Below, in pieces: positions 1 through 64,000 of a stretch of 64,000 nucleotides of DNA (position 1 is its first letter; each line of letters starts with the position of its first letter). A program made the position numbers and the translations under genes. The DNA comes from Luteibacter aegosomatissinici. GTDB lineage: Bacteria > Pseudomonadota > Gammaproteobacteria > Xanthomonadales > Rhodanobacteraceae. The stretch lies in assembly GCF_023078495.1 (NCBI RefSeq), contig NZ_CP095742.1, forward strand, positions 1,054,001 through 1,118,000, written 5' to 3'. The notes below the pieces were generated by a model, which was not told the DNA's origin, did no database searches, and worked only from the letters and a program-made list of their open reading frames with translations.

Positions 1-1
1 G

Positions 2-1090
<1,089 letters not shown>

Positions 1091-1096
1091 CCGTTC

Positions 1097-1191
1097 GTAG
1101 GCGCCCACCCTGTGGGCGACATCTTTCGCGATGAGGTAGCAGAGCCTATGGCTCTTTCGCGAAAGGCATCGCTCACAGGGTGAGCTCCTAC
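1097..1191. repeat. Two-armed GTAG palindromic repeat (type I)
   Basis: Starts GTAGGCGCCCACCCTGTGGG and ends with the inverted arm finishing in GCTCCTAC, with CGCGA/TCGCG inner arms. The same layout recurs at 2004, 9612, 54561 and 62126. This is a degenerate copy (GGCGCC in the left arm, TGAG in the right). It resembles the REPIN/SMAG families that RAYT transposases mobilise; no RAYT gene lies in the window. Confidence 0.85.
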
Positions 1192-1193
1192 GT

Positions 1194-1227
1194 AAAAAGA
1201 AACCCGCCGATCGGCGGGTTTCTTTTT
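1194..1227. terminator. Bidirectional Rho-independent terminator between murA and the DUF3108 gene
   Basis: A perfect palindrome of two 17-nt arms: A-rich start, AACCCGCCGA / TCGGCGGGTT core, T-rich end. It gives a GC hairpin with a U-tract on both strands and separates the convergent murA and DUF3108 genes. The distal arm overlaps the last bases of the DUF3108 stop codon. Confidence 0.93.
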
Positions 1228-1924
1228 ACTTGCCTTCGAACTTCACCAGCTCAAGCGTGAGGTCGCCACCATCCTTCTGTGCCAGCTTCACCGGCACCGG
1301 ATACTTGGCGGGTACGTACCACGCGCTGAAACCGCGGTCCTGATCGGTGCGATCCACGCGCGTCGCCTGGAACGTGCCGGCAGGGACCGTGATCTTCTCG
1401 CTGGCCGCGACCTTGAACGACTGCGTTTCGACGGATTGCTTCACGCCAACGGGGAACGTTGCGTCCTTTGCGCCACCGTGCAGCGCCACGCCCAGGGCGA
1501 GGGGCAGCGTGTTGCGCTCGACCATGCCCGCCGGAGCGGTGTAGTTGAAGGTCTTGCTGCCGTTATCGACCACGGTGACCGCGTTGCCATTCACCGTGAG
1601 TTCGCGGGTCTTTTCCTTGAACGCGCTCAGCTTGTACTTGTACGACACCGCCTGCGGTACCTTGCCGGCCCAGGTGAAGCGCGACACTTCCGAACTGTTC
1701 GCACCGAGCGCGGCGGCGAGGCCCGAGGTGCCCTGGGTGGTGTTGGTGTATTCGAACTGGCGATTGCCAGCCGATTTGAGTGTGAGCGTGGCATTGCCCA
1801 GCGGCGAGCCGCCCTGCAGCACGTTGTAGGTGGCGGTGAACGACTGCGGCACATCCGCGGCGAACGCGGCGGCGGGCAGGGCGAGGGCCAGGCCAAGGCT
1901 GGCGCGGAGGAGGGTGGTCTTCAT
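1226..1924 (-). CDS. DUF3108 domain periplasmic protein
   Basis: A 232-residue exported protein of unknown function. The start chosen is the ATG followed by a signal peptide (MKTTLLRASLGLALALPAAA, cleavage near AFA-AD); the frame continues upstream without a start that makes biological sense. The mature part is rich in beta-strand-like stretches (FTATYNVLQGGSPLGNATL; VPAGTFQATRVDRTDQ) as expected for DUF3108, a periplasmic beta-sandwich family. It lies downstream of purN on the same strand, with a GTAG repeat between them. The placement next to purM-purN fits what is common in Xanthomonadales, but gives no functional clue. Confidence 0.85.
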   Translation of the reverse strand: MKTTLLRASLGLALALPAAAFAADVPQSFTATYNVLQGGSPLGNATLTLKSAGNRQFEYTNTTQGTSGLAAALGANSSEVSRFTWAGKVPQAVSYKYKLSAFKEKTRELTVNGNAVTVVDNGSKTFNYTAPAGMVERNTLPLALGVALHGGAKDATFPVGVKQSVETQSFKVAASEKITVPAGTFQATRVDRTDQDRGFSAWYVPAKYPVPVKLAQKDGGDLTLELVKFEGK

Positions 1925-2003
1925 GCACCCGAGTTTAAACCGGGCGGCTGAACGCGGGGTCACCTGTGCGTGCGCCCGATGCCCCCCCAGATACCTCGCC
2001 CCT

Positions 2004-2098
2004 GTAGGAGCCCACCCTGTGGGCGACGCCGTTCGCGACCCCGCTGCAGGTCCTGTGACGACATCGCGAAAGATGTCGCCCACAGGGTGGGCTCCTAC
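2004..2098. repeat. Two-armed GTAG palindromic repeat (type I) overlapping the purN stop
   Basis: Near-perfect arms GTAGGAGCCCACCCTGTGGG at the left and the reverse complement at the right, flanking a short GC-rich spacer. The TAG stop of purN (minus strand) is the TAG inside the right-hand GTAGGAG arm. Confidence 0.92.
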
Positions 2099-2730
2099 AG
2101 GGCGGTGATGTCCAGCGGTGTGGTCAGGGGCGTGCCATCGAAGATGGGCTGGCCATTCCAGCGCAGGCGGCCGGTGGCGATGGCGCGGACCACGGCGGGC
2201 AGCAGCGTGTGTTCTTCGACCAGCAGTCGCTGGGCGAGGGTTTCTTCGGTATCCGCGGGGCCGACGGCAATGCGTGCCTGTGCGACGACGGGGCCGCCAT
2301 CGAGTTCGGCGGTGACGTAATGCACGCTGGCGCCGTGCTCGGTATCGCCGGCTTCGAGGCAACGGCGGTGCGTGTGCAAACCCTGGTACTTCGGCAGCAG
2401 GGAAGGGTGGATGTTGATCGCCCGGCCTTCCCAATCGGCGACCACGGCGGCATCGATGATGCGCATGTAGCCGGCGAGCACGAGCAGATCGGGCTTCGCC
2501 GCCGCCACCGCGCCGAACAGCGCGCGATCAAAGGACACGCGATCCGCATGATCCTTCGGGCTCATCGAGACCGTGGGGATGCCCGCATCACGCGCCACCT
2601 GCAACGCACCGGCCTTTGCCTTGTCGCTGCCCACCAGGACCATCTCGATCGGCAGCTGCGCCGCGATGAGCGCGGCCAGGTTGCTGCCGCGCCCGGAGGC
2701 GAGCGCGGCGACGCGCAGGGGGCGATCCAC
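2095..2730 (-). CDS. purN: Phosphoribosylglycinamide formyltransferase
   Basis: PurN formylates GAR with 10-formyl-THF in step 3 of purine synthesis. No ATG fits; the GTG eight bases after the purM stop gives 211 residues beginning VDRPLRVAALASGRGSNLAA, which matches the family length (212 in E. coli) and its N-terminal SGRGSN phosphate-binding loop. The catalytic block INIHPSLLPKYQGLHTHRR contains the expected Asn and His, and TAELDGGPVV contains the catalytic Asp. Co-transcribed with purM. The TAG stop is contributed by the GTAG repeat, so the last codons may have been reset when the repeat arrived. Confidence 0.95.
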   Translation of the reverse strand: MDRPLRVAALASGRGSNLAALIAAQLPIEMVLVGSDKAKAGALQVARDAGIPTVSMSPKDHADRVSFDRALFGAVAAAKPDLLVLAGYMRIIDAAVVADWEGRAINIHPSLLPKYQGLHTHRRCLEAGDTEHGASVHYVTAELDGGPVVAQARIAVGPADTEETLAQRLLVEEHTLLPAVVRAIATGRLRWNGQPIFDGTPLTTPLDITAL

Positions 2731-2738
2731 GAGCTGGC

Positions 2739-3776
2739 TCAGGCGATATGGACGCGCTCGTCGCCGCTGGCGGCAACGACCGAGCCGATGACCCACGACG
2801 AGAGGCCATGGGCGGCCAGGGCGGCCTTGGCGGCCTCCACCTGGCCCTTGTCGAGCAGCACGGTGAAGCCGATACCGCAGTTGAAGGTGCGCCACATTTC
2901 TTCGCGGGCCACGTTGCCTTCGCGCTGCAGCCACTGGAACACCGGCGGCAGTTCCCACGACGCGGCGTCGATGGAGAGGCCGAGGCCATCCGGCACGACG
3001 CGGATGATGTTTTCCTTCAGCCCACCGCCGGTGATGTGGGCCATGCCGTGCACATCGACCTTGCCAAGCAGCTCGAGGATCGGCTTGACGTAAAGGGTGG
3101 TCGGGGCCATGAGCGCATCGACGAGCTTCACGCCGCCCACGTCGGTATCCAGCGGCGAACCCGCGCGCTCCAGGATACGGCGGATCAGCGAATACCCATT
3201 GGAGTGCGGACCGGACGAAGCCACGCCCAGGATCACGTCGCCGGCCACGATCTTCGAGCCATCGTTCATCGCCGATTTCTCGACGGCGGCGACCGTGAAG
3301 CCGGCCAGGTCATACTCGCCCGGCGCGTACATGTCCGGCATTTCGGCGGTTTCGCCGCCGATCAGCGCGCAGCCTGCCAGCTCGCAACCGCGGGCGATGC
3401 CACCGACCACGGAGGCGGCGGTATCGACATCGAGCTTGCCGGTGGCGAAGTAGTCAAGGAAGAACAGCGGCTCGGCACCCTGGACCAGCACATCGTTGAC
3501 GCACATGCCGACGAGGTCGATGCCGATGGTGTCGTGGCGGCCCAGCTGCTGGGCCAGCTTCAGCTTGGTGCCCACGCCATCGGTACCGGAGACCAGCACG
3601 GGCTCCTTATAGCGGCCGGAAAGGTCGAACAGGCCGCCAAAGCCGCCCAGCCCGCCCATGACCTCCGGGCGGAACGTGCGCTTGACCATCGGCTTGATGC
3701 GCTCGACAAGGGCATTGCCGGCGTCGATATCGACACCCGCATCGCGGTAGGTGAGGGAGCCCTGGTCGGAGGACAT
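2739..3776 (-). CDS. purM: Phosphoribosylformylglycinamidine cyclo-ligase (AIR synthetase)
   Basis: PurM closes the imidazole ring of AIR in purine synthesis. The ATG chosen gives 345 residues starting [18 protein letters not shown], typical for the family; upstream in-frame codons are not family-like. Visible motifs are [15 protein letters not shown] (ATP/substrate loop), [11 protein letters not shown] and [11 protein letters not shown]. The gene is transcribed divergently from the DUF2066 gene, with about 130 bp between the starts, and leads into purN after 8 bp. Confidence 0.97.
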
Positions 3777-3908
3777 AAGCGGTTCCGGCACTGATGGAAA
3801 CGCGCAATGATAGCAGCAAGCCGGCCCCCGGATTGGGCCCTGCACGCGCTTTGGATGGACGCCATGCCAAGGTTTGGGCAGACTTCCCGCCTCCCCAGCA
3901 GCGATGCC

Positions 3909-4901
3909 ATGACTATGCGCGCAGCCCGTTCACTCGCCTTCCTGATGCTTCTCCTGCTGGCCGCCGTCGGTCCGGCAGTGGCTCAGACCGCGATGTACAC
4001 GGTATCCGTACCGGTGCCGGACACCAGCGCGTCGGTGCGCGACCAGGCATTCGCCAACGGCCTGACCCAGGTCCTGGCCCGGGCGACCAACGGCGCGGAC
4101 CCGCGTACCAAGCCGGGTTACGCCGATGCCATGAAGCAGCCGGGCGGCCTCGTCCAGCAGTACCAGTACCAGCGCACGGGGGGTGCCAATGGCGCCCCGC
4201 TGGCGCTGGAGATCACCTTCGACCCGGGCGCCATCCGCCGGGTCCTGGCCGTGGGTGATGCGGCCGCAGCCGCCCCGAAGCCCCCGGTCCTTGTGATTGC
4301 CCACGACGCGGCAGGCAAGCTGCTGAACCTGCAGGACCTGGCTCCGCTGGCCCAGATGGCCGATGCCCGCGGCTACCAGATCGTGACGCCCAAGGCCGAT
4401 ACGCCGGTGGACGCCAAGGGGATCGCCGCGGGCGATACCTCTGCGGTGGCCGGGGTAGCGCGCCAATACAACACGGCCACGGTGCTGGTCGGCACGGTGC
4501 GCGATGACGGCACGGACTGGACCCTGGTGAATGCCGGCCGCGTCGCCAACTGGTCCGACAGCGGTGAAGCCCGCGCGGCGCTGCTAAGCAACGGCGCCAA
4601 CGCCATGGCCGACAAGCTCGACCGTTCGTTCGCGGCCAATGCGGGCGGCAGCACCAGCGGCAAGGTATGGGTGTCCGGGCTGCGCTCGGCGTCCGACTAT
4701 GCGGGCCTGCTGGCCACCTTCACCAACGATCCATCGGTGAAGACCGTCGTGCCGGTCGGTGCGACGGCCGATGGCGTGCTTTTCAGCGTGAGCGCCAGCG
4801 CCCCGCTGGCCCGCCTGGTGGCCGGTTACGCCGCCGGCGGCCATGTGCTGGCAGCGGATGCGCACGACGGCGCCGACCTTGCCGTTCGCTGGGTGCCCTG
4901 A
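3909..4901 (+). CDS. DUF2066 domain exported protein
   Basis: A 330-residue protein with a clear signal peptide ([20 protein letters not shown], cleavage around AVAQ-TA). The body, [20 protein letters not shown] onward, has the layout of the DUF2066 family: an N-terminal alpha/beta region, a TolB-like [20 protein letters not shown] segment and a C-terminal domain. The function is not known. ATG at 3909 is chosen; a second ATG at 3915 is also possible. Three bases separate its stop from the AI-2E permease, so it heads a DUF2066-permease-hda operon that is commonly seen beside purMN in this order. Confidence 0.85.
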
Positions 4902-4904
4902 CGC

Positions 4905-6065
4905 ATGACCCACGATAATTCGCGCCGCTGGCAGATGCTGGCGCTGGTCGGCCTCGTCATTTTCGTGATCTGGCTGCTGGCACCGGTACTCATGCCGTTC
5001 GCCCTCGCCGCGATGCTGGCTTACCTGGGCGATCCCCTCGCCGATCGCCTGCAGCGGCTCGGCATGGGCCGTACCTGGGCGGTGAGCATCGTGTTCACGG
5101 TCATCATCATCATTTTCGTCGGCGTCATGCTGTTGCTGGTTCCGCTTATCCAGCGCCAGGTGTCCAACCTGATCGATAACCTGCCGCATTACGTGGAGTG
5201 GGCGCGTACCGTGGCGCTGCCATGGGTACAGCAGCGCCTGCACCTGGAGCCGGATACGTTCGATACGGACAAGGTCCTGGCGGCCATCCGTGAGCACATC
5301 GGCTCGATCGGCAGCATTGCCGCGCGTGCCATCACCCGTGTGACCCAATCGGGCATGGGCATCATCACCTGGATGACCAACGCGGTGCTGATCCCGGTCG
5401 TCGCGTTCTACCTGCTGCGCGATTGGGACACGATGATCGCGCACATCCAGCGCCTTATCCCGCGCTCGGTGGAACCGACCGTGGTGCGCCTGTCGCGCGA
5501 GTCGGACCAGGTGCTCGGCGCCTTCGTCCGCGGCCAGTTGCTGGTGATGCTGGCCCTGGGCGTGTTCTACGGCCTGGCCCTTACCCTTGTCGGCGTCTCG
5601 ATCGGCCCGCTCATCGGCATGATCGCGGGCCTGCTCAGCTTCGTACCGTACCTCGGTTTCATGATCGGCTTCGTGGCCGCGCTGGTGGCTGCGCTGGTGC
5701 AGTACGGCGACTGGACCCACGTGATCCTGGTGGGCGTGGTGTTCACCATTGGCCAGTTGCTGGAGGGCTACGTGCTGGTGCCCCGCCTGGTGGGCGGCAA
5801 GATCGGCCTGCATCCGGTCGCGGTCATCTTTGCCGTGCTCGCGGGTGGCCACTTGTTCGGCTTCCTTGGCGTGCTGCTGGCGTTGCCGGCGGCCTCGGTC
5901 GTGGTCGTGCTGTTGCGTTACGTCTTCGCCCGGTATCGCGAAAGCGACCTGTACAGGGAGCCCGCCACGCCGGATGGTCCACAGACGCTCGATGTCGAAG
6001 TGGACGTCGACGTGGTTGTGAACGAACACCGGGGCAAGCCGCCGCTTCCTGACGACCGCCCATGA
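4905..6065 (+). CDS. AI-2E family (PerM/TqsA-like) inner-membrane transporter
   Basis: A 386-residue polytopic membrane protein. Hydrophobic segments occur at the N terminus (MLALVGLVIFVIWLLAPVLM and following), after about residue 150, and as a dense C-terminal block (LGVFYGLALTLVGVSIGPL, GVVFTIGQLLEGYVLVPRLV), the usual AI-2E exporter/PerM topology. The C-terminal tail is acidic with a run of DVDVDV. Substrate cannot be read from sequence; some family members export autoinducer-2, others act as Na+/H+ antiporters. Its TGA overlaps the ATG of hda (ATGA), implying translational coupling. Confidence 0.9.
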   Translation: MTHDNSRRWQMLALVGLVIFVIWLLAPVLMPFALAAMLAYLGDPLADRLQRLGMGRTWAVSIVFTVIIIIFVGVMLLLVPLIQRQVSNLIDNLPHYVEWARTVALPWVQQRLHLEPDTFDTDKVLAAIREHIGSIGSIAARAITRVTQSGMGIITWMTNAVLIPVVAFYLLRDWDTMIAHIQRLIPRSVEPTVVRLSRESDQVLGAFVRGQLLVMLALGVFYGLALTLVGVSIGPLIGMIAGLLSFVPYLGFMIGFVAALVAALVQYGDWTHVILVGVVFTIGQLLEGYVLVPRLVGGKIGLHPVAVIFAVLAGGHLFGFLGVLLALPAASVVVVLLRYVFARYRESDLYREPATPDGPQTLDVEVDVDVVVNEHRGKPPLPDDRP

Positions 6066-6757
6066 GTACGCAGTTGCCCCTCGCCCTGCGCTGGCCACGT
6101 CGCCAGCGCTTCGAACATTTCCATGCTGGCGAGAACGCGGCGGCGGTCGAGGCCGTGCGTGCTGCCGCCGCTGATGCGAGCGCGCCGTGGGTGTTTGTGT
6201 CGGGCCCGTTGGGCAGTGGCCGCACGCACCTGTTGGTAGCCGCCTGCCAGGCGGCCATCGATGCGGGCCTCAGCGCCCAGTACCTCCCGCTCGCGGGACT
6301 GCATGGCACGCGCGCCGCGGCGATCCGCGGCATGGCCGGCAGCGACCTTCTTGCTATCGACGACCTGGATGCCATCGCGGGCGATCCGGATGGCGAGCAT
6401 GCGCTGTTCGATACCTTCAACAGCTACAAGGCGGAGCACCGCACGTTGTTGTTCGCCGCCAACGTGGCGCCTGCCGCGCTTGGCATCGTCTTGCCCGACC
6501 TCCGCTCGCGGCTGGGCTCGCTGACGCAGGCGGTGTTGAAACCATTGAGCGATGCGGAACGCCGCCAGGCATTGCGCGCCCACGCCGCGGATCGGGCCAT
6601 CGAACTCGACGACACCGTGCTCGACTGGCTGTTCGCCCACCACGCGCGCGACCTTGGCGCGCTGCTGGACCTGCTCGATACACTCGATCGCGCGACGCTG
6701 GCGGCCCAGCGCCGCGTGACCGTGCCGTTTCTGAAGAACCTTCTCAAAACCGACTAA
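6062..6757 (+). CDS. hda: DnaA regulatory inactivator Hda
   Basis: Hda promotes hydrolysis of DnaA-bound ATP when tethered to the DNA-loaded beta clamp (RIDA), preventing re-initiation. At 231 residues it is a DnaA-like AAA+ domain without the DNA-binding domain IV. The N terminus carries a clamp-binding-type QLPLAL motif. The P-loop variant SGPLGSGRTHLL and the Walker B region LLAIDDLDAI are present. It starts inside the stop of the AI-2E gene and ends 4 bases into the convergent metallophosphoesterase gene. Confidence 0.93.
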   Translation: MSTQLPLALRWPRRQRFEHFHAGENAAAVEAVRAAAADASAPWVFVSGPLGSGRTHLLVAACQAAIDAGLSAQYLPLAGLHGTRAAAIRGMAGSDLLAIDDLDAIAGDPDGEHALFDTFNSYKAEHRTLLFAANVAPAALGIVLPDLRSRLGSLTQAVLKPLSDAERRQALRAHAADRAIELDDTVLDWLFAHHARDLGALLDLLDTLDRATLAAQRRVTVPFLKNLLKTD

Positions 6758-7755
6758 ACGTCGATCTCGTCCAGCAGCGTCATCTGCGACGGATCGTTGT
6801 TGCGCACGCCGTACACCTTCACCTTGCCGGCCTCACGCCAGTGCTCGACGATCAGGTAGGTGCGCTGCGATGCCGAGCCGCTGGTGAAGTGAGGCACGTA
6901 GCTCGCCCCACCGGTGCGGATGTGTTCCACGCCCATATCCTTGTGATAGTGCCCCGAGAAGATGGCTTTTACGCCTGCGGCAGCGGCCTTGGCCGCCAGA
7001 GAATTCGCTGCATCGCGCCAGGGCGCACGCCAGCCTTCGGGCTTGTGAACGTGGACGAAGGTGAAGCGCGCCCGCCCGCTCTCGATCGCCTTGCGTGACT
7101 GTTCCAGCACCCATTGGGTGGAGGGCGTCACGTTGTAGCTCTTAGGCTGCAACAGGCCGCCATACGTCGACATGTCCACGGCGTAATCGTGTGCGTTGTT
7201 GAGCTGAAGGTGGACGGTGTTTTTCCAGCCATCCGCCTTGAACGCATACGCCCAGCTTCCTTCGTTGATCACCCGGTTGCCTTCGGCGCGCGTTCGCAGA
7301 TCGAAGGCGAGAACGCGGTCGCCAAGGCTTTTTACATGCTGGGTCAGCAGGTCGAGCGAGCCGGTGGCGCAGTAGGCGAGGCGGCACGCGCTGTGGACCG
7401 TCAGGTTGTTTTCGTAATCGTGATTGCCCAGGCCGAAGTAGTAATTCTTGCCAAGGATGCCGAACAGGTCGTACATCACTTGGTGCTCGAACACGATGCC
7501 GTTGGACGTGAGATCGCCGTTGATGATGACGGGGATGGCCTGCAGCGGGTGCGCACGGCGGTATGCCGCGATGCTTTCGTACTGCTCGCGGACGAGCTTT
7601 TCGGCCAGCACGGGGTCGGTGTCGCCGCCGTTGTCGGTGACGTCCGTCCAGGGGTACTGCGGATCGGACGTGACCACCATGCGCTCAGGCGTTTCAGCCT
7701 GCGCTGCGGCAGTGAACAGGGTGGCCGCGAACAGGGCCAGGCGAATCGGGGACAT
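6754..7755 (-). CDS. Secreted calcineurin-like metallophosphoesterase
   Basis: A 333-residue exported phosphoesterase with signal peptide MSPIRLALFAATLFTAAAQA. Dinuclear metal-site motifs appear in order: SDPQYPW (degenerate first Asp motif), NGDLTSNG, GLGNHDYEN, FVHVHKP and FSGHYHKDMG. These match the calcineurin-like superfamily; the substrate is not predictable. It is preceded by a perfect 13-bp-arm palindrome 73 bp upstream of the start. It converges on hda with a 4-bp overlap of the two stop codons. Confidence 0.9.
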   Translation of the reverse strand: MSPIRLALFAATLFTAAAQAETPERMVVTSDPQYPWTDVTDNGGDTDPVLAEKLVREQYESIAAYRRAHPLQAIPVIINGDLTSNGIVFEHQVMYDLFGILGKNYYFGLGNHDYENNLTVHSACRLAYCATGSLDLLTQHVKSLGDRVLAFDLRTRAEGNRVINEGSWAYAFKADGWKNTVHLQLNNAHDYAVDMSTYGGLLQPKSYNVTPSTQWVLEQSRKAIESGRARFTFVHVHKPEGWRAPWRDAANSLAAKAAAAGVKAIFSGHYHKDMGVEHIRTGGASYVPHFTSGSASQRTYLIVEHWREAGKVKVYGVRNNDPSQMTLLDEIDV

Positions 7756-7827
7756 GGCACATTCCTTGTGTCATTGGGGGAGCGCGGCGTCGGCCGCGAA
7801 TGACACGTTAGCGAGGGAATGGCCGAG

Positions 7828-7856
7828 ATGGAATGAGGGCAATGCCCTCATTCCAT
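7828..7856. promoter_or_regulatory. Perfect 13-bp inverted repeat upstream of the metallophosphoesterase gene
   Basis: Arms ATGGAATGAGGGC and GCCCTCATTCCAT separated by AAT. It lies between the suhB stop and the metallophosphoesterase start, both on the minus strand. There is no T-run on the minus strand beyond it, so it looks more like an operator or RNA hairpin than a canonical terminator. Function is inferred only. Confidence 0.55.
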
Positions 7857-7879
7857 GTAAGCGAACACCTACAGCGCGA

Positions 7880-8683
7880 TCAGACGCCGAGCAGGCGTGG
7901 CGTGGCGTTGGCGCTGATGACTTCGGTCATCGCGGCAGCCACCTTATGGTTTCCGGCGACGATATTGCCGTTCTCCGGCAGGCCTTCACGGCCGGCAAAA
8001 TCGTTGTAGACGCCGCCTGCCTCGCGCACGAGCAGCGCACCGGCAGCCATGTCCCACGGCTGCAGGCCCGGCTCGAAGTAACCATCCAGGCGGCCCGCGG
8101 CCACGTAGGCCAGGTCGAGCGCGGCCGAGCCCATGCGACGGATATCTTCCGCCTCCTGGAGCAGGGCCTGGGTGATCTGCAGCTGCGATTCGAGGTGGTT
8201 GCGCACGCGGTACGGGTAGCCCGTGCCGAGCAGCGCACCGGCGATGCCATCGCGGCGGCCGACGCGGATGCGGCGATCGTTGAGGTAGGCGCCATCGCCC
8301 TTGCTGGCGGTGAACAGTTCATCGCGCAGCGGATCGAAGACGACGCCGTACACCGGCTCACCCTTTTCGACCAGGGCAATGGAGACGGAGAAGTGCGGGA
8401 TGCCGCGCAGGTAGTTATGCGTGCCGTCCAGCGGATCGATCACCCAGGTGAGCGGGCCCTTGCCGATCTGGCCCGATTCCTCGGCCATGATCGCGTGGGT
8501 GGGGTAGGCGCGGCGGAGTTCCTTGACGATCTCGGCTTCGGCGAGGCGATCGACCTCGGAGGCGAAGTCCATCCGCTGCTTCTCGACGACCGAAAGGCCT
8601 TCGATGCGATTCATGTAGCGCAGGATGATGTTTCCTGCAGAGCGCGCGGCGCGCGCCGCGACGTTGACGGCGGGTCTTGGCAT
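7880..8683 (-). CDS. suhB: Inositol-1-monophosphatase family protein SuhB
   Basis: A 267-residue Mg2+-dependent phosphatase. SuhB hydrolyses inositol phosphates and in E. coli also acts in rRNA transcription antitermination. The chosen ATG gives MPRPAVNVAARAARSAGNII, aligning with the SuhB N terminus; an earlier in-frame start would add an unusual extension. Metal-binding motifs are MAEESG, WVIDPLDGTHNYLRG and LQPWDMAAGALLVREAGG. Length equals that of E. coli SuhB. Divergent from trmJ. Confidence 0.95.
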   Translation of the reverse strand: MPRPAVNVAARAARSAGNIILRYMNRIEGLSVVEKQRMDFASEVDRLAEAEIVKELRRAYPTHAIMAEESGQIGKGPLTWVIDPLDGTHNYLRGIPHFSVSIALVEKGEPVYGVVFDPLRDELFTASKGDGAYLNDRRIRVGRRDGIAGALLGTGYPYRVRNHLESQLQITQALLQEAEDIRRMGSAALDLAYVAAGRLDGYFEPGLQPWDMAAGALLVREAGGVYNDFAGREGLPENGNIVAGNHKVAAAMTEVISANATPRLLGV

Positions 8684-8821
8684 GGGGATCGGCTTGGCAA
8701 AAGAACAGGGGAAGCGGTCGAAAGCCGCGTCGGTCGGGCAGTTTAACACCGGGGGCGCGTTCGCCCAAGTCACGGGCCGGTGTAGACTTTCCGGTCCCTA
8801 AAGAACCGGCTCCCCCTGTCC

Positions 8822-9604
8822 ATGGCCCTGCCGCCCCTCCACGACCGCTTCCGCTTTGTCCTGGTCAGGACCTCCCACTCGGGCAATATCGGCTCGGCGG
8901 CCCGCGCCATCCGGACCATGGGCTTCGATCGCCTGACCCTGGTCGCCCCGCACCGCTTTCCGGACCCGGAAGCCACCGCCCTGGCGGCGGGTGCGGATGA
9001 CGTACTCGGCCAGGCCGCGGTGGTGGACGATCTGGTGGCCGGCCTGGCGGGCACCACTTTCGCCCTGGGCTTGTCGGCCCGCCGCCGTGGCGTGAACCTG
9101 CCCGAGCTCGATCCGCGCGAAGGTGCCGCCCAGGCCATCGCCGCCGCCCGCAGGGGCGAAAACGTCGCCCTGGTGTTTGGCAACGAGCGTACGGGTCTGG
9201 AAAACGACGAGCTCTCGCGTTGCCACGCCATGGTCCGCATCCCCAGCGTGGACGATTTCAGCTCGCTGAACCTGTCGCAGGCCGTGCAGGTGGTCGCGTA
9301 CGAGATTCGTACGGCCCTGCTCGCGGACGAGGCGGCGGCCACGCCGGCCCCGGCGCAGGCCGAGGGCGAGGTGGACCCGGATGAAGTGCCCGCCGATGCG
9401 GAGCAGGTGGAGCGGTTCTTCACCCACTTGGGCGAGACCCTGGACGATATCGAGTTCCATAAGGGCCGCTCGCCGGTCACGATCATGCTGAAGCTGCGCA
9501 AGCTCTTCCTGCGCGCCCGCCCCGAGCTCCGCGAACTGCGCATCCTGCACGGCATCCTGGCCGATGCGCAGCGCATGGCTGGCCTGGCCAAAAAGCGCGA
9601 ATAA
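8822..9604 (+). CDS. trmJ: tRNA (cytidine/uridine-2'-O-)-methyltransferase TrmJ
   Basis: A SPOUT-class methyltransferase that 2'-O-methylates position 32 of tRNA. At 260 residues it shows the N-terminal VLVRTSHSGNIGSAARAIRT block and the knot motifs VALVFGNERTGLENDELSRC and RIPSVDDFSSLNLSQAVQVV. The C-terminal helical extension (HLGETLDDIEFHKGRSP...) is typical of TrmJ rather than of TrmL. The divergent trmJ/suhB arrangement is common in gammaproteobacteria. Confidence 0.94.
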   Translation: MALPPLHDRFRFVLVRTSHSGNIGSAARAIRTMGFDRLTLVAPHRFPDPEATALAAGADDVLGQAAVVDDLVAGLAGTTFALGLSARRRGVNLPELDPREGAAQAIAAARRGENVALVFGNERTGLENDELSRCHAMVRIPSVDDFSSLNLSQAVQVVAYEIRTALLADEAAATPAPAQAEGEVDPDEVPADAEQVERFFTHLGETLDDIEFHKGRSPVTIMLKLRKLFLRARPELRELRILHGILADAQRMAGLAKKRE

Positions 9605-9611
9605 AAAATGC

Positions 9612-9707
9612 GTAGGAGCCCACCCTGTGGGCGACAGTTTTTCACGGCAGCGCGACAGGACCTGTTCGTGCTCGCGAAAAACTGTCGCCCACAGGGTGGG
9701 CTCCTAC
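9612..9707. repeat. Two-armed GTAG palindromic repeat (type I) overlapping the ExoD-like gene stop
   Basis: Arms GTAGGAGCCCACCCTGTGGG (left) and the exact reverse complement (right), inner arms AGTTTTTC / GAAAAACT. This is one of the best conserved copies in the window. The TAG in the right arm is the stop codon of the neighbouring minus-strand gene. Confidence 0.93.
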
Positions 9708-10312
9708 AGGATGTCGCGGAAGAATTTGAGCAGGGCGTGGCTGAAGGTGGCCGAGAGGGCGACCATGGCGCCCGTTGCGATCCACACCGCCAGCACCAGG
9801 ACGCCATCGCGCTCGATCAGCGCAATGGCGAAGGCGATGAGCATGGCGCCGAACAGGTAGTTGGTGAACGGGATAGGCAGCGCCAGCAGGATGCCTATCA
9901 GGATCATGACCGCACCCGAGACGAAGGTGAAAGGGCGGCGGGTCAGGCGTTGAAGGCGCGGCTTGCACACCTTCTCGATGCGGCGGGTGATCGGCGTGAT
10001 CCGGTCGAGGAAACGCAGCAGGCCCTCGCGTGACATGGTTCGCCGTTTGAGGAATCCCGGAATCCAGGGATGCTCCAGGCCGATCAACATCTCCAGGCCC
10101 AGAGCCACCACGAGCACGCCCATGACGCCGCCGATGCCGAGCGGGACGGGGATGAAATTGGGGATGGCCAGCAGGAGCAGCAGGAAGCCGAACGCGCGGC
10201 GCTTGAGCGGTTCCAGCAGCTGTTCAACCGTGATCCGGTCCTCCGGCGCGGACACGGCGGCCGCCCGGAGGAGGGCGGCGGTCTTGTCTTCGCGGGCTTC
10301 ACTGACGTTCAT
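9704..10312 (-). CDS. ExoD-family (exopolysaccharide synthesis) membrane protein
   Basis: A 202-residue membrane protein starting MNVSEAREDKTAALLRAAAV. Hydrophobic stretches RAFGFLLLLLAIPNFIPVPL, GGVMGVLVVALGLEMLIGL and GAVMILIGILLALPIPFTN fit the ExoD family; the RAFGFLLLLLAIPNFIP signature is characteristic. ExoD was named for an effect on rhizobial exopolysaccharide; its biochemical role is unclear. Its TAG stop belongs to the adjacent GTAG repeat, so the C terminus (SHALLKFFRDIL) was probably set by the repeat. Confidence 0.82.
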   Translation of the reverse strand: MNVSEAREDKTAALLRAAAVSAPEDRITVEQLLEPLKRRAFGFLLLLLAIPNFIPVPLGIGGVMGVLVVALGLEMLIGLEHPWIPGFLKRRTMSREGLLRFLDRITPITRRIEKVCKPRLQRLTRRPFTFVSGAVMILIGILLALPIPFTNYLFGAMLIAFAIALIERDGVLVLAVWIATGAMVALSATFSHALLKFFRDIL

Positions 10313-10360
10313 GCGGCCAGCGTCGCCAGCGCGCCTTGAACCGGGGATGAGTGGCGGCGC

Positions 10361-11677
10361 TTATACGTCGGTGTCGGGCTCGTCCGGCAGCCGGCTCACC
10401 AGCACCTTGTCGATGCGCGCCCCATCCATGTCGACCACTTCGAAGCGGAGCCCGTCCCACTCGAACGACTGCCCGGCGTGCGGGATATGGCCGAACCCGG
10501 TCGTCACCATGCCGGCGACGGTACGGAAATCGTGCTCTTCCTCATTGGGCAAGCGATCCAACTGGAGCAGTTCGCGCAGGTCGTCGGCGGGGAGCGAGCC
10601 ATCCACCAGCCAGCTACCATCGTCGCGGCGGACGATAGGGCCGTCGTGCGTGGCGTCGTCGGCGGAGGGTGCCGTAGCGCCCACCACGGCGGAGAGGAGG
10701 TCGTTCAGGGTCACCAGGCCCTCGATATCGCCGTACTCGTCCACGGCCAGGGCCAGCTGGGTGTCGGCATCACGGAACGCCTCCAGCAGGTCGAGCGCGC
10801 GGGCAGTGGCCGGCACGAAGAGTGGGCGGCCCACATGGGCGAACAGGTCGATCTCTCCGATCTCCAGCGAGCGGATCAGCGATTTCACCTCGACCGTGCC
10901 CACCACTTCGCTCTCGTCGCGGCGGTAAACCGGGTAGCGCGAGAACGGCGTCTGCCGGAGTACTTCCATGTTGTCCTCGCGCGGCGCCGCGATATCCAGC
11001 CAAGCGATCTTCATGCGTGGCGTCATGACCGAGCCGACCGTGCGGTCGCCCAGGCGCAGCACGCGGTTCACCATGTTCCGTTCATCGCTATCCAGGATGC
11101 CCTGTTCGGCGCTTTCGGCTACCAGCAGGCGGATCTCTTCTTCCGTGGCCGCGTTGGCGCCCCGGCGGTGCAGGCCCAGTACCTTCAGGATGCCGGTGGA
11201 GACGTGGTTGAGCAGCCAGACCAGGGGCAGGGTGATCCGTGAGATCACGAGCATGGGCATGGCGATCTGGCTGGCGATCTTCTCCGGGGCCGTCAGGGCG
11301 GCGCGCTTGGGGACCAGCTCGCCGATGATGATCTGGACCAGCGACATCAGCAGGAAACCGGCCAGCCAGCCCAGAACCCGCATGTACGGTTCGAGCCAGG
11401 CCGGGCCGTCGCCGTGGATCAGCTCGGCGAAATGCTCGGCCAGCTGGTCGCCCGCCAGGGCGCCGGTGACCAGGATGATCAGGGTCATGCCGACCTGGAC
11501 CGTCGACAGGAAGTGCTCAGGCGATTCAGCCAGTTGCAGGGCCACCCGGGCCCGCCGGCTATCCCGCGCCATGTGCTTCAGGCGGCTCTTGCGCGAGGCC
11601 ACCACGGACATCTCCGACAAGGCGAAGAACCCGTTAGCGAGGGAAAGGAGGAAGACCAGCAGGAGTTCGGTGAGCAT
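10361..11677 (-). CDS. CNNM/CorC-type transmembrane protein with CBS domains (hemolysin family)
   Basis: A 438-residue protein. The ATG before LTELLLVFLLSLANGFFALS is chosen since it opens the first membrane helix of the DUF21/CNNM domain (about residues 1-190, with NGFFALSEMSVV and IIIGELVPK). A CBS pair follows (about 210-330: VMTPRMKIAWLDI, VDEYGDIEGLVTLNDLLSAV) and a C-terminal CorC/HlyC domain (GSWLVDGSLPADDL...). Family members are linked to Mg2+ or Co2+ efflux; 'hemolysin' is a historical label. Divergent from the DUF47 gene across about 116 bp, which contains an imperfect palindrome around 11700-11722. Confidence 0.92.
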   Translation of the reverse strand: MLTELLLVFLLSLANGFFALSEMSVVASRKSRLKHMARDSRRARVALQLAESPEHFLSTVQVGMTLIILVTGALAGDQLAEHFAELIHGDGPAWLEPYMRVLGWLAGFLLMSLVQIIIGELVPKRAALTAPEKIASQIAMPMLVISRITLPLVWLLNHVSTGILKVLGLHRRGANAATEEEIRLLVAESAEQGILDSDERNMVNRVLRLGDRTVGSVMTPRMKIAWLDIAAPREDNMEVLRQTPFSRYPVYRRDESEVVGTVEVKSLIRSLEIGEIDLFAHVGRPLFVPATARALDLLEAFRDADTQLALAVDEYGDIEGLVTLNDLLSAVVGATAPSADDATHDGPIVRRDDGSWLVDGSLPADDLRELLQLDRLPNEEEHDFRTVAGMVTTGFGHIPHAGQSFEWDGLRFEVVDMDGARIDKVLVSRLPDEPDTDV

Positions 11678-11793
11678 GTGCAGGGCTATATACCAGACGC
11701 GGCCGGTAAGGTCTTGCCGGCCGGATACACCAAGGTCGGTGCGAGGTCCGGTAACATAAGCGTCATATCCCCGATGATTCCCCAGGCAACCCC

Positions 11794-12423
11794 ATGTTTT
11801 CACTCCAGACCATGTTCGGTAAGGGCGACAAGTTCTACGGCCTGCTCGAAGAGAGCGCCGAAGCCGCCCGCGAGAGCGCCAAGGCCATGCACGAGCTGGT
11901 GACCCGCGCCGATCGCTCCCCGGTCATGGCCGCGTTCACCACCACCCGCGCCCGCGAGAAGGCCCTCCACGCCCAGATCGGCGAGGAGCTGGTGAACACC
12001 TTCGTCACCGCCCTGGACCGCGAAGACATCGAGGCGCTGAACTCGGCGCTCTACAAGATTCCCAAGACGATCGAAAAGTTCGCCGAACGCTACGTGATCG
12101 TCGCCGATCGCCTGCAGGGCGTGGATTTTGCCCAGCGCGCGGTGCTCCTGCAGCAGTCGGCCGATGTGGTCGTCGAAATGATCGCCCAGCTCCGCCACGG
12201 CCTGAAGATCGGTCCGGTGAAGAAGCTGCGCGACCAGCTGCACGCCCTCGAAGCCGAGGCCGACCGCCTTCTGCTGGACCCCTATCGCACACTCTACGCC
12301 GAGGCCTCGGATCCGCTCCGGGCCATCCTCGCGAAGGACCTTTTCGAGCTGATCGAGAAGGCCGTCGACAAGTGCCGCGATGTCGGCAACGTCGTCTACG
12401 CCATCGTCCTCAAGAACTCCTGA
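11794..12423 (+). CDS. DUF47 / PhoU-like phosphate transport accessory protein
   Basis: A 209-residue all-helical protein (MFSLQTMFGKGDKFYGLLEE..., DLFELIEKAVDKCRDVGNVV) of the DUF47 family, related to PhoU. In bacteria such proteins sit in front of Pit-type phosphate transporters and are thought to modulate them. Here the pit gene starts 13 bp after the stop, which supports that pairing. No membrane segment is visible; cytosolic location inferred. Confidence 0.92.
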   Translation: MFSLQTMFGKGDKFYGLLEESAEAARESAKAMHELVTRADRSPVMAAFTTTRAREKALHAQIGEELVNTFVTALDREDIEALNSALYKIPKTIEKFAERYVIVADRLQGVDFAQRAVLLQQSADVVVEMIAQLRHGLKIGPVKKLRDQLHALEAEADRLLLDPYRTLYAEASDPLRAILAKDLFELIEKAVDKCRDVGNVVYAIVLKNS

Positions 12424-12436
12424 GGACGGGCGTCCC

Positions 12437-13558
12437 ATGAGCATGGTTATCGCGGTCGTCCTGATCGCCCTTGCGTTCACCTACATCAACGGCTTCCACG
12501 ATACGGCGAACTCCATTGCCACCGTGGTCGCCACCAAGGTGCTGACGCCGGGCCAGGCCGTCCTGCTGGCGGCGGTCACCAACCTGGCCGGTGCCCTCTG
12601 GGGTACCGCCGTGGCGGCCACCATCGCCTCGGGCCTGATCGATACGGGCGTGGTCGAGGTCGGTTCGCAGCTCCTCATCAGCGCGCTGCTGGGTGCCACG
12701 ATCTGGAACCTGATCACCTGGTGGCTGGGCCTGCCTTCCAGTTCCAGCCATGCCCTGGTGGGTGGCCTGTGCGGCGCCGCGCTGGCGGCATCGCAGGAAA
12801 ACATCCACTCGATCATCTGGTGGCAGGGCGGCGCACACTGGTGGCTGGGCAAGGGCGTGGTGCCCAAGGTCATCGTCCCGATGATCGTGTCGCCGTTCCT
12901 CGGCTTCGTCATCGGCTTCCTGCTGATGGGCGCGCTGTACGCGCTGCTCGGCTGGTTCTCCAGCCAGAAGGGCTACCTGCACCGGTTCGGCCGCACCCCC
13001 TTCGTCAACAGCTTCTTCGGCAAGGCGCAGATCGTGTCGGCCAGCGCCATGGGCCTGTCCCACGGCATGAACGATGCGCAGAAGAGCATGGGCATCATCG
13101 CCCTGGCGCTTGCGGGCGCCACGGCGGCTGGCCAGTTCGATCACCTGCCCGAGTTCCTCTCGTTCCTGCGCATCCCGCATGACCCGGCCGCGGCGGGTGG
13201 TTTCCCGATCCCCGTGTGGGTGAAGGTGGTTTGTGCCCTGACCATGGCCGGTGGTACGGCCGGTGGCGGCTGGCGCATCATCAAGACGCTGGGCCACAAG
13301 ATGGTGAAGCTGCACCCGATCAACGGGTTCGCGGCGGAAGGCAGCTCGGCGGCGGTGATCCTGACCGCATCGGTACTGGGCATTCCGGTGTCCACCACGC
13401 ACAACGTGTCGGCATCGATCATGGGCGTGGGCGCGGCCAAGCGCTTCAACGCCATCCGCTGGTCGGTGGTGGAGCGCATGGTGTGGGCCTGGATCCTGAC
13501 CCTGCCGATCACCGCTGGCATCGGCTACGCGCTGGTGAAGCTAGGGCACCTGTTCTAA
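12437..13558 (+). CDS. pit: Low-affinity inorganic phosphate transporter (Pit family)
   Basis: A 373-residue permease with about 10 hydrophobic segments. The family signature appears twice as inverted halves: ALAFTYINGFHDTANSIATV near the N terminus and SHGMNDAQKSMGIIALALA near residue 205. WWLGLPSSSSHALVGGL and GIPVSTTHNVSASIMGVGAA are the paired PiT motifs. The ATG at 12437 starts directly at the first helix; the frame is open upstream but overlaps the DUF47 gene. Phosphate-H+ (or metal phosphate) symport in the inner membrane is the expected role. Confidence 0.95.
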   Translation: MSMVIAVVLIALAFTYINGFHDTANSIATVVATKVLTPGQAVLLAAVTNLAGALWGTAVAATIASGLIDTGVVEVGSQLLISALLGATIWNLITWWLGLPSSSSHALVGGLCGAALAASQENIHSIIWWQGGAHWWLGKGVVPKVIVPMIVSPFLGFVIGFLLMGALYALLGWFSSQKGYLHRFGRTPFVNSFFGKAQIVSASAMGLSHGMNDAQKSMGIIALALAGATAAGQFDHLPEFLSFLRIPHDPAAAGGFPIPVWVKVVCALTMAGGTAGGGWRIIKTLGHKMVKLHPINGFAAEGSSAAVILTASVLGIPVSTTHNVSASIMGVGAAKRFNAIRWSVVERMVWAWILTLPITAGIGYALVKLGHLF

Positions 13559-13590
13559 GGCGGGTCGCGCCCTTGCGAGGCGCCTCCGCG

Positions 13591-13995
13591 TCAAAGAGCG
13601 TCGGCCTCGCCGTTCACCACCTGCTCGAGCTGGTCGCCCGTGGCGCCAAGCTCCTCGATCAGCCGGGCCAGTTCGCGCTCGTCCAGGTAGTCATACGGCC
13701 GGTTTTCGCACAAATGCAGGTACGGCGAGCCGTCCAGGTCCGCCTCGGCCAGGTAGCCCGTGCGCTGCTCCCAGTTGAAGCGCAGGCAGCGCCGGGCATC
13801 CACGCCCGAGAGGGGGCCGATCGGCGTGGACAGGCGCAGGAAACGCTGGCCATCGGGGTCTTCCAGTTCCGCCAGGTAAATCCCCTGGTGGCGCCCGTCG
13901 GGCAGCTCCAGGTCGAAGCTGATGATGTACGGCTCGTTCTGCCGCAGCTTGTGGATGCCCCCGACATGGGAGCGGATCGCTTCGAAGTGACGCAT
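13591..13995 (-). CDS. Conserved hypothetical protein (134 aa)
   Basis: A 134-residue soluble acidic protein that I do not recognise. It starts MRHFEAIRSHVGGIHKLRQN and has an alternating beta-like region (YIISFDLELPDGRHQGIYLA, RFLRLSTPIGP) followed by helical acidic segments (YDYLDERELARLIEELGATG). Overall it recalls the small alpha/beta folds of type III chaperone-like or YbjN-like proteins, but that is only an impression. It lies between pit and the ATL gene, convergent with pit. No signal peptide or membrane segment. Confidence 0.75.
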   Translation of the reverse strand: MRHFEAIRSHVGGIHKLRQNEPYIISFDLELPDGRHQGIYLAELEDPDGQRFLRLSTPIGPLSGVDARRCLRFNWEQRTGYLAEADLDGSPYLHLCENRPYDYLDERELARLIEELGATGDQLEQVVNGEADAL

Positions 13996-14055
13996 GGCCT
14001 TGCCCTGGGCTCGCTAGCAGACCCCCGATGGTACGCTCGTCGTGTTTCGTTTGGC

Positions 14056-14442
14056 ATGCACGAACTGACCATGACTGATGAACTGGATGACGATGAAGCA
14101 CGTGCCCTGCGTGCGCAGCGCATTATCGCGGCGGTGGCCGCCATACCCCGTGGCCGCGTGGCCAGCTACGGGGCGATCGCGGCCCGCGCGGGCTACCCCG
14201 GCCGGGCGCGGTTGATAGGACGGGTACTGGGCGACGCGCCCAACCGCCTGGACCTGCCGTGGCACCGGGTGCTGCGAGCCGATGGGCACATCGGTATCCC
14301 TGCCGGCACCAATGGCTACCGCGAACAGTGCAAGCGGCTAAAGGCGGAAGGGGTAGTCGTGAAGAATGGCCGGGTACCCATGAGCGCGTTCGGCCTGGAT
14401 CACGACCTCGACCGTGCCATCTGGGGTTTCCCCGGGGGCTAG
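14056..14442 (+). CDS. Alkyltransferase-like protein (MGMT fold, no acceptor cysteine)
   Basis: A 128-residue protein with the MGMT DNA-binding domain: IIAAVAAIPRGRVASYGAIA and ARLIGRVLGDAPN. In the active-site motif the acceptor Cys of PCHR is replaced by Trp (LPWHRVLRADG), as in the alkyltransferase-like (ATL/YbaZ) proteins. These bind O6-alkylguanine and recruit nucleotide excision repair instead of repairing directly. A second ATG at 14071 is an equally possible start; neither has a clear Shine-Dalgarno sequence. Its TAG overlaps the stop of the convergent small secreted protein gene. Confidence 0.9.
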   Translation: MHELTMTDELDDDEARALRAQRIIAAVAAIPRGRVASYGAIAARAGYPGRARLIGRVLGDAPNRLDLPWHRVLRADGHIGIPAGTNGYREQCKRLKAEGVVVKNGRVPMSAFGLDHDLDRAIWGFPGG

Positions 14443-14699
14443 CGGTACACGATATTCATCGCGTGCCAGCGCACGCCCGGTGCCCGCGCCAGGACATAGG
14501 CCAATAAGCGCACTTGAGGCAGATCGCGTGGCGCGGCCTTCTGCACCTCGAAGCGGGCTGCGCGTGTGCAGGCAGGTTGCGCGTCGTCCATCGGGCAGGT
14601 CGGTTCGCGGATATCGCCGGTAAAGGCGATGGTGCCGCCACCGGCCAGCGCCGGCGTGACAGCGAACGCGGATACGAGCATTAGCAGTGCGTGTCGCAT
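14439..14699 (-). CDS. Small secreted protein with a pilin-like N terminus
   Basis: 86 residues: a signal peptide (MRHALLMLVSAFAVTPALAG) followed by GGTIAFTGDIREPTC, which resembles the mature start of chaperone-usher fimbrial subunits (GxIxFxGxIxxxTC). The protein ends long before a complete pilin Ig-fold (usually about 150 residues more strands), and no chaperone or usher gene is near. It has two other cysteine positions that could pair. It could be a stand-alone small secreted protein or a decayed subunit. Confidence 0.6.
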   Translation of the reverse strand: MRHALLMLVSAFAVTPALAGGGTIAFTGDIREPTCPMDDAQPACTRAARFEVQKAAPRDLPQVRLLAYVLARAPGVRWHAMNIVYR

Positions 14700-14879
14700 G
14701 GCGGTAACCCCCTTGGCATGGGCCGGTAGCGCCGGCCACGCATGGGCCTGAGCCCGGGGTTATTACGCTCCCGGACGCGAACACGGGACAAGCGCTGGCG
14801 GCTGAATATGGTGTAGGCCTACGCTGATTTGGGTGTTTCGCCGTTCAGGGATGAGAGCCCCGTTTGCTAGCATGTGCGG

Positions 14880-16691
14880 ATGCAGTCTTCCGCGCTCGAC
14901 ATCCTTCATTCCGTTTTCGGCTATCCCGCCTTTCGCGGCCAGCAGCAGGCCATCGTCGACGAAGTCGCCGGCGGCGGCGACGCGCTGGTGCTGATGCCCA
15001 CGGGCGGCGGCAAATCGCTGTGCTATCAGATCCCCGCGCTCATGCGTTACGGCACGGGCATCGTGGTGTCGCCCTTGATCGCGCTCATGCAGGATCAGGT
15101 CGATGCGCTGGTTGAAGCCGGCGTGAAGGCCCGTTATCTGAATTCCAGTCTCGACGCGCTCACCCAGCGCGAGGTGGAGGATCAATTACTCGCCGGCGAG
15201 CTGGATATGCTCTATGTGGCGCCGGAGCGCTTGCTCACCGGCCGTTTCCTTGCATTGCTCGATCGCATTCCCATCGCGCTGTTCGCGATCGATGAGGCCC
15301 ATTGCGTCTCACAATGGGGCCACGATTTCCGCCCGGAGTATCGCGAGCTCACGCTGCTGCACGAGCGCTTCCCGGAAGTGCCGCGCATCGCGCTCACCGC
15401 CACGGCAGATGACCGCACCCGCGAGGAAATCGTCGATCGCTTGCGGCTGGGTGAGGCAAAGCGCTTCGTCTCCAGCTTCGACCGGCCGAACATTCGCTAC
15501 CGCGTGGCGCCACGGCAGAACGCGCGCCGCCAGCTGCTCGATTTCCTCGATGCGCACCGCGGCGATGCGGGCATCGTGTATTGCCTGAGCCGGCGCAAGG
15601 TGGATGAAACGGCCGCGTGGCTCGCCGAAGCCGGTATCGATGCGCTGCCATACCATGCCGGGCTGGATCCGGATACGCGCCAGCGACACCAGCAGCGTTT
15701 CCTGCGCGAGGATGGCATTGTGATGGTCGCCACCGTCGCGTTCGGCATGGGCATCGATAAACCGGATGTGCGCTTCGTCGCCCACCTCGACCTGCCGCGC
15801 AGCATGGAGGGCTATTACCAGGAAACTGGCCGTGCGGGCCGTGATGGCCTGCCGGCGGAAGCGTGGATGGTCTACGGCCTGGGTGACGTGGTCACCATGA
15901 GCCAGATGATCGCGCAGTCCGAATCGGGCGATGACCGCAAGCGCATCGAGCGGCTCAAGCTCGATGCCTTGCTTGGCTACGCTGAGGCCACTCGTTGCCG
16001 GCGCCAGTTGTTACTCGAGGCCTTCGCGGAGCCGCACGACGGAAACTGTGGGAACTGCGATAACTGCCTGGTGCCACCCAAGACCTGGGATGCGACCCTC
16101 GCCGCACAGAAAGCCATGTCGGCCATCTACCGCAGCGGCCAGCGCTACGGCGCCGGTCACCTCATCGAAATCCTGCGTGGGGAAGCGGGCGATCGCGTAC
16201 GCGAACTCAACCACGACAAGCTCAGTGTGTTCGGTGTCGGTGCCGACATGGATGCCACGCAGTGGCGCTCGGTGTTCCGCCAACTGCTCGCCGCCGGCCT
16301 GGTCGAGGCCGACCCGGAGGGCTACGGCACGTTGCGCCTTTCTGCGCAAAGCGGGCCGGTGCTGAAGGGCGAGCGCAAAGTGCAGCTGCGCGAGGACGCG
16401 CGGCCAGCGAAGGGCCGGCGCACGCGCGGCACCGCGCCGGCCGCCGGGAGCACGCTGGGCATCGAGGCGACCGAGGAACCGTTGTGGAATGACCTGCGTC
16501 GCGTTCGCGCCGAGCTTGCCAAGGCGCACGGCGTGCCGGCCTACGTCATCTTCCACGACGCCACGTTGCTCGCCATGTTGCGTGCGTTGCCGCAGGACGA
16601 GGATGAACTCTCGGCCATCAGTGGCGTGGGCGAAAGCAAGCTCAAGCGCTACGGCAAGGATTTCCTTGCCGTGCTGACGGCAGCATCCTGA
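14880..16691 (+). CDS. recQ: ATP-dependent DNA helicase RecQ
   Basis: A 603-residue 3'-5' superfamily 2 helicase acting in recombination and fork repair. Order: DEAD-type domain with [17 protein letters not shown] (Walker A), [18 protein letters not shown] (DEAH plus the RecQ aromatic loop) and LTATAD; helicase C domain with [19 protein letters not shown] zinc site with Cys in RCRRQ and GNCGNCDNC; winged helix; then a C-terminal HRDC domain ([20 protein letters not shown]). ATG 14880 is preferred; GTG 14874 would add two residues. Confidence 0.97.
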
Positions 16692-16763
16692 TCAGGATTG
16701 AGAGTATTCTCAAGCCCGTGCCAGCGTTGAAAAAAATCCGGTCGGCGCGCTTGCATCGTGAAG

Positions 16764-16794
16764 GGTTTGTCCCCAAACCTTAGGGGCTAGCCCC
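16764..16794. promoter_or_regulatory. Two tandem hairpins in the leader of the antiporter gene
   Basis: GGTTTG-TCCC-CAAACC at 16764-16779 is followed at once by the 12-bp palindrome GGGGCTAGCCCC at 16783-16794, some 85 bp before the antiporter start. They may be an operator or structured leader, or the recQ transcription end. No U-tract follows. I do not recognise a known riboswitch. Confidence 0.3.
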
Positions 16795-16879
16795 ACATCG
16801 ATACGTTCGACGACGTGACGAGACGAGGGTGCATGCCGTGGCACGCCGCCGCGGCCAACGACGACTCGGGGAGCCGCCC

Positions 16880-18532
16880 ATGCACGACGCCACGCCACTC
16901 ATTGCCACCATCGTCGGTGGCCTTGTCCTCGCCTTCATTTTTGGCGCCATTGCCAATCGCATACGGCTTCCGGTGATCGCGGGCTACCTGGTCGCTGGCG
17001 TGGTCGCCGGCCCATTTACACCTGGCTACGTCGCCGATGCGCATATCGCGCAGGAACTCGCGGATCTCGGCGTCATCCTGCTTATGTTCGGCGTGGGCCT
17101 GCACTTCTCGCTAAAGGACCTGCTCGCGGTAAAGAGCATCTCGATCCCCGGGGCCGCCGTGCAGATGGGCGTCGCGACGGGCCTGGGCATGCTGCTTGGC
17201 TGGGCGCTGGGCTGGCCCGTCGCGCAGGGTTTCGTCTTCGGCCTGGCCCTTTCGGTGGCGAGTACGGTGGTGCTGCTGCGTGCGATGGAAGAGCGCCGCC
17301 TGCTCGATAGCGACCGCGGCCGCATCGCCGTCGGCTGGCTCATCGTGGAAGACCTCGCCATGGTGCTGGCGCTGGTGCTGTTGCCTGCGCTGGCCGGGTT
17401 CCTCGGCGATGGGAAGGGTGATGCGCCGGGCATGGGCGAACTGGTGCAGACGGTGGCCATCACCATCGGCAAGGTTGTGCTGTTCGTCGCTGTCATGCTG
17501 ATCATCGGCAAGCGCGCCATCCCCTGGATGCTGCAGGCCGTCTCCGGCACCGGATCGCGCGAGCTGTTCCGCCTGGCCGTGCTTGCCATCGCGTTGGGCG
17601 TGGCGTTCGGTGCCGCGCATCTGTTCGATGTGTCGTTCGAACTCGGCGCGTTCTTCGCCGGCATGATGATGGGTGAATCCAAGCTCTCGCAGCAGGCCGC
17701 CGAGGAAACGCTGCCGTTGCGAGATGCGTTCGCCGTGTTGTTCTTTGTTTCGATCGGCATGCTGTTCAACCCGCACGTGCTGGTGCAGCACCCGTGGCTG
17801 GTGCTGGCGGCTTGCCTCATCATCATCGTGGGTAAATCGGTCGCCGCCTTCGTCATCGTGCGCATGTTTGGCCGCCCGACCAAGACCGCGCTCACCATTG
17901 CCACCAGCCTGGCGCAGATTGGCGAGTTCTCTTTCATCCTGGCCGGCCTGGGTGTATCGCTCGGCCTGCTCAGTGAAGAAGCGCGCGACATCCTGCTGGC
18001 GGCCGCCATCGTGTCCATCCTGGTGAACCCGCTGCTGTTCGTGGCGCTGGACAAGTGGGTGGCGAAGCATGATTCGGATGCACCTGATGAGCATCCCGAT
18101 ATGCGCGGGCACACGGTGCTTGTCGGTTTCGGCTGGGTCGGCCGCAGGGTGTTCTCCGACCTGCGCGCCACCGGCGCGCCCATCCTGGTGATCGAAACCG
18201 ATGAGGATGCGGTGCGTGAACTCCGCGAGCAGGGCACGGCCGATGTCGTCATCGGCAATGCGGCCGCGGCGCCCGTGCTCGCCGAAGCGAACCTCGCGGC
18301 GGCGCGGGCCCTGGTCGTGGCGGTGCCGGATCCGTTCGAAGCGGGGCAGGTGGTGCGTGCCGCCCGGGCACTGCGGGCCGATCTGCCCATCGTCGCCCGT
18401 GCCCATTCCGAGGAGTGCGTGAACCACCTGGCGGGCCTGGGCGCCAGCGAGGTCGTCTACGGTGAGCAGGAACTTGCGCACAGCATGTTCGAGGCCTGCC
18501 GCCCGAAGCCCGCGGCGACAAGCGGCCACTGA
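16880..18532 (+). CDS. CPA2 family cation/H+ antiporter with TrkA-N domain (YbaL/KefB-like)
   Basis: A 550-residue inner-membrane antiporter. The N-terminal ~390 residues hold about 12 hydrophobic segments with motifs of the Kef/RosB branch (RLPVIAGYLVAGVVAGP, FELGAFFAGMMMGES). A C-terminal RCK/TrkA-N Rossmann domain follows (GHTVLVGFGWVGRRVFSDL with GxGxxG, then VIETDEDAVRELREQG). Glutathione- or redox-gated K+ efflux is the usual inference for this branch. ATG 16880, preceded by GGGGAGCC, is chosen over an upstream in-frame start that lacks a membrane-compatible sequence. The first 75-bp direct repeat starts 9 bp past its stop. Confidence 0.9.
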   Translation: MHDATPLIATIVGGLVLAFIFGAIANRIRLPVIAGYLVAGVVAGPFTPGYVADAHIAQELADLGVILLMFGVGLHFSLKDLLAVKSISIPGAAVQMGVATGLGMLLGWALGWPVAQGFVFGLALSVASTVVLLRAMEERRLLDSDRGRIAVGWLIVEDLAMVLALVLLPALAGFLGDGKGDAPGMGELVQTVAITIGKVVLFVAVMLIIGKRAIPWMLQAVSGTGSRELFRLAVLAIALGVAFGAAHLFDVSFELGAFFAGMMMGESKLSQQAAEETLPLRDAFAVLFFVSIGMLFNPHVLVQHPWLVLAACLIIIVGKSVAAFVIVRMFGRPTKTALTIATSLAQIGEFSFILAGLGVSLGLLSEEARDILLAAAIVSILVNPLLFVALDKWVAKHDSDAPDEHPDMRGHTVLVGFGWVGRRVFSDLRATGAPILVIETDEDAVRELREQGTADVVIGNAAAAPVLAEANLAAARALVVAVPDPFEAGQVVRAARALRADLPIVARAHSEECVNHLAGLGASEVVYGEQELAHSMFEACRPKPAATSGH

Positions 18533-18541
18533 ACAAGGCCC

Positions 18542-18616
18542 AGCGCACGCATTCGCAAGACACTGCCGGACACACTGCCCTAACGTTTCGCTGGCTAACG
18601 TAAACAGGTTAGCCAA
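18542..18616 (+). repeat. Left copy of a 75-bp perfect direct repeat flanking the peptidase insert
   Basis: The sequence from AGCGCACGCATTCGCAAGAC to GGTTAGCCAA is identical to 20225-20299. Near its 3' end it contains TGGCTAAC-N8-GTTAGCCA (18592-18615), an inverted pair around an 8-bp spacer that looks like a tyrosine-recombinase core site. The flanking bases differ outside the 75 bp. Confidence 0.93.
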
Positions 18617-18900
18617 TTGACCAACGTCAGGAGTCGCTCCTGCGGTTAGCATGCGTCACCGCATTGTGGAATTCCGGGTCAGTGTCGCCGTTACGTGGCG
18701 CAACTGCGTGCATGCTCCATTGTTGGAATTCTCCGCCAATGGAGCGCTCAGAATCACAGCCTAAATTTGGCTTAATATATCGTAAGTACTTGTTATATTG
18801 TGATTTGTTGTGCTTCTTGTCATCTTGAACGACGCCATGTGCAGGTTGTAGAAGTTCTCTAGATGCCGGGGCTGGCCCGGCCATGACGTTGGAGAGGCAC
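18617..18900 (+). promoter_or_regulatory. AT-rich leader of the peptidase insert
   Basis: No gene seen. It holds CAGGAG-TCG-CTCCTG (about 18627-18641), a hairpin with 8-bp arms CTCCATTG / CAATGGAG (18715-18722 and 18737-18744), two GGAATTC copies, and an AT-rich stretch around 18765-18800 (TTAATA then TATATT about 16 bp later) that could be a promoter for the peptidase gene. The A+T richness is visibly unlike the surrounding genes. Confidence 0.4.
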
Positions 18901-20073
18901 ATGTCGATCAAGGATTTCGTCACTGCTACTGCGCGGCCGTTGCGGTCTAGGTTGCTGACGCAAGAAATATACGGGCGCCTGTTCAACTCGAGCAGCCTTC
19001 CATTCACAATGGAATACCAGCCTCAGACCAATTGGTGCTGGGCAGCGACATCGAAGAGCGTCTCCCACTTCTACTGGCGCACGAGCACATGGACACAATG
19101 CAGTGTCGCGGGTGCCGAGCTTGGCAGAAGCGATTGTTGCGATAGCAGCGTTCCGAGTCAGTGTAACGTTACCTGGTATCTCGATCGGGCTCTGCGACGC
19201 ACACGCAATTTTCGACAGATGACCGGCCAAGTTACGTTCGCGCAGATCCAAACGGAGATCAATGCGGGAAGGCCCGTAGGCCTCCGGACGCAATGGGCTG
19301 GAGGTGGCGGGCACTTTCTCGTTGTTTACGGCTATGCAACGGAAGGTGTCTCAAATTATTTTTACCTTGCCGATCCCATCTACGGCACGAGCGTGCTTTC
19401 GATTGAGGACTTCAAAGTTCGGTATCAAGGCTCAGGATCTTGGACACACACCTATTTCACCGAGAGTTTCGTAGGCATGAAATTTAAGGTAACACTCCCA
19501 GATGTTCGAACCATCAACGCGATCTGGCATGCGCGTCCATTGCTGGAGCTGGATCGGCCGACGAGTGATGCCGATCGACCCGGGCGTGCCGATGCTTCTG
19601 AAATCGAGGTTGGATCCGCCTTGGAGATCTATGCGCTGGGCCTTGATTCACTGTTGCACAACGCGCCGAGCGCTGCGGTTTCGGTTGGACTTCGGGTATA
19701 TGAGATTAGCGATGGGAACCCGCAGGCCTACTATGACGTCGACCTCCAAGATCCGAATAACCCTAGGGTGACCTCTGTATCCGGTTCAGAGAGCCATATT
19801 CGGAGCGTACGACATGCCCTCGACGCGGCATTGGCAGTCGATTTCGCCGGTGCCGAAGGTGACTACGAAGTTGATGTGCGGCTTCTCAGGGTGCCCGCAC
19901 TGAACTTCGAAGCAATATGGCTCCACCTGCCGCCGGGCAGTAGCGATGAGATTGTTCCGCTACGCCCCTTCGGTCGCCTCGCGGCTTTCAAGAAGGTTTC
20001 ATGGGCTAGCGCCCTCGGACAGTTACGTGAGCATGCCGCTTCAGTGGGGACGGACGATACATTGGGTGGGTAA
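18901..20073 (+). CDS. Papain-like cysteine peptidase, AvrRpt2-like (family C70)
   Basis: A 390-residue protein. GGAGAGG six bases upstream supports ATG 18901 over the ATG at 18883. The catalytic region is near the N terminus: QPQTNWCWAATS (Cys46), GGGGHFLVVYGY (His138) and YLADPIYG (Asp158). Spacing Cys-His 92 and His-Asp 20 is close to that of AvrRpt2, the plant-immunity-targeting type III effector that defines C70. Extra cysteines occur at 67, 79, 80 and 88. Residues about 205-390 form a second region that I do not recognise. No signal peptide is visible. Codon and base use is more A/T-rich than that of neighbours, and the gene sits between 75-bp direct repeats, pointing to acquisition. 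Role as an effector, toxin or housekeeping protease is open. Confidence 0.85.
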   Translation: MSIKDFVTATARPLRSRLLTQEIYGRLFNSSSLPFTMEYQPQTNWCWAATSKSVSHFYWRTSTWTQCSVAGAELGRSDCCDSSVPSQCNVTWYLDRALRRTRNFRQMTGQVTFAQIQTEINAGRPVGLRTQWAGGGGHFLVVYGYATEGVSNYFYLADPIYGTSVLSIEDFKVRYQGSGSWTHTYFTESFVGMKFKVTLPDVRTINAIWHARPLLELDRPTSDADRPGRADASEIEVGSALEIYALGLDSLLHNAPSAAVSVGLRVYEISDGNPQAYYDVDLQDPNNPRVTSVSGSESHIRSVRHALDAALAVDFAGAEGDYEVDVRLLRVPALNFEAIWLHLPPGSSDEIVPLRPFGRLAAFKKVSWASALGQLREHAASVGTDDTLGG

Positions 20074-20143
20074 CGCCCTCGTCGTCTTGGTAACTTTGGC
20101 TGGCGCCGTAGGGTGTCGCGCCCGACTTTTGGCCAGTCCCTGA
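20033..20143 (+). CDS. Possible short lipoprotein-like ORF overlapping the peptidase 3' end
   Basis: 36 residues beginning MPLQWGRTIHWVGNALVVLV, with a hydrophobic core and TLAGAVGC resembling a weak lipobox (Ala rather than Leu at -3), ending 10 residues later. It overlaps the peptidase by 41 bp in another frame. It could be a remnant of a second gene in the insert or chance; no Shine-Dalgarno sequence is evident. The bases from 20144 to 20224 hold nothing recognised. Confidence 0.2.
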   Translation: MPLQWGRTIHWVGNALVVLVTLAGAVGCRARLLASP

Positions 20144-20224
20144 AGAGGCGTTCTTTCACACGATAGTTGCTCACCGATAGCCTTCCATTGGGCAACCTCC
20201 TTTCTGCATGGCCAGATCCAGGCA

Positions 20225-20299
20225 AGCGCACGCATTCGCAAGACACTGCCGGACACACTGCCCTAACGTTTCGCTGGCTAACGTAAACAGGTTAGCCAA
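20225..20299 (+). repeat. Right copy of the 75-bp perfect direct repeat
   Basis: Identical to 18542-18616. It lies 16 bp upstream of the GH15 start and its Shine-Dalgarno sequence, so this copy, or the fused copy before insertion, is probably the native leader of the GH15-zwf operon. The TGGCTAAC-N8-GTTAGCCA core is at its 3' end. Confidence 0.93.
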
Positions 20300-20315
20300 G
20301 CGAAACGGAGGCAAG

Positions 20316-22142
20316 ATGGCATCCCGGATCGAAGATTACGCCATGCTCGGCAACTGCCGAAGTGCGGCACTGGTGGCGCGCAACGGCTCAATCGACTGGT
20401 TATGCCTGCCGCGATTCGATTCCCCGGCGTGCTTCGCGGCGCTGCTGGGCGATGAAAACAACGGCCGCTGGGCGCTGGCCCCGGCCGATCCCGATGCCAC
20501 CTGCACCCGCCAGTACCTCGATGGCAGCCTGGTGCTCGAAACCACCTGGACCACCGCCACGGGCAAGGCCCGGGTGATCGATTTCATGCCGTTCGCCGGT
20601 GAGCAGGTCGGCATTACCCGTATCGTCGAGGGCATCGAGGGCCGGGTGGATTTCGAGAGCCACCTCACGGTGCGCTTCGACTATGGCAATGCGCTGCCAT
20701 GGGTGAATTCCCACGATGACGGGTCGCTAACGGCCATCGCCGGCCCCGACATGCTGGTGCTGCGTACGCCCGTCGAAATGGAGGGCGAGGGCATGGAAAG
20801 CGTCGGCCGGTTCAGTGTCGGCAAGGGCGATGCGACGCCGTTTGTCATGGCGTGGGGCCCGTCACACCTCGCGCCGCCCGAACCGCTGGATCCCGCCCGG
20901 GCGTTGAAGGATTCCCTGGACTACTGGGAAGGCTGGTCGAATCGCTGCAACGGCAGTGGCGAGTGGAGCGATATCGTCCGCCGCTCGCTCATCGTGCTCA
21001 AGGGCCTTAGCTACGAGCCCACCGGCGGTATCGTGGCCGCGCCCACCACCTCCCTGCCGGAACAGTTCGGTGGCGAGCGCAACTGGGATTACCGGTTCTG
21101 CTGGGCACGCGACGCCACGTTCGTGCTTTCCGCGCTGGTCAATGCGGGCTACCACGATGAGGCCAGCGCGTGGCGCGACTGGGTCCGTCGCGCCGTGGCG
21201 GGCTCGCCTGGGCAATTGCAGGTGCTGTACGGCCTGGCCGGTGAGCGCCGCCTGGAGGAATACGAGATCACCTGGCTGAACGGCTACGAGGGCGCGCGCC
21301 CCGTGCGCGTGGGCAACGCGGCCTCGAACCAGTTCCAGCTGGATATCTTTGGCGAGCTGATCGGCGCGTTTTCGCACGCGATGAAACACGGCGTGGTGCT
21401 CCACCCCGAGGCCGATAACGTCCAGGCCGTGTTCCTCGACCATCTGGCGGCGATATGGCGCCATCCCGATGAAGGCATCTGGGAGATTCGCGGCGAGCCC
21501 CGGCACTTCGTCCACTCCAAGGTCATGGCGTGGCTGGCCTTCGCAAAGGCGGCCGAGCAGAAGCGCGACGGGATCGATCCGCATTACGTGAAGCGCTGGC
21601 GCAGCATCGCCGACGAGATCAAGGCCGATATCCTGGCCAAGGGCGTGGACCCGGTGCGCGGCTGCCTTACCCAGTCCTACGGATCCACCGAGCTCGATGC
21701 GAGCCTGCTGCTGGTGACGCTGACCGATTTCCTGCCGCCGGATGATCCGCGCATCGTGGCCACGGTCAAGGCGATCGAGGAGGACCTGATCGTGGGCGGC
21801 TTCGTGCGCCGCTACGACACCCGCTCGGGTGTCGATGGCTTGCCGCCGGGCGAGGGCGAGTTCCTGCCGTGCAGCTTCTGGCTGGTCGAAAATTACGTGA
21901 TGCTGGGCCGGATGGACGAGGCCCGGGCCATGTTTGAGCGCCTTATCGCACTCACGAACGACCTCGGCCTGCTCGCGGAGGAGTACGATCCCCGGACGAA
22001 ACGTCTCTTGGGCAATTTCCCACAAGCCTTTTCGCATGTCGCGTTGGTTAATGCCGCCTTTAGTCTGGCGAATGGTTACAGCGCGACAGCCGACATCCAC
22101 GCTACCCCCGAATCCACCGTTCCCCAAGGAGTCAGTGCATGA
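20316..22142 (+). CDS. Glycoside hydrolase family 15 protein (glucoamylase/trehalase-like)
   Basis: A 608-residue cytosolic-type GH15 enzyme; no signal peptide. The start ATG follows ACGGAGG. The N terminus [20 protein letters not shown] is typical of the bacterial GH15 group. The (alpha/alpha)6 barrel shows [20 protein letters not shown] with the WARDA block, and [15 protein letters not shown] and LLAEEYDP carrying the expected acidic catalytic residues. Members hydrolyse terminal alpha-glucosidic bonds; some actinobacterial relatives are trehalases. The last bases overlap zwf (ATGA), so glucose released could feed straight into the oxidative pentose phosphate route. Confidence 0.92.
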
Positions 22143-23926
22143 GCCAAGCCCAACCGAAGCGCGCGACCTCCCGCGCTCATCCGGCCGACCCGTGTACCGT
22201 TGTAATCTTCGGCGCCGCCGGCGACCTCACCAGCCGCCTGGTCGTCCCCGCGCTGTACAACATGCGCCGTACCGGCTTGCTGGCCGATAACTTTGCGATC
22301 GTGGGTTTCAACCACGGCAAGATGTCGGACAACGCCTGGAAGGGCAACCTGCACAAATCGCTGGAGCGTTATGTCTCCGGCGCCGGCCAGCGCCTGGATG
22401 AAGAGGCCTGGGGCTGGCTGAGCAGCCAGATGACGTATTTCTCGGGCGATTTTGACGATGCCTCGTCGTTCCAGGCCCTGGCGACCAAGTTGAAGGACAT
22501 CGACCGCAAGCGCGGCACCCAGGGCAACGTGCTGTTCTACCTGGCCACGCCCGAGCGCTTCTTTGGCGATGTGATCGAGCAACTGCGCGATGCCGGCCTC
22601 ACCCAGGATGGTGGCGTGGACGGCGATCACTGGCGCCGCGTCATTATCGAAAAGCCGTTTGGCCACGACCTGGCCTCGGCCAACGCGCTGAACGCACGCA
22701 TCCTGAAGGTGCTGCGCGAGGACCAGATCTATCGCATCGACCACTTCCTTGGTAAGGAAACGGTGCAGAACATCATGGCCTTCCGCTTTGCGAATGGCCT
22801 GTTCGAACCGATCTGGAACCGTGACCGTATCGACCACGTGCAGATCACCGTGGCCGAAACCGTCGGCGTGGAACGTCGCGGCTCGTTTTACGAGCAGACC
22901 GGTGCCATGCGTGACATGGTGCCGAACCACCTGTTCCAGCTGCTGGCCATGGTGGCCATGGAGCCGCCGACCTCGTTTGATGCCGAGGCGGTGCGCACCC
23001 GCAAGGCCGAGGTGATCGAGGCGATCCGCCCGATCTCGCCGGAAGATGCCGTGCGTGGCCAGTACGGCCCGGGCGCGGTGAACAGCGAGCTGGCCCGCGC
23101 ATACCGCGATGAGCCGGACGTGGCGCCGGATTCGGTCACGGAAACGTTCGTGGCCATGAAGCTCTCCATCGATACCTGGCGCTGGTCGGGCGTGCCGTTC
23201 TACCTGCGCACCGGCAAGCACATGGGCCGCCGCACCACCGAGATCGCCATCCGCTTCAAGAGCGCGCCCATGGCGCCGTTCCGCGGCACCGGCATGGATG
23301 CGTTCGGCCCCGATTGGCTGGTGCTGCAGATCCAGCCGGACGAAGGTATCTCGCTGCAGTTCGACGTGAAGCGCCCCGGCCCGCGCGTGGAGCTCGCCCC
23401 CGTGCGCATGGATTTCAAGTACGCCGACTGGTTCCGCGCCGAACCAAACGTGGGTTACGAAACGCTGCTTTACGATTGCATGACCGGCGATGCGACGCTG
23501 TTCCAGCGCGCCGACATGGTCGAGGCCTGCTGGCGCGCCGTGCAGCCGGTGCTGGATGACTGGGCACAGCGCACCCCGGCGGATTTCCCGAACTACGCCT
23601 CGGGCAGCGCCGGCCCGGCTTCGTCGGATACGTTGCTGGCCATGGGTGGCCGTTCGTGGCGTCCGCTGAACACCGGCACGGAACCGGCACGCCGTGCGGC
23701 TCGCCAGAAGGCCGAAGCCGGTGGCGCCGCACTGGCGGCGAAAGAACCGGCGAAGCCGACGGCACGCAAGCGTGCGGCGGCGAAGAAGGTGCTTCGCGCT
23801 GCGTCGGTGAAGAAGGCGGCGCCTGCAAAGAAAGCGGCCGTGAAGAAGGTGGCCGTGAAGAAAGCACCGGCCAGGAAGACAACGGCCCGCAAGGCAGCGA
23901 CAAAGAAACGCACCACAAAGCGTTGA
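22139..23926 (+). CDS. zwf: Glucose-6-phosphate dehydrogenase with a Lys/Ala-rich C-terminal tail
   Basis: Catalyses G6P + NAD(P)+ to 6-phosphogluconolactone. Motifs: [20 protein letters not shown] (Rossmann loop), [22 protein letters not shown] (catalytic His) and RTGKHM. The usual enzyme ends near GGRSWRPL; here about 85-90 further residues follow, rising into a repetitive basic tail ([20 protein letters not shown] and on to KKRTTKR), like histone H1 or AlgP-type proteins. Total 595 residues versus about 490-500 usual. The tail has no frameshift signs and ends at a natural stop before a terminator. Translationally coupled to GH15. Confidence 0.95.
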
Positions 23927-23930
23927 TAAA

Positions 23931-23957
23931 AAGGGGCCCTCCGGGGCCCCTCATCTT
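23931..23957 (+). terminator. Rho-independent terminator after zwf
   Basis: AGGGGCCC / GGGCCCCT arms with a short TCCG loop, A-run upstream and TCATCTTTT downstream. It ends the GH15-zwf operon directly before a GTAG repeat. Confidence 0.85.
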
Positions 23958-23959
23958 TT

Positions 23960-24025
23960 GTAGGAGCGCGCTTGTGGGCGATCCGGTCTGCCGCAAGCAC
24001 ACACCGCGCGCGAGCGCGCTCCTAC
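23960..24025. repeat. Two-armed GTAG palindromic repeat (type II, short)
   Basis: Left arm GTAGGAGCGCGCTTGTGGGC, right arm GCGCGCGAGCGCGCTCCTAC. It is about 66 bp, shorter than type I elements, with a GCGCGC core instead of CCCACCCTGTGGG. The same type recurs at 25935 and as single arms at 33380, 54812 and 61625. Confidence 0.88.
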
Positions 24026-24036
24026 AAGGATGTTTG

Positions 24037-25008
24037 TTAGTGTGAGGAAACAAACGCCGAGTCGGCGAAGGCTTCGGGTAATGCGAAGCTGTTGCGCATC
24101 CGTCGTGCTTCGGCGGAGGGTGATGAACCAAACAGGCGCTTGAACTCGCGGCTGAATTGCGACGGGCTGGTGTAGCCTACCGCGTGGCTCGCGGCCTCTG
24201 CCGTCATGCCCTGGCGCACCATGAGCAGACGCGCCTGGTGCAGGCGTGTCGACTTCACGTATTGCATGGGCGATACATTCGTAATCGCCTTGAAATGACT
24301 GTGGAAGCTGGGTGCGCTCATGCCGGCTTCTTCGGCTAGCTCGGCGACATCGAGCGGGCGCGGGTACTCGGCATGGATGAGTCGCAGCGAGCGGCTGATC
24401 TTGCCGAACTGGCCGCGCGTGGCCAGGGCTTCGCGCATGGAGGCACCCTGGGCACCGGTGAGTACTCGGTAGTAGATCTCGCGCAATAAACCTGGGCCGA
24501 GCACCGCGGCATCGAGCGGCTTGTGCATGGCTTCGAGGAAGCGCAGGACGGTGTCCTGCATGGCTCCGTCCATGCGCGTGGACAACATGCTTCGCGGTGC
24601 CTGCGCCGTTGTGACATCGCCAGATGCATCGATCTGGTCGGCGAGTTCGGCTGCCAGCGCGAAGTCAAGATGCAGGTATAGCGCGAGCAGGGGATGCTCC
24701 GGGGTCGCATCCGTTTCCATGGTGAAGGGGACGGGCACCGATACGGCCAAGTAGTGGTCTTCGTCGTACACGTACACCTGGTCGCCGAAGTAGCCGCGCT
24801 TGCGGCCCTGGCAGACGATGACGATGCCGGGGTCGTAGAGCACCGGGGTGCGGGCGAGCGGGCGGTCGGAGCGCAGAATGCGGACGCTGGGGATGGCGGT
24901 GAGGTTGTAGCCCTCCTCCGGGCCTAGCGCATGAAGGAGCGCCACCGTGCGCTCCCGGGTGGGGCTGCGTGGCGTCGTGTACTTCGGGGTGACGGGGCGC
25001 TTTCTCAT
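24037..25008 (-). CDS. AraC family transcriptional regulator
   Basis: 323 residues from the ATG at 25008 (an upstream TTG in frame is less likely). The N-terminal AraC_N-type cupin region (RILRSDRPLARTPVLYDPGI, VYVYDEDHYLAVSVPVPF) is followed by a C-terminal double helix-turn-helix (PLDVAELAEEAGMSAPSFHS, then MTAEAASHAVGYTSPSQFSR). This AraC_N/HTH_18 layout is common in regulators beside a divergently transcribed oxidoreductase. The SDR gene starts 92 bp away on the other strand, so it is the probable target. Effector unknown. Confidence 0.93.
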   Translation of the reverse strand: MRKRPVTPKYTTPRSPTRERTVALLHALGPEEGYNLTAIPSVRILRSDRPLARTPVLYDPGIVIVCQGRKRGYFGDQVYVYDEDHYLAVSVPVPFTMETDATPEHPLLALYLHLDFALAAELADQIDASGDVTTAQAPRSMLSTRMDGAMQDTVLRFLEAMHKPLDAAVLGPGLLREIYYRVLTGAQGASMREALATRGQFGKISRSLRLIHAEYPRPLDVAELAEEAGMSAPSFHSHFKAITNVSPMQYVKSTRLHQARLLMVRQGMTAEAASHAVGYTSPSQFSREFKRLFGSSPSAEARRMRNSFALPEAFADSAFVSSH

Positions 25009-25100
25009 AGGAATAGGCAAGAAAAGTAGCGAATTTCAGCTTATGGAGGAGGTCTGCCGAGTTCATTATGCATCCCAAGGCACCTCAGTGGAGACGCGAC

Positions 25101-25931
25101 ATGACGAGCAAAAAGACCCTTCTCATTACCGGTGTAAGCAGCGGCTTCGGCCGGGCGCTGGCGCAGGAGGCGCTGGCCGCTGGCCACACGGTCGTGGGCA
25201 CCGTCCGCAGCGAAGATGCCCGGCGCGAGTTCGAATCGCTGCACGCCCAAGCGGTGGGCCGCATCCTCGACGTTACCGATTTCGATGCGATTGAAGGCGT
25301 TGTGGCCGAACTCGAGGCAAGCACGGGCCCGATCGACGTGCTGGTCAACAACGCCGGCTACGGCCACGAAGGCATCATGGAGGAATCGCCGATGGCGGAT
25401 CTTCGTCGGCAGTTCGACGTGAACGTGTTCGGCGCCGTGGCCATGATGAAGGCTGTGCTGCCCTACATGCGCGAACGCCGCCGTGGCCACATCCTCAACA
25501 TCACCTCGATGGGCGGCCACATCACGATGCCCGGTATTACCTATTACTGCGGCAGCAAGTTCGCGCTGGAGGGCATTTCCGAGGCGCTGGGCAAGGAAGT
25601 CGCCGCGCTGGGGATTCATGTGACGGCGGTGGCGCCGGGATCCTTCCGCACCGATTGGGCAGGCCGCTCCATGGTCCGCACGGCGCGCACCATCAGCGAT
25701 TACGACGCCATCTTCGATCCGATCCGCAAGGCGCGCGAGGAGAAGAGCGGTAAGCAACTGGGTGACCCGGTGAAGGCGGCGCGGGCCATGCTGGCGGTGA
25801 TCGACGCCGCGAACCCACCGGCGCATCTGCTACTGGGCAGCGATGCGTTGAAGCTGGTGCGTGACAAGCTCGCCTCGTTCGACGCATCGATCAGTGAGTG
25901 GGAACGCCTGACTGTATCGACCGACGGCTAA
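25101..25931 (+). CDS. Short-chain dehydrogenase/reductase
   Basis: A 276-residue classical SDR. TLLITGVSSGFGRALAQEAL contains the TGxxxGxG cofactor loop. NNAGYGHEG is the NNAG motif, NITSMGG supplies the Ser, and YYCGSKFALEG is the YxxxK catalytic pair. The ATG at 25101 is used as it directly precedes TSKKTLLITG. Divergent from the araC gene, which probably controls it. The substrate is not evident; similar 'oxidoreductase' SDRs accompany AraC_N regulators in many proteobacteria. Confidence 0.93.
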   Translation: MTSKKTLLITGVSSGFGRALAQEALAAGHTVVGTVRSEDARREFESLHAQAVGRILDVTDFDAIEGVVAELEASTGPIDVLVNNAGYGHEGIMEESPMADLRRQFDVNVFGAVAMMKAVLPYMRERRRGHILNITSMGGHITMPGITYYCGSKFALEGISEALGKEVAALGIHVTAVAPGSFRTDWAGRSMVRTARTISDYDAIFDPIRKAREEKSGKQLGDPVKAARAMLAVIDAANPPAHLLLGSDALKLVRDKLASFDASISEWERLTVSTDG

Positions 25932-25934
25932 CCT

Positions 25935-26000
25935 GTAGGAGCGCGCTTGCGCGCGATGGGTGCTCGCGGCAGCGTCGATCGCGCGCGAGCGCGCTCCTAC
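25935..26000. repeat. Two-armed GTAG palindromic repeat (type II) overlapping a small-gene stop
   Basis: GTAGGAGCGCGCTTGCGCGC left arm and GCGCGCGAGCGCGCTCCTAC right arm. The TAG in the right arm is the stop of the small membrane protein on the minus strand. The left end is 4 bp from the SDR stop. Confidence 0.92.
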
Positions 26001-26176
26001 AAAGCGCGGCGCAACAGCACCACGAATATCGCGATTGGAACCGCCAGCAGCAGCCATGCAGCGGGCTGCCAAGCCGGGCTGGCTAACAGCGCGATGAACA
26101 GGCCGGCGAGCACGCAGGCTGCCATCGCCACGGGGAGCGCGATCAGGCCGCGAGGCCGTTGGCTAGGCCGGCTCAT
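25997..26176 (-). CDS. Small two-helix membrane protein, last gene of the iron operon
   Basis: 59 residues: MSRPSQRPRGLIALPVAMAA then two hydrophobic spans (VAMAACVLAGLFIALLAS and AWLLLAVPIAIFVVLLRR). The ATG overlaps the stop of the PepSY gene (ATGA), so it is translationally coupled to it. Function unknown; similar small membrane proteins trail PepSY genes in siderophore operons. The TAG stop is supplied by the GTAG repeat. Confidence 0.7.
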   Translation of the reverse strand: MSRPSQRPRGLIALPVAMAACVLAGLFIALLASPAWQPAAWLLLAVPIAIFVVLLRRAL

Positions 26177-27333
26177 GTGATCACTTCCGTCATCGGGGCG
26201 ACGCGACGACGGCGTCGGCTGATCCAAAGGTAGATGCCACTCACCAGCACAACGATCGCGCCGATATCGAACAACAGCCACAGAAGCTTGAGCGGCAGGC
26301 CGCCGTAATCGCCGAAATGCAGCGGTCGCGAGACCTCGAGCATGGAGAGGTACCAGGGCAACTGCTCACCGTCGATGACCTCGCCGGTGCTGGCATGGAT
26401 GAGGACAGGCGTCAGCAGTTCGCGACGAAGCGGCGTATCGCCATGCAGCCATACCAGGTAGTGATGAGGCTGGTGCCGCGCCTCGCTGGGGAAAAGGATA
26501 CTGGCGACGGTCTCGTGGGGGTGGCGACGCAAGGCCTCGTCCATGGCGAACTGGACGGCGATCCTGGTTGTCGTGTCAGGCGTGCGAGAGGGGCCAGGCG
26601 TACCCGGCTGCCCGGCGAGCATGCGTGCGACATCCGTGGCTTGCCACAAACCGAACAAGGGTTTCTCAAGGGTGTTCATCACACCGGTCAGGCCAACCAC
26701 GCCGAACCATGCCAGCAGCACCATGCCAAGTACGTTGTGCAGATCCAGCCAGCGTAGCCGCGTATTGCCACGCAGGCGCAACGTGCCAGCCCCGCCGCGC
26801 GGTGTGAACGGTGGATAGAGCACCACGCCGGATACGAGTGCGGCGACGAACAGCAATCCCATGAGGCCGAGTAGCAAGGTGCCGGGCAGGCCGAGCGTGA
26901 GGCTCCCGTGCACCGCGAGCATCACATCCATGAAAGAGATGCGCTGCGTGCCCGCCTGGCGCTGGTCATCGAGCAAGGCACCTGTGTGCCGGTCGTACTT
27001 TACCCAGTGATAAGCGCTGGCCTTGTCGATCAGCCCGATCGTCGCCATGCCCTCGTCGTCATCGGGCAGGCTGATGAAGTTCGTGGCATCACCCGGATAG
27101 CGGGCCTGTGCCGAAGCCAGTAGGTGATCCAGCGAGAGCAGCGGCGCCCCCGGCGCGGCCTCGGCGGAGTGCGGCGTGCCCAGCGCATCGCTGATCTCGT
27201 CCTGGAAGATCAGCGGTAGCCCGGTCAGGCAAAGCACGAGCAGGAACACGGTGCACACGAGGCTTGACCACGTATGCACCGCGCGCCACCGCCGCAGCGC
27301 GGTAGCGGATAGTCCCGGACGCGTTGCGCTCAC
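26173..27333 (-). CDS. PepSY-associated transmembrane protein (putative iron reductase component)
   Basis: 386 residues with four main membrane segments: WSSLVCTVFLLVLCLTGLPL near the N terminus, GLPGTLLLGLMGLLFVAALV, LGMVLLAWFGVVGLTGVM and LLWLLFDIGAIVVLVSGIYL near the C terminus. PepSY-like periplasmic regions lie between. Conserved His residues (RAVHTWSS, VHGSLTL, DLHNVLG, PLHFGDY) suggest haem or metal binding, as in the PiuB/FsrB-like ferrisiderophore reductase group. Start is GTG overlapping the receptor stop (GTGA). Position right after the TonB receptor supports release of iron from an imported ferric complex. Confidence 0.88.
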   Translation of the reverse strand: MSATRPGLSATALRRWRAVHTWSSLVCTVFLLVLCLTGLPLIFQDEISDALGTPHSAEAAPGAPLLSLDHLLASAQARYPGDATNFISLPDDDEGMATIGLIDKASAYHWVKYDRHTGALLDDQRQAGTQRISFMDVMLAVHGSLTLGLPGTLLLGLMGLLFVAALVSGVVLYPPFTPRGGAGTLRLRGNTRLRWLDLHNVLGMVLLAWFGVVGLTGVMNTLEKPLFGLWQATDVARMLAGQPGTPGPSRTPDTTTRIAVQFAMDEALRRHPHETVASILFPSEARHQPHHYLVWLHGDTPLRRELLTPVLIHASTGEVIDGEQLPWYLSMLEVSRPLHFGDYGGLPLKLLWLLFDIGAIVVLVSGIYLWISRRRRRVAPMTEVIT

Positions 27334-29792
27334 AACGATTTGCGGATCGTGAGCATCGTGTTGCGCGGATCACCGTAGATGCCGAAGTACGATGCCGGCA
27401 CACGGGCGAAGTACTTGCGATCAAAGATGTTGTTCACGGTCAGGGTCAGCAGCCAGTCGCGATCGAACTGGTAACCCACCTGCCCGTCGAACACCGCGTA
27501 GCCGCTCTGGGTGATCGTGCCGCGCGTCGTGCTGCTCAGGATGCGCGTACCGCCACCCACGCGGAACCCGTGCGGCGTATCCCCTTCAAAGCGGTAGACA
27601 CTCCACAGTTTGAAGGTCTTCTTCGGTTCTTCCGAATCGAACACCTGGCCCGCGTTGGTGGCGTCTTTCAGGTAGCGGGTGAGCAAGTAGGTGTAGCCCG
27701 CCTGCAGGTCCCAGCCCGCCGCGAGCCGGCCGCTCACTTCGGTTTCCCAACCCTGGCTCTGCGCCTTGCCGGCGGCGATGTAGTAGTTCGGGTGCTCCGG
27801 GTCGTCGTACGCGCGGTTCTGGTCGCGCAGGCGGAACGCCGCGAACGAGGCGGTGAGCCTGCCATCCAGGAACTCGCCCTTCAGTCCGGTCTCGTACTGC
27901 TTGCCCGTGCGCGGCTTCAGGGCCGTGCCGGAGAAGGTCAGGTTGTTCTGCGGCACGAACACGGTGGTGTAGCTCGCGTAGGCCGAGAGCCAGCTGTTGA
28001 TGTCGTAGACAACGCCCACGTAGGGCGAGGCCTTGTGATCGACATCCGGCGCGTCGACCCACTCGCCCAGCGGCGTGGGCGAACCGGCCTTCGTCTTGCT
28101 GCGGTAGTTGGTGAACTGGCTGCCCAGCAGTACGCTCCAGTCGTCTGCCGGCTTAAGGCGCAGCGCGGCGTACAACCCGTACTGCGTGGTCTCGGTCAGG
28201 CTGCGGCTGGTGAAAGGAATCTCCGGTCGCGGGATCCCGGTCAGATCCATGACGTCCACGCCGCCGTCGACATCGAAACCACCGCTCCAGCTGTCCGCCG
28301 TCTGTCGTGCGTAGTTGAAACCGACGATTAGCTGCTGCGGCCGCCCCCAGAGCTCGAACGGACCCGAGATATTCATATCGGCGCCGGTCCAGCTACCGTC
28401 CGTGTACTGGCGTTGCAGCCAGTAATCAGCGTGGTTATCTGGCTGCACCAGGCCATCGATGTAACCGTACTTCGACGCATCGGTGGTCGAGCGGCGGTCG
28501 ATGTTGATCTTGCCGTGCCAGTCGTTGCCGAAGTCGTGGTCGAGCTCGGCGTAGTAATCGTTTAGCGTGGGCTTGTCGTAGCTCCAGTCGGTGCCATAGA
28601 ACTGCGAGCGCGGTGCATCCAGCGCCTGGCCGTGGGGCGGGATCGCATACACCGACTGGCCCCAATCGAGCGGGTTGTTGCGTTCGTGCTGGTACGCGGC
28701 TGACAAGGTCAGCATCGTCGAAGGCGACAGGTCGAACTCCACCACACCGTAGAAAAACTGGTGGCGTGAGTTGGCCTTGTCGTAAAAGTAATCGTGGTCC
28801 TGCGTGGAGATCACTGCGCGGCCGCGGATGGTGCCATCGCTGTTGAGCGGCGAGCTGCCATCCAGCGTGGCCTGGTAGGTATTCCACGAGCCCGCCGACA
28901 CACTGCCACCCCAGCCGGCTTCTTCAAGCGGGCGCTTGCGCACCAGGTTCACCGTGCCGCCCGGGCTGCCCTGGCCTTGCAGGATGCCCGCGGGGCCGCG
29001 AAAGATCTCCAGGCGGTCGTACATGGCCAGGTCGAACTGCGACTGGTACTGCAGGCCGTTGTTCGCGGCAATGCCGTCGAACTGCACATCGGGCTGGTAG
29101 CCGCGCGACTGGAAATACGACGTGCCGACACCGTAAAGCACGGCGGTGATGCCGGTGGTGCGGTTGAGCACGTCGTACACGCTGACCATGTTCTGGTCAT
29201 CCATGCGCTGGCGGGTCACGACGGAGATGGAGCTCGGCATCTCGCGCGGCGAGAGTGCCAGCTTCCCGAACGACACCTCGTTCGCGGCGTAACCCTCGGT
29301 GACGCCATGCACGTTGACGCCTTCGAGGTCTTCGACCTTGTTGCCTGCGCGACGGCGCGCGGCTTGCGAGGCGGTCGCGGGTGCGCCGGCGGCCTTCGGT
29401 GTGGTCTTCATCGGCGTCGGCGCGCCAACGCGTTGCAAACGCACCGAACCGTCATCGCCCAGGCGGTAATCGATACCGGAGTGGGCCAGCAAGCGCTTGA
29501 GCGCATCGGCGGTCGCCAGGTGGCCATCCACGGCGGGCGCTTCCAGGCCGGTGGTAAGCGAGGCGTCATACACCAGCACGGTATCGCTCTGTTCGGCAAA
29601 GCGGTTCAGTGCCTGAGCCAACGGGCCGGCGTCGATGTGGAAGTCTCGGGCCGCTTCGAGCGCCGCCTGCGGGGCGGCGACGCCAGCGCCGGCCCAGGCA
29701 AGGCCTAGCGCCAGGCACCGGTAGCGCACACGCAGGCGCGGGGTAGAAGAGGCGAGCGGACGTGGAACAGCAGCGGGCATCGGACCATCCAT
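27330..29792 (-). CDS. TonB-dependent siderophore receptor with STN signalling domain (FecA-like)
   Basis: 820 residues. After a signal region, an N-terminal STN domain (FHIDAGPLAQALNRFAEQSD to about residue 125) allows cell-surface signalling to FecR. The plug domain contains EMPSSISVVTRQRMDDQNM and LEIFRGPAGILQGQGSPGGT, typical of siderophore receptors. The 22-strand barrel ends with FGIYGDPRNTMLTIRKSL. It belongs to an operon with the upstream sigma and anti-sigma genes. ATG 29792 is used; ATG 29780 is possible. No good Shine-Dalgarno sequence was seen. The ferric siderophore bound cannot be named. Confidence 0.93.
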   Translation of the reverse strand: MDGPMPAAVPRPLASSTPRLRVRYRCLALGLAWAGAGVAAPQAALEAARDFHIDAGPLAQALNRFAEQSDTVLVYDASLTTGLEAPAVDGHLATADALKRLLAHSGIDYRLGDDGSVRLQRVGAPTPMKTTPKAAGAPATASQAARRRAGNKVEDLEGVNVHGVTEGYAANEVSFGKLALSPREMPSSISVVTRQRMDDQNMVSVYDVLNRTTGITAVLYGVGTSYFQSRGYQPDVQFDGIAANNGLQYQSQFDLAMYDRLEIFRGPAGILQGQGSPGGTVNLVRKRPLEEAGWGGSVSAGSWNTYQATLDGSSPLNSDGTIRGRAVISTQDHDYFYDKANSRHQFFYGVVEFDLSPSTMLTLSAAYQHERNNPLDWGQSVYAIPPHGQALDAPRSQFYGTDWSYDKPTLNDYYAELDHDFGNDWHGKINIDRRSTTDASKYGYIDGLVQPDNHADYWLQRQYTDGSWTGADMNISGPFELWGRPQQLIVGFNYARQTADSWSGGFDVDGGVDVMDLTGIPRPEIPFTSRSLTETTQYGLYAALRLKPADDWSVLLGSQFTNYRSKTKAGSPTPLGEWVDAPDVDHKASPYVGVVYDINSWLSAYASYTTVFVPQNNLTFSGTALKPRTGKQYETGLKGEFLDGRLTASFAAFRLRDQNRAYDDPEHPNYYIAAGKAQSQGWETEVSGRLAAGWDLQAGYTYLLTRYLKDATNAGQVFDSEEPKKTFKLWSVYRFEGDTPHGFRVGGGTRILSSTTRGTITQSGYAVFDGQVGYQFDRDWLLTLTVNNIFDRKYFARVPASYFGIYGDPRNTMLTIRKSL

Positions 29793-29799
29793 CAAGGAG

Positions 29800-29820
29800 A
29801 AATGAGCATCAATCTCATTT
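29800..29820 (-). promoter_or_regulatory. Fur-box-like palindrome before the receptor gene
   Basis: AAATGAG-N7-CTCATTT, 8 bp upstream of the receptor start and within the 69-bp gap after fecR. It resembles AATGAGAAT-type Fur sites. It could be a second Fur site or a target of the FecI-type sigma region; prediction only. Confidence 0.45.
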
Positions 29821-29861
29821 AAGACGGATGAGGACGGCGCATGAGGATGTCGTCGGCGGAA

Positions 29862-30887
29862 TTATTTTTGCGCTCGGCCGCGGAGGATGACGAGGCCAAG
29901 CCCGAGATGGGTGGCGCGCAAGCCAAGGTTGGCCTCGATGACACGGAGTGCCGCAAGCGGGTCGTTGGTCCGGAACACACCGCTTACCCGCCGCGACGCG
30001 GCCCCGTCGCCCAGGAGCACAATGCGTCCGCTGTAATAGCGGTTGAGTTCGGCTACCACGTCGCTGAGCGGGCGGTCGACGAAGACGAGGCGGCCGCGGG
30101 TCCAAGCCATGGCGGCATCCGCGTCCACCGCGGCGACGGTCGGGATGCGGTCGTCGTCGACCAGCGTGGCGCTTTCGCCCGCATGCACGAGCGCTTTGCC
30201 ACCTGGCGCCGCGAGCTCTACCAGGCCGCTGGCCACGACCACCTGCGTGGTATTGCCGTCACGCTTCAACTGGAACGTGGTGCCGATATCCGTGACGACC
30301 ACCTGGCCGGCATGCACCCGGAAGGGGCGTGGGTCGTTGTGGCCCACGTTGAACGAGACCGTGCCTGTGAGCACCTGCACATCACGCCATGCCGCATCGT
30401 CACCAATGCGGAGGGCGCTGCCCGTATCGAGCTGGGCCGCGCTCCCACCCGCGAGCGCCAGGCTCTGCGTTTCGCCGGTGGCGGTGCGCGCATCGGCGCG
30501 CAGTGCGATATCCGCGCGTGGGTACTGCCAAACGCCCAGGGCGATAAGTAGCGCAGCAACGCATGCCGCGGCGAGGGCAGGGCGGTAGCGGCGCTTTTGC
30601 TGTTGCCCGCGTGGGCCCGCGTGCGCGGCGCGCGGGCGCGGCCCTGCTGCGGCACGCGGGGCACCCACCATATCGAGTTCGCGCCACGTCGCCTGCGCCC
30701 GCTCCAAGGCCTCGGCATGCGCCGGGTTTTCGTCCAGCCATGCCTGCAATGCCAAGCGCTCGGCATCGCTCAGGCTGCCGGCATCGAGCCGGACGACCCA
30801 TCCTGCGGCCTGCTGGCGGGCATTCGCGTTGTAGGTGGGTTGCTGCGGCATGGCGGGTTCGGCGAGCCGGTGGCGACGAGCGCGCAT
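29862..30887 (-). CDS. fecR: FecR family anti-sigma / sigma regulator
   Basis: 341 residues. Its ATG shares a base with the stop of the sigma factor gene (TAATG), marking coupling. The cytoplasmic N-terminal part has the DUF4880-like helix WVVRLDAGSLSDAERLALQA with WLDENPAHAEALERA. One membrane span follows (LAAACVAALLIALGVW, about residue 115). The periplasmic FecR domain comes next (RDVQVLTGTVSFNVGHNDPR, FRVHAGQVVVTDIGTTFQL) and then a C-terminal STN-like portion. It relays receptor occupancy to the sigma factor. Confidence 0.93.
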   Translation of the reverse strand: MRARRHRLAEPAMPQQPTYNANARQQAAGWVVRLDAGSLSDAERLALQAWLDENPAHAEALERAQATWRELDMVGAPRAAAGPRPRAAHAGPRGQQQKRRYRPALAAACVAALLIALGVWQYPRADIALRADARTATGETQSLALAGGSAAQLDTGSALRIGDDAAWRDVQVLTGTVSFNVGHNDPRPFRVHAGQVVVTDIGTTFQLKRDGNTTQVVVASGLVELAAPGGKALVHAGESATLVDDDRIPTVAAVDADAAMAWTRGRLVFVDRPLSDVVAELNRYYSGRIVLLGDGAASRRVSGVFRTNDPLAALRVIEANLGLRATHLGLGLVILRGRAQK

Positions 30888-31393
30888 TATGCCCCTGCCT
30901 CGTCGAGTCGTGCCTGGCAATGGGTTAGCGCCTTGCGCAGGTGCTTCTCCACCATGTTGCGGCTGATGCCCAACTGGTCGGCAATCTGCTGCGGCTCCAT
31001 GTGCTCCAGCTTGCGCAGGCGGAAGACTTCGCTGCAGCGGGGCGGTAACTCGGCGACGGCATCGGCAAGAATCTGCAGGCGCTGATGCCCCGCGATATGG
31101 GCCTCGCTATCCGGCGCGCCATCGGCCACCTCGGGCAGCTCGCCGCTTTCGAAATGGCGCTCGCGCACTTCGCGCTCACGCAGCCAGTCGAGGGAGAGGT
31201 TCCCGGCGATGCGGTAAAGGAAGGCCAGCGGATTTCGCACCACCGTGGCCTCATCGAGCATGGCCACCTTGACGTAGGTTTCCTGGACGATGTCGGCGGC
31301 GGTTTCCGGCGAACGCATGCGCCGCTCCACGAAGCGGCGCAGGGGTTCGTAATGGTTCTGCAGGACCCGCAACAGTGGTGCAGGGCCCTGCAC
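30887..31393 (-). CDS. fecI: ECF sigma factor, FecI type
   Basis: 168 residues from the GTG at 31393, chosen for the AGGAGG 11 bases upstream; a GTG at 31432 would add 13 residues. Sigma region 2 is YEPLRRFVERRMRSPETAAD with DIVQETYVKVA. Region 4 is LPPRCSEVFRLRKLEHMEPQ with QIADQLGISRNMVEKHLRKA. This is the iron-starvation sigma group. It directs transcription of the receptor operon when FecR signals. A strong Fur box lies about 60 bp upstream of the start. Confidence 0.93.
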   Translation of the reverse strand: MQGPAPLLRVLQNHYEPLRRFVERRMRSPETAADIVQETYVKVAMLDEATVVRNPLAFLYRIAGNLSLDWLREREVRERHFESGELPEVADGAPDSEAHIAGHQRLQILADAVAELPPRCSEVFRLRKLEHMEPQQIADQLGISRNMVEKHLRKALTHCQARLDEAGA

Positions 31394-31455
31394 CGCTGTT
31401 ACATCCTCCTGATACCCGGCTTCACCCCCCACCTTGCCCGCCTTAGCGCCCCTTA

Positions 31456-31475
31456 GATAAGAATAATTATCATTT
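31456..31475 (-). promoter_or_regulatory. Fur box upstream of the FecI-type sigma gene
   Basis: GATAAGAATAATTATCATTT on the plus strand; on the minus strand it contains AATGATAATTATTCTTATC, close to the 19-bp Fur consensus GATAATGATAATCATTATC. It lies upstream of the sigma start, indicating iron repression of the signalling cascade. Confidence 0.8.
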
Positions 31476-31504
31476 CAAGGCGTGCTGCGGTGCAAGGGCG
31501 CCAG

Positions 31505-33205
31505 CTAGTCATGCTTCTTGTGGTCGTCGTGGTGTTGTTGCTGGGGCGCCGGCCGCGCTTGCTCGTGGTGCTCCTGCGGCTGGGGCTGCGGGCGTGGCTG
31601 CTGCTGCGGCTGCCTCGGTTCAGGGCGCGGCATCTCGCGGGGGGCCTGGAAGTGCTGCTCGGGTTGTGGTGCCGGGCGCGGCGCCTGGAAGTGCTGCTCG
31701 GGTTGCGGTGCCGGGCGCGGTGCCTGGAAATGTTGCTCGGTTTGCTCCGGGCGCGGCATGTCGCGCGGTCGTTCGGCGCGCTGAGGATCGAAGCGCTGCG
31801 GCTCGTTACGTTGTGGCGACGGTTCGTTGTTGCGAGGCATTGGCGGTGCATGGGCAACCTGCGGCTGGGCCTGTACCTGCGGTTGAGCATGAACCGGCTG
31901 CTGCCTGGGTTGTGACGGAATCTCGCGAGGCGCCTGAGGCATGTGCGCCGTCGGGTGGGGCGGCTGGCCAGGCGCCGCCGCTTGCGTTGCCGCGGCCTCC
32001 CGTCCGATGGGCGAACCGCCCCGGCCGTCAAAGCCATGCTCGCCCGGGCGCGGCGCAGAAATCGCTGGCCGCGCATTGGGCGCGGTGGCATGCATCGCGC
32101 CCGGGGTGAAGTTCGGCCGCTGCATATGCGCGTAATCAGGTTGCGCGGGGCGCGGCGGCGGGGCGCCCGGGCCTTGCGGTCCACGCGGTGGTTCACCGGG
32201 TCGGTTGAAGGTGTTGTTGAAGTTGTGACGGTTATCGATGTGCACCGAGCGATCGACGAAGCGGTTGTTCACCACCGTGCGGTTCACGACATACGGGTGG
32301 TTGTCGTACACCACGGCCGGGCGGCCGCCATCGCGGTGTCCACCCCACGAGGTGTGCCAGCTATCCCAGCCCCAGGGGCGGTCGTGGTGGTCATGGTGGG
32401 CGAACAGTTCGCCGACGACGATACCGGCGCCGAACGCGACCACGCCTGCGATAGCGGCATCCCGATAGCCGTAAGAGGGTTCGACGTAGCGGGTTTCGTA
32501 CACGGTGGAATACACCGGCTCACCGTACACGACATCAGGATCGTACTCGGGGACATACACGACACCCGGATCCGCCGGTTCGATCTCGATGGTTTGTGCG
32601 GGCGGGCCGACGATTTCGTCCTGCTCCACCACCGTCTGCGACACGGGCTCGCCGCGATCCACGACCTGCACTTTCTGTTGCGAGGTGCTCTTCAGGTTGC
32701 CCTTGGCCTGCGCGCGCGAACGCATCACCTGGATCGCGTTCATCACATCGGAGGGCTCGTTCGCATAGGCCTGGCCGAGCGCATCGGTCCATTCGCCGTT
32801 GTTCGCCATCTGGTCGAGCACGGCGGGGAAGGCGACCAGCGATTTCACGCTGGGATCCCACGGTTGGCTATCTGCCGCATCAATCAGCGCGGCACCGGTG
32901 AGATCGCGGTGGCCCTGGACGAACTGGCGGGCATCATCGACCTGGTCGGGATGCGTCGATGCGGCGAGCGTCTGCGCGACGAGGTTATCGGGGAACAGGG
33001 CGATGGGGGCAACGAGCGCATAGAGCTGTTCGGCGGTCGGGCGCTGATAGGGCGCGGCCTGGACATCGGGCGCCGGCGCGCTTGCCGCGGCCACGGGCGT
33101 ATCGGCCGCCTGGGCAGGGGGCTCGCGGTTGCACGCGGCAAGGGCCGTCACGACGGCGGCCGAGAGAAGGGTCTTCAGGGAAACGTCGCGGAACGTTCGT
33201 GACAT
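31505..33205 (-). CDS. DUF3300 lipoprotein with His/Gln/Pro-rich C-terminal half
   Basis: 566 residues from the ATG at 33205. A lipoprotein signal (MSRTFRDVSLKTLLSAAVVT then ALAAC-NREPP) indicates outer-membrane anchoring. The DUF3300 domain spans about residues 50-270 (YALVAPIALFPDNLVAQTLA, STHPDQVDDARQFVQ, EYDPDVVYGEPVYSTVYETR). A glycine/alanine hydrophobic stretch (AAIAGVVAFGAGIVVGELFA) and a His-rich block (AHHDHHDRPWGWDSWHTSWG) follow. The remaining ~230 residues are low complexity, with three tandem 13-residue units built on EQHFQAPRPAPQP, ending QQQHHDDHKKHD. Possible metal binding; function unknown. Confidence 0.85.
   Translation of the reverse strand: MSRTFRDVSLKTLLSAAVVTALAACNREPPAQAADTPVAAASAPAPDVQAAPYQRPTAEQLYALVAPIALFPDNLVAQTLAASTHPDQVDDARQFVQGHRDLTGAALIDAADSQPWDPSVKSLVAFPAVLDQMANNGEWTDALGQAYANEPSDVMNAIQVMRSRAQAKGNLKSTSQQKVQVVDRGEPVSQTVVEQDEIVGPPAQTIEIEPADPGVVYVPEYDPDVVYGEPVYSTVYETRYVEPSYGYRDAAIAGVVAFGAGIVVGELFAHHDHHDRPWGWDSWHTSWGGHRDGGRPAVVYDNHPYVVNRTVVNNRFVDRSVHIDNRHNFNNTFNRPGEPPRGPQGPGAPPPRPAQPDYAHMQRPNFTPGAMHATAPNARPAISAPRPGEHGFDGRGGSPIGREAAATQAAAPGQPPHPTAHMPQAPREIPSQPRQQPVHAQPQVQAQPQVAHAPPMPRNNEPSPQRNEPQRFDPQRAERPRDMPRPEQTEQHFQAPRPAPQPEQHFQAPRPAPQPEQHFQAPREMPRPEPRQPQQQPRPQPQPQEHHEQARPAPQQQHHDDHKKHD
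31643..31741. repeat. 39-bp tandem repeat inside the DUF3300 gene
   Basis: About two and a half copies of a 39-bp unit starting CCTGGAAGTGCTGCTCGG, encoding the 13-residue EQHFQAPRPAPQP repeats on the minus strand. The in-frame unit length would allow copy-number changes without a frameshift. Confidence 0.8.
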
Positions 33206-33666
33206 CGGGGATGCCTTTCCTTGGGTGTGTGGATTCAGCTTCACGCGGATCGGGTGACTGCGCGCTGTCTGCAACGGGTTCTTATCGTTCGCGTTTACCT
33301 GCGCGTTGGACTTCGCAAGACCTTGCGCGCGGTGCCGGTGAATGAGCCGCCTGGTGTGGTGGCCTGGGCGCTGGGGGCATCGCGCGCAAGCGCGCTCCTA
33401 CAGGGGTTGTTTGTGGGTTTTTACGTTGCGGTGCAGCAAAGCGTGGCGCGGGTGGCGGCGCGAACGGGTCGCTGGCGGGCGCAAGGAAAAAATTGCCGGT
33501 GGCAGCGTGAGTTAGCCGCAAGCGCGGCTCGCCTTGCAGGGTAGTGGATCGATCCAAATTGGGTTGAGAATTTTCCGCACTGCACGAAACTGGTTTTTCA
33601 GAAAAATATCGAAAAAACAACAATGTAAGGCGAAATGGTTGCCTTTAGATCGAGTTAAAAAAAGCG
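33206..33666. other. Intergenic region with a single GTAG arm
   Basis: No gene supported. It contains one type II GTAG arm at 33380-33401 (TCGCGCGCAAGCGCGCTCCT plus AC) with no partner, then GC-rich sequence, and becomes AT-rich from about 33545, leading into the promoter of the glycan operon. Confidence 0.6.
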
Positions 33667-33695
33667 TTGACATCGTTGTCACTGCCCCCTAAAAA
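33667..33695 (+). promoter_or_regulatory. Sigma-70 promoter of the glycan-utilisation operon
   Basis: A consensus -35 TTGACA (33667-33672), a 17-bp spacer and a -10-like TAAAAA (33690-33695), in an AT-rich patch about 185 bp upstream of the TonB receptor start. The leader between the two has no recognised gene. Confidence 0.7.
33668..33681 (+). promoter_or_regulatory. LacI-type operator overlapping the -35 box
   Basis: TGACATCGTTGTCA: a 14-bp palindrome with central CG and one mismatched pair, the form used by LacI-family sugar regulators. It overlaps the -35 element, which would give repression. No LacI gene lies in the window, so the regulator would be encoded elsewhere. Confidence 0.55.
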
Positions 33696-33877
33696 TCGAC
33701 GCAGTAATACCGCTGCAACAGCCACCACGACACGGTCCCCTCGCGGTTAACCACTACCGCCGCCGCGTCGAGGCGCAGGGCAACAAAAAAACACCGAAGG
33801 CCGAACGATCACGAACGCGGGCGCAAGCCCGTGCGGTGGCGTTCGTCCTGCGAAAACCCCCTCCCCAGGAAAACGAT

Positions 33878-36508
33878 ATGAACCACCGTTTCAGCGCACT
33901 TTCCATGGCCATCCTGGCCGGGCTGTTCGCCTCGGGTACCGTCATGGCGCAGGACGCGGCGACCCCGCCGGCGCCCGCCAAGAAGGCCGATGCCGCCCAG
34001 ACCGAAGCCAACGCCCAGGACGCCGCCAACCTGCAGGGCGTGACCGTTACCGGTATCCGCGCTTCCTTGCAGAAGTCGCTCGACCTCAAGCGCAACTCCG
34101 ATTCCATCGTCGATGCCATCTCGGCCGAAGACGTGGGCAAGTTCCCGGACACCAACGTCGCCGAATCGCTCTCGCACCTGCCGGGCCTGTCGGTGGACCG
34201 TAACTTCGGCGAAGGCGACAAGGTCAGCATCCTGGGTACCGACCCGGCACTGAACCGCCTGATGCTCAACGGCCAGACCGTCGCCTCGACCAACTGGACC
34301 TCCGATCCGAACAACCCGGATAGCCGCTCGTTCAACTACAGCCTGCTCGCTTCGGAAATCATCGGTAACGCCCAGGTCTACAAGACCCCGCAGGCGAACA
34401 TCGATGAAGGTTCGATCGGCGGCACCGTGATCGTGAACACCCGCCGCCCGCTCGACCTGCCGGCCAACACGCTCACCGGTAGCGTCAGCTACGGCTACAA
34501 CGACAGCGCCGACAAGGGCAAGCCGAACGCTTCCGTGCTCTACAGCTGGAAGAACAAGGACAGCACCTTCGGCGTGATCGGCTCGCTCATGCACTCCGAT
34601 CGCATCATCGATCGCCAGGGCACCGAAATCTTCGGCTACCAGCGCGTCAACGATCCGACCGATACCAACCCGGATCACCAGTTCAACCCGGCCGTCGTCC
34701 CGACGGACGCGAAGGGTGTGTACCCGACCGCCGTGAACACCGCGTGGTTCCAGCAGCGCCGTACGCGTGATGGCGTGTCCACCGGCCTGCAGTGGAAGCC
34801 GAACGAAGCGTTCGAGCTGAATTTCACCGGCCTGTACGTCACCGAGAAGTTCAACAACTTCAACCAGAGCCACTACGGCGAATGGTCGGGTTCCGCCGCC
34901 AACGCCACCGCGCTGAACTTCCAGAACGGCGTCGCCACCAGCGGTAGCTACAACGCCAACACCAGCACCTACCTCGACGGCTACGAGCGCGATTCGACCG
35001 TGAACACGGGCGTCGCCCAGCTGCGCGCCGATTGGTTCGGTGATGGCTGGACCGCGTCGTCGCAGATCGGCTACACCGGTTCCACCGGTGGTTCGGACGG
35101 CATCTACAACATGCAGTTCCAGGGCTTCGGCGGCTTCAACTACAACCTTGATGGCCAGCACCCGCAGATCAACTACAACGCCGGTGACAACCCGTCGGCG
35201 ATGCTCGCCCACGGTGCTGGCTACAGCTACGCCCCGAGCTATGACCGCGAGCGCTACTTCCAGGCGGACTTCTCGCACGACGTGCAGTGGGGCCCGCTGA
35301 ACCAGATCGAAGTGGGCATCAAGGCCACCAACCACCTGGATGGCCAGGACGCCTACTCGGCACAGCTGCCCAGCCAGGATGGCAATGGCCTCTCGCTGGC
35401 TGACTTCGCCAACGGCGGTACGCCGGGTGGCTTCCTCAATGGCCTGAACGCCGCCGGCAACATGGGCGACTGGACCACGATCGATCCGGGCCTGATGAAG
35501 GCGTACATCCAGAGCATCAAAGATGGCCACGTCTCGCTCGATCCGAAGGCCACCTACAGCGTCGCCGAGCAGAACCGCGCGTTCTACATCCAGGGCGATT
35601 TCTCCGGTGACGACTACCGCGGCAACCTGGGCGTTCGCTACTACCGCACCCGCGATACGGTGAACGGCTACCAGTTCGTTGGCGATAACCAGTACGCCCC
35701 GGTGAACAAGCGCAGCACGTACCATGACTGGCTGCCGTCGTTCAACATCGCCTATGACGCCACCGATGCCCTGACGCTGCGCTTTGCCGCCGCGCAGACC
35801 ATGGCCCGCCCGCGCTACCAGCAGATGACCCCGTACGTGGCGCTGGATGACCGCACGCTCACCGGTTCGCGTGGCAACACCGACCTGGGCCCGTACAAGT
35901 CGACCAACTACGATGCCTCGGCCGAGTGGTACTTCTCGGAGAACAGCGTGCTGGCCGCGGAGCTCTTCTTCCGCCGCATCTCGGGTTACATCCTCAACAC
36001 CAACGTGGAAGAGACCCACTACAACCTGACCAACCTGCGTGACGACGTGTACCAGATGCAGGTGCCGATCAACGCCGGCGTGGCCAAGGTGAAGGGTGCC
36101 TCGATCAGCTACCAGCAGAACTTCAAGTACGGCTTCGGCATGCTGGCGAACTACACCTACTCGGATGCGACGACCAGCAACGATTTCCCGCTGCCGTACA
36201 ACTCCAAGAATGCGTTCACCATTTCGCCGTTCTATGAGCAGGGCCCGTACAGCGCCCGCGTGACCTACAGCTGGCGTTCGTCGTACTTCACCTCGATCGC
36301 CCAGTTGCAGTCGCAGCAGATCACCGGCATCTTCCGTGAACTGGACGCATCGCTGGGTTACCAGATCAATGACCACATGCGTGTCTCGCTGGATGCCACC
36401 AACCTGCTGAACGAGACCTACTTCGTGTACAACAACACCCCGGCTGAGCCGCTCAACGCCTACAAGAACGGTCGTACCTTCACCGTGACCCTGGGCTTCA
36501 AGCTGTGA
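33878..36508 (+). CDS. TonB-dependent receptor (carbohydrate type)
   Basis: 876 residues. A signal peptide (MNHRFSALSMAILAGLFASG, cleavage near VMAQ-DA) is followed by an Ala/Pro-rich linker. The plug domain then begins GVTVTGIRASLQKSLDLKRN and continues DSIVDAISAEDVGKFPDTNV, a motif set of the Xanthomonas/Caulobacter-type receptors used for plant and algal carbohydrates. A 22-strand barrel ends GRTFTVTLGFKL. There is no STN domain, so no sigma signalling. Its TGA overlaps the GTG of the GH2 gene. It probably imports the glycan products made or used by the three following mannosidases. Confidence 0.93.
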   Translation: MNHRFSALSMAILAGLFASGTVMAQDAATPPAPAKKADAAQTEANAQDAANLQGVTVTGIRASLQKSLDLKRNSDSIVDAISAEDVGKFPDTNVAESLSHLPGLSVDRNFGEGDKVSILGTDPALNRLMLNGQTVASTNWTSDPNNPDSRSFNYSLLASEIIGNAQVYKTPQANIDEGSIGGTVIVNTRRPLDLPANTLTGSVSYGYNDSADKGKPNASVLYSWKNKDSTFGVIGSLMHSDRIIDRQGTEIFGYQRVNDPTDTNPDHQFNPAVVPTDAKGVYPTAVNTAWFQQRRTRDGVSTGLQWKPNEAFELNFTGLYVTEKFNNFNQSHYGEWSGSAANATALNFQNGVATSGSYNANTSTYLDGYERDSTVNTGVAQLRADWFGDGWTASSQIGYTGSTGGSDGIYNMQFQGFGGFNYNLDGQHPQINYNAGDNPSAMLAHGAGYSYAPSYDRERYFQADFSHDVQWGPLNQIEVGIKATNHLDGQDAYSAQLPSQDGNGLSLADFANGGTPGGFLNGLNAAGNMGDWTTIDPGLMKAYIQSIKDGHVSLDPKATYSVAEQNRAFYIQGDFSGDDYRGNLGVRYYRTRDTVNGYQFVGDNQYAPVNKRSTYHDWLPSFNIAYDATDALTLRFAAAQTMARPRYQQMTPYVALDDRTLTGSRGNTDLGPYKSTNYDASAEWYFSENSVLAAELFFRRISGYILNTNVEETHYNLTNLRDDVYQMQVPINAGVAKVKGASISYQQNFKYGFGMLANYTYSDATTSNDFPLPYNSKNAFTISPFYEQGPYSARVTYSWRSSYFTSIAQLQSQQITGIFRELDASLGYQINDHMRVSLDATNLLNETYFVYNNTPAEPLNAYKNGRTFTVTLGFKL

Positions 36509-39138
36509 CGGCCCGCGCGTCGCTGGCCCTGGCCCTCCTGCTCGCCGCGGGAGCGGCCAGTGCCGCAACGCCTACGGAGAAAGACCTCTCCGCCGGCTGG
36601 CGGTTCCGCCTCGCCCCCGGGGCGGCGGCCAGCGATGCGCACCCCGAAGTGAAAGATTGGCAGCCGGCCACCGTGCCGGGTGCCGTCCAGACCGATCTGC
36701 TCGCCCTGGGGCGGGTGCAGGATCCGTTCTGGCGCGATAACGAAGCCAGCCTGCAGTGGATCGGGCTGGCTGACTGGGATTACCACCTGGATTTCGACGT
36801 GGATGCGGCCATGCTGGCGCGCGGCCACGTCGACCTGGTGTTCGACGGCCTCGATACGTTCGCGGACGTCACCCTCAACGGGAAGAAGGTGCTGAGCGCG
36901 GACAACATGTTCCGCCAGTGGCGCCTGCCCGCGAAGGCCGCCCTGAAGCAGGGCAAGAACACCCTGGATGTCCGGTTCGCCTCGCCCGTGGGCAAGCTGC
37001 TGCCGTGGCTGATGAAGCAGCCATACTCGTTGCCCGGCGAGTTCGATTCGGCCTTTGGCGATGAGCCGAAGGGCAAGCAGACCTCCAACTACGTGCGCAA
37101 GTCCAACTACCAGTACGGCTGGGACTGGGGCCCGCGCTACCTCACCGCCGGCATCTGGCAGCCGGTGCGCCTGCAGGCGTGGGACGACCTGCGCCTCAAC
37201 GATTTCCATGTGGCCCAGGATCACGTCGATGCCGATGCAGCGAAGCTGCAGGCCGCGTTCGACCTGCGCGCCGACAAGGCCGGTGCCGCCACGCTGAAGG
37301 TCGACTGGACCGCGCCCGATGGCACCAAGGGCCATGAAGAACGCAACGTCACGCTGGCGAAGGGCGAGAACCATCTCGCCGTGCCGGTGGATATCGCGCA
37401 CCCGCAACGCTGGTGGCCCGTGGGCTACGGCGACGCCAACCTCTATCATTTCCATGCCGATGTCGTGGCCAATGGCGCAGCCGTCGCCAGCGCCGACAAG
37501 GACACCGGCCTGCGCAGCGTCGAGCTGCGCCGGGAGAAGGATCAGTGGGGCAGGGGCTTTGCCTTTGTCGTGAACGGCGTGCCCATTTTCGCCAAGGGTG
37601 CCAACCTCATTCCGTTCGATAGCTTCCCCACCCGCGTCACCACCGCGAAGATGGAAGCCATCCTCACCTCCGCCCGCGACGCCAACATGAACATGTTGCG
37701 CATGTGGGGCGGCGGCACCTACCAGCCCGATGCCTTCTACGCCCTGGCCGATCGCATGGGCATCATGGTGTGGCAGGACTTCATGTACGGCGGTGCCATT
37801 ACACCGTACGACAAGGCCTTCAACGAGACCGCGCGCATCGAGGCGATCGAGCAGGTCACCCGCCTGCGCGACCACCCCTCGATCGTGCTGTGGGCGGGTA
37901 ACAACGAAGTGCAGACCGGCTGGGATGACTGGCCGGATCGCCAGGACTTCCGCAAGTTCGTCAACGCCGATGAAGTGAAGAAGATCGACGACGGCATGCG
38001 CGAGCTGTTCGGCAAGACGCTGCGTGGCGTCGTGAAGGACCTTTCGCCCAACGTGCCGTACTGGGCCAGCTCGCCCAGCACGGATTACGAGGGCCCGGCC
38101 AACGTCGAGAACGATGGCGATTTCCATTACTGGAAGGTGTGGTCCGGCTCCGAGCCGATCGACCACTACCTGGACATGACCCCGCGCTTCCAGAGCGAGT
38201 ACGGCCTGCAGTCGTTCCCGGTCATGGCCACGATCAAGGCCTTTGCCGAACCCGGTGATATGCAGCCGGAATCGAAGGTGATGCGCGCCCACCAGAAGTT
38301 CGCCAATGGCGACGGTAACCAGCGCCTGCTGCTGTATATCCGTGCGGGCTACGGCGAGCCGAAGGATTTCCCGTCGTTCGTGTACCTCAGCCAGGTCATG
38401 CAGGCCGAGGGCATCGAACTGGCGGCCGAGCACCTGCGCAGCGCGCGCCCGCGCAACATGGGCACGTTGTATTGGCAGCTCAACGACGTGTGGCCCGGCG
38501 CCTCGTGGGCCAGCGTGGATTACTTCAACCGCTGGAAGGCCCTGCAGTTCCATGCGAAGCGCTTCTATGCGCCGGTGGACGTGGTGCCGCTTCGCCGAAA
38601 CGGGCAGACGGAAGTGTTCGCCGTCTCCGATCGGGTGAAGGATTTCGACGCCACCCTGCGCACCCGCGTGTACGCGATGGACGGCAAGCTGCTGCGCGAC
38701 AGCAGCCAGCCGGTGAAGGCCGCGGCACTCTCGAGCACTTCCGTGTTGAAGGCGGATGACGCCACCCTGCTGAAGGGCGCCGACCCGAAGAAGACCGTGG
38801 TGGCGTTCGACCTGATGGAGCAGGGCAAGCCGGTGGCCAGCCACCTGCTGTACTTCGGCGCGGCGAAGGATATTGCACTGCCGGCAAAGCCCGAGCTCAC
38901 CACGAACATCCATGAGACGGCCGGTGGCCTGGTGATTACCGTGACCGCGAAGCGCCTGGCGCGTGCGGTGTGGGTGGATACCGGCGACCTGGACGTACGC
39001 CTTGCGGACAACGCTTTCGACCTGTTGCCGGGTGAGAGCCGCGACATCCTTGTTACCGGTAAGGCCGATGCGGCGACGCTGCACAAGGCCGTGTCGGTAA
39101 CCTCGCTGGTCGATGCACTGAAGGAGACCCACCCGTGA
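36505..39138 (+). CDS. Glycoside hydrolase family 2 beta-mannosidase
   Basis: 877 residues with a signal peptide (TARASLALALLLAAGAASAA). The sugar-binding, Ig-like and TIM-barrel domains of GH2 are in order. NYQYGWDWGPRYLTAGIWQP is a beta-mannosidase signature. The acid/base is Glu468 in LWAGNNEVQTGW and the nucleophile Glu565 in FQSEYGLQSFP. It removes terminal beta-1,4-mannose, for example the core Man-beta-GlcNAc of N-glycans or manno-oligosaccharide ends. GTG start overlaps the receptor stop; its own stop overlaps the GH125 GTG. Confidence 0.95.
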   Translation: MTARASLALALLLAAGAASAATPTEKDLSAGWRFRLAPGAAASDAHPEVKDWQPATVPGAVQTDLLALGRVQDPFWRDNEASLQWIGLADWDYHLDFDVDAAMLARGHVDLVFDGLDTFADVTLNGKKVLSADNMFRQWRLPAKAALKQGKNTLDVRFASPVGKLLPWLMKQPYSLPGEFDSAFGDEPKGKQTSNYVRKSNYQYGWDWGPRYLTAGIWQPVRLQAWDDLRLNDFHVAQDHVDADAAKLQAAFDLRADKAGAATLKVDWTAPDGTKGHEERNVTLAKGENHLAVPVDIAHPQRWWPVGYGDANLYHFHADVVANGAAVASADKDTGLRSVELRREKDQWGRGFAFVVNGVPIFAKGANLIPFDSFPTRVTTAKMEAILTSARDANMNMLRMWGGGTYQPDAFYALADRMGIMVWQDFMYGGAITPYDKAFNETARIEAIEQVTRLRDHPSIVLWAGNNEVQTGWDDWPDRQDFRKFVNADEVKKIDDGMRELFGKTLRGVVKDLSPNVPYWASSPSTDYEGPANVENDGDFHYWKVWSGSEPIDHYLDMTPRFQSEYGLQSFPVMATIKAFAEPGDMQPESKVMRAHQKFANGDGNQRLLLYIRAGYGEPKDFPSFVYLSQVMQAEGIELAAEHLRSARPRNMGTLYWQLNDVWPGASWASVDYFNRWKALQFHAKRFYAPVDVVPLRRNGQTEVFAVSDRVKDFDATLRTRVYAMDGKLLRDSSQPVKAAALSSTSVLKADDATLLKGADPKKTVVAFDLMEQGKPVASHLLYFGAAKDIALPAKPELTTNIHETAGGLVITVTAKRLARAVWVDTGDLDVRLADNAFDLLPGESRDILVTGKADAATLHKAVSVTSLVDALKETHP

Positions 39139-40571
39139 ACCCGAGCCGCCGCAACCTCATCAAGTGGCTGTCCCTGGCACCTGGCCTCGCCGTGGCCGGT
39201 GGCCTCAGCACCGCCGCCCTGGCTGCGCCGCGTTTCGAGAGCAAGCGCCCGCCGGTAGGCAAGCGCAAGTTCACCAGCCCGGCGGTGGAGAAGCTGCTGG
39301 CCTCCACCAAGAAGAAGATCGCTGATCCCGAGCTGGCCTGGCTGTTCGAGAACTGCTTCCCGAACACGCTGGATACCACGGTCGAAGTGGGCCGTCTGGA
39401 TGGTTTCGAAGATACCTTCGTGGTCACTGGCGATATCGATGCCATGTGGCTGCGCGATTCCTCCGCCCAGGTGTGGCCGTACCTGCCGCTGGTGGCCAAG
39501 GACGAAGCGCTGCGCAAGCTGTTCCGCGGCCTGATCCGCCGCCAGGCACGTTGCATCAGCATCGATCCGTACGCCAACGCGTTCATGCCCGACCCGAAAG
39601 CCAAGAGCAACATGGACTGGTCGCAGCAGGACCAGACCGACATGAAGCCCGGCGTGGCCGAGCGTAAGTGGGAGATCGATTCGCTGTGCTACCCGGTGCG
39701 CCTGGCGCACGGTTACTGGCAGGCCACGGGCGACCGCGAACCGTTCGACGACAGCTGGCGCGCCGCGACCCAGCTCATCGTCAAGACGTTCAAGGAACAG
39801 CAGCGCAAGGATGGCCTGGGCCCGTACCATTTCCAGCGCCCGGCGTTGAACCCTACCGATAGCCAGATGCTGCACGGCTTCGGCGCACCGGCCAAGCCGA
39901 TCGGCATGATCGTGCAGGAGTTCCGCCCGTCCGATGACGCCACCACGCTGCCGTTCAACATCCCGGGCAACCTGTTCGCGGTGGTGACCCTGCGCCGCCT
40001 GGCGCAGATGCACGGCACCTTCTACGGCGACCAGGGCTTCGTGGCCGAGTGCAACGCGCTGGCCGATGAAGTGGCCGCCGCCACGGAGCAGTACGGCGTG
40101 ATCCGCAACGGCCAGGACGAATACTGGGCGTATGAAGTGGATGGTTACGGCAACCAGCTGTTCATGGATGACGCGAACGTCCCCAGCCTGCTTGCCCTGC
40201 CGTACCTCGAGACCACGGCGTACGACAAGCGTTATGCACGCACCCGCGAGCTGGTGTGGAGCAACAAGAACCCGTACTTCTTCAAGGGCACGGCGGGCGA
40301 AGGCATCGGTGGTCCGCACGAAGGCCTGCGCTACATCTGGCCCATGTCGATCATGATGAAGGCGTTCACGACCACGGATGTGGCCGAGCAGCGCCAGTGC
40401 CTGCACATGCTGAAGACCACCCATGGCGGCACCGGCTTCATGCACGAAGCCTTTGACCAGGACGATCCGAAGAACTTCACCCGTTCGTGGTTTGCCTGGG
40501 CCAACACCTTGTTCGGCGAGCTGGTGATCCACCTCGCCGAAAAGAATCCTGATTCACTGCGCCGGGTCTGA
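39135..40571 (+). CDS. Glycoside hydrolase family 125 exo-alpha-1,6-mannosidase
   Basis: 478 residues beginning with a twin-arginine signal (SRRNLIKWLSLAPGLAVAGG), implying Tat export of a folded enzyme. Family features include FVVTGDIDAMWLRDSSAQVW, YANAFMPDPKAKSNMDWSQQ, ERKWEIDSLCYPVRLAHGYW and FKGTAGEGIGGPHEGLRYIW. GH125 enzymes are metal-independent inverting alpha-1,6-mannosidases. GTG start overlaps the GH2 stop (GTGA). With GH2 and GH92 this gives enzymes for all the mannose linkages of a high-mannose N-glycan core. Confidence 0.95.
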   Translation: MNPSRRNLIKWLSLAPGLAVAGGLSTAALAAPRFESKRPPVGKRKFTSPAVEKLLASTKKKIADPELAWLFENCFPNTLDTTVEVGRLDGFEDTFVVTGDIDAMWLRDSSAQVWPYLPLVAKDEALRKLFRGLIRRQARCISIDPYANAFMPDPKAKSNMDWSQQDQTDMKPGVAERKWEIDSLCYPVRLAHGYWQATGDREPFDDSWRAATQLIVKTFKEQQRKDGLGPYHFQRPALNPTDSQMLHGFGAPAKPIGMIVQEFRPSDDATTLPFNIPGNLFAVVTLRRLAQMHGTFYGDQGFVAECNALADEVAAATEQYGVIRNGQDEYWAYEVDGYGNQLFMDDANVPSLLALPYLETTAYDKRYARTRELVWSNKNPYFFKGTAGEGIGGPHEGLRYIWPMSIMMKAFTTTDVAEQRQCLHMLKTTHGGTGFMHEAFDQDDPKNFTRSWFAWANTLFGELVIHLAEKNPDSLRRV

Positions 40572-40595
40572 ACCCGCCGCTTGCCGGAGTAATTC

Positions 40596-43031
40596 ATGGT
40601 CACACGTCGACGTTTCCTGCAGGGCATGGCCGCCGCAACGGCTGTCGGTCAGCTCGGCTCCCTCTCCGCGATGGCCGCGGGCGTCAAGCACGGTCTTGAA
40701 GCGCCAACCACGGGCGGCGGCACCGCCCCGGATGGCGTCCTGCGCTACGTCGACGTTTTTGTCGGTACCGGCGGCCACGGCCACACCTACCCGGGTGCGA
40801 CGCGGCCGTTCGGCATGGTGCAGCTCAGCCCCGATACGTACAACGCCGAGTGGGACGGTTCGTCCGGTTACCACCAGGGCGATGGTTCGATCATGGGCTT
40901 CTCGCACACGCACCTCTCGGGCACCGGCGCCGCCGATATGCTCGATTTCCTGGTGATGCCCACCATGGGCCCCGTGCTGCTGCAGCCGGGCGATCGCGAT
41001 TACGACGGCGTGAACTACGTATCGCGCTTCGATGCGAAGAAGGTCAGCGGCGAGAAGGCCCCCAAGGGCTACAAGACCGGCGTGAAGGGCTACCGCTCGC
41101 ACTACACCGGTGAGCAGGCCCACCCGGGCTACTACCGGGTGAAGCTGACCCAGCACGACATCCTGGCGGAACTCACCGCCACGCTGCGCGCCGGTATCCA
41201 CCGTTACACCTTCGGCAAGGAAGGCGATGCGCACCTGCTTCTCGACCTTGCCCACGGTTATCAGGACAACCCGAAGGAGCCGTGCCGGGTGACCGATGCC
41301 GAAGTGCGTGTCGTCGGCAACGACACGATCGTCGGCGGCCGTCGCGTATGGCAGTGGGCATCGGGCCGCGTCATCTACTTCGCCATGAAGCTGTCGCGCC
41401 CCGCGTCGTCGATCACGCTGTACGACGAAGACAAGGCACTGCCGGCCGGCACCACGGAAGCCAAGGGCAACCACCTGAAGGCCGCCGTGCACCTGGACAA
41501 GGCCAGCAGCGAACCGCTGCTGGTGAAGGTCGGTATCTCCGGCGTCGATATCGACGGCGCCATGCGCAACCTCGATGGCGAAATCCCGGCATGGGATTTC
41601 GATGGCGTGCGCGCCTCGGCCGAGGCCGAGTGGGCGGGTGAGCTGTCGAAGATCCAGATCGACAGCACGTCGGACAAGATCAAGCGCACGTTCTACAGCT
41701 CGCTGTACCACACCATGCTGGCACCCACCGTGTTCAGCGATATCGATGGCCGTTACCGCGGCATGGACAAAGCCGTGCACACGCTGCCGGCCGATCGCCA
41801 CAACTACAGCACGTATTCGCTGTGGGATACCTATCGCGCTGCACACCCGCTGTACACGCTGTACCAGCCGGACCGCGTGCCCGACCTGGTCGACGGTATC
41901 GTCCGCCTGGCCGCCGAGAGCCCGAGTGGCGCACCGGTGTGGCCGCTGCAGGGTATCGAGACCGTGTGCATGATCGGCTATCACTCGGCCGTGGTCGTCG
42001 CCGAGGCGCAGGCCAAGGGCTTCACCGGCATCGATTACCAGAAGGGCTGGCCGGTGTTCCGCCGCCGCGCCATGCAGGATGATTACTTCGGCCTGCCGTA
42101 CTACCGCGCCAAGGGCTATATCCCCAGCGACAAGGAAGGCGAGGCAGTCAGCAAGACCCTCGAATACGCCTACGACGACTGGGCGATGGCCAGCATGGCC
42201 GAGCACCTGGGCCACGCCGACGAGGCCAAGGCACTGCGTGCGCGCTCGCAGAACTACCGCAACGTGTTCGACAAGGACACGCAGTTCATGCGCCCGAAGG
42301 GCGATGACGGTCAGTGGCTGCAGCCGTTCGATCCGATCTCCATTGGCCACTCGAAGAAGTGGCGCGACTTCACCGAATCGAACGCCTGGCAGGCGACGTT
42401 CCTGAACCAGCACGACGTGTACAACTACATGGACCTGTTCGGCGGCGTGCAGGGCTTCGAAAAGAAGCTGGATGCCCTGTTCAACGCCAACCCGACCCTG
42501 CCCGATAACGCCCCGCCGGATATCGCCGGCATGGTCGGCCAGTGCGCATTCGGCAACGAGCCGTGCCACCACATGCCGTACCTCTATGCGTACACCGGCT
42601 CGCACCACAAGACGGCCGCCAAGGTCCGCCTCATGCTGGATACGATGTACCTGCCGGAGCCGGATGGCCTGCCGGGTAACGAGGATTGCGGCCAGATGAG
42701 CGCCTGGTACGTCATGAGCGCCATGGGCCTGTACGCGGTGGACCCGATCAGCACGAACTACGTGTTCGGCAGCCCCATCCTCGATCGCGCCCAGGTCCAT
42801 GTCGGCGGCGGCAAGGTGCTGACGATCGAGACCCAGGGTAACGGCGACGGCAAGCCGTACATCCAGTCCGTGACCTGGAACGGCCAGCCCTGGACGAAGA
42901 CCTGGATCAGCCACAAGGACCTCACCGCCGGCGGCACCCTGGTGTTCACGATGGGCGCCGAGCCGAACGAGGCCTACGGCAAGGCGCCGGAAGACCGCCC
43001 GCCGAGCTTTGGCGCGTTGGCCAAAGCCTGA
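40596..43031 (+). CDS. Glycoside hydrolase family 92 alpha-mannosidase
   Basis: 811 residues. Tat-type signal VTRRRFLQGMAAATAVGQLG. GH92 blocks: VDVFVGTGGHGHTYPGATRP, FGMVQLSPDT, GFSHTHLSGTG, FYSSLYHTMLAPTVFSDIDG, GNEPCHHMPYLYAYTG and GNEDCGQMSAWYVMSAMGLY. These are Ca2+-dependent exo-alpha-mannosidases (1,2-, 1,3- or other linkages). GCCGGAG precedes the ATG; a 24-bp gap follows GH125. Last gene of the operon, ending at a GC hairpin. Confidence 0.96.
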   Translation: MVTRRRFLQGMAAATAVGQLGSLSAMAAGVKHGLEAPTTGGGTAPDGVLRYVDVFVGTGGHGHTYPGATRPFGMVQLSPDTYNAEWDGSSGYHQGDGSIMGFSHTHLSGTGAADMLDFLVMPTMGPVLLQPGDRDYDGVNYVSRFDAKKVSGEKAPKGYKTGVKGYRSHYTGEQAHPGYYRVKLTQHDILAELTATLRAGIHRYTFGKEGDAHLLLDLAHGYQDNPKEPCRVTDAEVRVVGNDTIVGGRRVWQWASGRVIYFAMKLSRPASSITLYDEDKALPAGTTEAKGNHLKAAVHLDKASSEPLLVKVGISGVDIDGAMRNLDGEIPAWDFDGVRASAEAEWAGELSKIQIDSTSDKIKRTFYSSLYHTMLAPTVFSDIDGRYRGMDKAVHTLPADRHNYSTYSLWDTYRAAHPLYTLYQPDRVPDLVDGIVRLAAESPSGAPVWPLQGIETVCMIGYHSAVVVAEAQAKGFTGIDYQKGWPVFRRRAMQDDYFGLPYYRAKGYIPSDKEGEAVSKTLEYAYDDWAMASMAEHLGHADEAKALRARSQNYRNVFDKDTQFMRPKGDDGQWLQPFDPISIGHSKKWRDFTESNAWQATFLNQHDVYNYMDLFGGVQGFEKKLDALFNANPTLPDNAPPDIAGMVGQCAFGNEPCHHMPYLYAYTGSHHKTAAKVRLMLDTMYLPEPDGLPGNEDCGQMSAWYVMSAMGLYAVDPISTNYVFGSPILDRAQVHVGGGKVLTIETQGNGDGKPYIQSVTWNGQPWTKTWISHKDLTAGGTLVFTMGAEPNEAYGKAPEDRPPSFGALAKA

Positions 43032-43042
43032 TCTGAGAGCAA

Positions 43043-43064
43043 GGGGCGGGCACATGCCCGCCCC
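43043..43064 (+). terminator. GC hairpin after the mannosidase operon
   Basis: GGGGCGGGC-ACAT-GCCCGCCCC, nine paired bases, 11 bp after the GH92 stop. No T-run follows, so intrinsic termination is uncertain. Confidence 0.45.
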
Positions 43065-43199
43065 GCCACCTCTGACCTGCGGCGCCGCACAACGAAGACC
43101 TGTAGCAAGAACTTGCGGCTTTCGGTAAGGTCTTCCGCGGACCGTCAGGGAGGGCGAGGATTCCCCCGCCACGGATGACGGTACGGGGGAACAGCCGGG

Positions 43200-46100
43200 A
43201 TGAACAGGACGTACCAGCTTGTCTGGAACGCGGCGCTGCGCGTCGTGCAGGTGGCATCGGAAGCGACAAAAGCACGCCGCCCCGTGCATTTGCGGCGGTC
43301 GCGTCGTTCCGCCATGGCCGTTACCGCACTAGCGGTGGCGCTTTCCGCCGCCCTTGGCAATCCCGCCAGCGCACAGGCGGTTTTGCCTGCGGACCCCTCG
43401 ATCCAGGCCGGCAACGCGGCTTTCGACGACAGCGCCCCCAACCTGCTGGTCGTCGCTCAGTTAAGCCCCGATCTGGCCGTGGACTGGAGTTCGTTTTCCA
43501 TCGGAGCGGGCGGGACGCTACGTTTCATCCAGGCCATGGGCCAATCGTCCACGCATGTGGTCAGCGGTAACACCGTCTCACGGCTCGATGGCCGCTGGGA
43601 AGCGGGTGGGGATGTTTCCCTCGGTAACGATAACGGCATCGTTTTCACGGGCGCGTACCAGTCGCCTGGTGGCGCGTTGCACCTTACGACCGCACAGACG
43701 TTTGCCATGCTTCCCGGCGCATCCATCGATGTCCACGGTGCAGGTGCGGCGGCCGGCGGCGATGTGTGGCTGCAGGGAGATCGTTACCTCGAGGTGTCCG
43801 GCCATATCGACGTGAGCGGTTCGACGCCGGCGAGGCGCGGCACCTTGCATCTGGCAACCGGCCAGGACCTGCAACTGGTGACGACCATTGATTCCCATCT
43901 GCTCCCCGATGGTACGTACGGCGGCTCGGGCATGGGGCAGGTGGCCGCGGCGACCATCACCGGTGCGGGTGGCCACGTCGATATCGACAGCGGTGCATCG
44001 CTGTGGATGCGGGGGAGCGTGCATGTCGCCGGCAAGGCCAACCTGTATTCCACCGACGTCATGTGGTTCGAAGCGCCTTTCATCGCAGACGGCGACATCA
44101 CGCTTTCATCCGCTCGCTCGATCTCCTCCAGCTCGTCGGGATCCATCACGACATCCGGCGATCTGATCCTCAGGGCCCCTACCGTCACACTTGAAGCGCC
44201 GGTGACGGCGAACCGCCTGGTCCTTGATACGCCCGCAAACGCGAGCGTGGGGTTTGTCACCGGCCCTCTCATCGTGAACACCATGACCGGAACGGTCGAT
44301 GGCGGGTTGCACATATCGGGCGGCCCCTACAGCGATGCCAACCGCATTGGCCTGGTCGATCACCTGGCCGTCGCCGGGACTTTCGCCATGTCCAACACGG
44401 TGGACACGACGATTCGCGATACCTTGGTGGGCAGCTTCGCCCGCATCGACGCCCCCGGGCATGATATCGACGCCACCGGCCCCGGTAACGTATTCACCGG
44501 GGCCTTCGCCGCACAGGCGCGCGATCTCCAGTTGGCCTCGCGCGCCCCGATACGGCTCGATGGGCTGGATGTACGTAACGCCACGGTGGTGTCCGATGAC
44601 GCCATTTACCTGGGCACGAGGAATGCAGCCACGGGCTCCATCTCGCTCTCGGCCAACGGGGACGTGCGGCAGGATCAGATCGTCACGCTCACCGTGGGGG
44701 GTGACCTCTCGATCGATGCGAATGGACATGACATCGATCTGGGCGGATGGACCCAGCCAACGAGCTCGCAGGTCAACCAGGTCGGCGGCCTGGTGAACCT
44801 CGACGGCGATCACGTCCGTTACGCCTCATTCACTTCGCCAACCCGGCTTGGCCGGATTGATGCTGCATCGAACCTGTCGCTGATTGGCGTGGGCGATTTC
44901 GATCCGCGCGCTTACATCGCCATGGGCCAGGTAACCACGCCGGCCACCCAACTGCTCAACACCCGCCTGTGGATCGGTAACGGCGGTACGACAGGATCGC
45001 TCGCGGGCGACATCCGGCTGGATAACAGCAGCCTGCTTTTCAATCGCAGCGATCGCGCGGTGTTCGCCGGCGATGTGAGTGGCAATGGGCTGGTAACGCA
45101 AGCCGGTGCTGGTACGCTTGCACTGAACGGGCACGGTAGCAACGCGGCCGGTGTTCGAGCGGCGTGGGGCACGCTACTGGTGGGCGATGCGGCCCACGCA
45201 TCCGCGGTACAGGATGGCCCGGTGTCCGTGGCTGGCGCCGCCACGCTCGGGGGCACCGGGCGAATCGCCGGTGCCGTCACCGTGGAAACCAACGGCACGC
45301 TTGCGCCGGGCGACGGTATCGGTACCTTGCATGTCGGCTCACTGCTCATGCGCAACGGCGGCCGTTTGCTGATGGATGTGGGCACGCCGGGGCCGAACTT
45401 CGCGACGCCGGGCAGTGCGGATGCCGTGCAGGTGGATGGCGACGTGCGGTTCGAAGGTAGCGTGGCGCTTAACGTAGCCAACGCGGGCAACATGGGCGCG
45501 GGTCTTTACAGGATCCTTTCCTGGGGCGGCCAGCTCGATGAATCCGCAGGCCAGCTGACACTGGTGGCCCAGCCGTCCGGCGCGCAGATGTGGCTCGCGC
45601 GCGATGTGATAAACCGGCGGATCGATCTATTCAATGCCCAGGGCATGACCCTGCAGTTCTGGAATGCCGATGGTCAAAAGCACGGGTTGCGTGGCGGCGG
45701 TGGCCCTGGCGTGTGGTCATTGACGGCGCCCAACTGGAGTGACGTCGATGCACTGGTGACCGGGCCCATGTTGCCTCAGCCAGGTTTCGCTATCTTCGAT
45801 GGCGATGCGAACCTGGTGACGGTCGACGATGGCGCCGGCCAGGTCAGCACGAAAGGTATCCAATTCGGTAGCTCGGGCTGGATCGTGAGCGGCGACAAGC
45901 TGGCGCTGGTCGCCGATGCCAATGGCCAGACCGTCGTGCGCGTTGGCGATGGCAGCACGACCAGCAGCTACATGTATGCCAGCATCCTTTCCGGCTTGAC
46001 CGGCAACACGCGGCTCGTCAAAGCGGATTACGGCACGCTGGCGCTCAACGGTGTCAACACATGGACCGGCGGCTTGACGATTTCGGGAGGTCGCCTCGAA

Positions 46101-48131
46101 ACCTGGGCGGACTATGCGCTGGGCGCTCCCAGGGGCGATATCACGCTCGATGGCGGCACTCTTGCGATCGAGTCGTGGGGCTGGGGGCCGCTCGCGCGAG
46201 ATATCCGTCTCGACGCACGAGCGTTGGCCGGTGGCATCGACATTACTGACCCGACCAACAGCCTGACGATCGCCCGCCCGATCACGGGGACGGGAGGCCT
46301 GCATAAGATGGGGCCCGGTACGCTGGTGCTCGCCGCCGCCAATACGTATGTCGGCCCCACGGTGGTGAGTGAAGGCACGCTGGTCGGCGATGCCGCATCG
46401 ATTCGTGGCGACATCACGAACGACGGCACGATCATCATCGCCCAGGAGGGTATCGGCCGCACCACGGGTGATACCGATGGCAATGGAACGTTCATCAAGA
46501 CGGGCTCTGGTAGCTTCGGGATGGAAGGACAGAGCTTGTTCACAGGTAACACCGTGATCGAGGAAGGCACGCTGCAGGTCGGATCGCCGGCCGCTGTCTC
46601 CGGCGTGGCGCCGGGCCTGCTCGGCGGCAATGTGTATGTGGCCAGCCGGGCTGTTCTCTCCGGTACCGGCACGGTCCTTGGCGATGTCCTCAGCCATGGC
46701 TACATCATGCCGGGCGATGTGTTGCACGGCCAGGCAACGGGCCGGCTCATCATCGCAGGTGATGTCACGTTCAGCGCCGACAGCACCCTGGCCATCATGG
46801 CGCGCACGGACAGTGCCAGCTCCCTTGCCGTCGGTGGGCATGCCACGATCGAGCAAGGGGCCCGGCTCGTCATCGACGCGCAGGGGGCCCAATGGGTGGC
46901 TGATACAAAATACGATGTGTTGACCGCCGCCGGTGGTACGACCGGCACCTTTGCATCCATCAACGGCAATTTTGCCTTCCTCAATACGCTTATCGCGTAT
47001 AGCGAGAGTGGCAACATCAGCCTCATCCTTCGGCGTAACGCGGCGGCGCTGGAGGATGCGGCGGTCACCCCTAATCAGCGTGCCGTCGCCGTTGCCGCAG
47101 GCGTGCTGGGCGCGGGGTCCGCAGTCTACGACCGCCTGGTGGCCCTGGATGCCGCCTCGGCACGCACGGCGTTCACGTCGCTCTCCGGCACGCTGCATGC
47201 CAGCGCGCAGGGCGCGGTGGTGGATAACCAGCGCCAGGTACGCGATGCAGTGACCCGCCACCTGGCCGATGCCGACCTGCCCGGCGGGCAGCGTGCCGAT
47301 GAGGGCCGCGTGTCCACGTGGGTCAGCGTGCTCGGCCGCGATGCGGATTACGATGGTGATGCCAATGCCGCGAAGGTCGATACGAGTGACAGCGGCGTGC
47401 TGTTTGGCGCGGACCTAGCCGTAGGGGAGGGCGGCCGCATCGGCGCCGTGCTTGGCCACGTCACGCAGAACATCCACGAGCGTTCGTCGCGTGGAAGTGC
47501 CGACGTAAAGGGCACCCAGTTCGGCATTTATGGCGACGTGGGGTTCGATGCACTGCACCTTTCGGGAGGGCTGGTGCAAGCGCACCACGACATCGATACC
47601 CGCCGTGACATCACGATCGGTGCCGAAACGATGCGCGGCTACGCGAGCCGTGATGCCGATACCACGCAGGGTTTCGCGGAGCTCGGCTACCGCTTTGGTG
47701 CCGCGGGGCGGTGGCGGGCCGAACCGTTCTTCCAGGCTTCCACCGTCCGCTGGAGCGGCGATAAAGCCACTGAGCACGGTGGCACCGGTACGGTGGTGGT
47801 AAGTGGCGACGATGCGCATGTGACCACTGGCCGGGCAGGCGTACACCTGGGTGCCGCGCTGGATGGCGATGCGCGGTTTGGCCTGCAGGCCACCCTGGCC
47901 TGGCAGCGTGCATGGGGCGATACCGTACCCGAGGCGCGCCTGCGCTTCGCCGAAGGTGGCCCTGGATTCACGACGGCCGGGGCGCCTCTGGCGCGCAACG
48001 CAGGCGTGGTCGATGCGGGCCTGGTGGTTCGTCTTGCCCCGGCAGTGCACATGGATGCCAGCTACACCGGCCAGTTCGCCGGCAAAGCCTCGGACCATGG
48101 CGGCCGCCTGTCGCTTAACGTCACCTTCTGA
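43200..48131 (+). CDS. Large autotransporter with FHA-like N-terminal domain and PATR repeats
   Basis: 1643 residues. It begins with an extended signal peptide region (ESPR; MNRTYQLVWNAALRVVQVAS) and a hydrophobic core (AMAVTALAVALSAALG, cleavage near residue 59). Residues about 80-130 (VDWSSFSIGAGGTLRFIQ, VVSGNTVSRLDGRW) resemble the haemagglutination/TPS domain. A long beta-helical passenger follows, with autotransporter-associated repeats around 638, 944, 1039 and 1103 (GTLALNGVNTWTGGLTISGG, GTLVLAAANTYVGPTVVSEG). The C-terminal ~275 residues are the type V beta-barrel, ending LSLNVTF with terminal Phe. Surface adhesin function is inferred; no protease motif was seen. Confidence 0.93.
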   Translation: MNRTYQLVWNAALRVVQVASEATKARRPVHLRRSRRSAMAVTALAVALSAALGNPASAQAVLPADPSIQAGNAAFDDSAPNLLVVAQLSPDLAVDWSSFSIGAGGTLRFIQAMGQSSTHVVSGNTVSRLDGRWEAGGDVSLGNDNGIVFTGAYQSPGGALHLTTAQTFAMLPGASIDVHGAGAAAGGDVWLQGDRYLEVSGHIDVSGSTPARRGTLHLATGQDLQLVTTIDSHLLPDGTYGGSGMGQVAAATITGAGGHVDIDSGASLWMRGSVHVAGKANLYSTDVMWFEAPFIADGDITLSSARSISSSSSGSITTSGDLILRAPTVTLEAPVTANRLVLDTPANASVGFVTGPLIVNTMTGTVDGGLHISGGPYSDANRIGLVDHLAVAGTFAMSNTVDTTIRDTLVGSFARIDAPGHDIDATGPGNVFTGAFAAQARDLQLASRAPIRLDGLDVRNATVVSDDAIYLGTRNAATGSISLSANGDVRQDQIVTLTVGGDLSIDANGHDIDLGGWTQPTSSQVNQVGGLVNLDGDHVRYASFTSPTRLGRIDAASNLSLIGVGDFDPRAYIAMGQVTTPATQLLNTRLWIGNGGTTGSLAGDIRLDNSSLLFNRSDRAVFAGDVSGNGLVTQAGAGTLALNGHGSNAAGVRAAWGTLLVGDAAHASAVQDGPVSVAGAATLGGTGRIAGAVTVETNGTLAPGDGIGTLHVGSLLMRNGGRLLMDVGTPGPNFATPGSADAVQVDGDVRFEGSVALNVANAGNMGAGLYRILSWGGQLDESAGQLTLVAQPSGAQMWLARDVINRRIDLFNAQGMTLQFWNADGQKHGLRGGGGPGVWSLTAPNWSDVDALVTGPMLPQPGFAIFDGDANLVTVDDGAGQVSTKGIQFGSSGWIVSGDKLALVADANGQTVVRVGDGSTTSSYMYASILSGLTGNTRLVKADYGTLALNGVNTWTGGLTISGGRLETWADYALGAPRGDITLDGGTLAIESWGWGPLARDIRLDARALAGGIDITDPTNSLTIARPITGTGGLHKMGPGTLVLAAANTYVGPTVVSEGTLVGDAASIRGDITNDGTIIIAQEGIGRTTGDTDGNGTFIKTGSGSFGMEGQSLFTGNTVIEEGTLQVGSPAAVSGVAPGLLGGNVYVASRAVLSGTGTVLGDVLSHGYIMPGDVLHGQATGRLIIAGDVTFSADSTLAIMARTDSASSLAVGGHATIEQGARLVIDAQGAQWVADTKYDVLTAAGGTTGTFASINGNFAFLNTLIAYSESGNISLILRRNAAALEDAAVTPNQRAVAVAAGVLGAGSAVYDRLVALDAASARTAFTSLSGTLHASAQGAVVDNQRQVRDAVTRHLADADLPGGQRADEGRVSTWVSVLGRDADYDGDANAAKVDTSDSGVLFGADLAVGEGGRIGAVLGHVTQNIHERSSRGSADVKGTQFGIYGDVGFDALHLSGGLVQAHHDIDTRRDITIGAETMRGYASRDADTTQGFAELGYRFGAAGRWRAEPFFQASTVRWSGDKATEHGGTGTVVVSGDDAHVTTGRAGVHLGAALDGDARFGLQATLAWQRAWGDTVPEARLRFAEGGPGFTTAGAPLARNAGVVDAGLVVRLAPAVHMDASYTGQFAGKASDHGGRLSLNVTF

Positions 48132-48223
48132 AACGGGTGGCGCGCGACCTATTCACGGCGGCTAGACCCTCGCCCCGACAACCTTCCCCTGCCGGGTGCG
48201 CCGGCCAGGGGAGGGGAGTTGCC

Positions 48224-48649
48224 ATGTCTTACGTTGGTCGCATGCATCTGCGCATGTTCATGCCGGGCCTGCTGGCACTCGGCACGGGCGCCGTTGCCGC
48301 CGCTGCGTTGCGTGCGGCCGAGGCGCTCCCGGGCGAGCTGGGTAACTTCCTTCTCTATTCGCACCTACCGCGCTGGCTGCTGGCGGCGGGTGTGTGCGCA
48401 GGCGTTGCCATTGTCGGCATCCAGGCCCTGCGCATCCGCCTCTGGGAGCGCGGCGCCCTTGCGTCGTGCTACGTCTGCGGGTGCCTGCTGGCACCGGCTC
48501 GTACCGGTCGCGGCGGGCTGGGCCGTGTCAGGCCGTGCCTTGGCTGCGGCAAGGTGCATGGGGTGAACCACCATGTCACGGGGCGCGTCGTGCCCCTGCA
48601 GGTGGCGGTGCCCGACAGCACCGGCCCAGGCGTGAGGGGTGCCCGCTGA
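48224..48649 (+). CDS. Small membrane protein with a zinc-ribbon-like cysteine cluster
   Basis: 141 residues from the ATG behind GGGGAGGGGAG. Two hydrophobic spans (MFMPGLLALGTGAVAAAALR and WLLAAGVCAGVAIVGIQALR) precede a soluble tail with CYVCGC, CLGCGK and VNHH, a four-Cys (plus His) metal-site pattern. I do not recognise a family. It is 92 bp downstream of the autotransporter and may be co-transcribed; an imperfect GC hairpin lies between (about 48182-48215). Confidence 0.6.
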   Translation: MSYVGRMHLRMFMPGLLALGTGAVAAAALRAAEALPGELGNFLLYSHLPRWLLAAGVCAGVAIVGIQALRIRLWERGALASCYVCGCLLAPARTGRGGLGRVRPCLGCGKVHGVNHHVTGRVVPLQVAVPDSTGPGVRGAR

Positions 48650-48650
48650 C

Positions 48651-48857
48651 TCAGCGGACGTTGGTGACCGTGATGCGGTGACCTACGCGCTCGAGCAGGA
48701 CGCGCAGTGCCTCGGCGTCGTCGACGCTGGCGCTATCATCGAGTGACAGCCACAGCGTATCGCCCGACAGGCCATGCACCTTTTCGTTGAACGTGATCTC
48801 GACCGCGGCCTTGCCGTTCGGGTGGACGACGGAAACTTCAAAATTGCGTGCCTGCAC
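48651..48857 (-). CDS. Small conserved hypothetical protein (68 aa)
   Basis: No ATG is available; a GTG preceded by AGGGGA (9-bp spacing) gives 68 residues: VQARNFEVSVVHPNGKAAVE, then ITFNEKVHGLSGDTLWLSLD and VDDAEALRVLLERVGHRITV. It looks like a compact alpha/beta protein. Convergent with the preceding gene, one base between stops. Function unknown. The alternative GTG at about 48897 would add 13 residues. Confidence 0.6.
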   Translation of the reverse strand: MQARNFEVSVVHPNGKAAVEITFNEKVHGLSGDTLWLSLDDSASVDDAEALRVLLERVGHRITVTNVR

Positions 48858-49010
48858 GGCCAGTATTCCCCTGATAACAAAACGATTGCGTGGCACAAGT
48901 TTAGCCGGGCCGTGAAGAAAAAGGCGTGACGCAGGTTTCGCCCGGACTAAAGCCCGGCCCTTGCCTGGCCGATAAACCAGTTCGAATTCGATGAAGGGCA
49001 GGGTGCCTCG

Positions 49011-49919
49011 ATGGGCATGGGTTTCTGGAGCGGGCGCGATGCCCGTGAGGCGCGATCGACGCTGGCGGCATTGGGCCGTCGCTTTGCCGTGGTGGAACTG
49101 GGCGCGGATGGCGTCATCCTGTCCAGCAACAAGGCCTTCCAGTCCATCCTTGGCGCGAGCACCGATACCCTGGCGGGCCAACCGTTCCAGGCCGTGTTCG
49201 CCGTGGATGACGCGGAGCACCTGTGGCGCGCCCTCTCGCGGGGCGAGGAAGTGGCCGACCTGGTCCGGGTGACCGGCGCCGGGCAGGAGGGGTGGATGCA
49301 GGCGGTTTACGTGCCGCGCATGGGCCGTGGCAACCGCCTCGCTTCTGTCGTGGTTTACGGCGCGGATGTCACCGCGCAGGTCGGGCGGGCCGCCAACCTG
49401 GGACAGCGCCAGCACGTCGTCGACGAAACGCAGGGCGTGATCGAGTTCTCCCTGGATGGCATGGTCCTGACCGCCAACCCCGCTTACCTGAAAATCGTGG
49501 GCTACCGGCTGGATGAGATCCAGGGCCGCCATCACAGCCTGTTCGTTGATGAGCGTGAAAGCCGTTCCGATGCGTACATCGGATTCTGGCGGCGCCTGCG
49601 CTCGGGCCTGCACGATGCCGGTTTGTATCGCCGGCTAGGCAAGGGCGAATGCGTGGTGTGGATCCAGGCAACGTACAACCCGATCTTTGACGCGGATGGC
49701 CGCCCGGTGAAGATCGTGAAGTACGCGGCGGAAATGAGCGCCGATGCGCTCCAGGCACCGCCGGCCGCGGTGCCGGTCGCGGCCGTACCCGTGGCGGATG
49801 CGGCGGTGGCCAACGTGCTCGACATGCTCGATAACGCGGCGGCGCGGGCCAATGCCTTGTCGATGGATGCCGCCATCGACGCCGCGCTCGCCGAGCAGCG
49901 TGGGCAGGACGGCGCGTGA
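49011..49919 (+). CDS. Tandem PAS domain protein with a chemoreceptor-tip-like tail
   Basis: 302 residues. PAS 1 spans about 20-115 (RFAVVELGADGVILSSNKAF, QSILGASTDTLAGQPF) and PAS 2 about 125-245 (GVIEFSLDGMVLTANPAYLK, IVGYRLDEIQGRHHSLF, VWIQATYNPIFDADGRPVKI), the latter of the kind found in Aer/BdlA-type receptors. After an Ala/Val/Pro linker the last ~40 residues include ARANALSMDAAIDAALAEQR, which resembles the MCP hairpin tip (NLLALNAAIEAARAGE). The MCP domain is otherwise missing. No kinase, GGDEF or membrane segment. No chemotaxis genes nearby. Confidence 0.85.
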   Translation: MGMGFWSGRDAREARSTLAALGRRFAVVELGADGVILSSNKAFQSILGASTDTLAGQPFQAVFAVDDAEHLWRALSRGEEVADLVRVTGAGQEGWMQAVYVPRMGRGNRLASVVVYGADVTAQVGRAANLGQRQHVVDETQGVIEFSLDGMVLTANPAYLKIVGYRLDEIQGRHHSLFVDERESRSDAYIGFWRRLRSGLHDAGLYRRLGKGECVVWIQATYNPIFDADGRPVKIVKYAAEMSADALQAPPAAVPVAAVPVADAAVANVLDMLDNAAARANALSMDAAIDAALAEQRGQDGA

Positions 49920-50051
49920 ACTTTCGCGTGCCTTTCGCCGTGGGCCTGCAAAGCGCATAGGCCGAGAGGTCGACTATCCCCCGCCCGGCCCGTGCGTTGA
50001 TATAGGCCTGCGTGGCCGCCGTCGCGGCCGCTTCCTGGCAGGGGATTCTCC

Positions 50052-51266
50052 ATGGGTAAGGTCGCAGCGGGCCGTGTGCCGGCCATCGTCATGGGGCGAG
50101 GTCCCACGGCCATCGGTATCCTGCGCAGCCTGGTGATGGCGGGCATTCCCGCCTACGTGGCCTGCCCTCCCGGGGACATGGCGACCCGCTCACGCTGGTA
50201 CCGGCCTACGCCGGGGGCCGCGTGGGATGGCACGCCGGGCCCGCAGGCGCTGGATACCCTGCGCGCCATGCCGCTCGAGCGCGCCGTGATCATCCCCGGC
50301 GCAGACGATGCGGCCATGTGGCTCACCCATTTGCCGTCGAGTGATCTCGGTTCCCGGTTCCTCGTGTGCAGCTCGACCCGTACCGCGCAGGCACTGCTGC
50401 AGGACAAGTCGGTGTTTGCGGGTTTCGTGGCGGCCGCCCACATTCCACACCCCAGGACATTTCGTCTCACGACGCTCGCCGATGTCGCCGAGGTGCCCAT
50501 GCACCAACTCGATCGCGTCTTCATCAAGCCGGTGAATTCGCAGCGCTTCAGTGACGTGGTCGGCGCGAAGGGTGTCTGGGTCGACTCGCTCGACGGATTG
50601 CGCGACGCATGGGCACGCTTCCACGCGCAGGGTTTTTCCGTCATGGCCCAGGAGTACGTTCCGGGCCCCGCGACGGAGCACTACTTCATCGACGGGTTCC
50701 GGGACGCCAACGGTGCCTACCCTGGCCTTTTCGCCCGGCGCCGGCTGCGCATGTCGCCACCGGACTTTGGCAACAGCTCCTGCTCGTGCGCCATCCCGCT
50801 GGATGCCGTCCCCGAAGCGGAACGGCACATCCGCCGCCTGCTGGACGGGCTGGATTACCGGGGCATCTTCAGTGCCGAGTTCAAGCGCGACCCGCGCGAT
50901 GGTGAATACCGCATCATCGAGGTGAACACCCGGGCGTGGACGTATGTGGAGTTTGCCGCGCGCCGTGGGGTGAACGTGTGCGACATGGCCTGGCACGATG
51001 CGCAGGAGCTGCCTGTACCGCGGGCGCCGCGCCAGTATCCCGCCGGGCGCTTCTGCGTGGACCTGTACCACGATATGGCCAGTTTGCGGCGGCGGCGGAG
51101 CGGCGTGGCCGAGATCGCCGGCCAGTGGCTGCATGCCGATCTGCATGTTTTCCGGATGGACGATCCCAAGCCGGCACTACACGCCATCGCGGGCATGGTG
51201 CGCAAACGCTTCGACCGGCCCGCCACCCAAACCCATGATGCGCACGTGCCCAGGGCGGTGCCCTAG
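50052..51266 (+). CDS. ATP-grasp domain protein of unknown substrate
   Basis: 404 residues. N-terminal Rossmann-like part (VPAIVMGRGPTAIGILRSLV, MAGIPAYVACPPGDM), ATP-grasp middle with RVFIKPVNSQRFSDVVGAKG and AQEYVPGPATEHYFIDGFRD, and the metal-binding FKRDPRDGEYRIIEVNTRAW near residue 290. Similar proteins are annotated as carboxylate-amine ligases or D-aspartate-ligase-like. It is monocistronic here, convergent with cfa. ATG 50052 is supported by position only (AGGGGATTC upstream). Confidence 0.85.
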   Translation: MGKVAAGRVPAIVMGRGPTAIGILRSLVMAGIPAYVACPPGDMATRSRWYRPTPGAAWDGTPGPQALDTLRAMPLERAVIIPGADDAAMWLTHLPSSDLGSRFLVCSSTRTAQALLQDKSVFAGFVAAAHIPHPRTFRLTTLADVAEVPMHQLDRVFIKPVNSQRFSDVVGAKGVWVDSLDGLRDAWARFHAQGFSVMAQEYVPGPATEHYFIDGFRDANGAYPGLFARRRLRMSPPDFGNSSCSCAIPLDAVPEAERHIRRLLDGLDYRGIFSAEFKRDPRDGEYRIIEVNTRAWTYVEFAARRGVNVCDMAWHDAQELPVPRAPRQYPAGRFCVDLYHDMASLRRRRSGVAEIAGQWLHADLHVFRMDDPKPALHAIAGMVRKRFDRPATQTHDAHVPRAVP

Positions 51267-51314
51267 CCGGCGGTGATTATCCCCTGCACGTGCATGCGGG
51301 GATGGCCGTCAGGC

Positions 51315-52439
51315 TTATCGCGGCACCCGAACGCCGCCGGGTACGCCACGTGGCGACAGCGTAAGCTGCCACAGCTGGTCGCGCCGGCTGCGGAACACGC
51401 CGGCGGAACAGCCGAGGTAGAAGTGCCACATACGGCGGAACCGCTCATCGTAGTTCGACGATAACCGTGGCCAGGCCGCATCGAAATTCGCCTGCCAGGC
51501 AACCAGCGTCCGGTCGTAGTCCGTACCGAAGTTGTGCCAGTCCTCGACCACGAACAGGCTTTCCAGCGCACTGGATACCTGGGCCATCGAGGGGATGACC
51601 GAGTTGGGGAAGATGTACTTCTCGATCCAGGGATCGGGCCGTCCGGCCGGGCCGTTGCTGCCGATGCAATGCAGGAGCACCAGTCCATCCGGCCTGACGC
51701 AGCGCCGGGCGACTTCGAACCAGGGGCGGTAATTCTTTCCCCCCACATGCTCGAACATGCCGACGGACAGCACCGCATCGAAACGCTCGTCGACCTCGTG
51801 GTAATCCTGCAGGCGGATCTCGATGGGTAGCCCGCGGCATAGCTCGCGAGCGTACTCGGCCTGCTCCTTTGAGATCGTGATGCCGACGCCGCTGACGCCG
51901 TAGCGTTCCGCAGCGAACTTCAGCGCCTCACCCCAGCCGCAGCCGATATCGAGGATACGCTGGCCCGGCGTGAGCTGGAGCTTGCGGCAGATCAGGTCGA
52001 GCTTGGCTTCCTGGGCATCATCGAGGTTCCAGGCATTGGCCCAGTAGGCGCAGGAATACACCAGGCGCTTGCCCAGCATGGCCTCGAACAGGTCGTTGCC
52101 CAGGTCGTAATGCTGGCGGCCCACCTCCCATGCGTGGTCACCGCGCTGCAGGTTGAGGAACCGGGCCTTCAGGTGGGCGACCAGGGTATCCAGCGTACGC
52201 AGGGAGTCATCGAGGTGGGCGTTGAGCACGCGGGTCATGAAGCCCGCAAGGTCAGGGCAATCCCACCAGCCATCCATGTAGGCCTCGCCCAGGCCCAGGG
52301 ATCCGTGGGCGAATACGCTGGTGTAGGTGCGTTCGTCGTGGACGGTGATATCGGTTGGCCGGTGGCCGTTGATCGTGATGCCGGCCTGCTCCAGCAGGCC
52401 TTGTGCGCGTGCTTTCAACGAAGCGGTATCGTGGCTCAT
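51315..52439 (-). CDS. cfa: Cyclopropane-fatty-acyl-phospholipid synthase
   Basis: 374 residues. CFA synthase methylenates cis-unsaturated phospholipid acyl chains using SAM, usually in stationary phase or under acid stress. The N-terminal lipid-binding part (HGSLGLGEAYMDGWWDCPDL) precedes a SAM methyltransferase core: RILDIGCGWGEALKFAAERY (motif I), GVGITISKEQAEYA, and SVGMFEHVGGKNY with the bicarbonate-site residues of the family. QHYDLGNDLFEAML is the family signature. Convergent with the ATP-grasp gene; between them lies an imperfect hairpin at 51278-51302. Confidence 0.96.
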   Translation of the reverse strand: MSHDTASLKARAQGLLEQAGITINGHRPTDITVHDERTYTSVFAHGSLGLGEAYMDGWWDCPDLAGFMTRVLNAHLDDSLRTLDTLVAHLKARFLNLQRGDHAWEVGRQHYDLGNDLFEAMLGKRLVYSCAYWANAWNLDDAQEAKLDLICRKLQLTPGQRILDIGCGWGEALKFAAERYGVSGVGITISKEQAEYARELCRGLPIEIRLQDYHEVDERFDAVLSVGMFEHVGGKNYRPWFEVARRCVRPDGLVLLHCIGSNGPAGRPDPWIEKYIFPNSVIPSMAQVSSALESLFVVEDWHNFGTDYDRTLVAWQANFDAAWPRLSSNYDERFRRMWHFYLGCSAGVFRSRRDQLWQLTLSPRGVPGGVRVPR

Positions 52440-52581
52440 GGATGGGTTCCGGTGACCCTGCTCGCCGCCCCGCGCGGCGTGGCGCTACCTCCGTGGCTGA
52501 TTATGGGCACCGGCCGTGGGCTCAGGGCAAGCACGACTTACAGCTATACTGTTTGCATCCCCCGGTACAGATTGACGGTCC

Positions 52582-53850
52582 ATGACCTCCGCGACCCGCG
52601 ATCCGCGGCGCCACCTTCCGTTGTTGCTCGCGGCCCTCAGCATGATCGGGCCGTTCTCGATCGATGCCATCTTCCCGGGCTTCCCGGACATCGGCCACAC
52701 CTTCGGGGTGGGCGAGGTAGCCCTGCAACAGCTGCTCAGTGTGTACCTGCTGGCCTACGCGGTCATGAGCCTGTTCCACGGTGCCATCTCCGATGCGTAC
52801 GGGCGCAAGCCGGTGATCGTGGTGGCCATGGGTATCTACGCGTTGGCTTCGGCGGGCGCGGCGCTGGCGCCGGGCTTCGGTTTCCTGCTGGGTTGCCGCA
52901 TCGTGCAGGGCTTGTGCGGCGGCGCGGGTATCGTGGTCGGCCGCGCCATCGTCCGCGACACCATGCACGGTGAAGAAGCGCAGCGGATGATGTCGAAGGT
53001 GATGATGATCTTCGGCATCGCGCCGGCGATCGCACCGATCGTGGGTGCATGGCTGCTGGGGATCGATGGCTGGCGCGGTATTTTCTGGGCGCTTACGGCG
53101 TTCACCGTGCTGCTGGTGCTGGGTATCACGCGCTTCCTGGTGGAATCGCACCCGGTGGAGAAGCGAACGGTGTTCCAGCCGCGGCCATTGCTGCGCGGTT
53201 ATGTGGCGATCGCGCGGGATCTACCGTTCTGGCCGCTGGCGATCGCGAGCTCGGTGAATTTCTCGGGTCTGTTCTTGTATATCGCTTCGGCACCGCACCT
53301 GATCCGCGATGTGTTGCACCTGGGTGCCGATGGTTTCCCGTGGTTGTTCGTGCCGACGGTGACGGGCATGGTCACGGGCGCGTTTATCTCGGGGCGCGTG
53401 GCGGGGCGGGTGAGCGCGGCGAAGACGGTGGGCTGGGGTTATGCCGCGATGCTTTCGAGCTGCGCGTTCAGCCTGTTCTTTGCGCTGGTGCTGGATGCGC
53501 CGCGCGTGCCGTGGTCGACAGTGCCGCTGGCGCTGTATGGCTGCGGTGTGCAAATGGCGTTCCCGACGCTGACGATCCTGTTGCTGGACCGGTTCCCGAA
53601 CCAGCGCGGCGGGGTATCGTCGGTGCAGGCGTTTGGCAGCCTGATCACGACGGCGTTTATCGCGGGCGTGCTGTCGCCGCTGCTGTCGTCGAGCATGCTG
53701 TACCTGGCCTTGGGCGCGACGTCGCTGTGCCTGACAGGCCTGGCGGCATGGCTGTGGTACGGCTCGATGGAACGCCGCCGCCTGTCCCGCGCCTCGGCCG
53801 CGGCCGCCACCGAGGTGGTATCGCAAATCGAGCGCAACGAACCGGGCTAA
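52582..53850 (+). CDS. MFS multidrug efflux transporter, Bcr/CflA type
   Basis: 422 residues with 12 hydrophobic segments. Starts LPLLLAALSMIGPFSIDAIF; loop 2-3 motif SDAYGRKPVIVVAMGIYALA is the MFS motif A equivalent; motif C-like GIAPAIAPIVGAWLLGIDGW follows in helix 5, marking a drug:H+ antiporter (DHA1, Bcr/CflA). The substrate is not predictable. The ATG is preceded by a divergent 140-bp gap to cfa. Ends before the first large intergenic repeat element. Confidence 0.92.
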   Translation: MTSATRDPRRHLPLLLAALSMIGPFSIDAIFPGFPDIGHTFGVGEVALQQLLSVYLLAYAVMSLFHGAISDAYGRKPVIVVAMGIYALASAGAALAPGFGFLLGCRIVQGLCGGAGIVVGRAIVRDTMHGEEAQRMMSKVMMIFGIAPAIAPIVGAWLLGIDGWRGIFWALTAFTVLLVLGITRFLVESHPVEKRTVFQPRPLLRGYVAIARDLPFWPLAIASSVNFSGLFLYIASAPHLIRDVLHLGADGFPWLFVPTVTGMVTGAFISGRVAGRVSAAKTVGWGYAAMLSSCAFSLFFALVLDAPRVPWSTVPLALYGCGVQMAFPTLTILLLDRFPNQRGGVSSVQAFGSLITTAFIAGVLSPLLSSSMLYLALGATSLCLTGLAAWLWYGSMERRRLSRASAAAATEVVSQIERNEPG

Positions 53851-53855
53851 CGGCC

Positions 53856-54109
53856 CGCCTTCGGCTTCGCTCTGGTGAAGCGGTTCATTCGCTTTCGCGA
53901 ATGCATGTTTCTAGCGGCATCCGCCGCCTTGCTCTTGTGGGCGTGAGGCCGAGAGCCGTCGGTGCCCACCCTCGCTGCTCAGACAGGTCCTCCGCGTTCG
54001 GTGCGGAATGCCGCTGCGCGGCATGGTTTACCTATATGGCCTACGGCCGCTCTCTTGTGCGGAACTCGCCTCGAGGGTGGGCACCGACGACTCTTTTGAC
54101 CCATGAGGT
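53856..54109 (+). repeat. Large intergenic repeat element, copy A
   Basis: Begins CGCCTTCGGCTTCGC, then AAGCGGTTCATTCGCT; bounded hairpin arms GTCGGTGCCCACCCTCG (53958-53974) and CGAGGGTGGGCACCGAC (54072-54088); ends with GACCCATGAGGT. The reverse complement recurs at 54694-54965 and related copies at 61741 and 62358. The interior differs by pair. No gene is supported in it. Confidence 0.85.
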
Positions 54110-54334
54110 TGGGTGTTGGGAGAGCCGCGGCGTTGTCTGCGGGCAGAGCGGTGCGTTCGGACACGTACTGGCGGACAGCGGCTTCGTCCGCGGACAGTCG
54201 TGATCGTGTGGCGTGGTTCGACGCAAACGCCGTCGTGGCGCCGTTTGTGGGTTGTGGTTTGGGTTGGCACGGCGGATGCAACGTCTCGGGTGACGGGGCC
54301 TGGCCCCAATCGCCCCACCTCACGGAGCATCGCC

Positions 54335-54466
54335 ATGAAAGCTGAAACCTTCCTGCTCAAGTCCTTCTTCGTTGCTGCCGTGCTGACTTGCGTGTTGGCC
54401 ATGGGTTCGTTTATCACGGCCAGTCCCGCGCATCTGCCGGCGACTGTGGTAGCTGCCGCGCAGTGA
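54335..54466 (+). CDS. Small membrane/exported peptide (43 aa) inside the A-B repeat pair
   Basis: ATG at 54335 behind ACGGAG (8-bp spacing). The peptide MKAETFLLKSFFVAAVLTCV then LAMGSFITASPAHLPATVVA has one hydrophobic span like a signal anchor. No family recognised. It lies between inverted repeats A and B and is absent from the similar C-D pair. The rest of 54110-54560 holds nothing else recognised except a degenerate GTAG arm near 54498-54518. Confidence 0.5.
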   Translation: MKAETFLLKSFFVAAVLTCVLAMGSFITASPAHLPATVVAAAQ

Positions 54467-54560
54467 TGGGTTACGGCGTCATCGCTGCGTAGGCTGATCG
54501 CGTGCAAGCACGCTCCCACACGAGCCCGGCGCATCCATTCACCAGATCGCGGCACCCCTC

Positions 54561-54654
54561 GTAGGAGCCCACCCTGTGGGCGACATCTTCTCGCCGAGCA
54601 CCCAAGCCCTGCGGCGGTGTCGCGAAAGCTGTCGGCCACAGGGTGGCCTCCTAC
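54561..54654. repeat. Two-armed GTAG palindromic repeat (type I) between elements A and B
   Basis: GTAGGAGCCCACCCTGTGGG left arm; right arm slightly diverged (CCACAGGGTGGCCTCCTAC). It sits inside the A-B inverted pair, as the 62126 copy sits inside the C-D pair. Confidence 0.9.
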
Positions 54655-54693
54655 GACGGTATTGCGCACCAGCAGCGAGCTCGCCCGCACGCC

Positions 54694-54965
54694 ACCTCAT
54701 GGGTAAAGAGAGCCGTCGGTGCCCACCCTCGAGGCGAGTTCCGCACAAGAGAGCGGCCGTAGGCCAGCCTTACATAGTGCTGGCCCATGGCTCGCTAACG
54801 GGGCGGCGGTTGTAGGAGCGCACCTTGTGCGCGAATCAAAGACATGGCGGCGTAGCCGCAGCATCGACGCGAGGGTGGGCACCGACGGCTCTCGGCCTCA
54901 AAACCACAAGAGCAAGGCGGCGAAGCCGCTGGTTACACGCATTCGCGCCAGCGAATGAACCGCTT
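54694..54965 (-). repeat. Large intergenic repeat element, copy B (inverted relative to A)
   Basis: Read on the minus strand it aligns with copy A from AAGCGGTTCATTCGCT to ACCCATGAGGT. Hairpin arms at 54715-54731 and 54870-54886. A single type II GTAG arm (54812-54834) is nested inside, explaining its greater length. Together A and B enclose 54110-54693. Confidence 0.85.
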
Positions 54966-54975
54966 AACTAGCGAA

Positions 54976-55455
54976 TCAGGCGACAGGAAGCCCGCGGGCC
55001 AGAAGGAACGCACGCGCCTCAGGCGCATCCTGCTCGAACCACGCGCGTGTTGAACGTAGCCGGTACGTATAGCCCCAGCGGTCCATATCCTCCATCAACC
55101 GCTGCGAACCCACCGACGGCAAATGCCCCGCCAACACGATCTGCAGGTAGCAGGTCGCGTCTTCTTCCTCGATGGAATCCGTCGCATCCGTATGCACCAG
55201 CGCGCGCTTCTCTTCCGGCAGCACGATCAGGTGGCAGGCCTCGTGCAACAGCGAATGCACCGGCGTATCCGCCCGTGCATACACCGTCGTACCAATGATG
55301 CCCGCTTCGGTATCGCCCCAGAAGCTTCCGGGGATCGGCTCGCCATCCGCCACCGCGATCAGCGCGAGGCCATGTTGGGCGAGCAGGGCGCGGGGTTCGT
55401 CGAAGCCGATGGCGCCGACGCGGAGCACCGCGTCGGCGGGATCGGGCGTGCTCAT
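54976..55455 (-). CDS. Putative zinc metallopeptidase-like protein at the end of the min operon
   Basis: 159 residues. [20 protein letters not shown] contains an HEACH motif of HExxH type, and [17 protein letters not shown] gives a possible third ligand (Glu). No signal peptide. Its ATG overlaps the minE stop (ATGA), so it is translationally coupled to the min genes. I do not know a named function; a link to cell division or envelope processing is only suggested by position. Confidence 0.75.
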
Positions 55456-55718
55456 GCCGACGCGGGCTTGCCGTCGGGCAGGGCGACCGAGAGTTCCAGC
55501 ACCTCGTGGCCGCTGTCGCGCTCGAGGTTGATGTTCACGGCCTCGACATCGACGTTCACGTACTTGCGGATGACTTCGAGCAGCTCGTTACGCAGTAGCG
55601 GCAGGTAGTCGGGGCCGCCGCGCGTCGAGCGCTCCTGGGCGACGATAATGCGCAGGCGCTCGCGGGCGACGCCAGCACTCGGCTCGGGTTTGCGCTTCAG
55701 GAAATCGAGGATACCCAT
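55452..55718 (-). CDS. minE: Cell division topological specificity factor MinE
   Basis: 88 residues from the ATG at 55718: [20 protein letters not shown] has the amphipathic membrane-targeting start; [20 protein letters not shown] is the MinD-binding region, followed by the dimerisation domain. An upstream TTG overlapping the minD stop is not needed. MinE drives MinCD pole-to-pole oscillation. Between minD and the metallopeptidase gene. Confidence 0.96.
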
Positions 55719-55720
55719 GC

Positions 55721-56533
55721 TCAACCTCCGAAGACGCGCTTGAGGAAGCCCTTCTTCACCGGCTCGATGAAACGCAGCGGGCGCTCGTTGCCCAGGATGC
55801 GGGCGACGGTGTCCTTGTAGGCGTGGCCAGCGTTGGAGTTGTCATCGAGGATGACCGGCACGCCCGCGTTGGACGCGGCCAGCACGTTCTCCGATTCCGG
55901 GATGACGCCAACGACCGAGATGCCGAGGATTTCCTCGACGTCCTTCACGCTGAGCATTTCACCGGCTTCCACGCGGTTCGGGTTGTAGCGCGTGAGCAGC
56001 AGGTGCTGCTTGATCGGCGCTTCGCCCTTTTCGGCGCGGCGGGTCTTGCTCGAGAGCAGGCCCAGGATGCGGTCGGAATCGCGCACGGAGGAAACCTCCG
56101 GGTTCACGACGACGACAGCGTGGTCGGCGAAGTACATGGCCAGGTGCGCGCCCTTTTCGATACCGGCGGGCGAATCGCACACGACGAAATCGAAGTTCTC
56201 GTTCTTGAGCTCTTCGAGGACCTTTTCGACGCCTTCCTGGGTGAGGGCGTCCTTGTCGCGCGTCTGCGACGCGGCGAGCACGTACAGGTTCTCGTGGCGC
56301 TTGTCTTTGATCAGGGCCTGCTTGAGCGTGGCCTCGCCGTGCACGACGTTCACGAAGTCGTACACCACGCGGCGCTCGCAGCCCATGATCAGGTCGAGGT
56401 TACGCAGGCCGACGTCGAAGTCGATGACCGCGACCTTCTTGCCCTCGATGGCGAGGCCGGTCGCGAGAGAGGCACTGGTGGTGGTCTTGCCGACTCCGCC
56501 CTTGCCGGAGGTAACGACGATGATTTCAGTCAA
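55721..56533 (-). CDS. minD: Septum site-determining ATPase MinD
   Basis: 270 residues, the same as E. coli MinD, when started at TTG 56533 with GGAGA 7 bases upstream; no ATG is available. The deviant Walker [52 protein letters not shown] and the C-terminal membrane-targeting amphipathic helix ([11 protein letters not shown]) are all present. It recruits MinC to the membrane and is displaced by MinE. Confidence 0.97.
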
Positions 56534-56567
56534 GAGATGTCTCCGCAAAAAACGGTTGGGACCGGCG

Positions 56568-57335
56568 TCAGAGGCGCGCGATCATGAGTTTTCCATTATC
56601 GAGCCAGCATTGCACGGCCTGGCCTTCGAATTCCTTGGGCATGTCCTCGAACACGCGGTAGTGCCCCGCGATCGCCACCAGTTCGGCGCGGAAATCGGAG
56701 CAGAAAATGCGGGCTGTCTCATCACCCTGTGCGCCGGCCATGGCGCGGCCACGCAGCGTGCCGTAAACATGGATCGAGCCATCGGCGATGACTTCGGCGC
56801 CATTGGCCACCGTCGCGGCGACGACGAGATCGCGTTCGCGTGCGTACACCTGCTGGCCCGAGCGAACGGTGCTGCCGGTGTGCTGCTGGGCCGTGATGGT
56901 GGTGCCGGTTTCAACGGCGTCGGCGGCCTGCTCGCGGCGGGCCGCCACGGGGGCAGGGGCCGGCGCGGCGGCCGCGGTCTCCGCCTGGCCGGGCTCGTAC
57001 TGCGCCCGGAACTTGGCGATGAGCGGCAGGTTCATCCGCTCGGCGAGGGCTTCCGTCTCGCTCGTGCCGTAAGCGATGCCTACCGGCAGCATGCCTGCGC
57101 TACGGATCGCTTCGAGCAGGGCATCGACCATGCCGTCGTCCGGCAGCTTGGGCAGGTGCGACAGATCGAGCACCACGGCAGCGCGGGTGAACATCTGCGG
57201 CGCGGAGCGCACGCGGCGTTCCAGTTCGTCGACCAATGCGGCGGCATCGACGCGGCGCACGCGCACGCAGGCAATGCCTACCTGGCCAAAGCGCAGGTCA
57301 CAGGCGGCTTCGAGGGATTCGGCGCGGGCGTTCAT
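56568..57335 (-). CDS. minC: Septum formation inhibitor MinC
   Basis: 255 residues. The N-terminal FtsZ-interacting domain (about 1-105; LVDELERRVRSAPQMFTRAA, VVLDLSHL) is joined by an Ala/Pro-rich linker to the beta-helical C-terminal domain (VRSGQQVYARERDLVVAATV, GSIHVYGTLRGRAMAGAQGD). The ATG overlaps the stop of the upstream GNAT gene. It blocks FtsZ rings away from midcell together with MinD. Confidence 0.96.
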   Translation of the reverse strand: MNARAESLEAACDLRFGQVGIACVRVRRVDAAALVDELERRVRSAPQMFTRAAVVLDLSHLPKLPDDGMVDALLEAIRSAGMLPVGIAYGTSETEALAERMNLPLIAKFRAQYEPGQAETAAAAPAPAPVAARREQAADAVETGTTITAQQHTGSTVRSGQQVYARERDLVVAATVANGAEVIADGSIHVYGTLRGRAMAGAQGDETARIFCSDFRAELVAIAGHYRVFEDMPKEFEGQAVQCWLDNGKLMIARL

Positions 57336-57928
57336 GCGGCCACCCCGCGGTTGCTGCCCGGGCGCACGCGTTCGGCGAGCCAGGGCACGTCGGGCAGGCC
57401 ATCCTGTTCGAGGTAGCGTTCGCGGACGAACGGGAAGCTGGGTAGTTCGCGGGCGAGCAGGCTCACGTTCGGGCCGTTCGCGCCCATGCGCTGCTGGCCC
57501 ACTTCCTGGAAACCCATGGTGCCGTGGAAGAGCACCGTCTGGTCGTTACGGGGTTCAAGGAAGACTTCGCAGGTCAAAAGCGGCACGCGTACCTCGGCAT
57601 AACTTTGCACATCACAGTAAAAAATGCGGCCCAGGCCATGTCCGCGCATGGACTGTTCGATCACGATGCGATCGATATAAACGAACGATTCGTAATGGGC
57701 CTGGAACCAGCGGAAATTCGGGCTCTGGTAATCGGCATCCGGGCGCATGGCGATGAGAAAGCCAACAATGCGGCCATCCTGCTCGGCGACGCGGAAATAG
57801 TGGGCGATCTCGTACAGGTGGCGCAGCCGGCTGCGATCGGTGGCGAGGATGCCCGTGCCCGCTTCATTATTAAGCGCCAGCACGGCATCCAGGTCGTGCT
57901 CACGCACGTCGCGGATGGCAAGGGCCAT
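57332..57928 (-). CDS. GNAT family N-acetyltransferase heading the min operon
   Basis: 198 residues. N-terminal ALAIRDVREHDLDAVLALNN is the GNAT beta1-alpha1; VYIDRIVIEQSMRGHGLGRI contains the acetyl-CoA loop R/QxxGxG/A (RGHGLG). LTCEVFLEPRNDQTVLFHGT and MGFQEVGQQ complete the fold. The substrate is unknown. Its TGA overlaps minC ATG (ATGA), so the two are coupled; the combination GNAT-minCDE may be conserved in related genomes. Confidence 0.88.
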   Translation of the reverse strand: MALAIRDVREHDLDAVLALNNEAGTGILATDRSRLRHLYEIAHYFRVAEQDGRIVGFLIAMRPDADYQSPNFRWFQAHYESFVYIDRIVIEQSMRGHGLGRIFYCDVQSYAEVRVPLLTCEVFLEPRNDQTVLFHGTMGFQEVGQQRMGANGPNVSLLARELPSFPFVRERYLEQDGLPDVPWLAERVRPGSNRGVAA

Positions 57929-58121
57929 TCGGTACTCCGATCCAGGTGTTTCGAAAGAAGGCAGCCCCCGGGCCGCCCGATGCGCGGCATTATGGCACGC
58001 CCGGCACCCGCGGGGGAGCGCGCATGCGGATGTAAAACCGTTGTAAAGCCAGCGCTTGCCGTTAGCGCCCTCATGACTTCAGTCAGGTGGTGCGCGGGCC
58101 GCGAAGGCCTATGATGCGGGC

Positions 58122-59387
58122 ATGTCAAAGGTCCAGTTCAACCATGTCCGCCTGCTCCGGTACGCGACGTACTTTGTCTTCCTGTGCGTGGGCTTGCCGC
58201 TTTCGCTGCAGCGCGCGGGCTCGGAGCCCGGGCAGATCCCCGACGTGGCCCTGCTCGCGTGGACCGGCTGCTACCTCCTGTTCGGCCTGGTGTACTGGCT
58301 GCTGACACGCAGCCTCGGCTCCCGTGTCGATGGCCCGACGCGGGTCACGGTGCTGGTGATCCTGACCGGCACGGCGCTGGCGATCGGCGTACTCAGCAAG
58401 AGCGGCCTTTCAGCGCTATTGCTGGTGATCGTGGCGGCCGTGGTGCCATGGCTGGTGAGCCTGCCGGTGGGCATGGCCTGGATGGTGGTGGCGCACCTGG
58501 CCCTCGTGCCGGTGATGATGCAGCTGCCTACCTACAACCTGCTGCTCGCCATCATGCAGGCGTGCCTGTATTTCGGCTTTTCCGCGCTGATGTTCATCAC
58601 CTCCATGGTCGCCAGCCAGCAGGCCGACGAGCGCGAGGAGCTGCGCCGGCTGAACTCCGAATTGCGGGCGACGCGAGCGCTGCTGGCCGAATCCACCCGC
58701 ATCGCCGAGCGCATGCGTATTGCTCGCGATCTGCACGACCTGGTCGGCCACCACCTGACCGCGCTCAGCCTGAACCTCGAGGTGGCCAGCCACCTGACCA
58801 ACGATACCGCCCGCGAGCACGTGCTGAAGGCGCAGACCACGGCCAAGCAGCTGCTGGCGGATGTGCGCGAGGTGGTCAGCGAGTTGCGCCAGGACGATGC
58901 CATCGACCTCACGCAGGCCCTGCGCAGCCTGACCGAGGGCGTGCCCGGCCTCGCGGTGCACCTGGCCATCCCTCCGCGCTTCGGCGTGGAGGATCCGCGC
59001 CGGGCCCAGATGCTGCTGCGCTGCGTCCAGGAGATCCTGACCAACACCGTGCGCCACGCCAATGCGCGCCACCTGTGGCTGACGTTCCGCCACACGGGCC
59101 CGGACGAGCTTTGCCTGGATGCCCGCGATGATGGCCGCGGCACCTCCGGCGCGGCCGGCGCCTTCCGGCCGGGCAATGGCCTGAACGGCATGCGCGAGCG
59201 CCTGGCGGAATTTGGCGGCGAAGTGACCTTTCGCGACATGCCCGAAGGTGGCTTCGCCCTGACCGCCCGCCTGCCATTGGGCGAGGCCCAGGCGCTGGCC
59301 CATGCACCGACGCGTCAGCCATTGACCGATAGCCCGCTGGCGCCTCCCCATGCCACCATCCCCGTTCCTTCCGAGGATCCTTCATGA
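58122..59387 (+). CDS. Sensor histidine kinase, NarL/DesK type
   Basis: 421 residues. Five or six membrane segments in the first ~165 residues without a large periplasmic loop (YATYFVFLCVGLPLSLQ, LLLVIVAAVVPWLVSLPVGM), then a coiled coil (DEREELRRLNSELRATRALL), a HisKA_3 domain with phospho-acceptor His in RIARDLHDLVGHHLTALSLN, and an HATPase domain (EILTNTVRHANARHLWL, DDGRGTSG, GNGLNGMRERL). The C-terminal ~35 residues are Pro-rich. Overlaps its response regulator gene (ATGA). An intramembrane-sensing kinase similar in layout to DesK or LiaS; signal unknown. Confidence 0.93.
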   Translation: MSKVQFNHVRLLRYATYFVFLCVGLPLSLQRAGSEPGQIPDVALLAWTGCYLLFGLVYWLLTRSLGSRVDGPTRVTVLVILTGTALAIGVLSKSGLSALLLVIVAAVVPWLVSLPVGMAWMVVAHLALVPVMMQLPTYNLLLAIMQACLYFGFSALMFITSMVASQQADEREELRRLNSELRATRALLAESTRIAERMRIARDLHDLVGHHLTALSLNLEVASHLTNDTAREHVLKAQTTAKQLLADVREVVSELRQDDAIDLTQALRSLTEGVPGLAVHLAIPPRFGVEDPRRAQMLLRCVQEILTNTVRHANARHLWLTFRHTGPDELCLDARDDGRGTSGAAGAFRPGNGLNGMRERLAEFGGEVTFRDMPEGGFALTARLPLGEAQALAHAPTRQPLTDSPLAPPHATIPVPSEDPS

Positions 59388-60025
59388 TCTCCGTCTGCCT
59401 CGTTGACGATCAGAACCTGGTTCGCCAGGGCATACGCTCACTGCTCGACCTTGCCGGGGATATCCGGGTGGTCGCCGAATGCGCCGATGGCGCCCAGGCC
59501 GTGCAGACCATCCCGCAGATCCGCCCCGATGTGGTCCTGCTGGACCTGCGCATGCCCAATATGAGCGGGCTGGAGGTGCTCCAGGCCCTGGGCGGGCGTA
59601 ACGAGCTGCCGCCGACCATCATCCTGACCACGTTCGACGACGACCAGCTGGTCCTGTCGGGCCTGAAGGCCGGCGCCCGTGGCTACCTGCTGAAGGATGT
59701 GTCGCTGGACCAGCTGGTGGAGGCCGTGCGGACGGTGGCCGCTGGCGGCTCGCTGGTCGCACCCATGGTGACCCAGCGCCTGCTGGCGGGCGTGGGCCGC
59801 ATCCAGAACCAGTTTTCGAGCCTGGAGCAGCCCGATCCGCTCACCGAGCGGGAGACCGAGATCCTGCGCCTGCTCTCCGGCGGCTACAGCAACAAGGAAA
59901 TCGCCAATTCCCTGCGCGTGGCCGAGGGCACGGTGAAGAACCACGTGTCCAACATCCTTTCCAAGCTGGGCGTCCGCGACCGCACCCGCGCGGTACTCAA
60001 GGCCCTGGAGCTGGGGATCGTCTGA
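59384..60025 (+). CDS. Response regulator, NarL/LuxR type
   Basis: 213 residues. Receiver domain with acidic pocket VDDQN, phospho-acceptor Asp in VVLLDLRMPNMSG, Thr in ILTTFDD and Lys in LLKDVS; C-terminal LuxR HTH (LTERETEILRLLSGGYSNKE, IANSLRVAEGTVKNHVSNIL). Partner of the adjacent kinase by overlap. Targets unknown; the neighbouring SRPBCC gene or the later ABC transporter are possible candidates by position alone. Confidence 0.95.
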   Translation: MISVCLVDDQNLVRQGIRSLLDLAGDIRVVAECADGAQAVQTIPQIRPDVVLLDLRMPNMSGLEVLQALGGRNELPPTIILTTFDDDQLVLSGLKAGARGYLLKDVSLDQLVEAVRTVAAGGSLVAPMVTQRLLAGVGRIQNQFSSLEQPDPLTERETEILRLLSGGYSNKEIANSLRVAEGTVKNHVSNILSKLGVRDRTRAVLKALELGIV

Positions 60026-60043
60026 CGGCCGCCTGACCGGCCG

Positions 60044-60074
60044 GGGCACACCCGGAATTTTTCGGGTTGTGCCC
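60044..60074 (+). terminator. Hairpin after the response regulator gene
   Basis: GGGCACACCCG and CGGGTTGTGCCC arms around GAATTTTT. It is a strong stem 19 bp after the stop, but the base run after it is not T-rich. It separates the two-component genes from the SRPBCC gene. Confidence 0.5.
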
Positions 60075-60240
60075 GCTTGCGAAAAAGGGCAGGGGACCCA
60101 ATGGCGCTCGGCGCCATGACCGGCTACCATCGGTTCTTTCGGCACTGGCATGCCCATGTCACGGGCCGATTCTTCAGGGGCGGCCGCGCGGACTCCACAG
60201 CCGGGGGCTGCCTGTTCAAAGACGTTCGGAGAACCGTGGA

Positions 60241-61605
60241 ATGACGCGTCTGTTAGAATTCATTGTTGCTATCGTCATCGTCGCCGTCCTTGGCGTCGTC
60301 GTTGGCGTGGCCATGCCCTCGACCGGACACGTCGAGCGCGAAATGCTTATCAGCAAGGATCTGCGCCAGGTTTACGACGTTTTCAGCAACTTCCGTCGGT
60401 TCCCGGAATATTCGGTCCTGCGTACGTTCGATCCGAAGCTCCAGTTCGAACTGTCGGGCAAGGCCTACGGCCCGGGCTCGAAGATCTCCTGGAAGGCCAA
60501 CGACCCGAAGGTGGGTGATGGCTCGCTCGAAATCGCTTCGATCGATCCGGGCTTCGCCCAGATCACCGATGCCGGCAAGGGCACCATCGTCTGGAACCTC
60601 GAGAACTCCTGGCGTGGCCACGACAAGAAGTTCACCATCAACCTCGAGCGCACTGGCCGCAGCCAGAAGCTCGTGAAGGTGAACTGGGCCTACGACGTCT
60701 CGTACGGCTTCAACCTCGTGGATCGCTTCAGCAACCTCTACATCCACGGCGACCCGGATTCGCTCATCCAGTTCAGCCTGTCGAACCTGCAGAACCTGAT
60801 GGCGTCGATCCCCAACATCGACTACAGCAAGATGGTTCCGTCGATCGTTGAGCAGCCGGCCAAGCCCATCCTGTTCGTCTCCACCACGGCCCCGCGCACG
60901 CTCGACGATGTCGACACCGCGTCGGACAAGGCCATGGCCGAGATCCAGGCCGCCGCCAAGAAGCTCGGTGTGAACATCGTGAGCCCGCGCATCACGTTCA
61001 CCACGAACTGGGGCGACCAGAACTACACCTTCGACGTGGCCGCCGAAATCGACGCCACCACGCTGAAGATCAACGGCCAGGATGTCGAGCTGACCGCCGC
61101 CCAGCGCCCGACGCTGGACGCTTCGGCGCCGGCAGAAGCTTCGACCTCGGCCGCCCCGGCCGCCGCTGATGCGGGCACCCCGGGCAGCAAGGACAAGTTC
61201 GGCCGCGTCGTGGTCGATGGCAACGTGAAGGCTGTGCTGGCCTTCGGTGGCAAGGCCCTCAAGGCCGAGTGGAACGGCACCGGTGCCGGCCTGCCGCAGA
61301 CGCGCCAGATGCTGGCCGCCTACTCGCAGACCCACGGCTACAAGTACGACGACGTCGTGTACCGCGCTTACGACATCCAGACGAAGGCCCCGGTGAACAA
61401 CAAGGGCACGATCGAGGGTTACGACGAGCAGAAGTTCGAGATCTACCTGCCGCTGCAGGGCGACAACCTCCCGGACCAGACCCCGGAGCAGGAAGCCGGC
61501 ATGAAGCAGCCTGGCCTGGAAGAAGCCGCTCCGGCCGGTTCGTCCTCGGCCCCGGCCCCGGCAGGCACCGCCCCGGCCCCGGCCAGCACGGCGGCTGCAC
61601 AGTAA
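60241..61605 (+). CDS. Membrane-anchored SRPBCC (polyketide-cyclase-like) protein
   Basis: 454 residues. One N-terminal membrane helix (LLEFIVAIVIVAVLGVVVGV) is followed by a START/SRPBCC-like domain (about 30-190: HVEREMLISKDLRQVYDVFS, FRRFPEYSVLRTFDPKLQFE). A second alpha/beta region (about 210-430) resembles a GyrI/effector-binding or SOUL-like half with a long Ala/Pro linker between its parts. The tail is Ala/Pro-rich and acidic. Function unknown; binding of a hydrophobic ligand at the periplasmic face is a guess from the fold. Confidence 0.8.
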   Translation: MTRLLEFIVAIVIVAVLGVVVGVAMPSTGHVEREMLISKDLRQVYDVFSNFRRFPEYSVLRTFDPKLQFELSGKAYGPGSKISWKANDPKVGDGSLEIASIDPGFAQITDAGKGTIVWNLENSWRGHDKKFTINLERTGRSQKLVKVNWAYDVSYGFNLVDRFSNLYIHGDPDSLIQFSLSNLQNLMASIPNIDYSKMVPSIVEQPAKPILFVSTTAPRTLDDVDTASDKAMAEIQAAAKKLGVNIVSPRITFTTNWGDQNYTFDVAAEIDATTLKINGQDVELTAAQRPTLDASAPAEASTSAAPAAADAGTPGSKDKFGRVVVDGNVKAVLAFGGKALKAEWNGTGAGLPQTRQMLAAYSQTHGYKYDDVVYRAYDIQTKAPVNNKGTIEGYDEQKFEIYLPLQGDNLPDQTPEQEAGMKQPGLEEAAPAGSSSAPAPAGTAPAPASTAAAQ

Positions 61606-61624
61606 GCCGCAAAGCGGCCTACCT

Positions 61625-61646
61625 GTAGGAGCGTGCTCGCACGCGA
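61625..61646 (+). repeat. Single GTAG arm (type II)
   Basis: GTAGGAGCGTGCTCGCACGC, one arm only, 20 bp after the SRPBCC stop and before its terminator. Confidence 0.75.
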
Positions 61647-61690
61647 AAAGCCAACGAAGCGGCGACGCCGCAACGGACGCTGATACGAGA

Positions 61691-61720
61691 AAGGCCGCGA
61701 GCAATCGCGGCCTTTTTCTT
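61691..61720 (+). terminator. Rho-independent terminator after the SRPBCC gene
   Basis: AAGGCCGCGA-GCAA-TCGCGGCCTT followed by TTTCTTTT: ten paired bases, a GNRA-like loop and a clear U-tract. Confidence 0.93.
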
Positions 61721-61740
61721 TTGGCGAGCTCGAGATGGCT

Positions 61741-62062
61741 CGCCTTCGGCCTCGCCGGGCTCGGCTTACGCCATCGCGTTCTACACTTGAACCTCGAGTC
61801 AGCGAGCCTCCGGCGCCCACCCTCGCTGCTCAGACAAGTCTCCAGCGTTCGCAAAGGAAGCCGCTACGCGGCCATGTATTTAATTGGCCTGCGGCCGCGA
61901 ACCGGGTGCCGTGAGGGGCTTTTCGACGAGACATCCGTGTCTCGTCAAAAAGGAACGGCCATCCATGGCCGTCCCCCCTGCGGGGCTGTTCCCTCCCGTC
62001 CCCCTCGCCTCCGAAACTCGCCTCGAGGGTGGGCGCCGAAGACTCGTTTGGTCACTGAGGTG
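61741..62062 (+). repeat. Large intergenic repeat element, copy C
   Basis: Begins CGCCTTCGGCCTCGC like copy A; hairpin arms CCGGCGCCCACCCTCG (61810-61825) and CGAGGGTGGGCGCCG (62034-62048). The interior has further stems: GACGAGACA-TCCG-TGTCTCGTC and ACGGCCAT-CC-ATGGCCGT. Ends near CACTGAGGTG. Nearly identical, inverted, to copy D; related to A and B at the ends. No gene supported. Confidence 0.85.
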
Positions 62063-62125
62063 AATTGGCAGGAGAGCGAGGGTGTGGCTCGATGCCTTGC
62101 CCCGCCAGCCACCACGCAACGCCCT

Positions 62126-62221
62126 GTAGGAGCCCACCCTGTGGGCGACATCTTTTAGCGAGCACGCCACAGGCCCTGCTGCGGTGAGGCGAAAGCTGTC
62201 GCGCGCAGGGCGCGCTCCTAC
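62126..62221. repeat. GTAG palindromic repeat with a type I left arm and a type II-like right arm
   Basis: Left GTAGGAGCCCACCCTGTGGG; right arm GCGCGCAGGGCGCGCTCCTA plus C, a mixture of both arm types. It is placed within the C-D pair. The flanks 62063-62125 and 62222-62357 hold no gene that I can support. Confidence 0.85.
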
Positions 62222-62357
62222 ACAGAGCAGGTCATCGCATGGCCTCGGATTGCCGTAGGCACTGGCTTTGCGCAACGAACGGTGCACCGCGTGAACGTAT
62301 GCCGAGACAAGGTGTGTCGTGCCACCGCGCCAGGTGTACCGGCTCGCCCATCAACCC

Positions 62358-62680
62358 ACCTCATGGGTCAAAAGAGCCCTCGGTGCCCACCCTCGAGGCG
62401 AGTTTCGGAGGCGAGGCCGACGGGAGGGAATAGCCCGCAGGGGGACGGCCATGGATGGCCGTTCCTTTTTGACGAGACACGGATGTCTCGTCGAAAAGCC
62501 CCTCACGGCGGCCGGTTCGCGGCCGTAGGCCAATTAAATACATGGCCGCGTAGCGGCATCCTTTTCGAACGCTGGAGACTTGTCTGAGCAGCGAGGGTGG
62601 GCACCGAGGGCTCTACGCCTCAAGGCTCAAGTGTGGAGCGCGATGGCGAAGCCGAGCCCCCCCGCGAAGCCGAAGGCGCG
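62358..62680 (-). repeat. Large intergenic repeat element, copy D (inverted relative to C)
   Basis: Reverse complement of copy C over about 320 bp with scattered differences: arms at 62379-62395 and 62592-62608, the same GACGAGACA and ATGGCCGT stems inside, and the CGAAGCCGAAGGCGCG end. The ABC transporter gene starts 50 bp further on. Confidence 0.87.
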
Positions 62681-62730
62681 CCTAGTCGCAGGGTGGATAC
62701 CAAAAGCACCCCGTGCGTTAATTAGGGGAC

Positions 62731-63666
62731 ATGATCGAAACCGACCGACTCACCCGTTGCTATGGCCCGCTGACCGCGGTCGATTCGCTGACCCTGCGCG
62801 CCGAGCCAGGCCAGGTCGTCGGGCTGTTGGGGCCCAACGGCGCCGGCAAATCCACCGCCATGCGCATGATCGCCGGCTTCCTCACCCCCACCTCCGGCAC
62901 CGCCAGGGTCTGCGGCCACGACATCCGCCGTGAACCCCTCGCCGCCAAGCGGGCCCTTGGCTACCTGCCCGAAGGTGCCCCCAGCTACGCCGAAATGACC
63001 GTCCGTGAATTCCTCACCTTCATGATCCGCGTCCGCGGACTCGATCGTGAGGTGGCCCGGCGCCGTTTCGACGAGGTCATCATGCGGCTCGAACTCGAGG
63101 ATGTCCTCGAAGTGACGATCGGCACGCTCTCCAAGGGCCTGCGCCGCCGCGTCGGCCTCGCCCAGGCCATCCTGCACGATCCACCCGTGCTCATGCTCGA
63201 CGAGCCCACCGACGGCCTGGATCCCAACCAGAAACACTCCGTGCGCATGCTTATCGACGCCATGGCGCGCGAGCGCACCATCCTCATCTCCACCCACCTG
63301 CTCGAGGAAGTGCACGCCCTGTGCAACCGCGTGGCCATCATCGCCAACGGCAAGCTGCTGGCCGATGCCACGCCGGCCGAGCTGGAGGCGCGCAGCCGCT
63401 ACCACGGCGCGGTGTCCTTCAGCGCGCAGGGCAGCGGGGTGTCGCGCGAGATGCTGGCGCGTATTCCCGGCGTATCCATGACCGAGGTCGATCCGCTGGA
63501 TGGCCGCGTCACCGTGTTCCCCAAGCCGGGCCAGGCCATCCTGGATGATGTGCAGGCCCTGCTGCGTGAACAGAACCTGCGTATCACCGAAATCCAGCTT
63601 GAGCAGGGGCGCCTCGACGAGGTGTTCCGGCAGATTACGACGGCACCGCGTGGGGGTAACCCATGA
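62731..63666 (+). CDS. ABC transporter ATP-binding protein (Gld/NosF-like)
   Basis: 311 residues. Walker A GLLGPNGAGKSTAMRMIAG, Q-loop region LGYLPEGAPSYAEMTVREFL, signature LSKGLRRRVGLAQAIL (a variant of LSGGQ), Walker B PVLMLDEPTDGLDPNQ and the H-loop STHLLEEV. A C-terminal extension of about 90 residues follows, as in gliding-type GldA and other ABC-2 exporters. AGGGGAC precedes the ATG. Its TGA overlaps the permease ATG. Confidence 0.93.
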   Translation: MIETDRLTRCYGPLTAVDSLTLRAEPGQVVGLLGPNGAGKSTAMRMIAGFLTPTSGTARVCGHDIRREPLAAKRALGYLPEGAPSYAEMTVREFLTFMIRVRGLDREVARRRFDEVIMRLELEDVLEVTIGTLSKGLRRRVGLAQAILHDPPVLMLDEPTDGLDPNQKHSVRMLIDAMARERTILISTHLLEEVHALCNRVAIIANGKLLADATPAELEARSRYHGAVSFSAQGSGVSREMLARIPGVSMTEVDPLDGRVTVFPKPGQAILDDVQALLREQNLRITEIQLEQGRLDEVFRQITTAPRGGNP

Positions 63667-64000
63667 GCGCCGTGTCCGCCATCGCCCGCCGCGAGCTGCG
63701 TTCGTACTTCGTCACTCCGGTGGCGTACGTGTTCATGGTGATCTTCCTGGTCCTGGCCGGCGTGCTCACGTTCTACACGGGCGATTTCTACGACCGTGGC
63801 CTGGCCGACCTGCAGCCGTTCTTCGACATGCATCCGTGGCTCTACCTGGTGCTCGTGCCGGCCGTTACGATGTCGATGTGGGCCGAGGAGCGCGCCTCGG
63901 GCACGCTGGAGCTGCTGTTCTCGCTGCCGGTCACGATCTCGCAGGCCGTGCTGGGTAAGTTCCTGGCGGCGTGGGCGTTCATCGGCATTTGCCTGGTGCT
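63663..64000 (+). CDS. ABC-2 type permease (GldF-like), 3' cut by window edge
   Basis: The first 112 residues of an ABC-2 permease: MSAVSAIARRELRSYFVTPV, a first helix (AYVFMVIFLVLAGVLTFY), FFDMHPWLYLVLVPAVTMSM, then WAEERASGTLELLFSLPVTI, the conserved cytoplasmic EER-GTLE motif of this family. Coupled to the ATPase gene by a 4-bp overlap. The frame is open to the window end. Confidence 0.9.
   Translation, partial: MSAVSAIARRELRSYFVTPVAYVFMVIFLVLAGVLTFYTGDFYDRGLADLQPFFDMHPWLYLVLVPAVTMSMWAEERASGTLELLFSLPVTISQAVLGKFLAAWAFIGICLV

Follow-up and report, generated by a model that had tools for sequence, protein, structure and literature searches.

A 1.6-kb foreign segment with one protease gene, apparently captured once beside a GH15 gene of Luteibacter aegosomatissinici between two copies of the gene's leader

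In the part of PMC3240628 considered here, which concerns Escherichia coli and laboratory conjugation, a PCR product diagnostic of duplication was obtained from 56 of 60 clones, sequencing of 14 clones showed duplications of 109-950 bp within the homologous segment, and the authors explained these by a circular molecule that had integrated through a single crossover. The locus of Luteibacter aegosomatissinici analysed here resembles this insertion-duplication in that foreign DNA is flanked by direct copies of a homologous host segment, but its copies are shorter, at 75 bp, and it is a natural rather than a laboratory product. The same source describes homology-facilitated illegitimate recombination (HFIR), whose combination of one homologous side with one illegitimate junction could yield the structure seen here; in the four HFIR clones listed in that source, however, the target had suffered deletions, whereas host sequence is duplicated at this locus. 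Tandem duplications made by transformation, as reported in the part of PMC3784515 considered here, arise between repeats and span about 100-900 kb; they were rejected as a model for the locus, being the product of a different process. No paper on the locus was found by title in the open-licence literature on Luteibacter.

The window, that is, the whole 64-kb stretch of DNA that was analysed and to which the positions of the locus refer, contains two copies of a 75-bp direct repeat at exactly 18542-18616 and 20225-20299, both on the forward strand and 100% identical, as an earlier note on this DNA had described. A perfect pair of 75-mers should not arise by chance in 64 kb (about 5e-34 under a simple match model). 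A whole-genome search (4,994,364 bp in a single contig) located the repeat at these two places only, so it is not a common interspersed sequence, and no copy accompanies another cargo. Between the copies lies an insert of 1608 bp (18617-20224, forward strand) with a GC content of 55.3% against 65.4% for the window; when 624 windows of 1608 bp were compared at steps of 100, the one with the lowest GC content started 16 bp left of the insert. The insert is unique in the genome, its five other matches being chance-level pieces of 18-33 bases. One long gene, encoding a peptidase, occupies most of it, so the description of an A/T-richer segment with one clear gene holds. Five smaller open reading frames of 65-151 aa gave no Pfam match, and no recombinase or transposase was seen among the insert reading frames scanned with Pfam, in agreement with the earlier note as to the recombinase. 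No terminal inverted repeats were seen at the insert ends. A DDE-type transposon or insertion sequence was rejected, given the lack of inverted ends and of a transposase in the scanned insert reading frames and a duplication of 75 bp. At the left end of the insert (18617-18660), a small hairpin, CAGGAG-TCG-CTCCTG, is followed by the 7-mer GGTTAGC.

Both neighbours of this structure are native genes on the forward strand. On the left, a gene with Na+/H+ exchanger and TrkA-N domains (Pfam PF00999 and PF02254; hereafter the antiporter) extends from 16829 to 18532 and, on the right, a GH15 glycoside hydrolase gene (PF00723 and PF19291) extends from 20316 to 22142. Between the end of the right repeat copy and the GH15 ATG at 20316 there are 16 bp, and a GGAGG follows the copy at a distance of 7 bp; the copy thus adjoins the Shine-Dalgarno sequence, as had been claimed.

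The 75 bp can be identified as native GH15 leader sequence, since they align at GH15 in the four closest congeners (G010, G007, G013 and G001) with 82-90% identity. In all four, the local match starts at base 4 of the repeat and the leader is single-copy; only G007 gave a further significant hit, which arises because the hairpin matches its own reverse complement. Of 101 genomes searched with a 116-base query comprising the leader and the start of GH15, 13 others matched once and the host alone matched twice, several of these matches covering the GH15 start only and the leader of distant congeners being too diverged for copy counts. Judged by this alignment, the right copy occupies the native position of the leader. 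The sequence to the left of the left copy is also native, consisting of the antiporter end and a short spacer that is partly alignable with G013, and the repeat begins no more than a few bases from the point where leader conservation sets in. The motif CTAACG-N9-CTAMCGT, which is present in the GH15 leader of 12 of the 22 genus genomes with the locus, may be an operator or an unusual promoter; in the host genome it is limited to the two repeat copies, so no regulon was found.

Regarding the position of GH15 in the genus, a close ortholog was identified in 22 of 23 genomes, the host included, and a distant match only in the remaining one (G006, 80% complete). The antiporter lies directly upstream of GH15, at less than 200 bp, in 19 of the 21 other congener loci, so that the genus typically has the antiporter first, then the leader, then GH15. 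There are relatives in which one leader links the two genes. Such empty sites, for which the earlier note had proposed to search, bear out its view that the segment is an insertion without which the antiporter and GH15 would be joined through one copy. In G001 and G010, about 7.8-7.9 kb of other genes lie between the antiporter and the GH15 leader (locus L065, positions 1120-9000, and locus L066, reverse), encoding a TonB receptor, a BNR-repeat protein and a GH43 protein, with a GntR-type regulator scanned in G010. Both genomes carry this block with a single leader and no duplication. The gene content of the antiporter-GH15 interval varies within the genus.

The leader also contains a marked dyad. 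The inner part of it, TGGCTAAC-N8-GTTAGCCA, is present in both repeat copies and was read from the sequence at 18592-18615 in the left one. It belongs to a longer dyad with the outer arms CGTTTCGC and GCGAAACG. Both of these are found in full at the right copy only, where the whole leader hairpin of 16 pairs (20267-20307, forward strand) precedes the GH15 ribosome-binding site; the left copy is a duplicate without the outer 3' arm. The fold of 20250-20318 reached -32.2 kcal/mol with a z-score of -6.3 and none of 200 shuffles as good. For equal stretches of 106 nt, the z-score was -4.0 at the right copy (0 of 200 shuffles) versus -1.8 at the left copy (8 of 200). In an alignment of five close species, the pairing of the hairpin is kept in 83.8% of cells, and the arms of the dyad are perfect in G007 and imperfect in G010, G013 and G001. 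Covariation is weak: double changes affect 2 of 16 pairs and come from a single sequence, this level is attained by 28 of 500 shuffles, and a slide by -1 is equal or higher on the covariation measures. Rfam returned no match. A leader hairpin or an operator is the simplest reading of this dyad. The earlier note had seen in it the shape of a tyrosine recombinase core. Although each copy does contain the dyad, it forms the inside of the GH15 leader hairpin, a larger structure that the note had not mentioned, so a recombinase core becomes an unnecessary, if still conceivable, explanation.

The gene carried by the insert encodes a papain-like cysteine peptidase of C70/C39-like type (18901-20073, forward strand, an open frame of 390 aa); if translation began at the upstream ATG at 18883, the product would have 396 aa. 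Two Pfam models exceed their cut-offs, PF12385 (C70) with 38 bits (cut-off 19) and PF13529 (C39-like) with 30.8 (cut-off 24). The C70 family owes its name to AvrRpt2, an effector of a plant pathogen. Residues C10, H102 and D122, located in the NWCWAA, GGGGH and DP motifs, are invariant in 17 of 17 aligned proteins, and we take this Cys, His and Asp to be the catalytic triad. The protein thus shares the motifs of the C70/C39-like peptidases, but at 390 aa it has a conserved second half outside the coverage of those two models. NCBIfam gave no match, and no solved structure matched the peptidase alignment. A possible promoter at 18772-18799 (forward strand) agrees with the consensus at 9 of 12 positions, a quality at which 0.8 sites are expected by chance in the region. 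The left leader copy sits 284 bp upstream of the gene.

At E<=0.001, a search with the peptidase retrieved 340 proteins; among the best 120 of these, the top identity was 52% over the full query and the longer relatives include scattered ones from Nitrosospira, Methylocaldum, Phycicoccus and Pyrinomonadaceae. At the same threshold, 10 of 233 family genomes gave matches, namely the host and nine genomes outside the genus, the latter covering at most 166 of 396 residues with 27-37% identity. No congener match was found in this search of 233 family genomes, in which 20 congeners were listed without a match and the other two, absent from the matching genomes, were presumably covered as well; the possibility raised beforehand that all relatives carry both repeats and the peptidase is therefore contradicted, the leader being single in the four closest. 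The peptidase alignment retrieved only the host itself from a class sample of 369 genomes (E<=1e-30), and the host plus two partial matches, 3 of 398 genomes, from a phylum sample (E<=1e-40). A search of the genome_contigs collection with the peptidase revealed no relative. In the plasmid collection, 13 records had partial protein matches, all below 60% identity; the phage collection had no protein match, and viral contigs yielded three partial relatives with 25-33% identity. At the DNA level, a family-wide search matched the insert in 21 of 233 genomes including the host, the other 20 over only 21-64 bases and none of them a congener, and the plasmid and phage collections gave no match.

Taken as a whole, the host appears to have acquired 1.6 kb of foreign DNA with one protease gene, by a one-off capture rather than through a mobile element. 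Our leading explanation, in which we place middling confidence, is a one-off horizontal capture in which integration relied on homology and left the leader in duplicate. We infer the integration route throughout. A related strain would have had the peptidase gene upstream of the leader, in the way that other genes stand there in two congeners, and a donor fragment ending inside the leader hairpin would have entered the host strain. The fragment may then have circularised and undergone a single crossover through the leader homology or, by a second route, may have been joined by homology on the right and by an illegitimate event on the left. Either route would place a leader copy on both sides and let GH15 keep its own complete leader.

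Several observations argue for such a capture. First, the repeat is host leader sequence that is native to the site and single in the four closest relatives. Secondly, no congener matched the peptidase among the genomes searched, and the GC content of the insert is low. Thirdly, the arrangement in G010 and G001, with genes standing before an unduplicated leader, is by analogy the kind of layout that a donor would require. The start of the repeat, so near to where leader conservation begins, agrees modestly with a donor insertion that ended there, and the E. coli duplications of PMC3240628 provide a precedent. Against the capture, family protein and DNA searches of 233 genomes found no donor with the order peptidase, leader, GH15, and a homology of 75 bp is short for RecA-dependent exchange. 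The complete identity of the copies also counts against it, since it implies that the donor was conspecific or that the copies were later homogenised.

The main rival, which we hold to be possible but doubtful, is capture at a staggered double-strand break, in which the leader was cut at two points separated by 75 nt, one of them inside the palindrome, followed by fill-in and end joining of a foreign linear fragment. Perfect repeats would then form without any homology of the donor, and the complete identity of the copies follows automatically. The genome encodes Ku, no terminal inverted repeats were seen, and one breakpoint falls in a strong hairpin; LigD, however, was absent among the six reading frames scanned near Ku, 75 nt is a long stagger, and the coincidence of the left edge of the repeat with the leader edge would be due to chance. 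In the part of PMC3443670 considered here, short direct repeats from staggered-break repair were proposed for intron gain in Daphnia; the same part reports no such excess in Drosophila.

We judge it unlikely that the segment is a non-autonomous mobile element, which would have integrated as a 1683-bp circle with an attachment site matching the GH15 leader, through a tyrosine recombinase supplied in trans. The scan for integrases suggested by the earlier note was productive in part: six Phage_integrase proteins are encoded in the genome, so a tyrosine recombinase acting in trans is possible, but no integron integrase exceeded its cut-off. Two of the six also match the integron-integrase model below the cut-off, and these we infer to be probably XerC and XerD. 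Beyond the available integrases, the hints at an element are weak, namely the dyad with its 8-bp arms and 8-nt centre, and the 7-mer GGTTAGC of the repeat's right arm, which recurs once in the insert, at 18644, 27 bases from the left end. These are offset by the position of the dyad within a native leader hairpin, by the variation of its arms in three of the four close relatives, and by the G010 and G001 blocks, which occupy the same place without duplication. Furthermore, the genome contains one insertion and none was found in congeners, the insert DNA lacks a match in the plasmid and phage collections, and no recombinase-like reading frame was seen among those scanned in the insert. A narrower version, in which a minimal 1.68-kb single-gene element without its own recombinase integrates at a conserved gene-leader hairpin, its circle carrying a copy of the leader, seems very improbable to us; were it true, each insertion would rebuild the host leader on both sides and leave the downstream gene intact.

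The integron-type gene cassette with an attC-like end, also entertained in the earlier note, has next to no probability: GTTAGCC, as it stands in the repeat, does match the R' core GTTRRRY at six of seven positions and forms the end of one loose core pair (18528-18614), but full-consensus R''/R' pairs (RYYYAAC/GTTRRRY) number zero on either strand of 18441-20400, where pairs with at most one mismatch per core number 11 per strand, no integron integrase in the genome exceeds the TIGR02249 cut-off, and the repeat itself is part of the host's GH15 leader.

The biology of the locus is probably ordinary. It is of value as a clean natural footprint of the acquisition of a single gene, in which both repeat edges can be placed with single-base precision, the segment that was duplicated is recognisable as a host leader and relatives carry empty sites. 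It also illustrates how a gene can retain its complete leader when DNA is inserted upstream of it.

Other repeats were sought in the window and in 800 kb of further stretches, 864 kb in all or 17.3% of the genome, by scans based on exact 20-base seeds, from which seeds seen at least 30 times were left out; spacing was limited to 12 kb in one scan and to 60 kb within a block in the other. Within this scope, no other perfect direct repeat of at least 40 bp was listed. The scan with 12-kb spacing gave ten other pairs: those at 313241 and 313309 are REP-like palindromes, the pair at 204101 is REP-like by its reading-frame signature, the pair at 416875 lies in paralogous genes, the pair at 336196 measures 153 bp with 89.5% identity and, of the remaining five, three belong to listed repeat families. 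The scan with 60-kb spacing gave three REP-like pairs and one tRNA-Gly pair. In the latter, two tRNA-Gly(GCC) genes stand in a 101-bp repeat of 94% identity, 17.2 kb apart (host C1:1608926-1626204; L197 and L198), with a Phage_integrase gene just beyond them, and the interval is probably an ordinary tRNA-targeted island. REP-like palindromic elements starting with GTAGGAGC recur in the window and in the sampled stretches; in the window, they are located at 1097-2101, 9612-9710, 23959-26002, 54561-54864 and 62126-62224.
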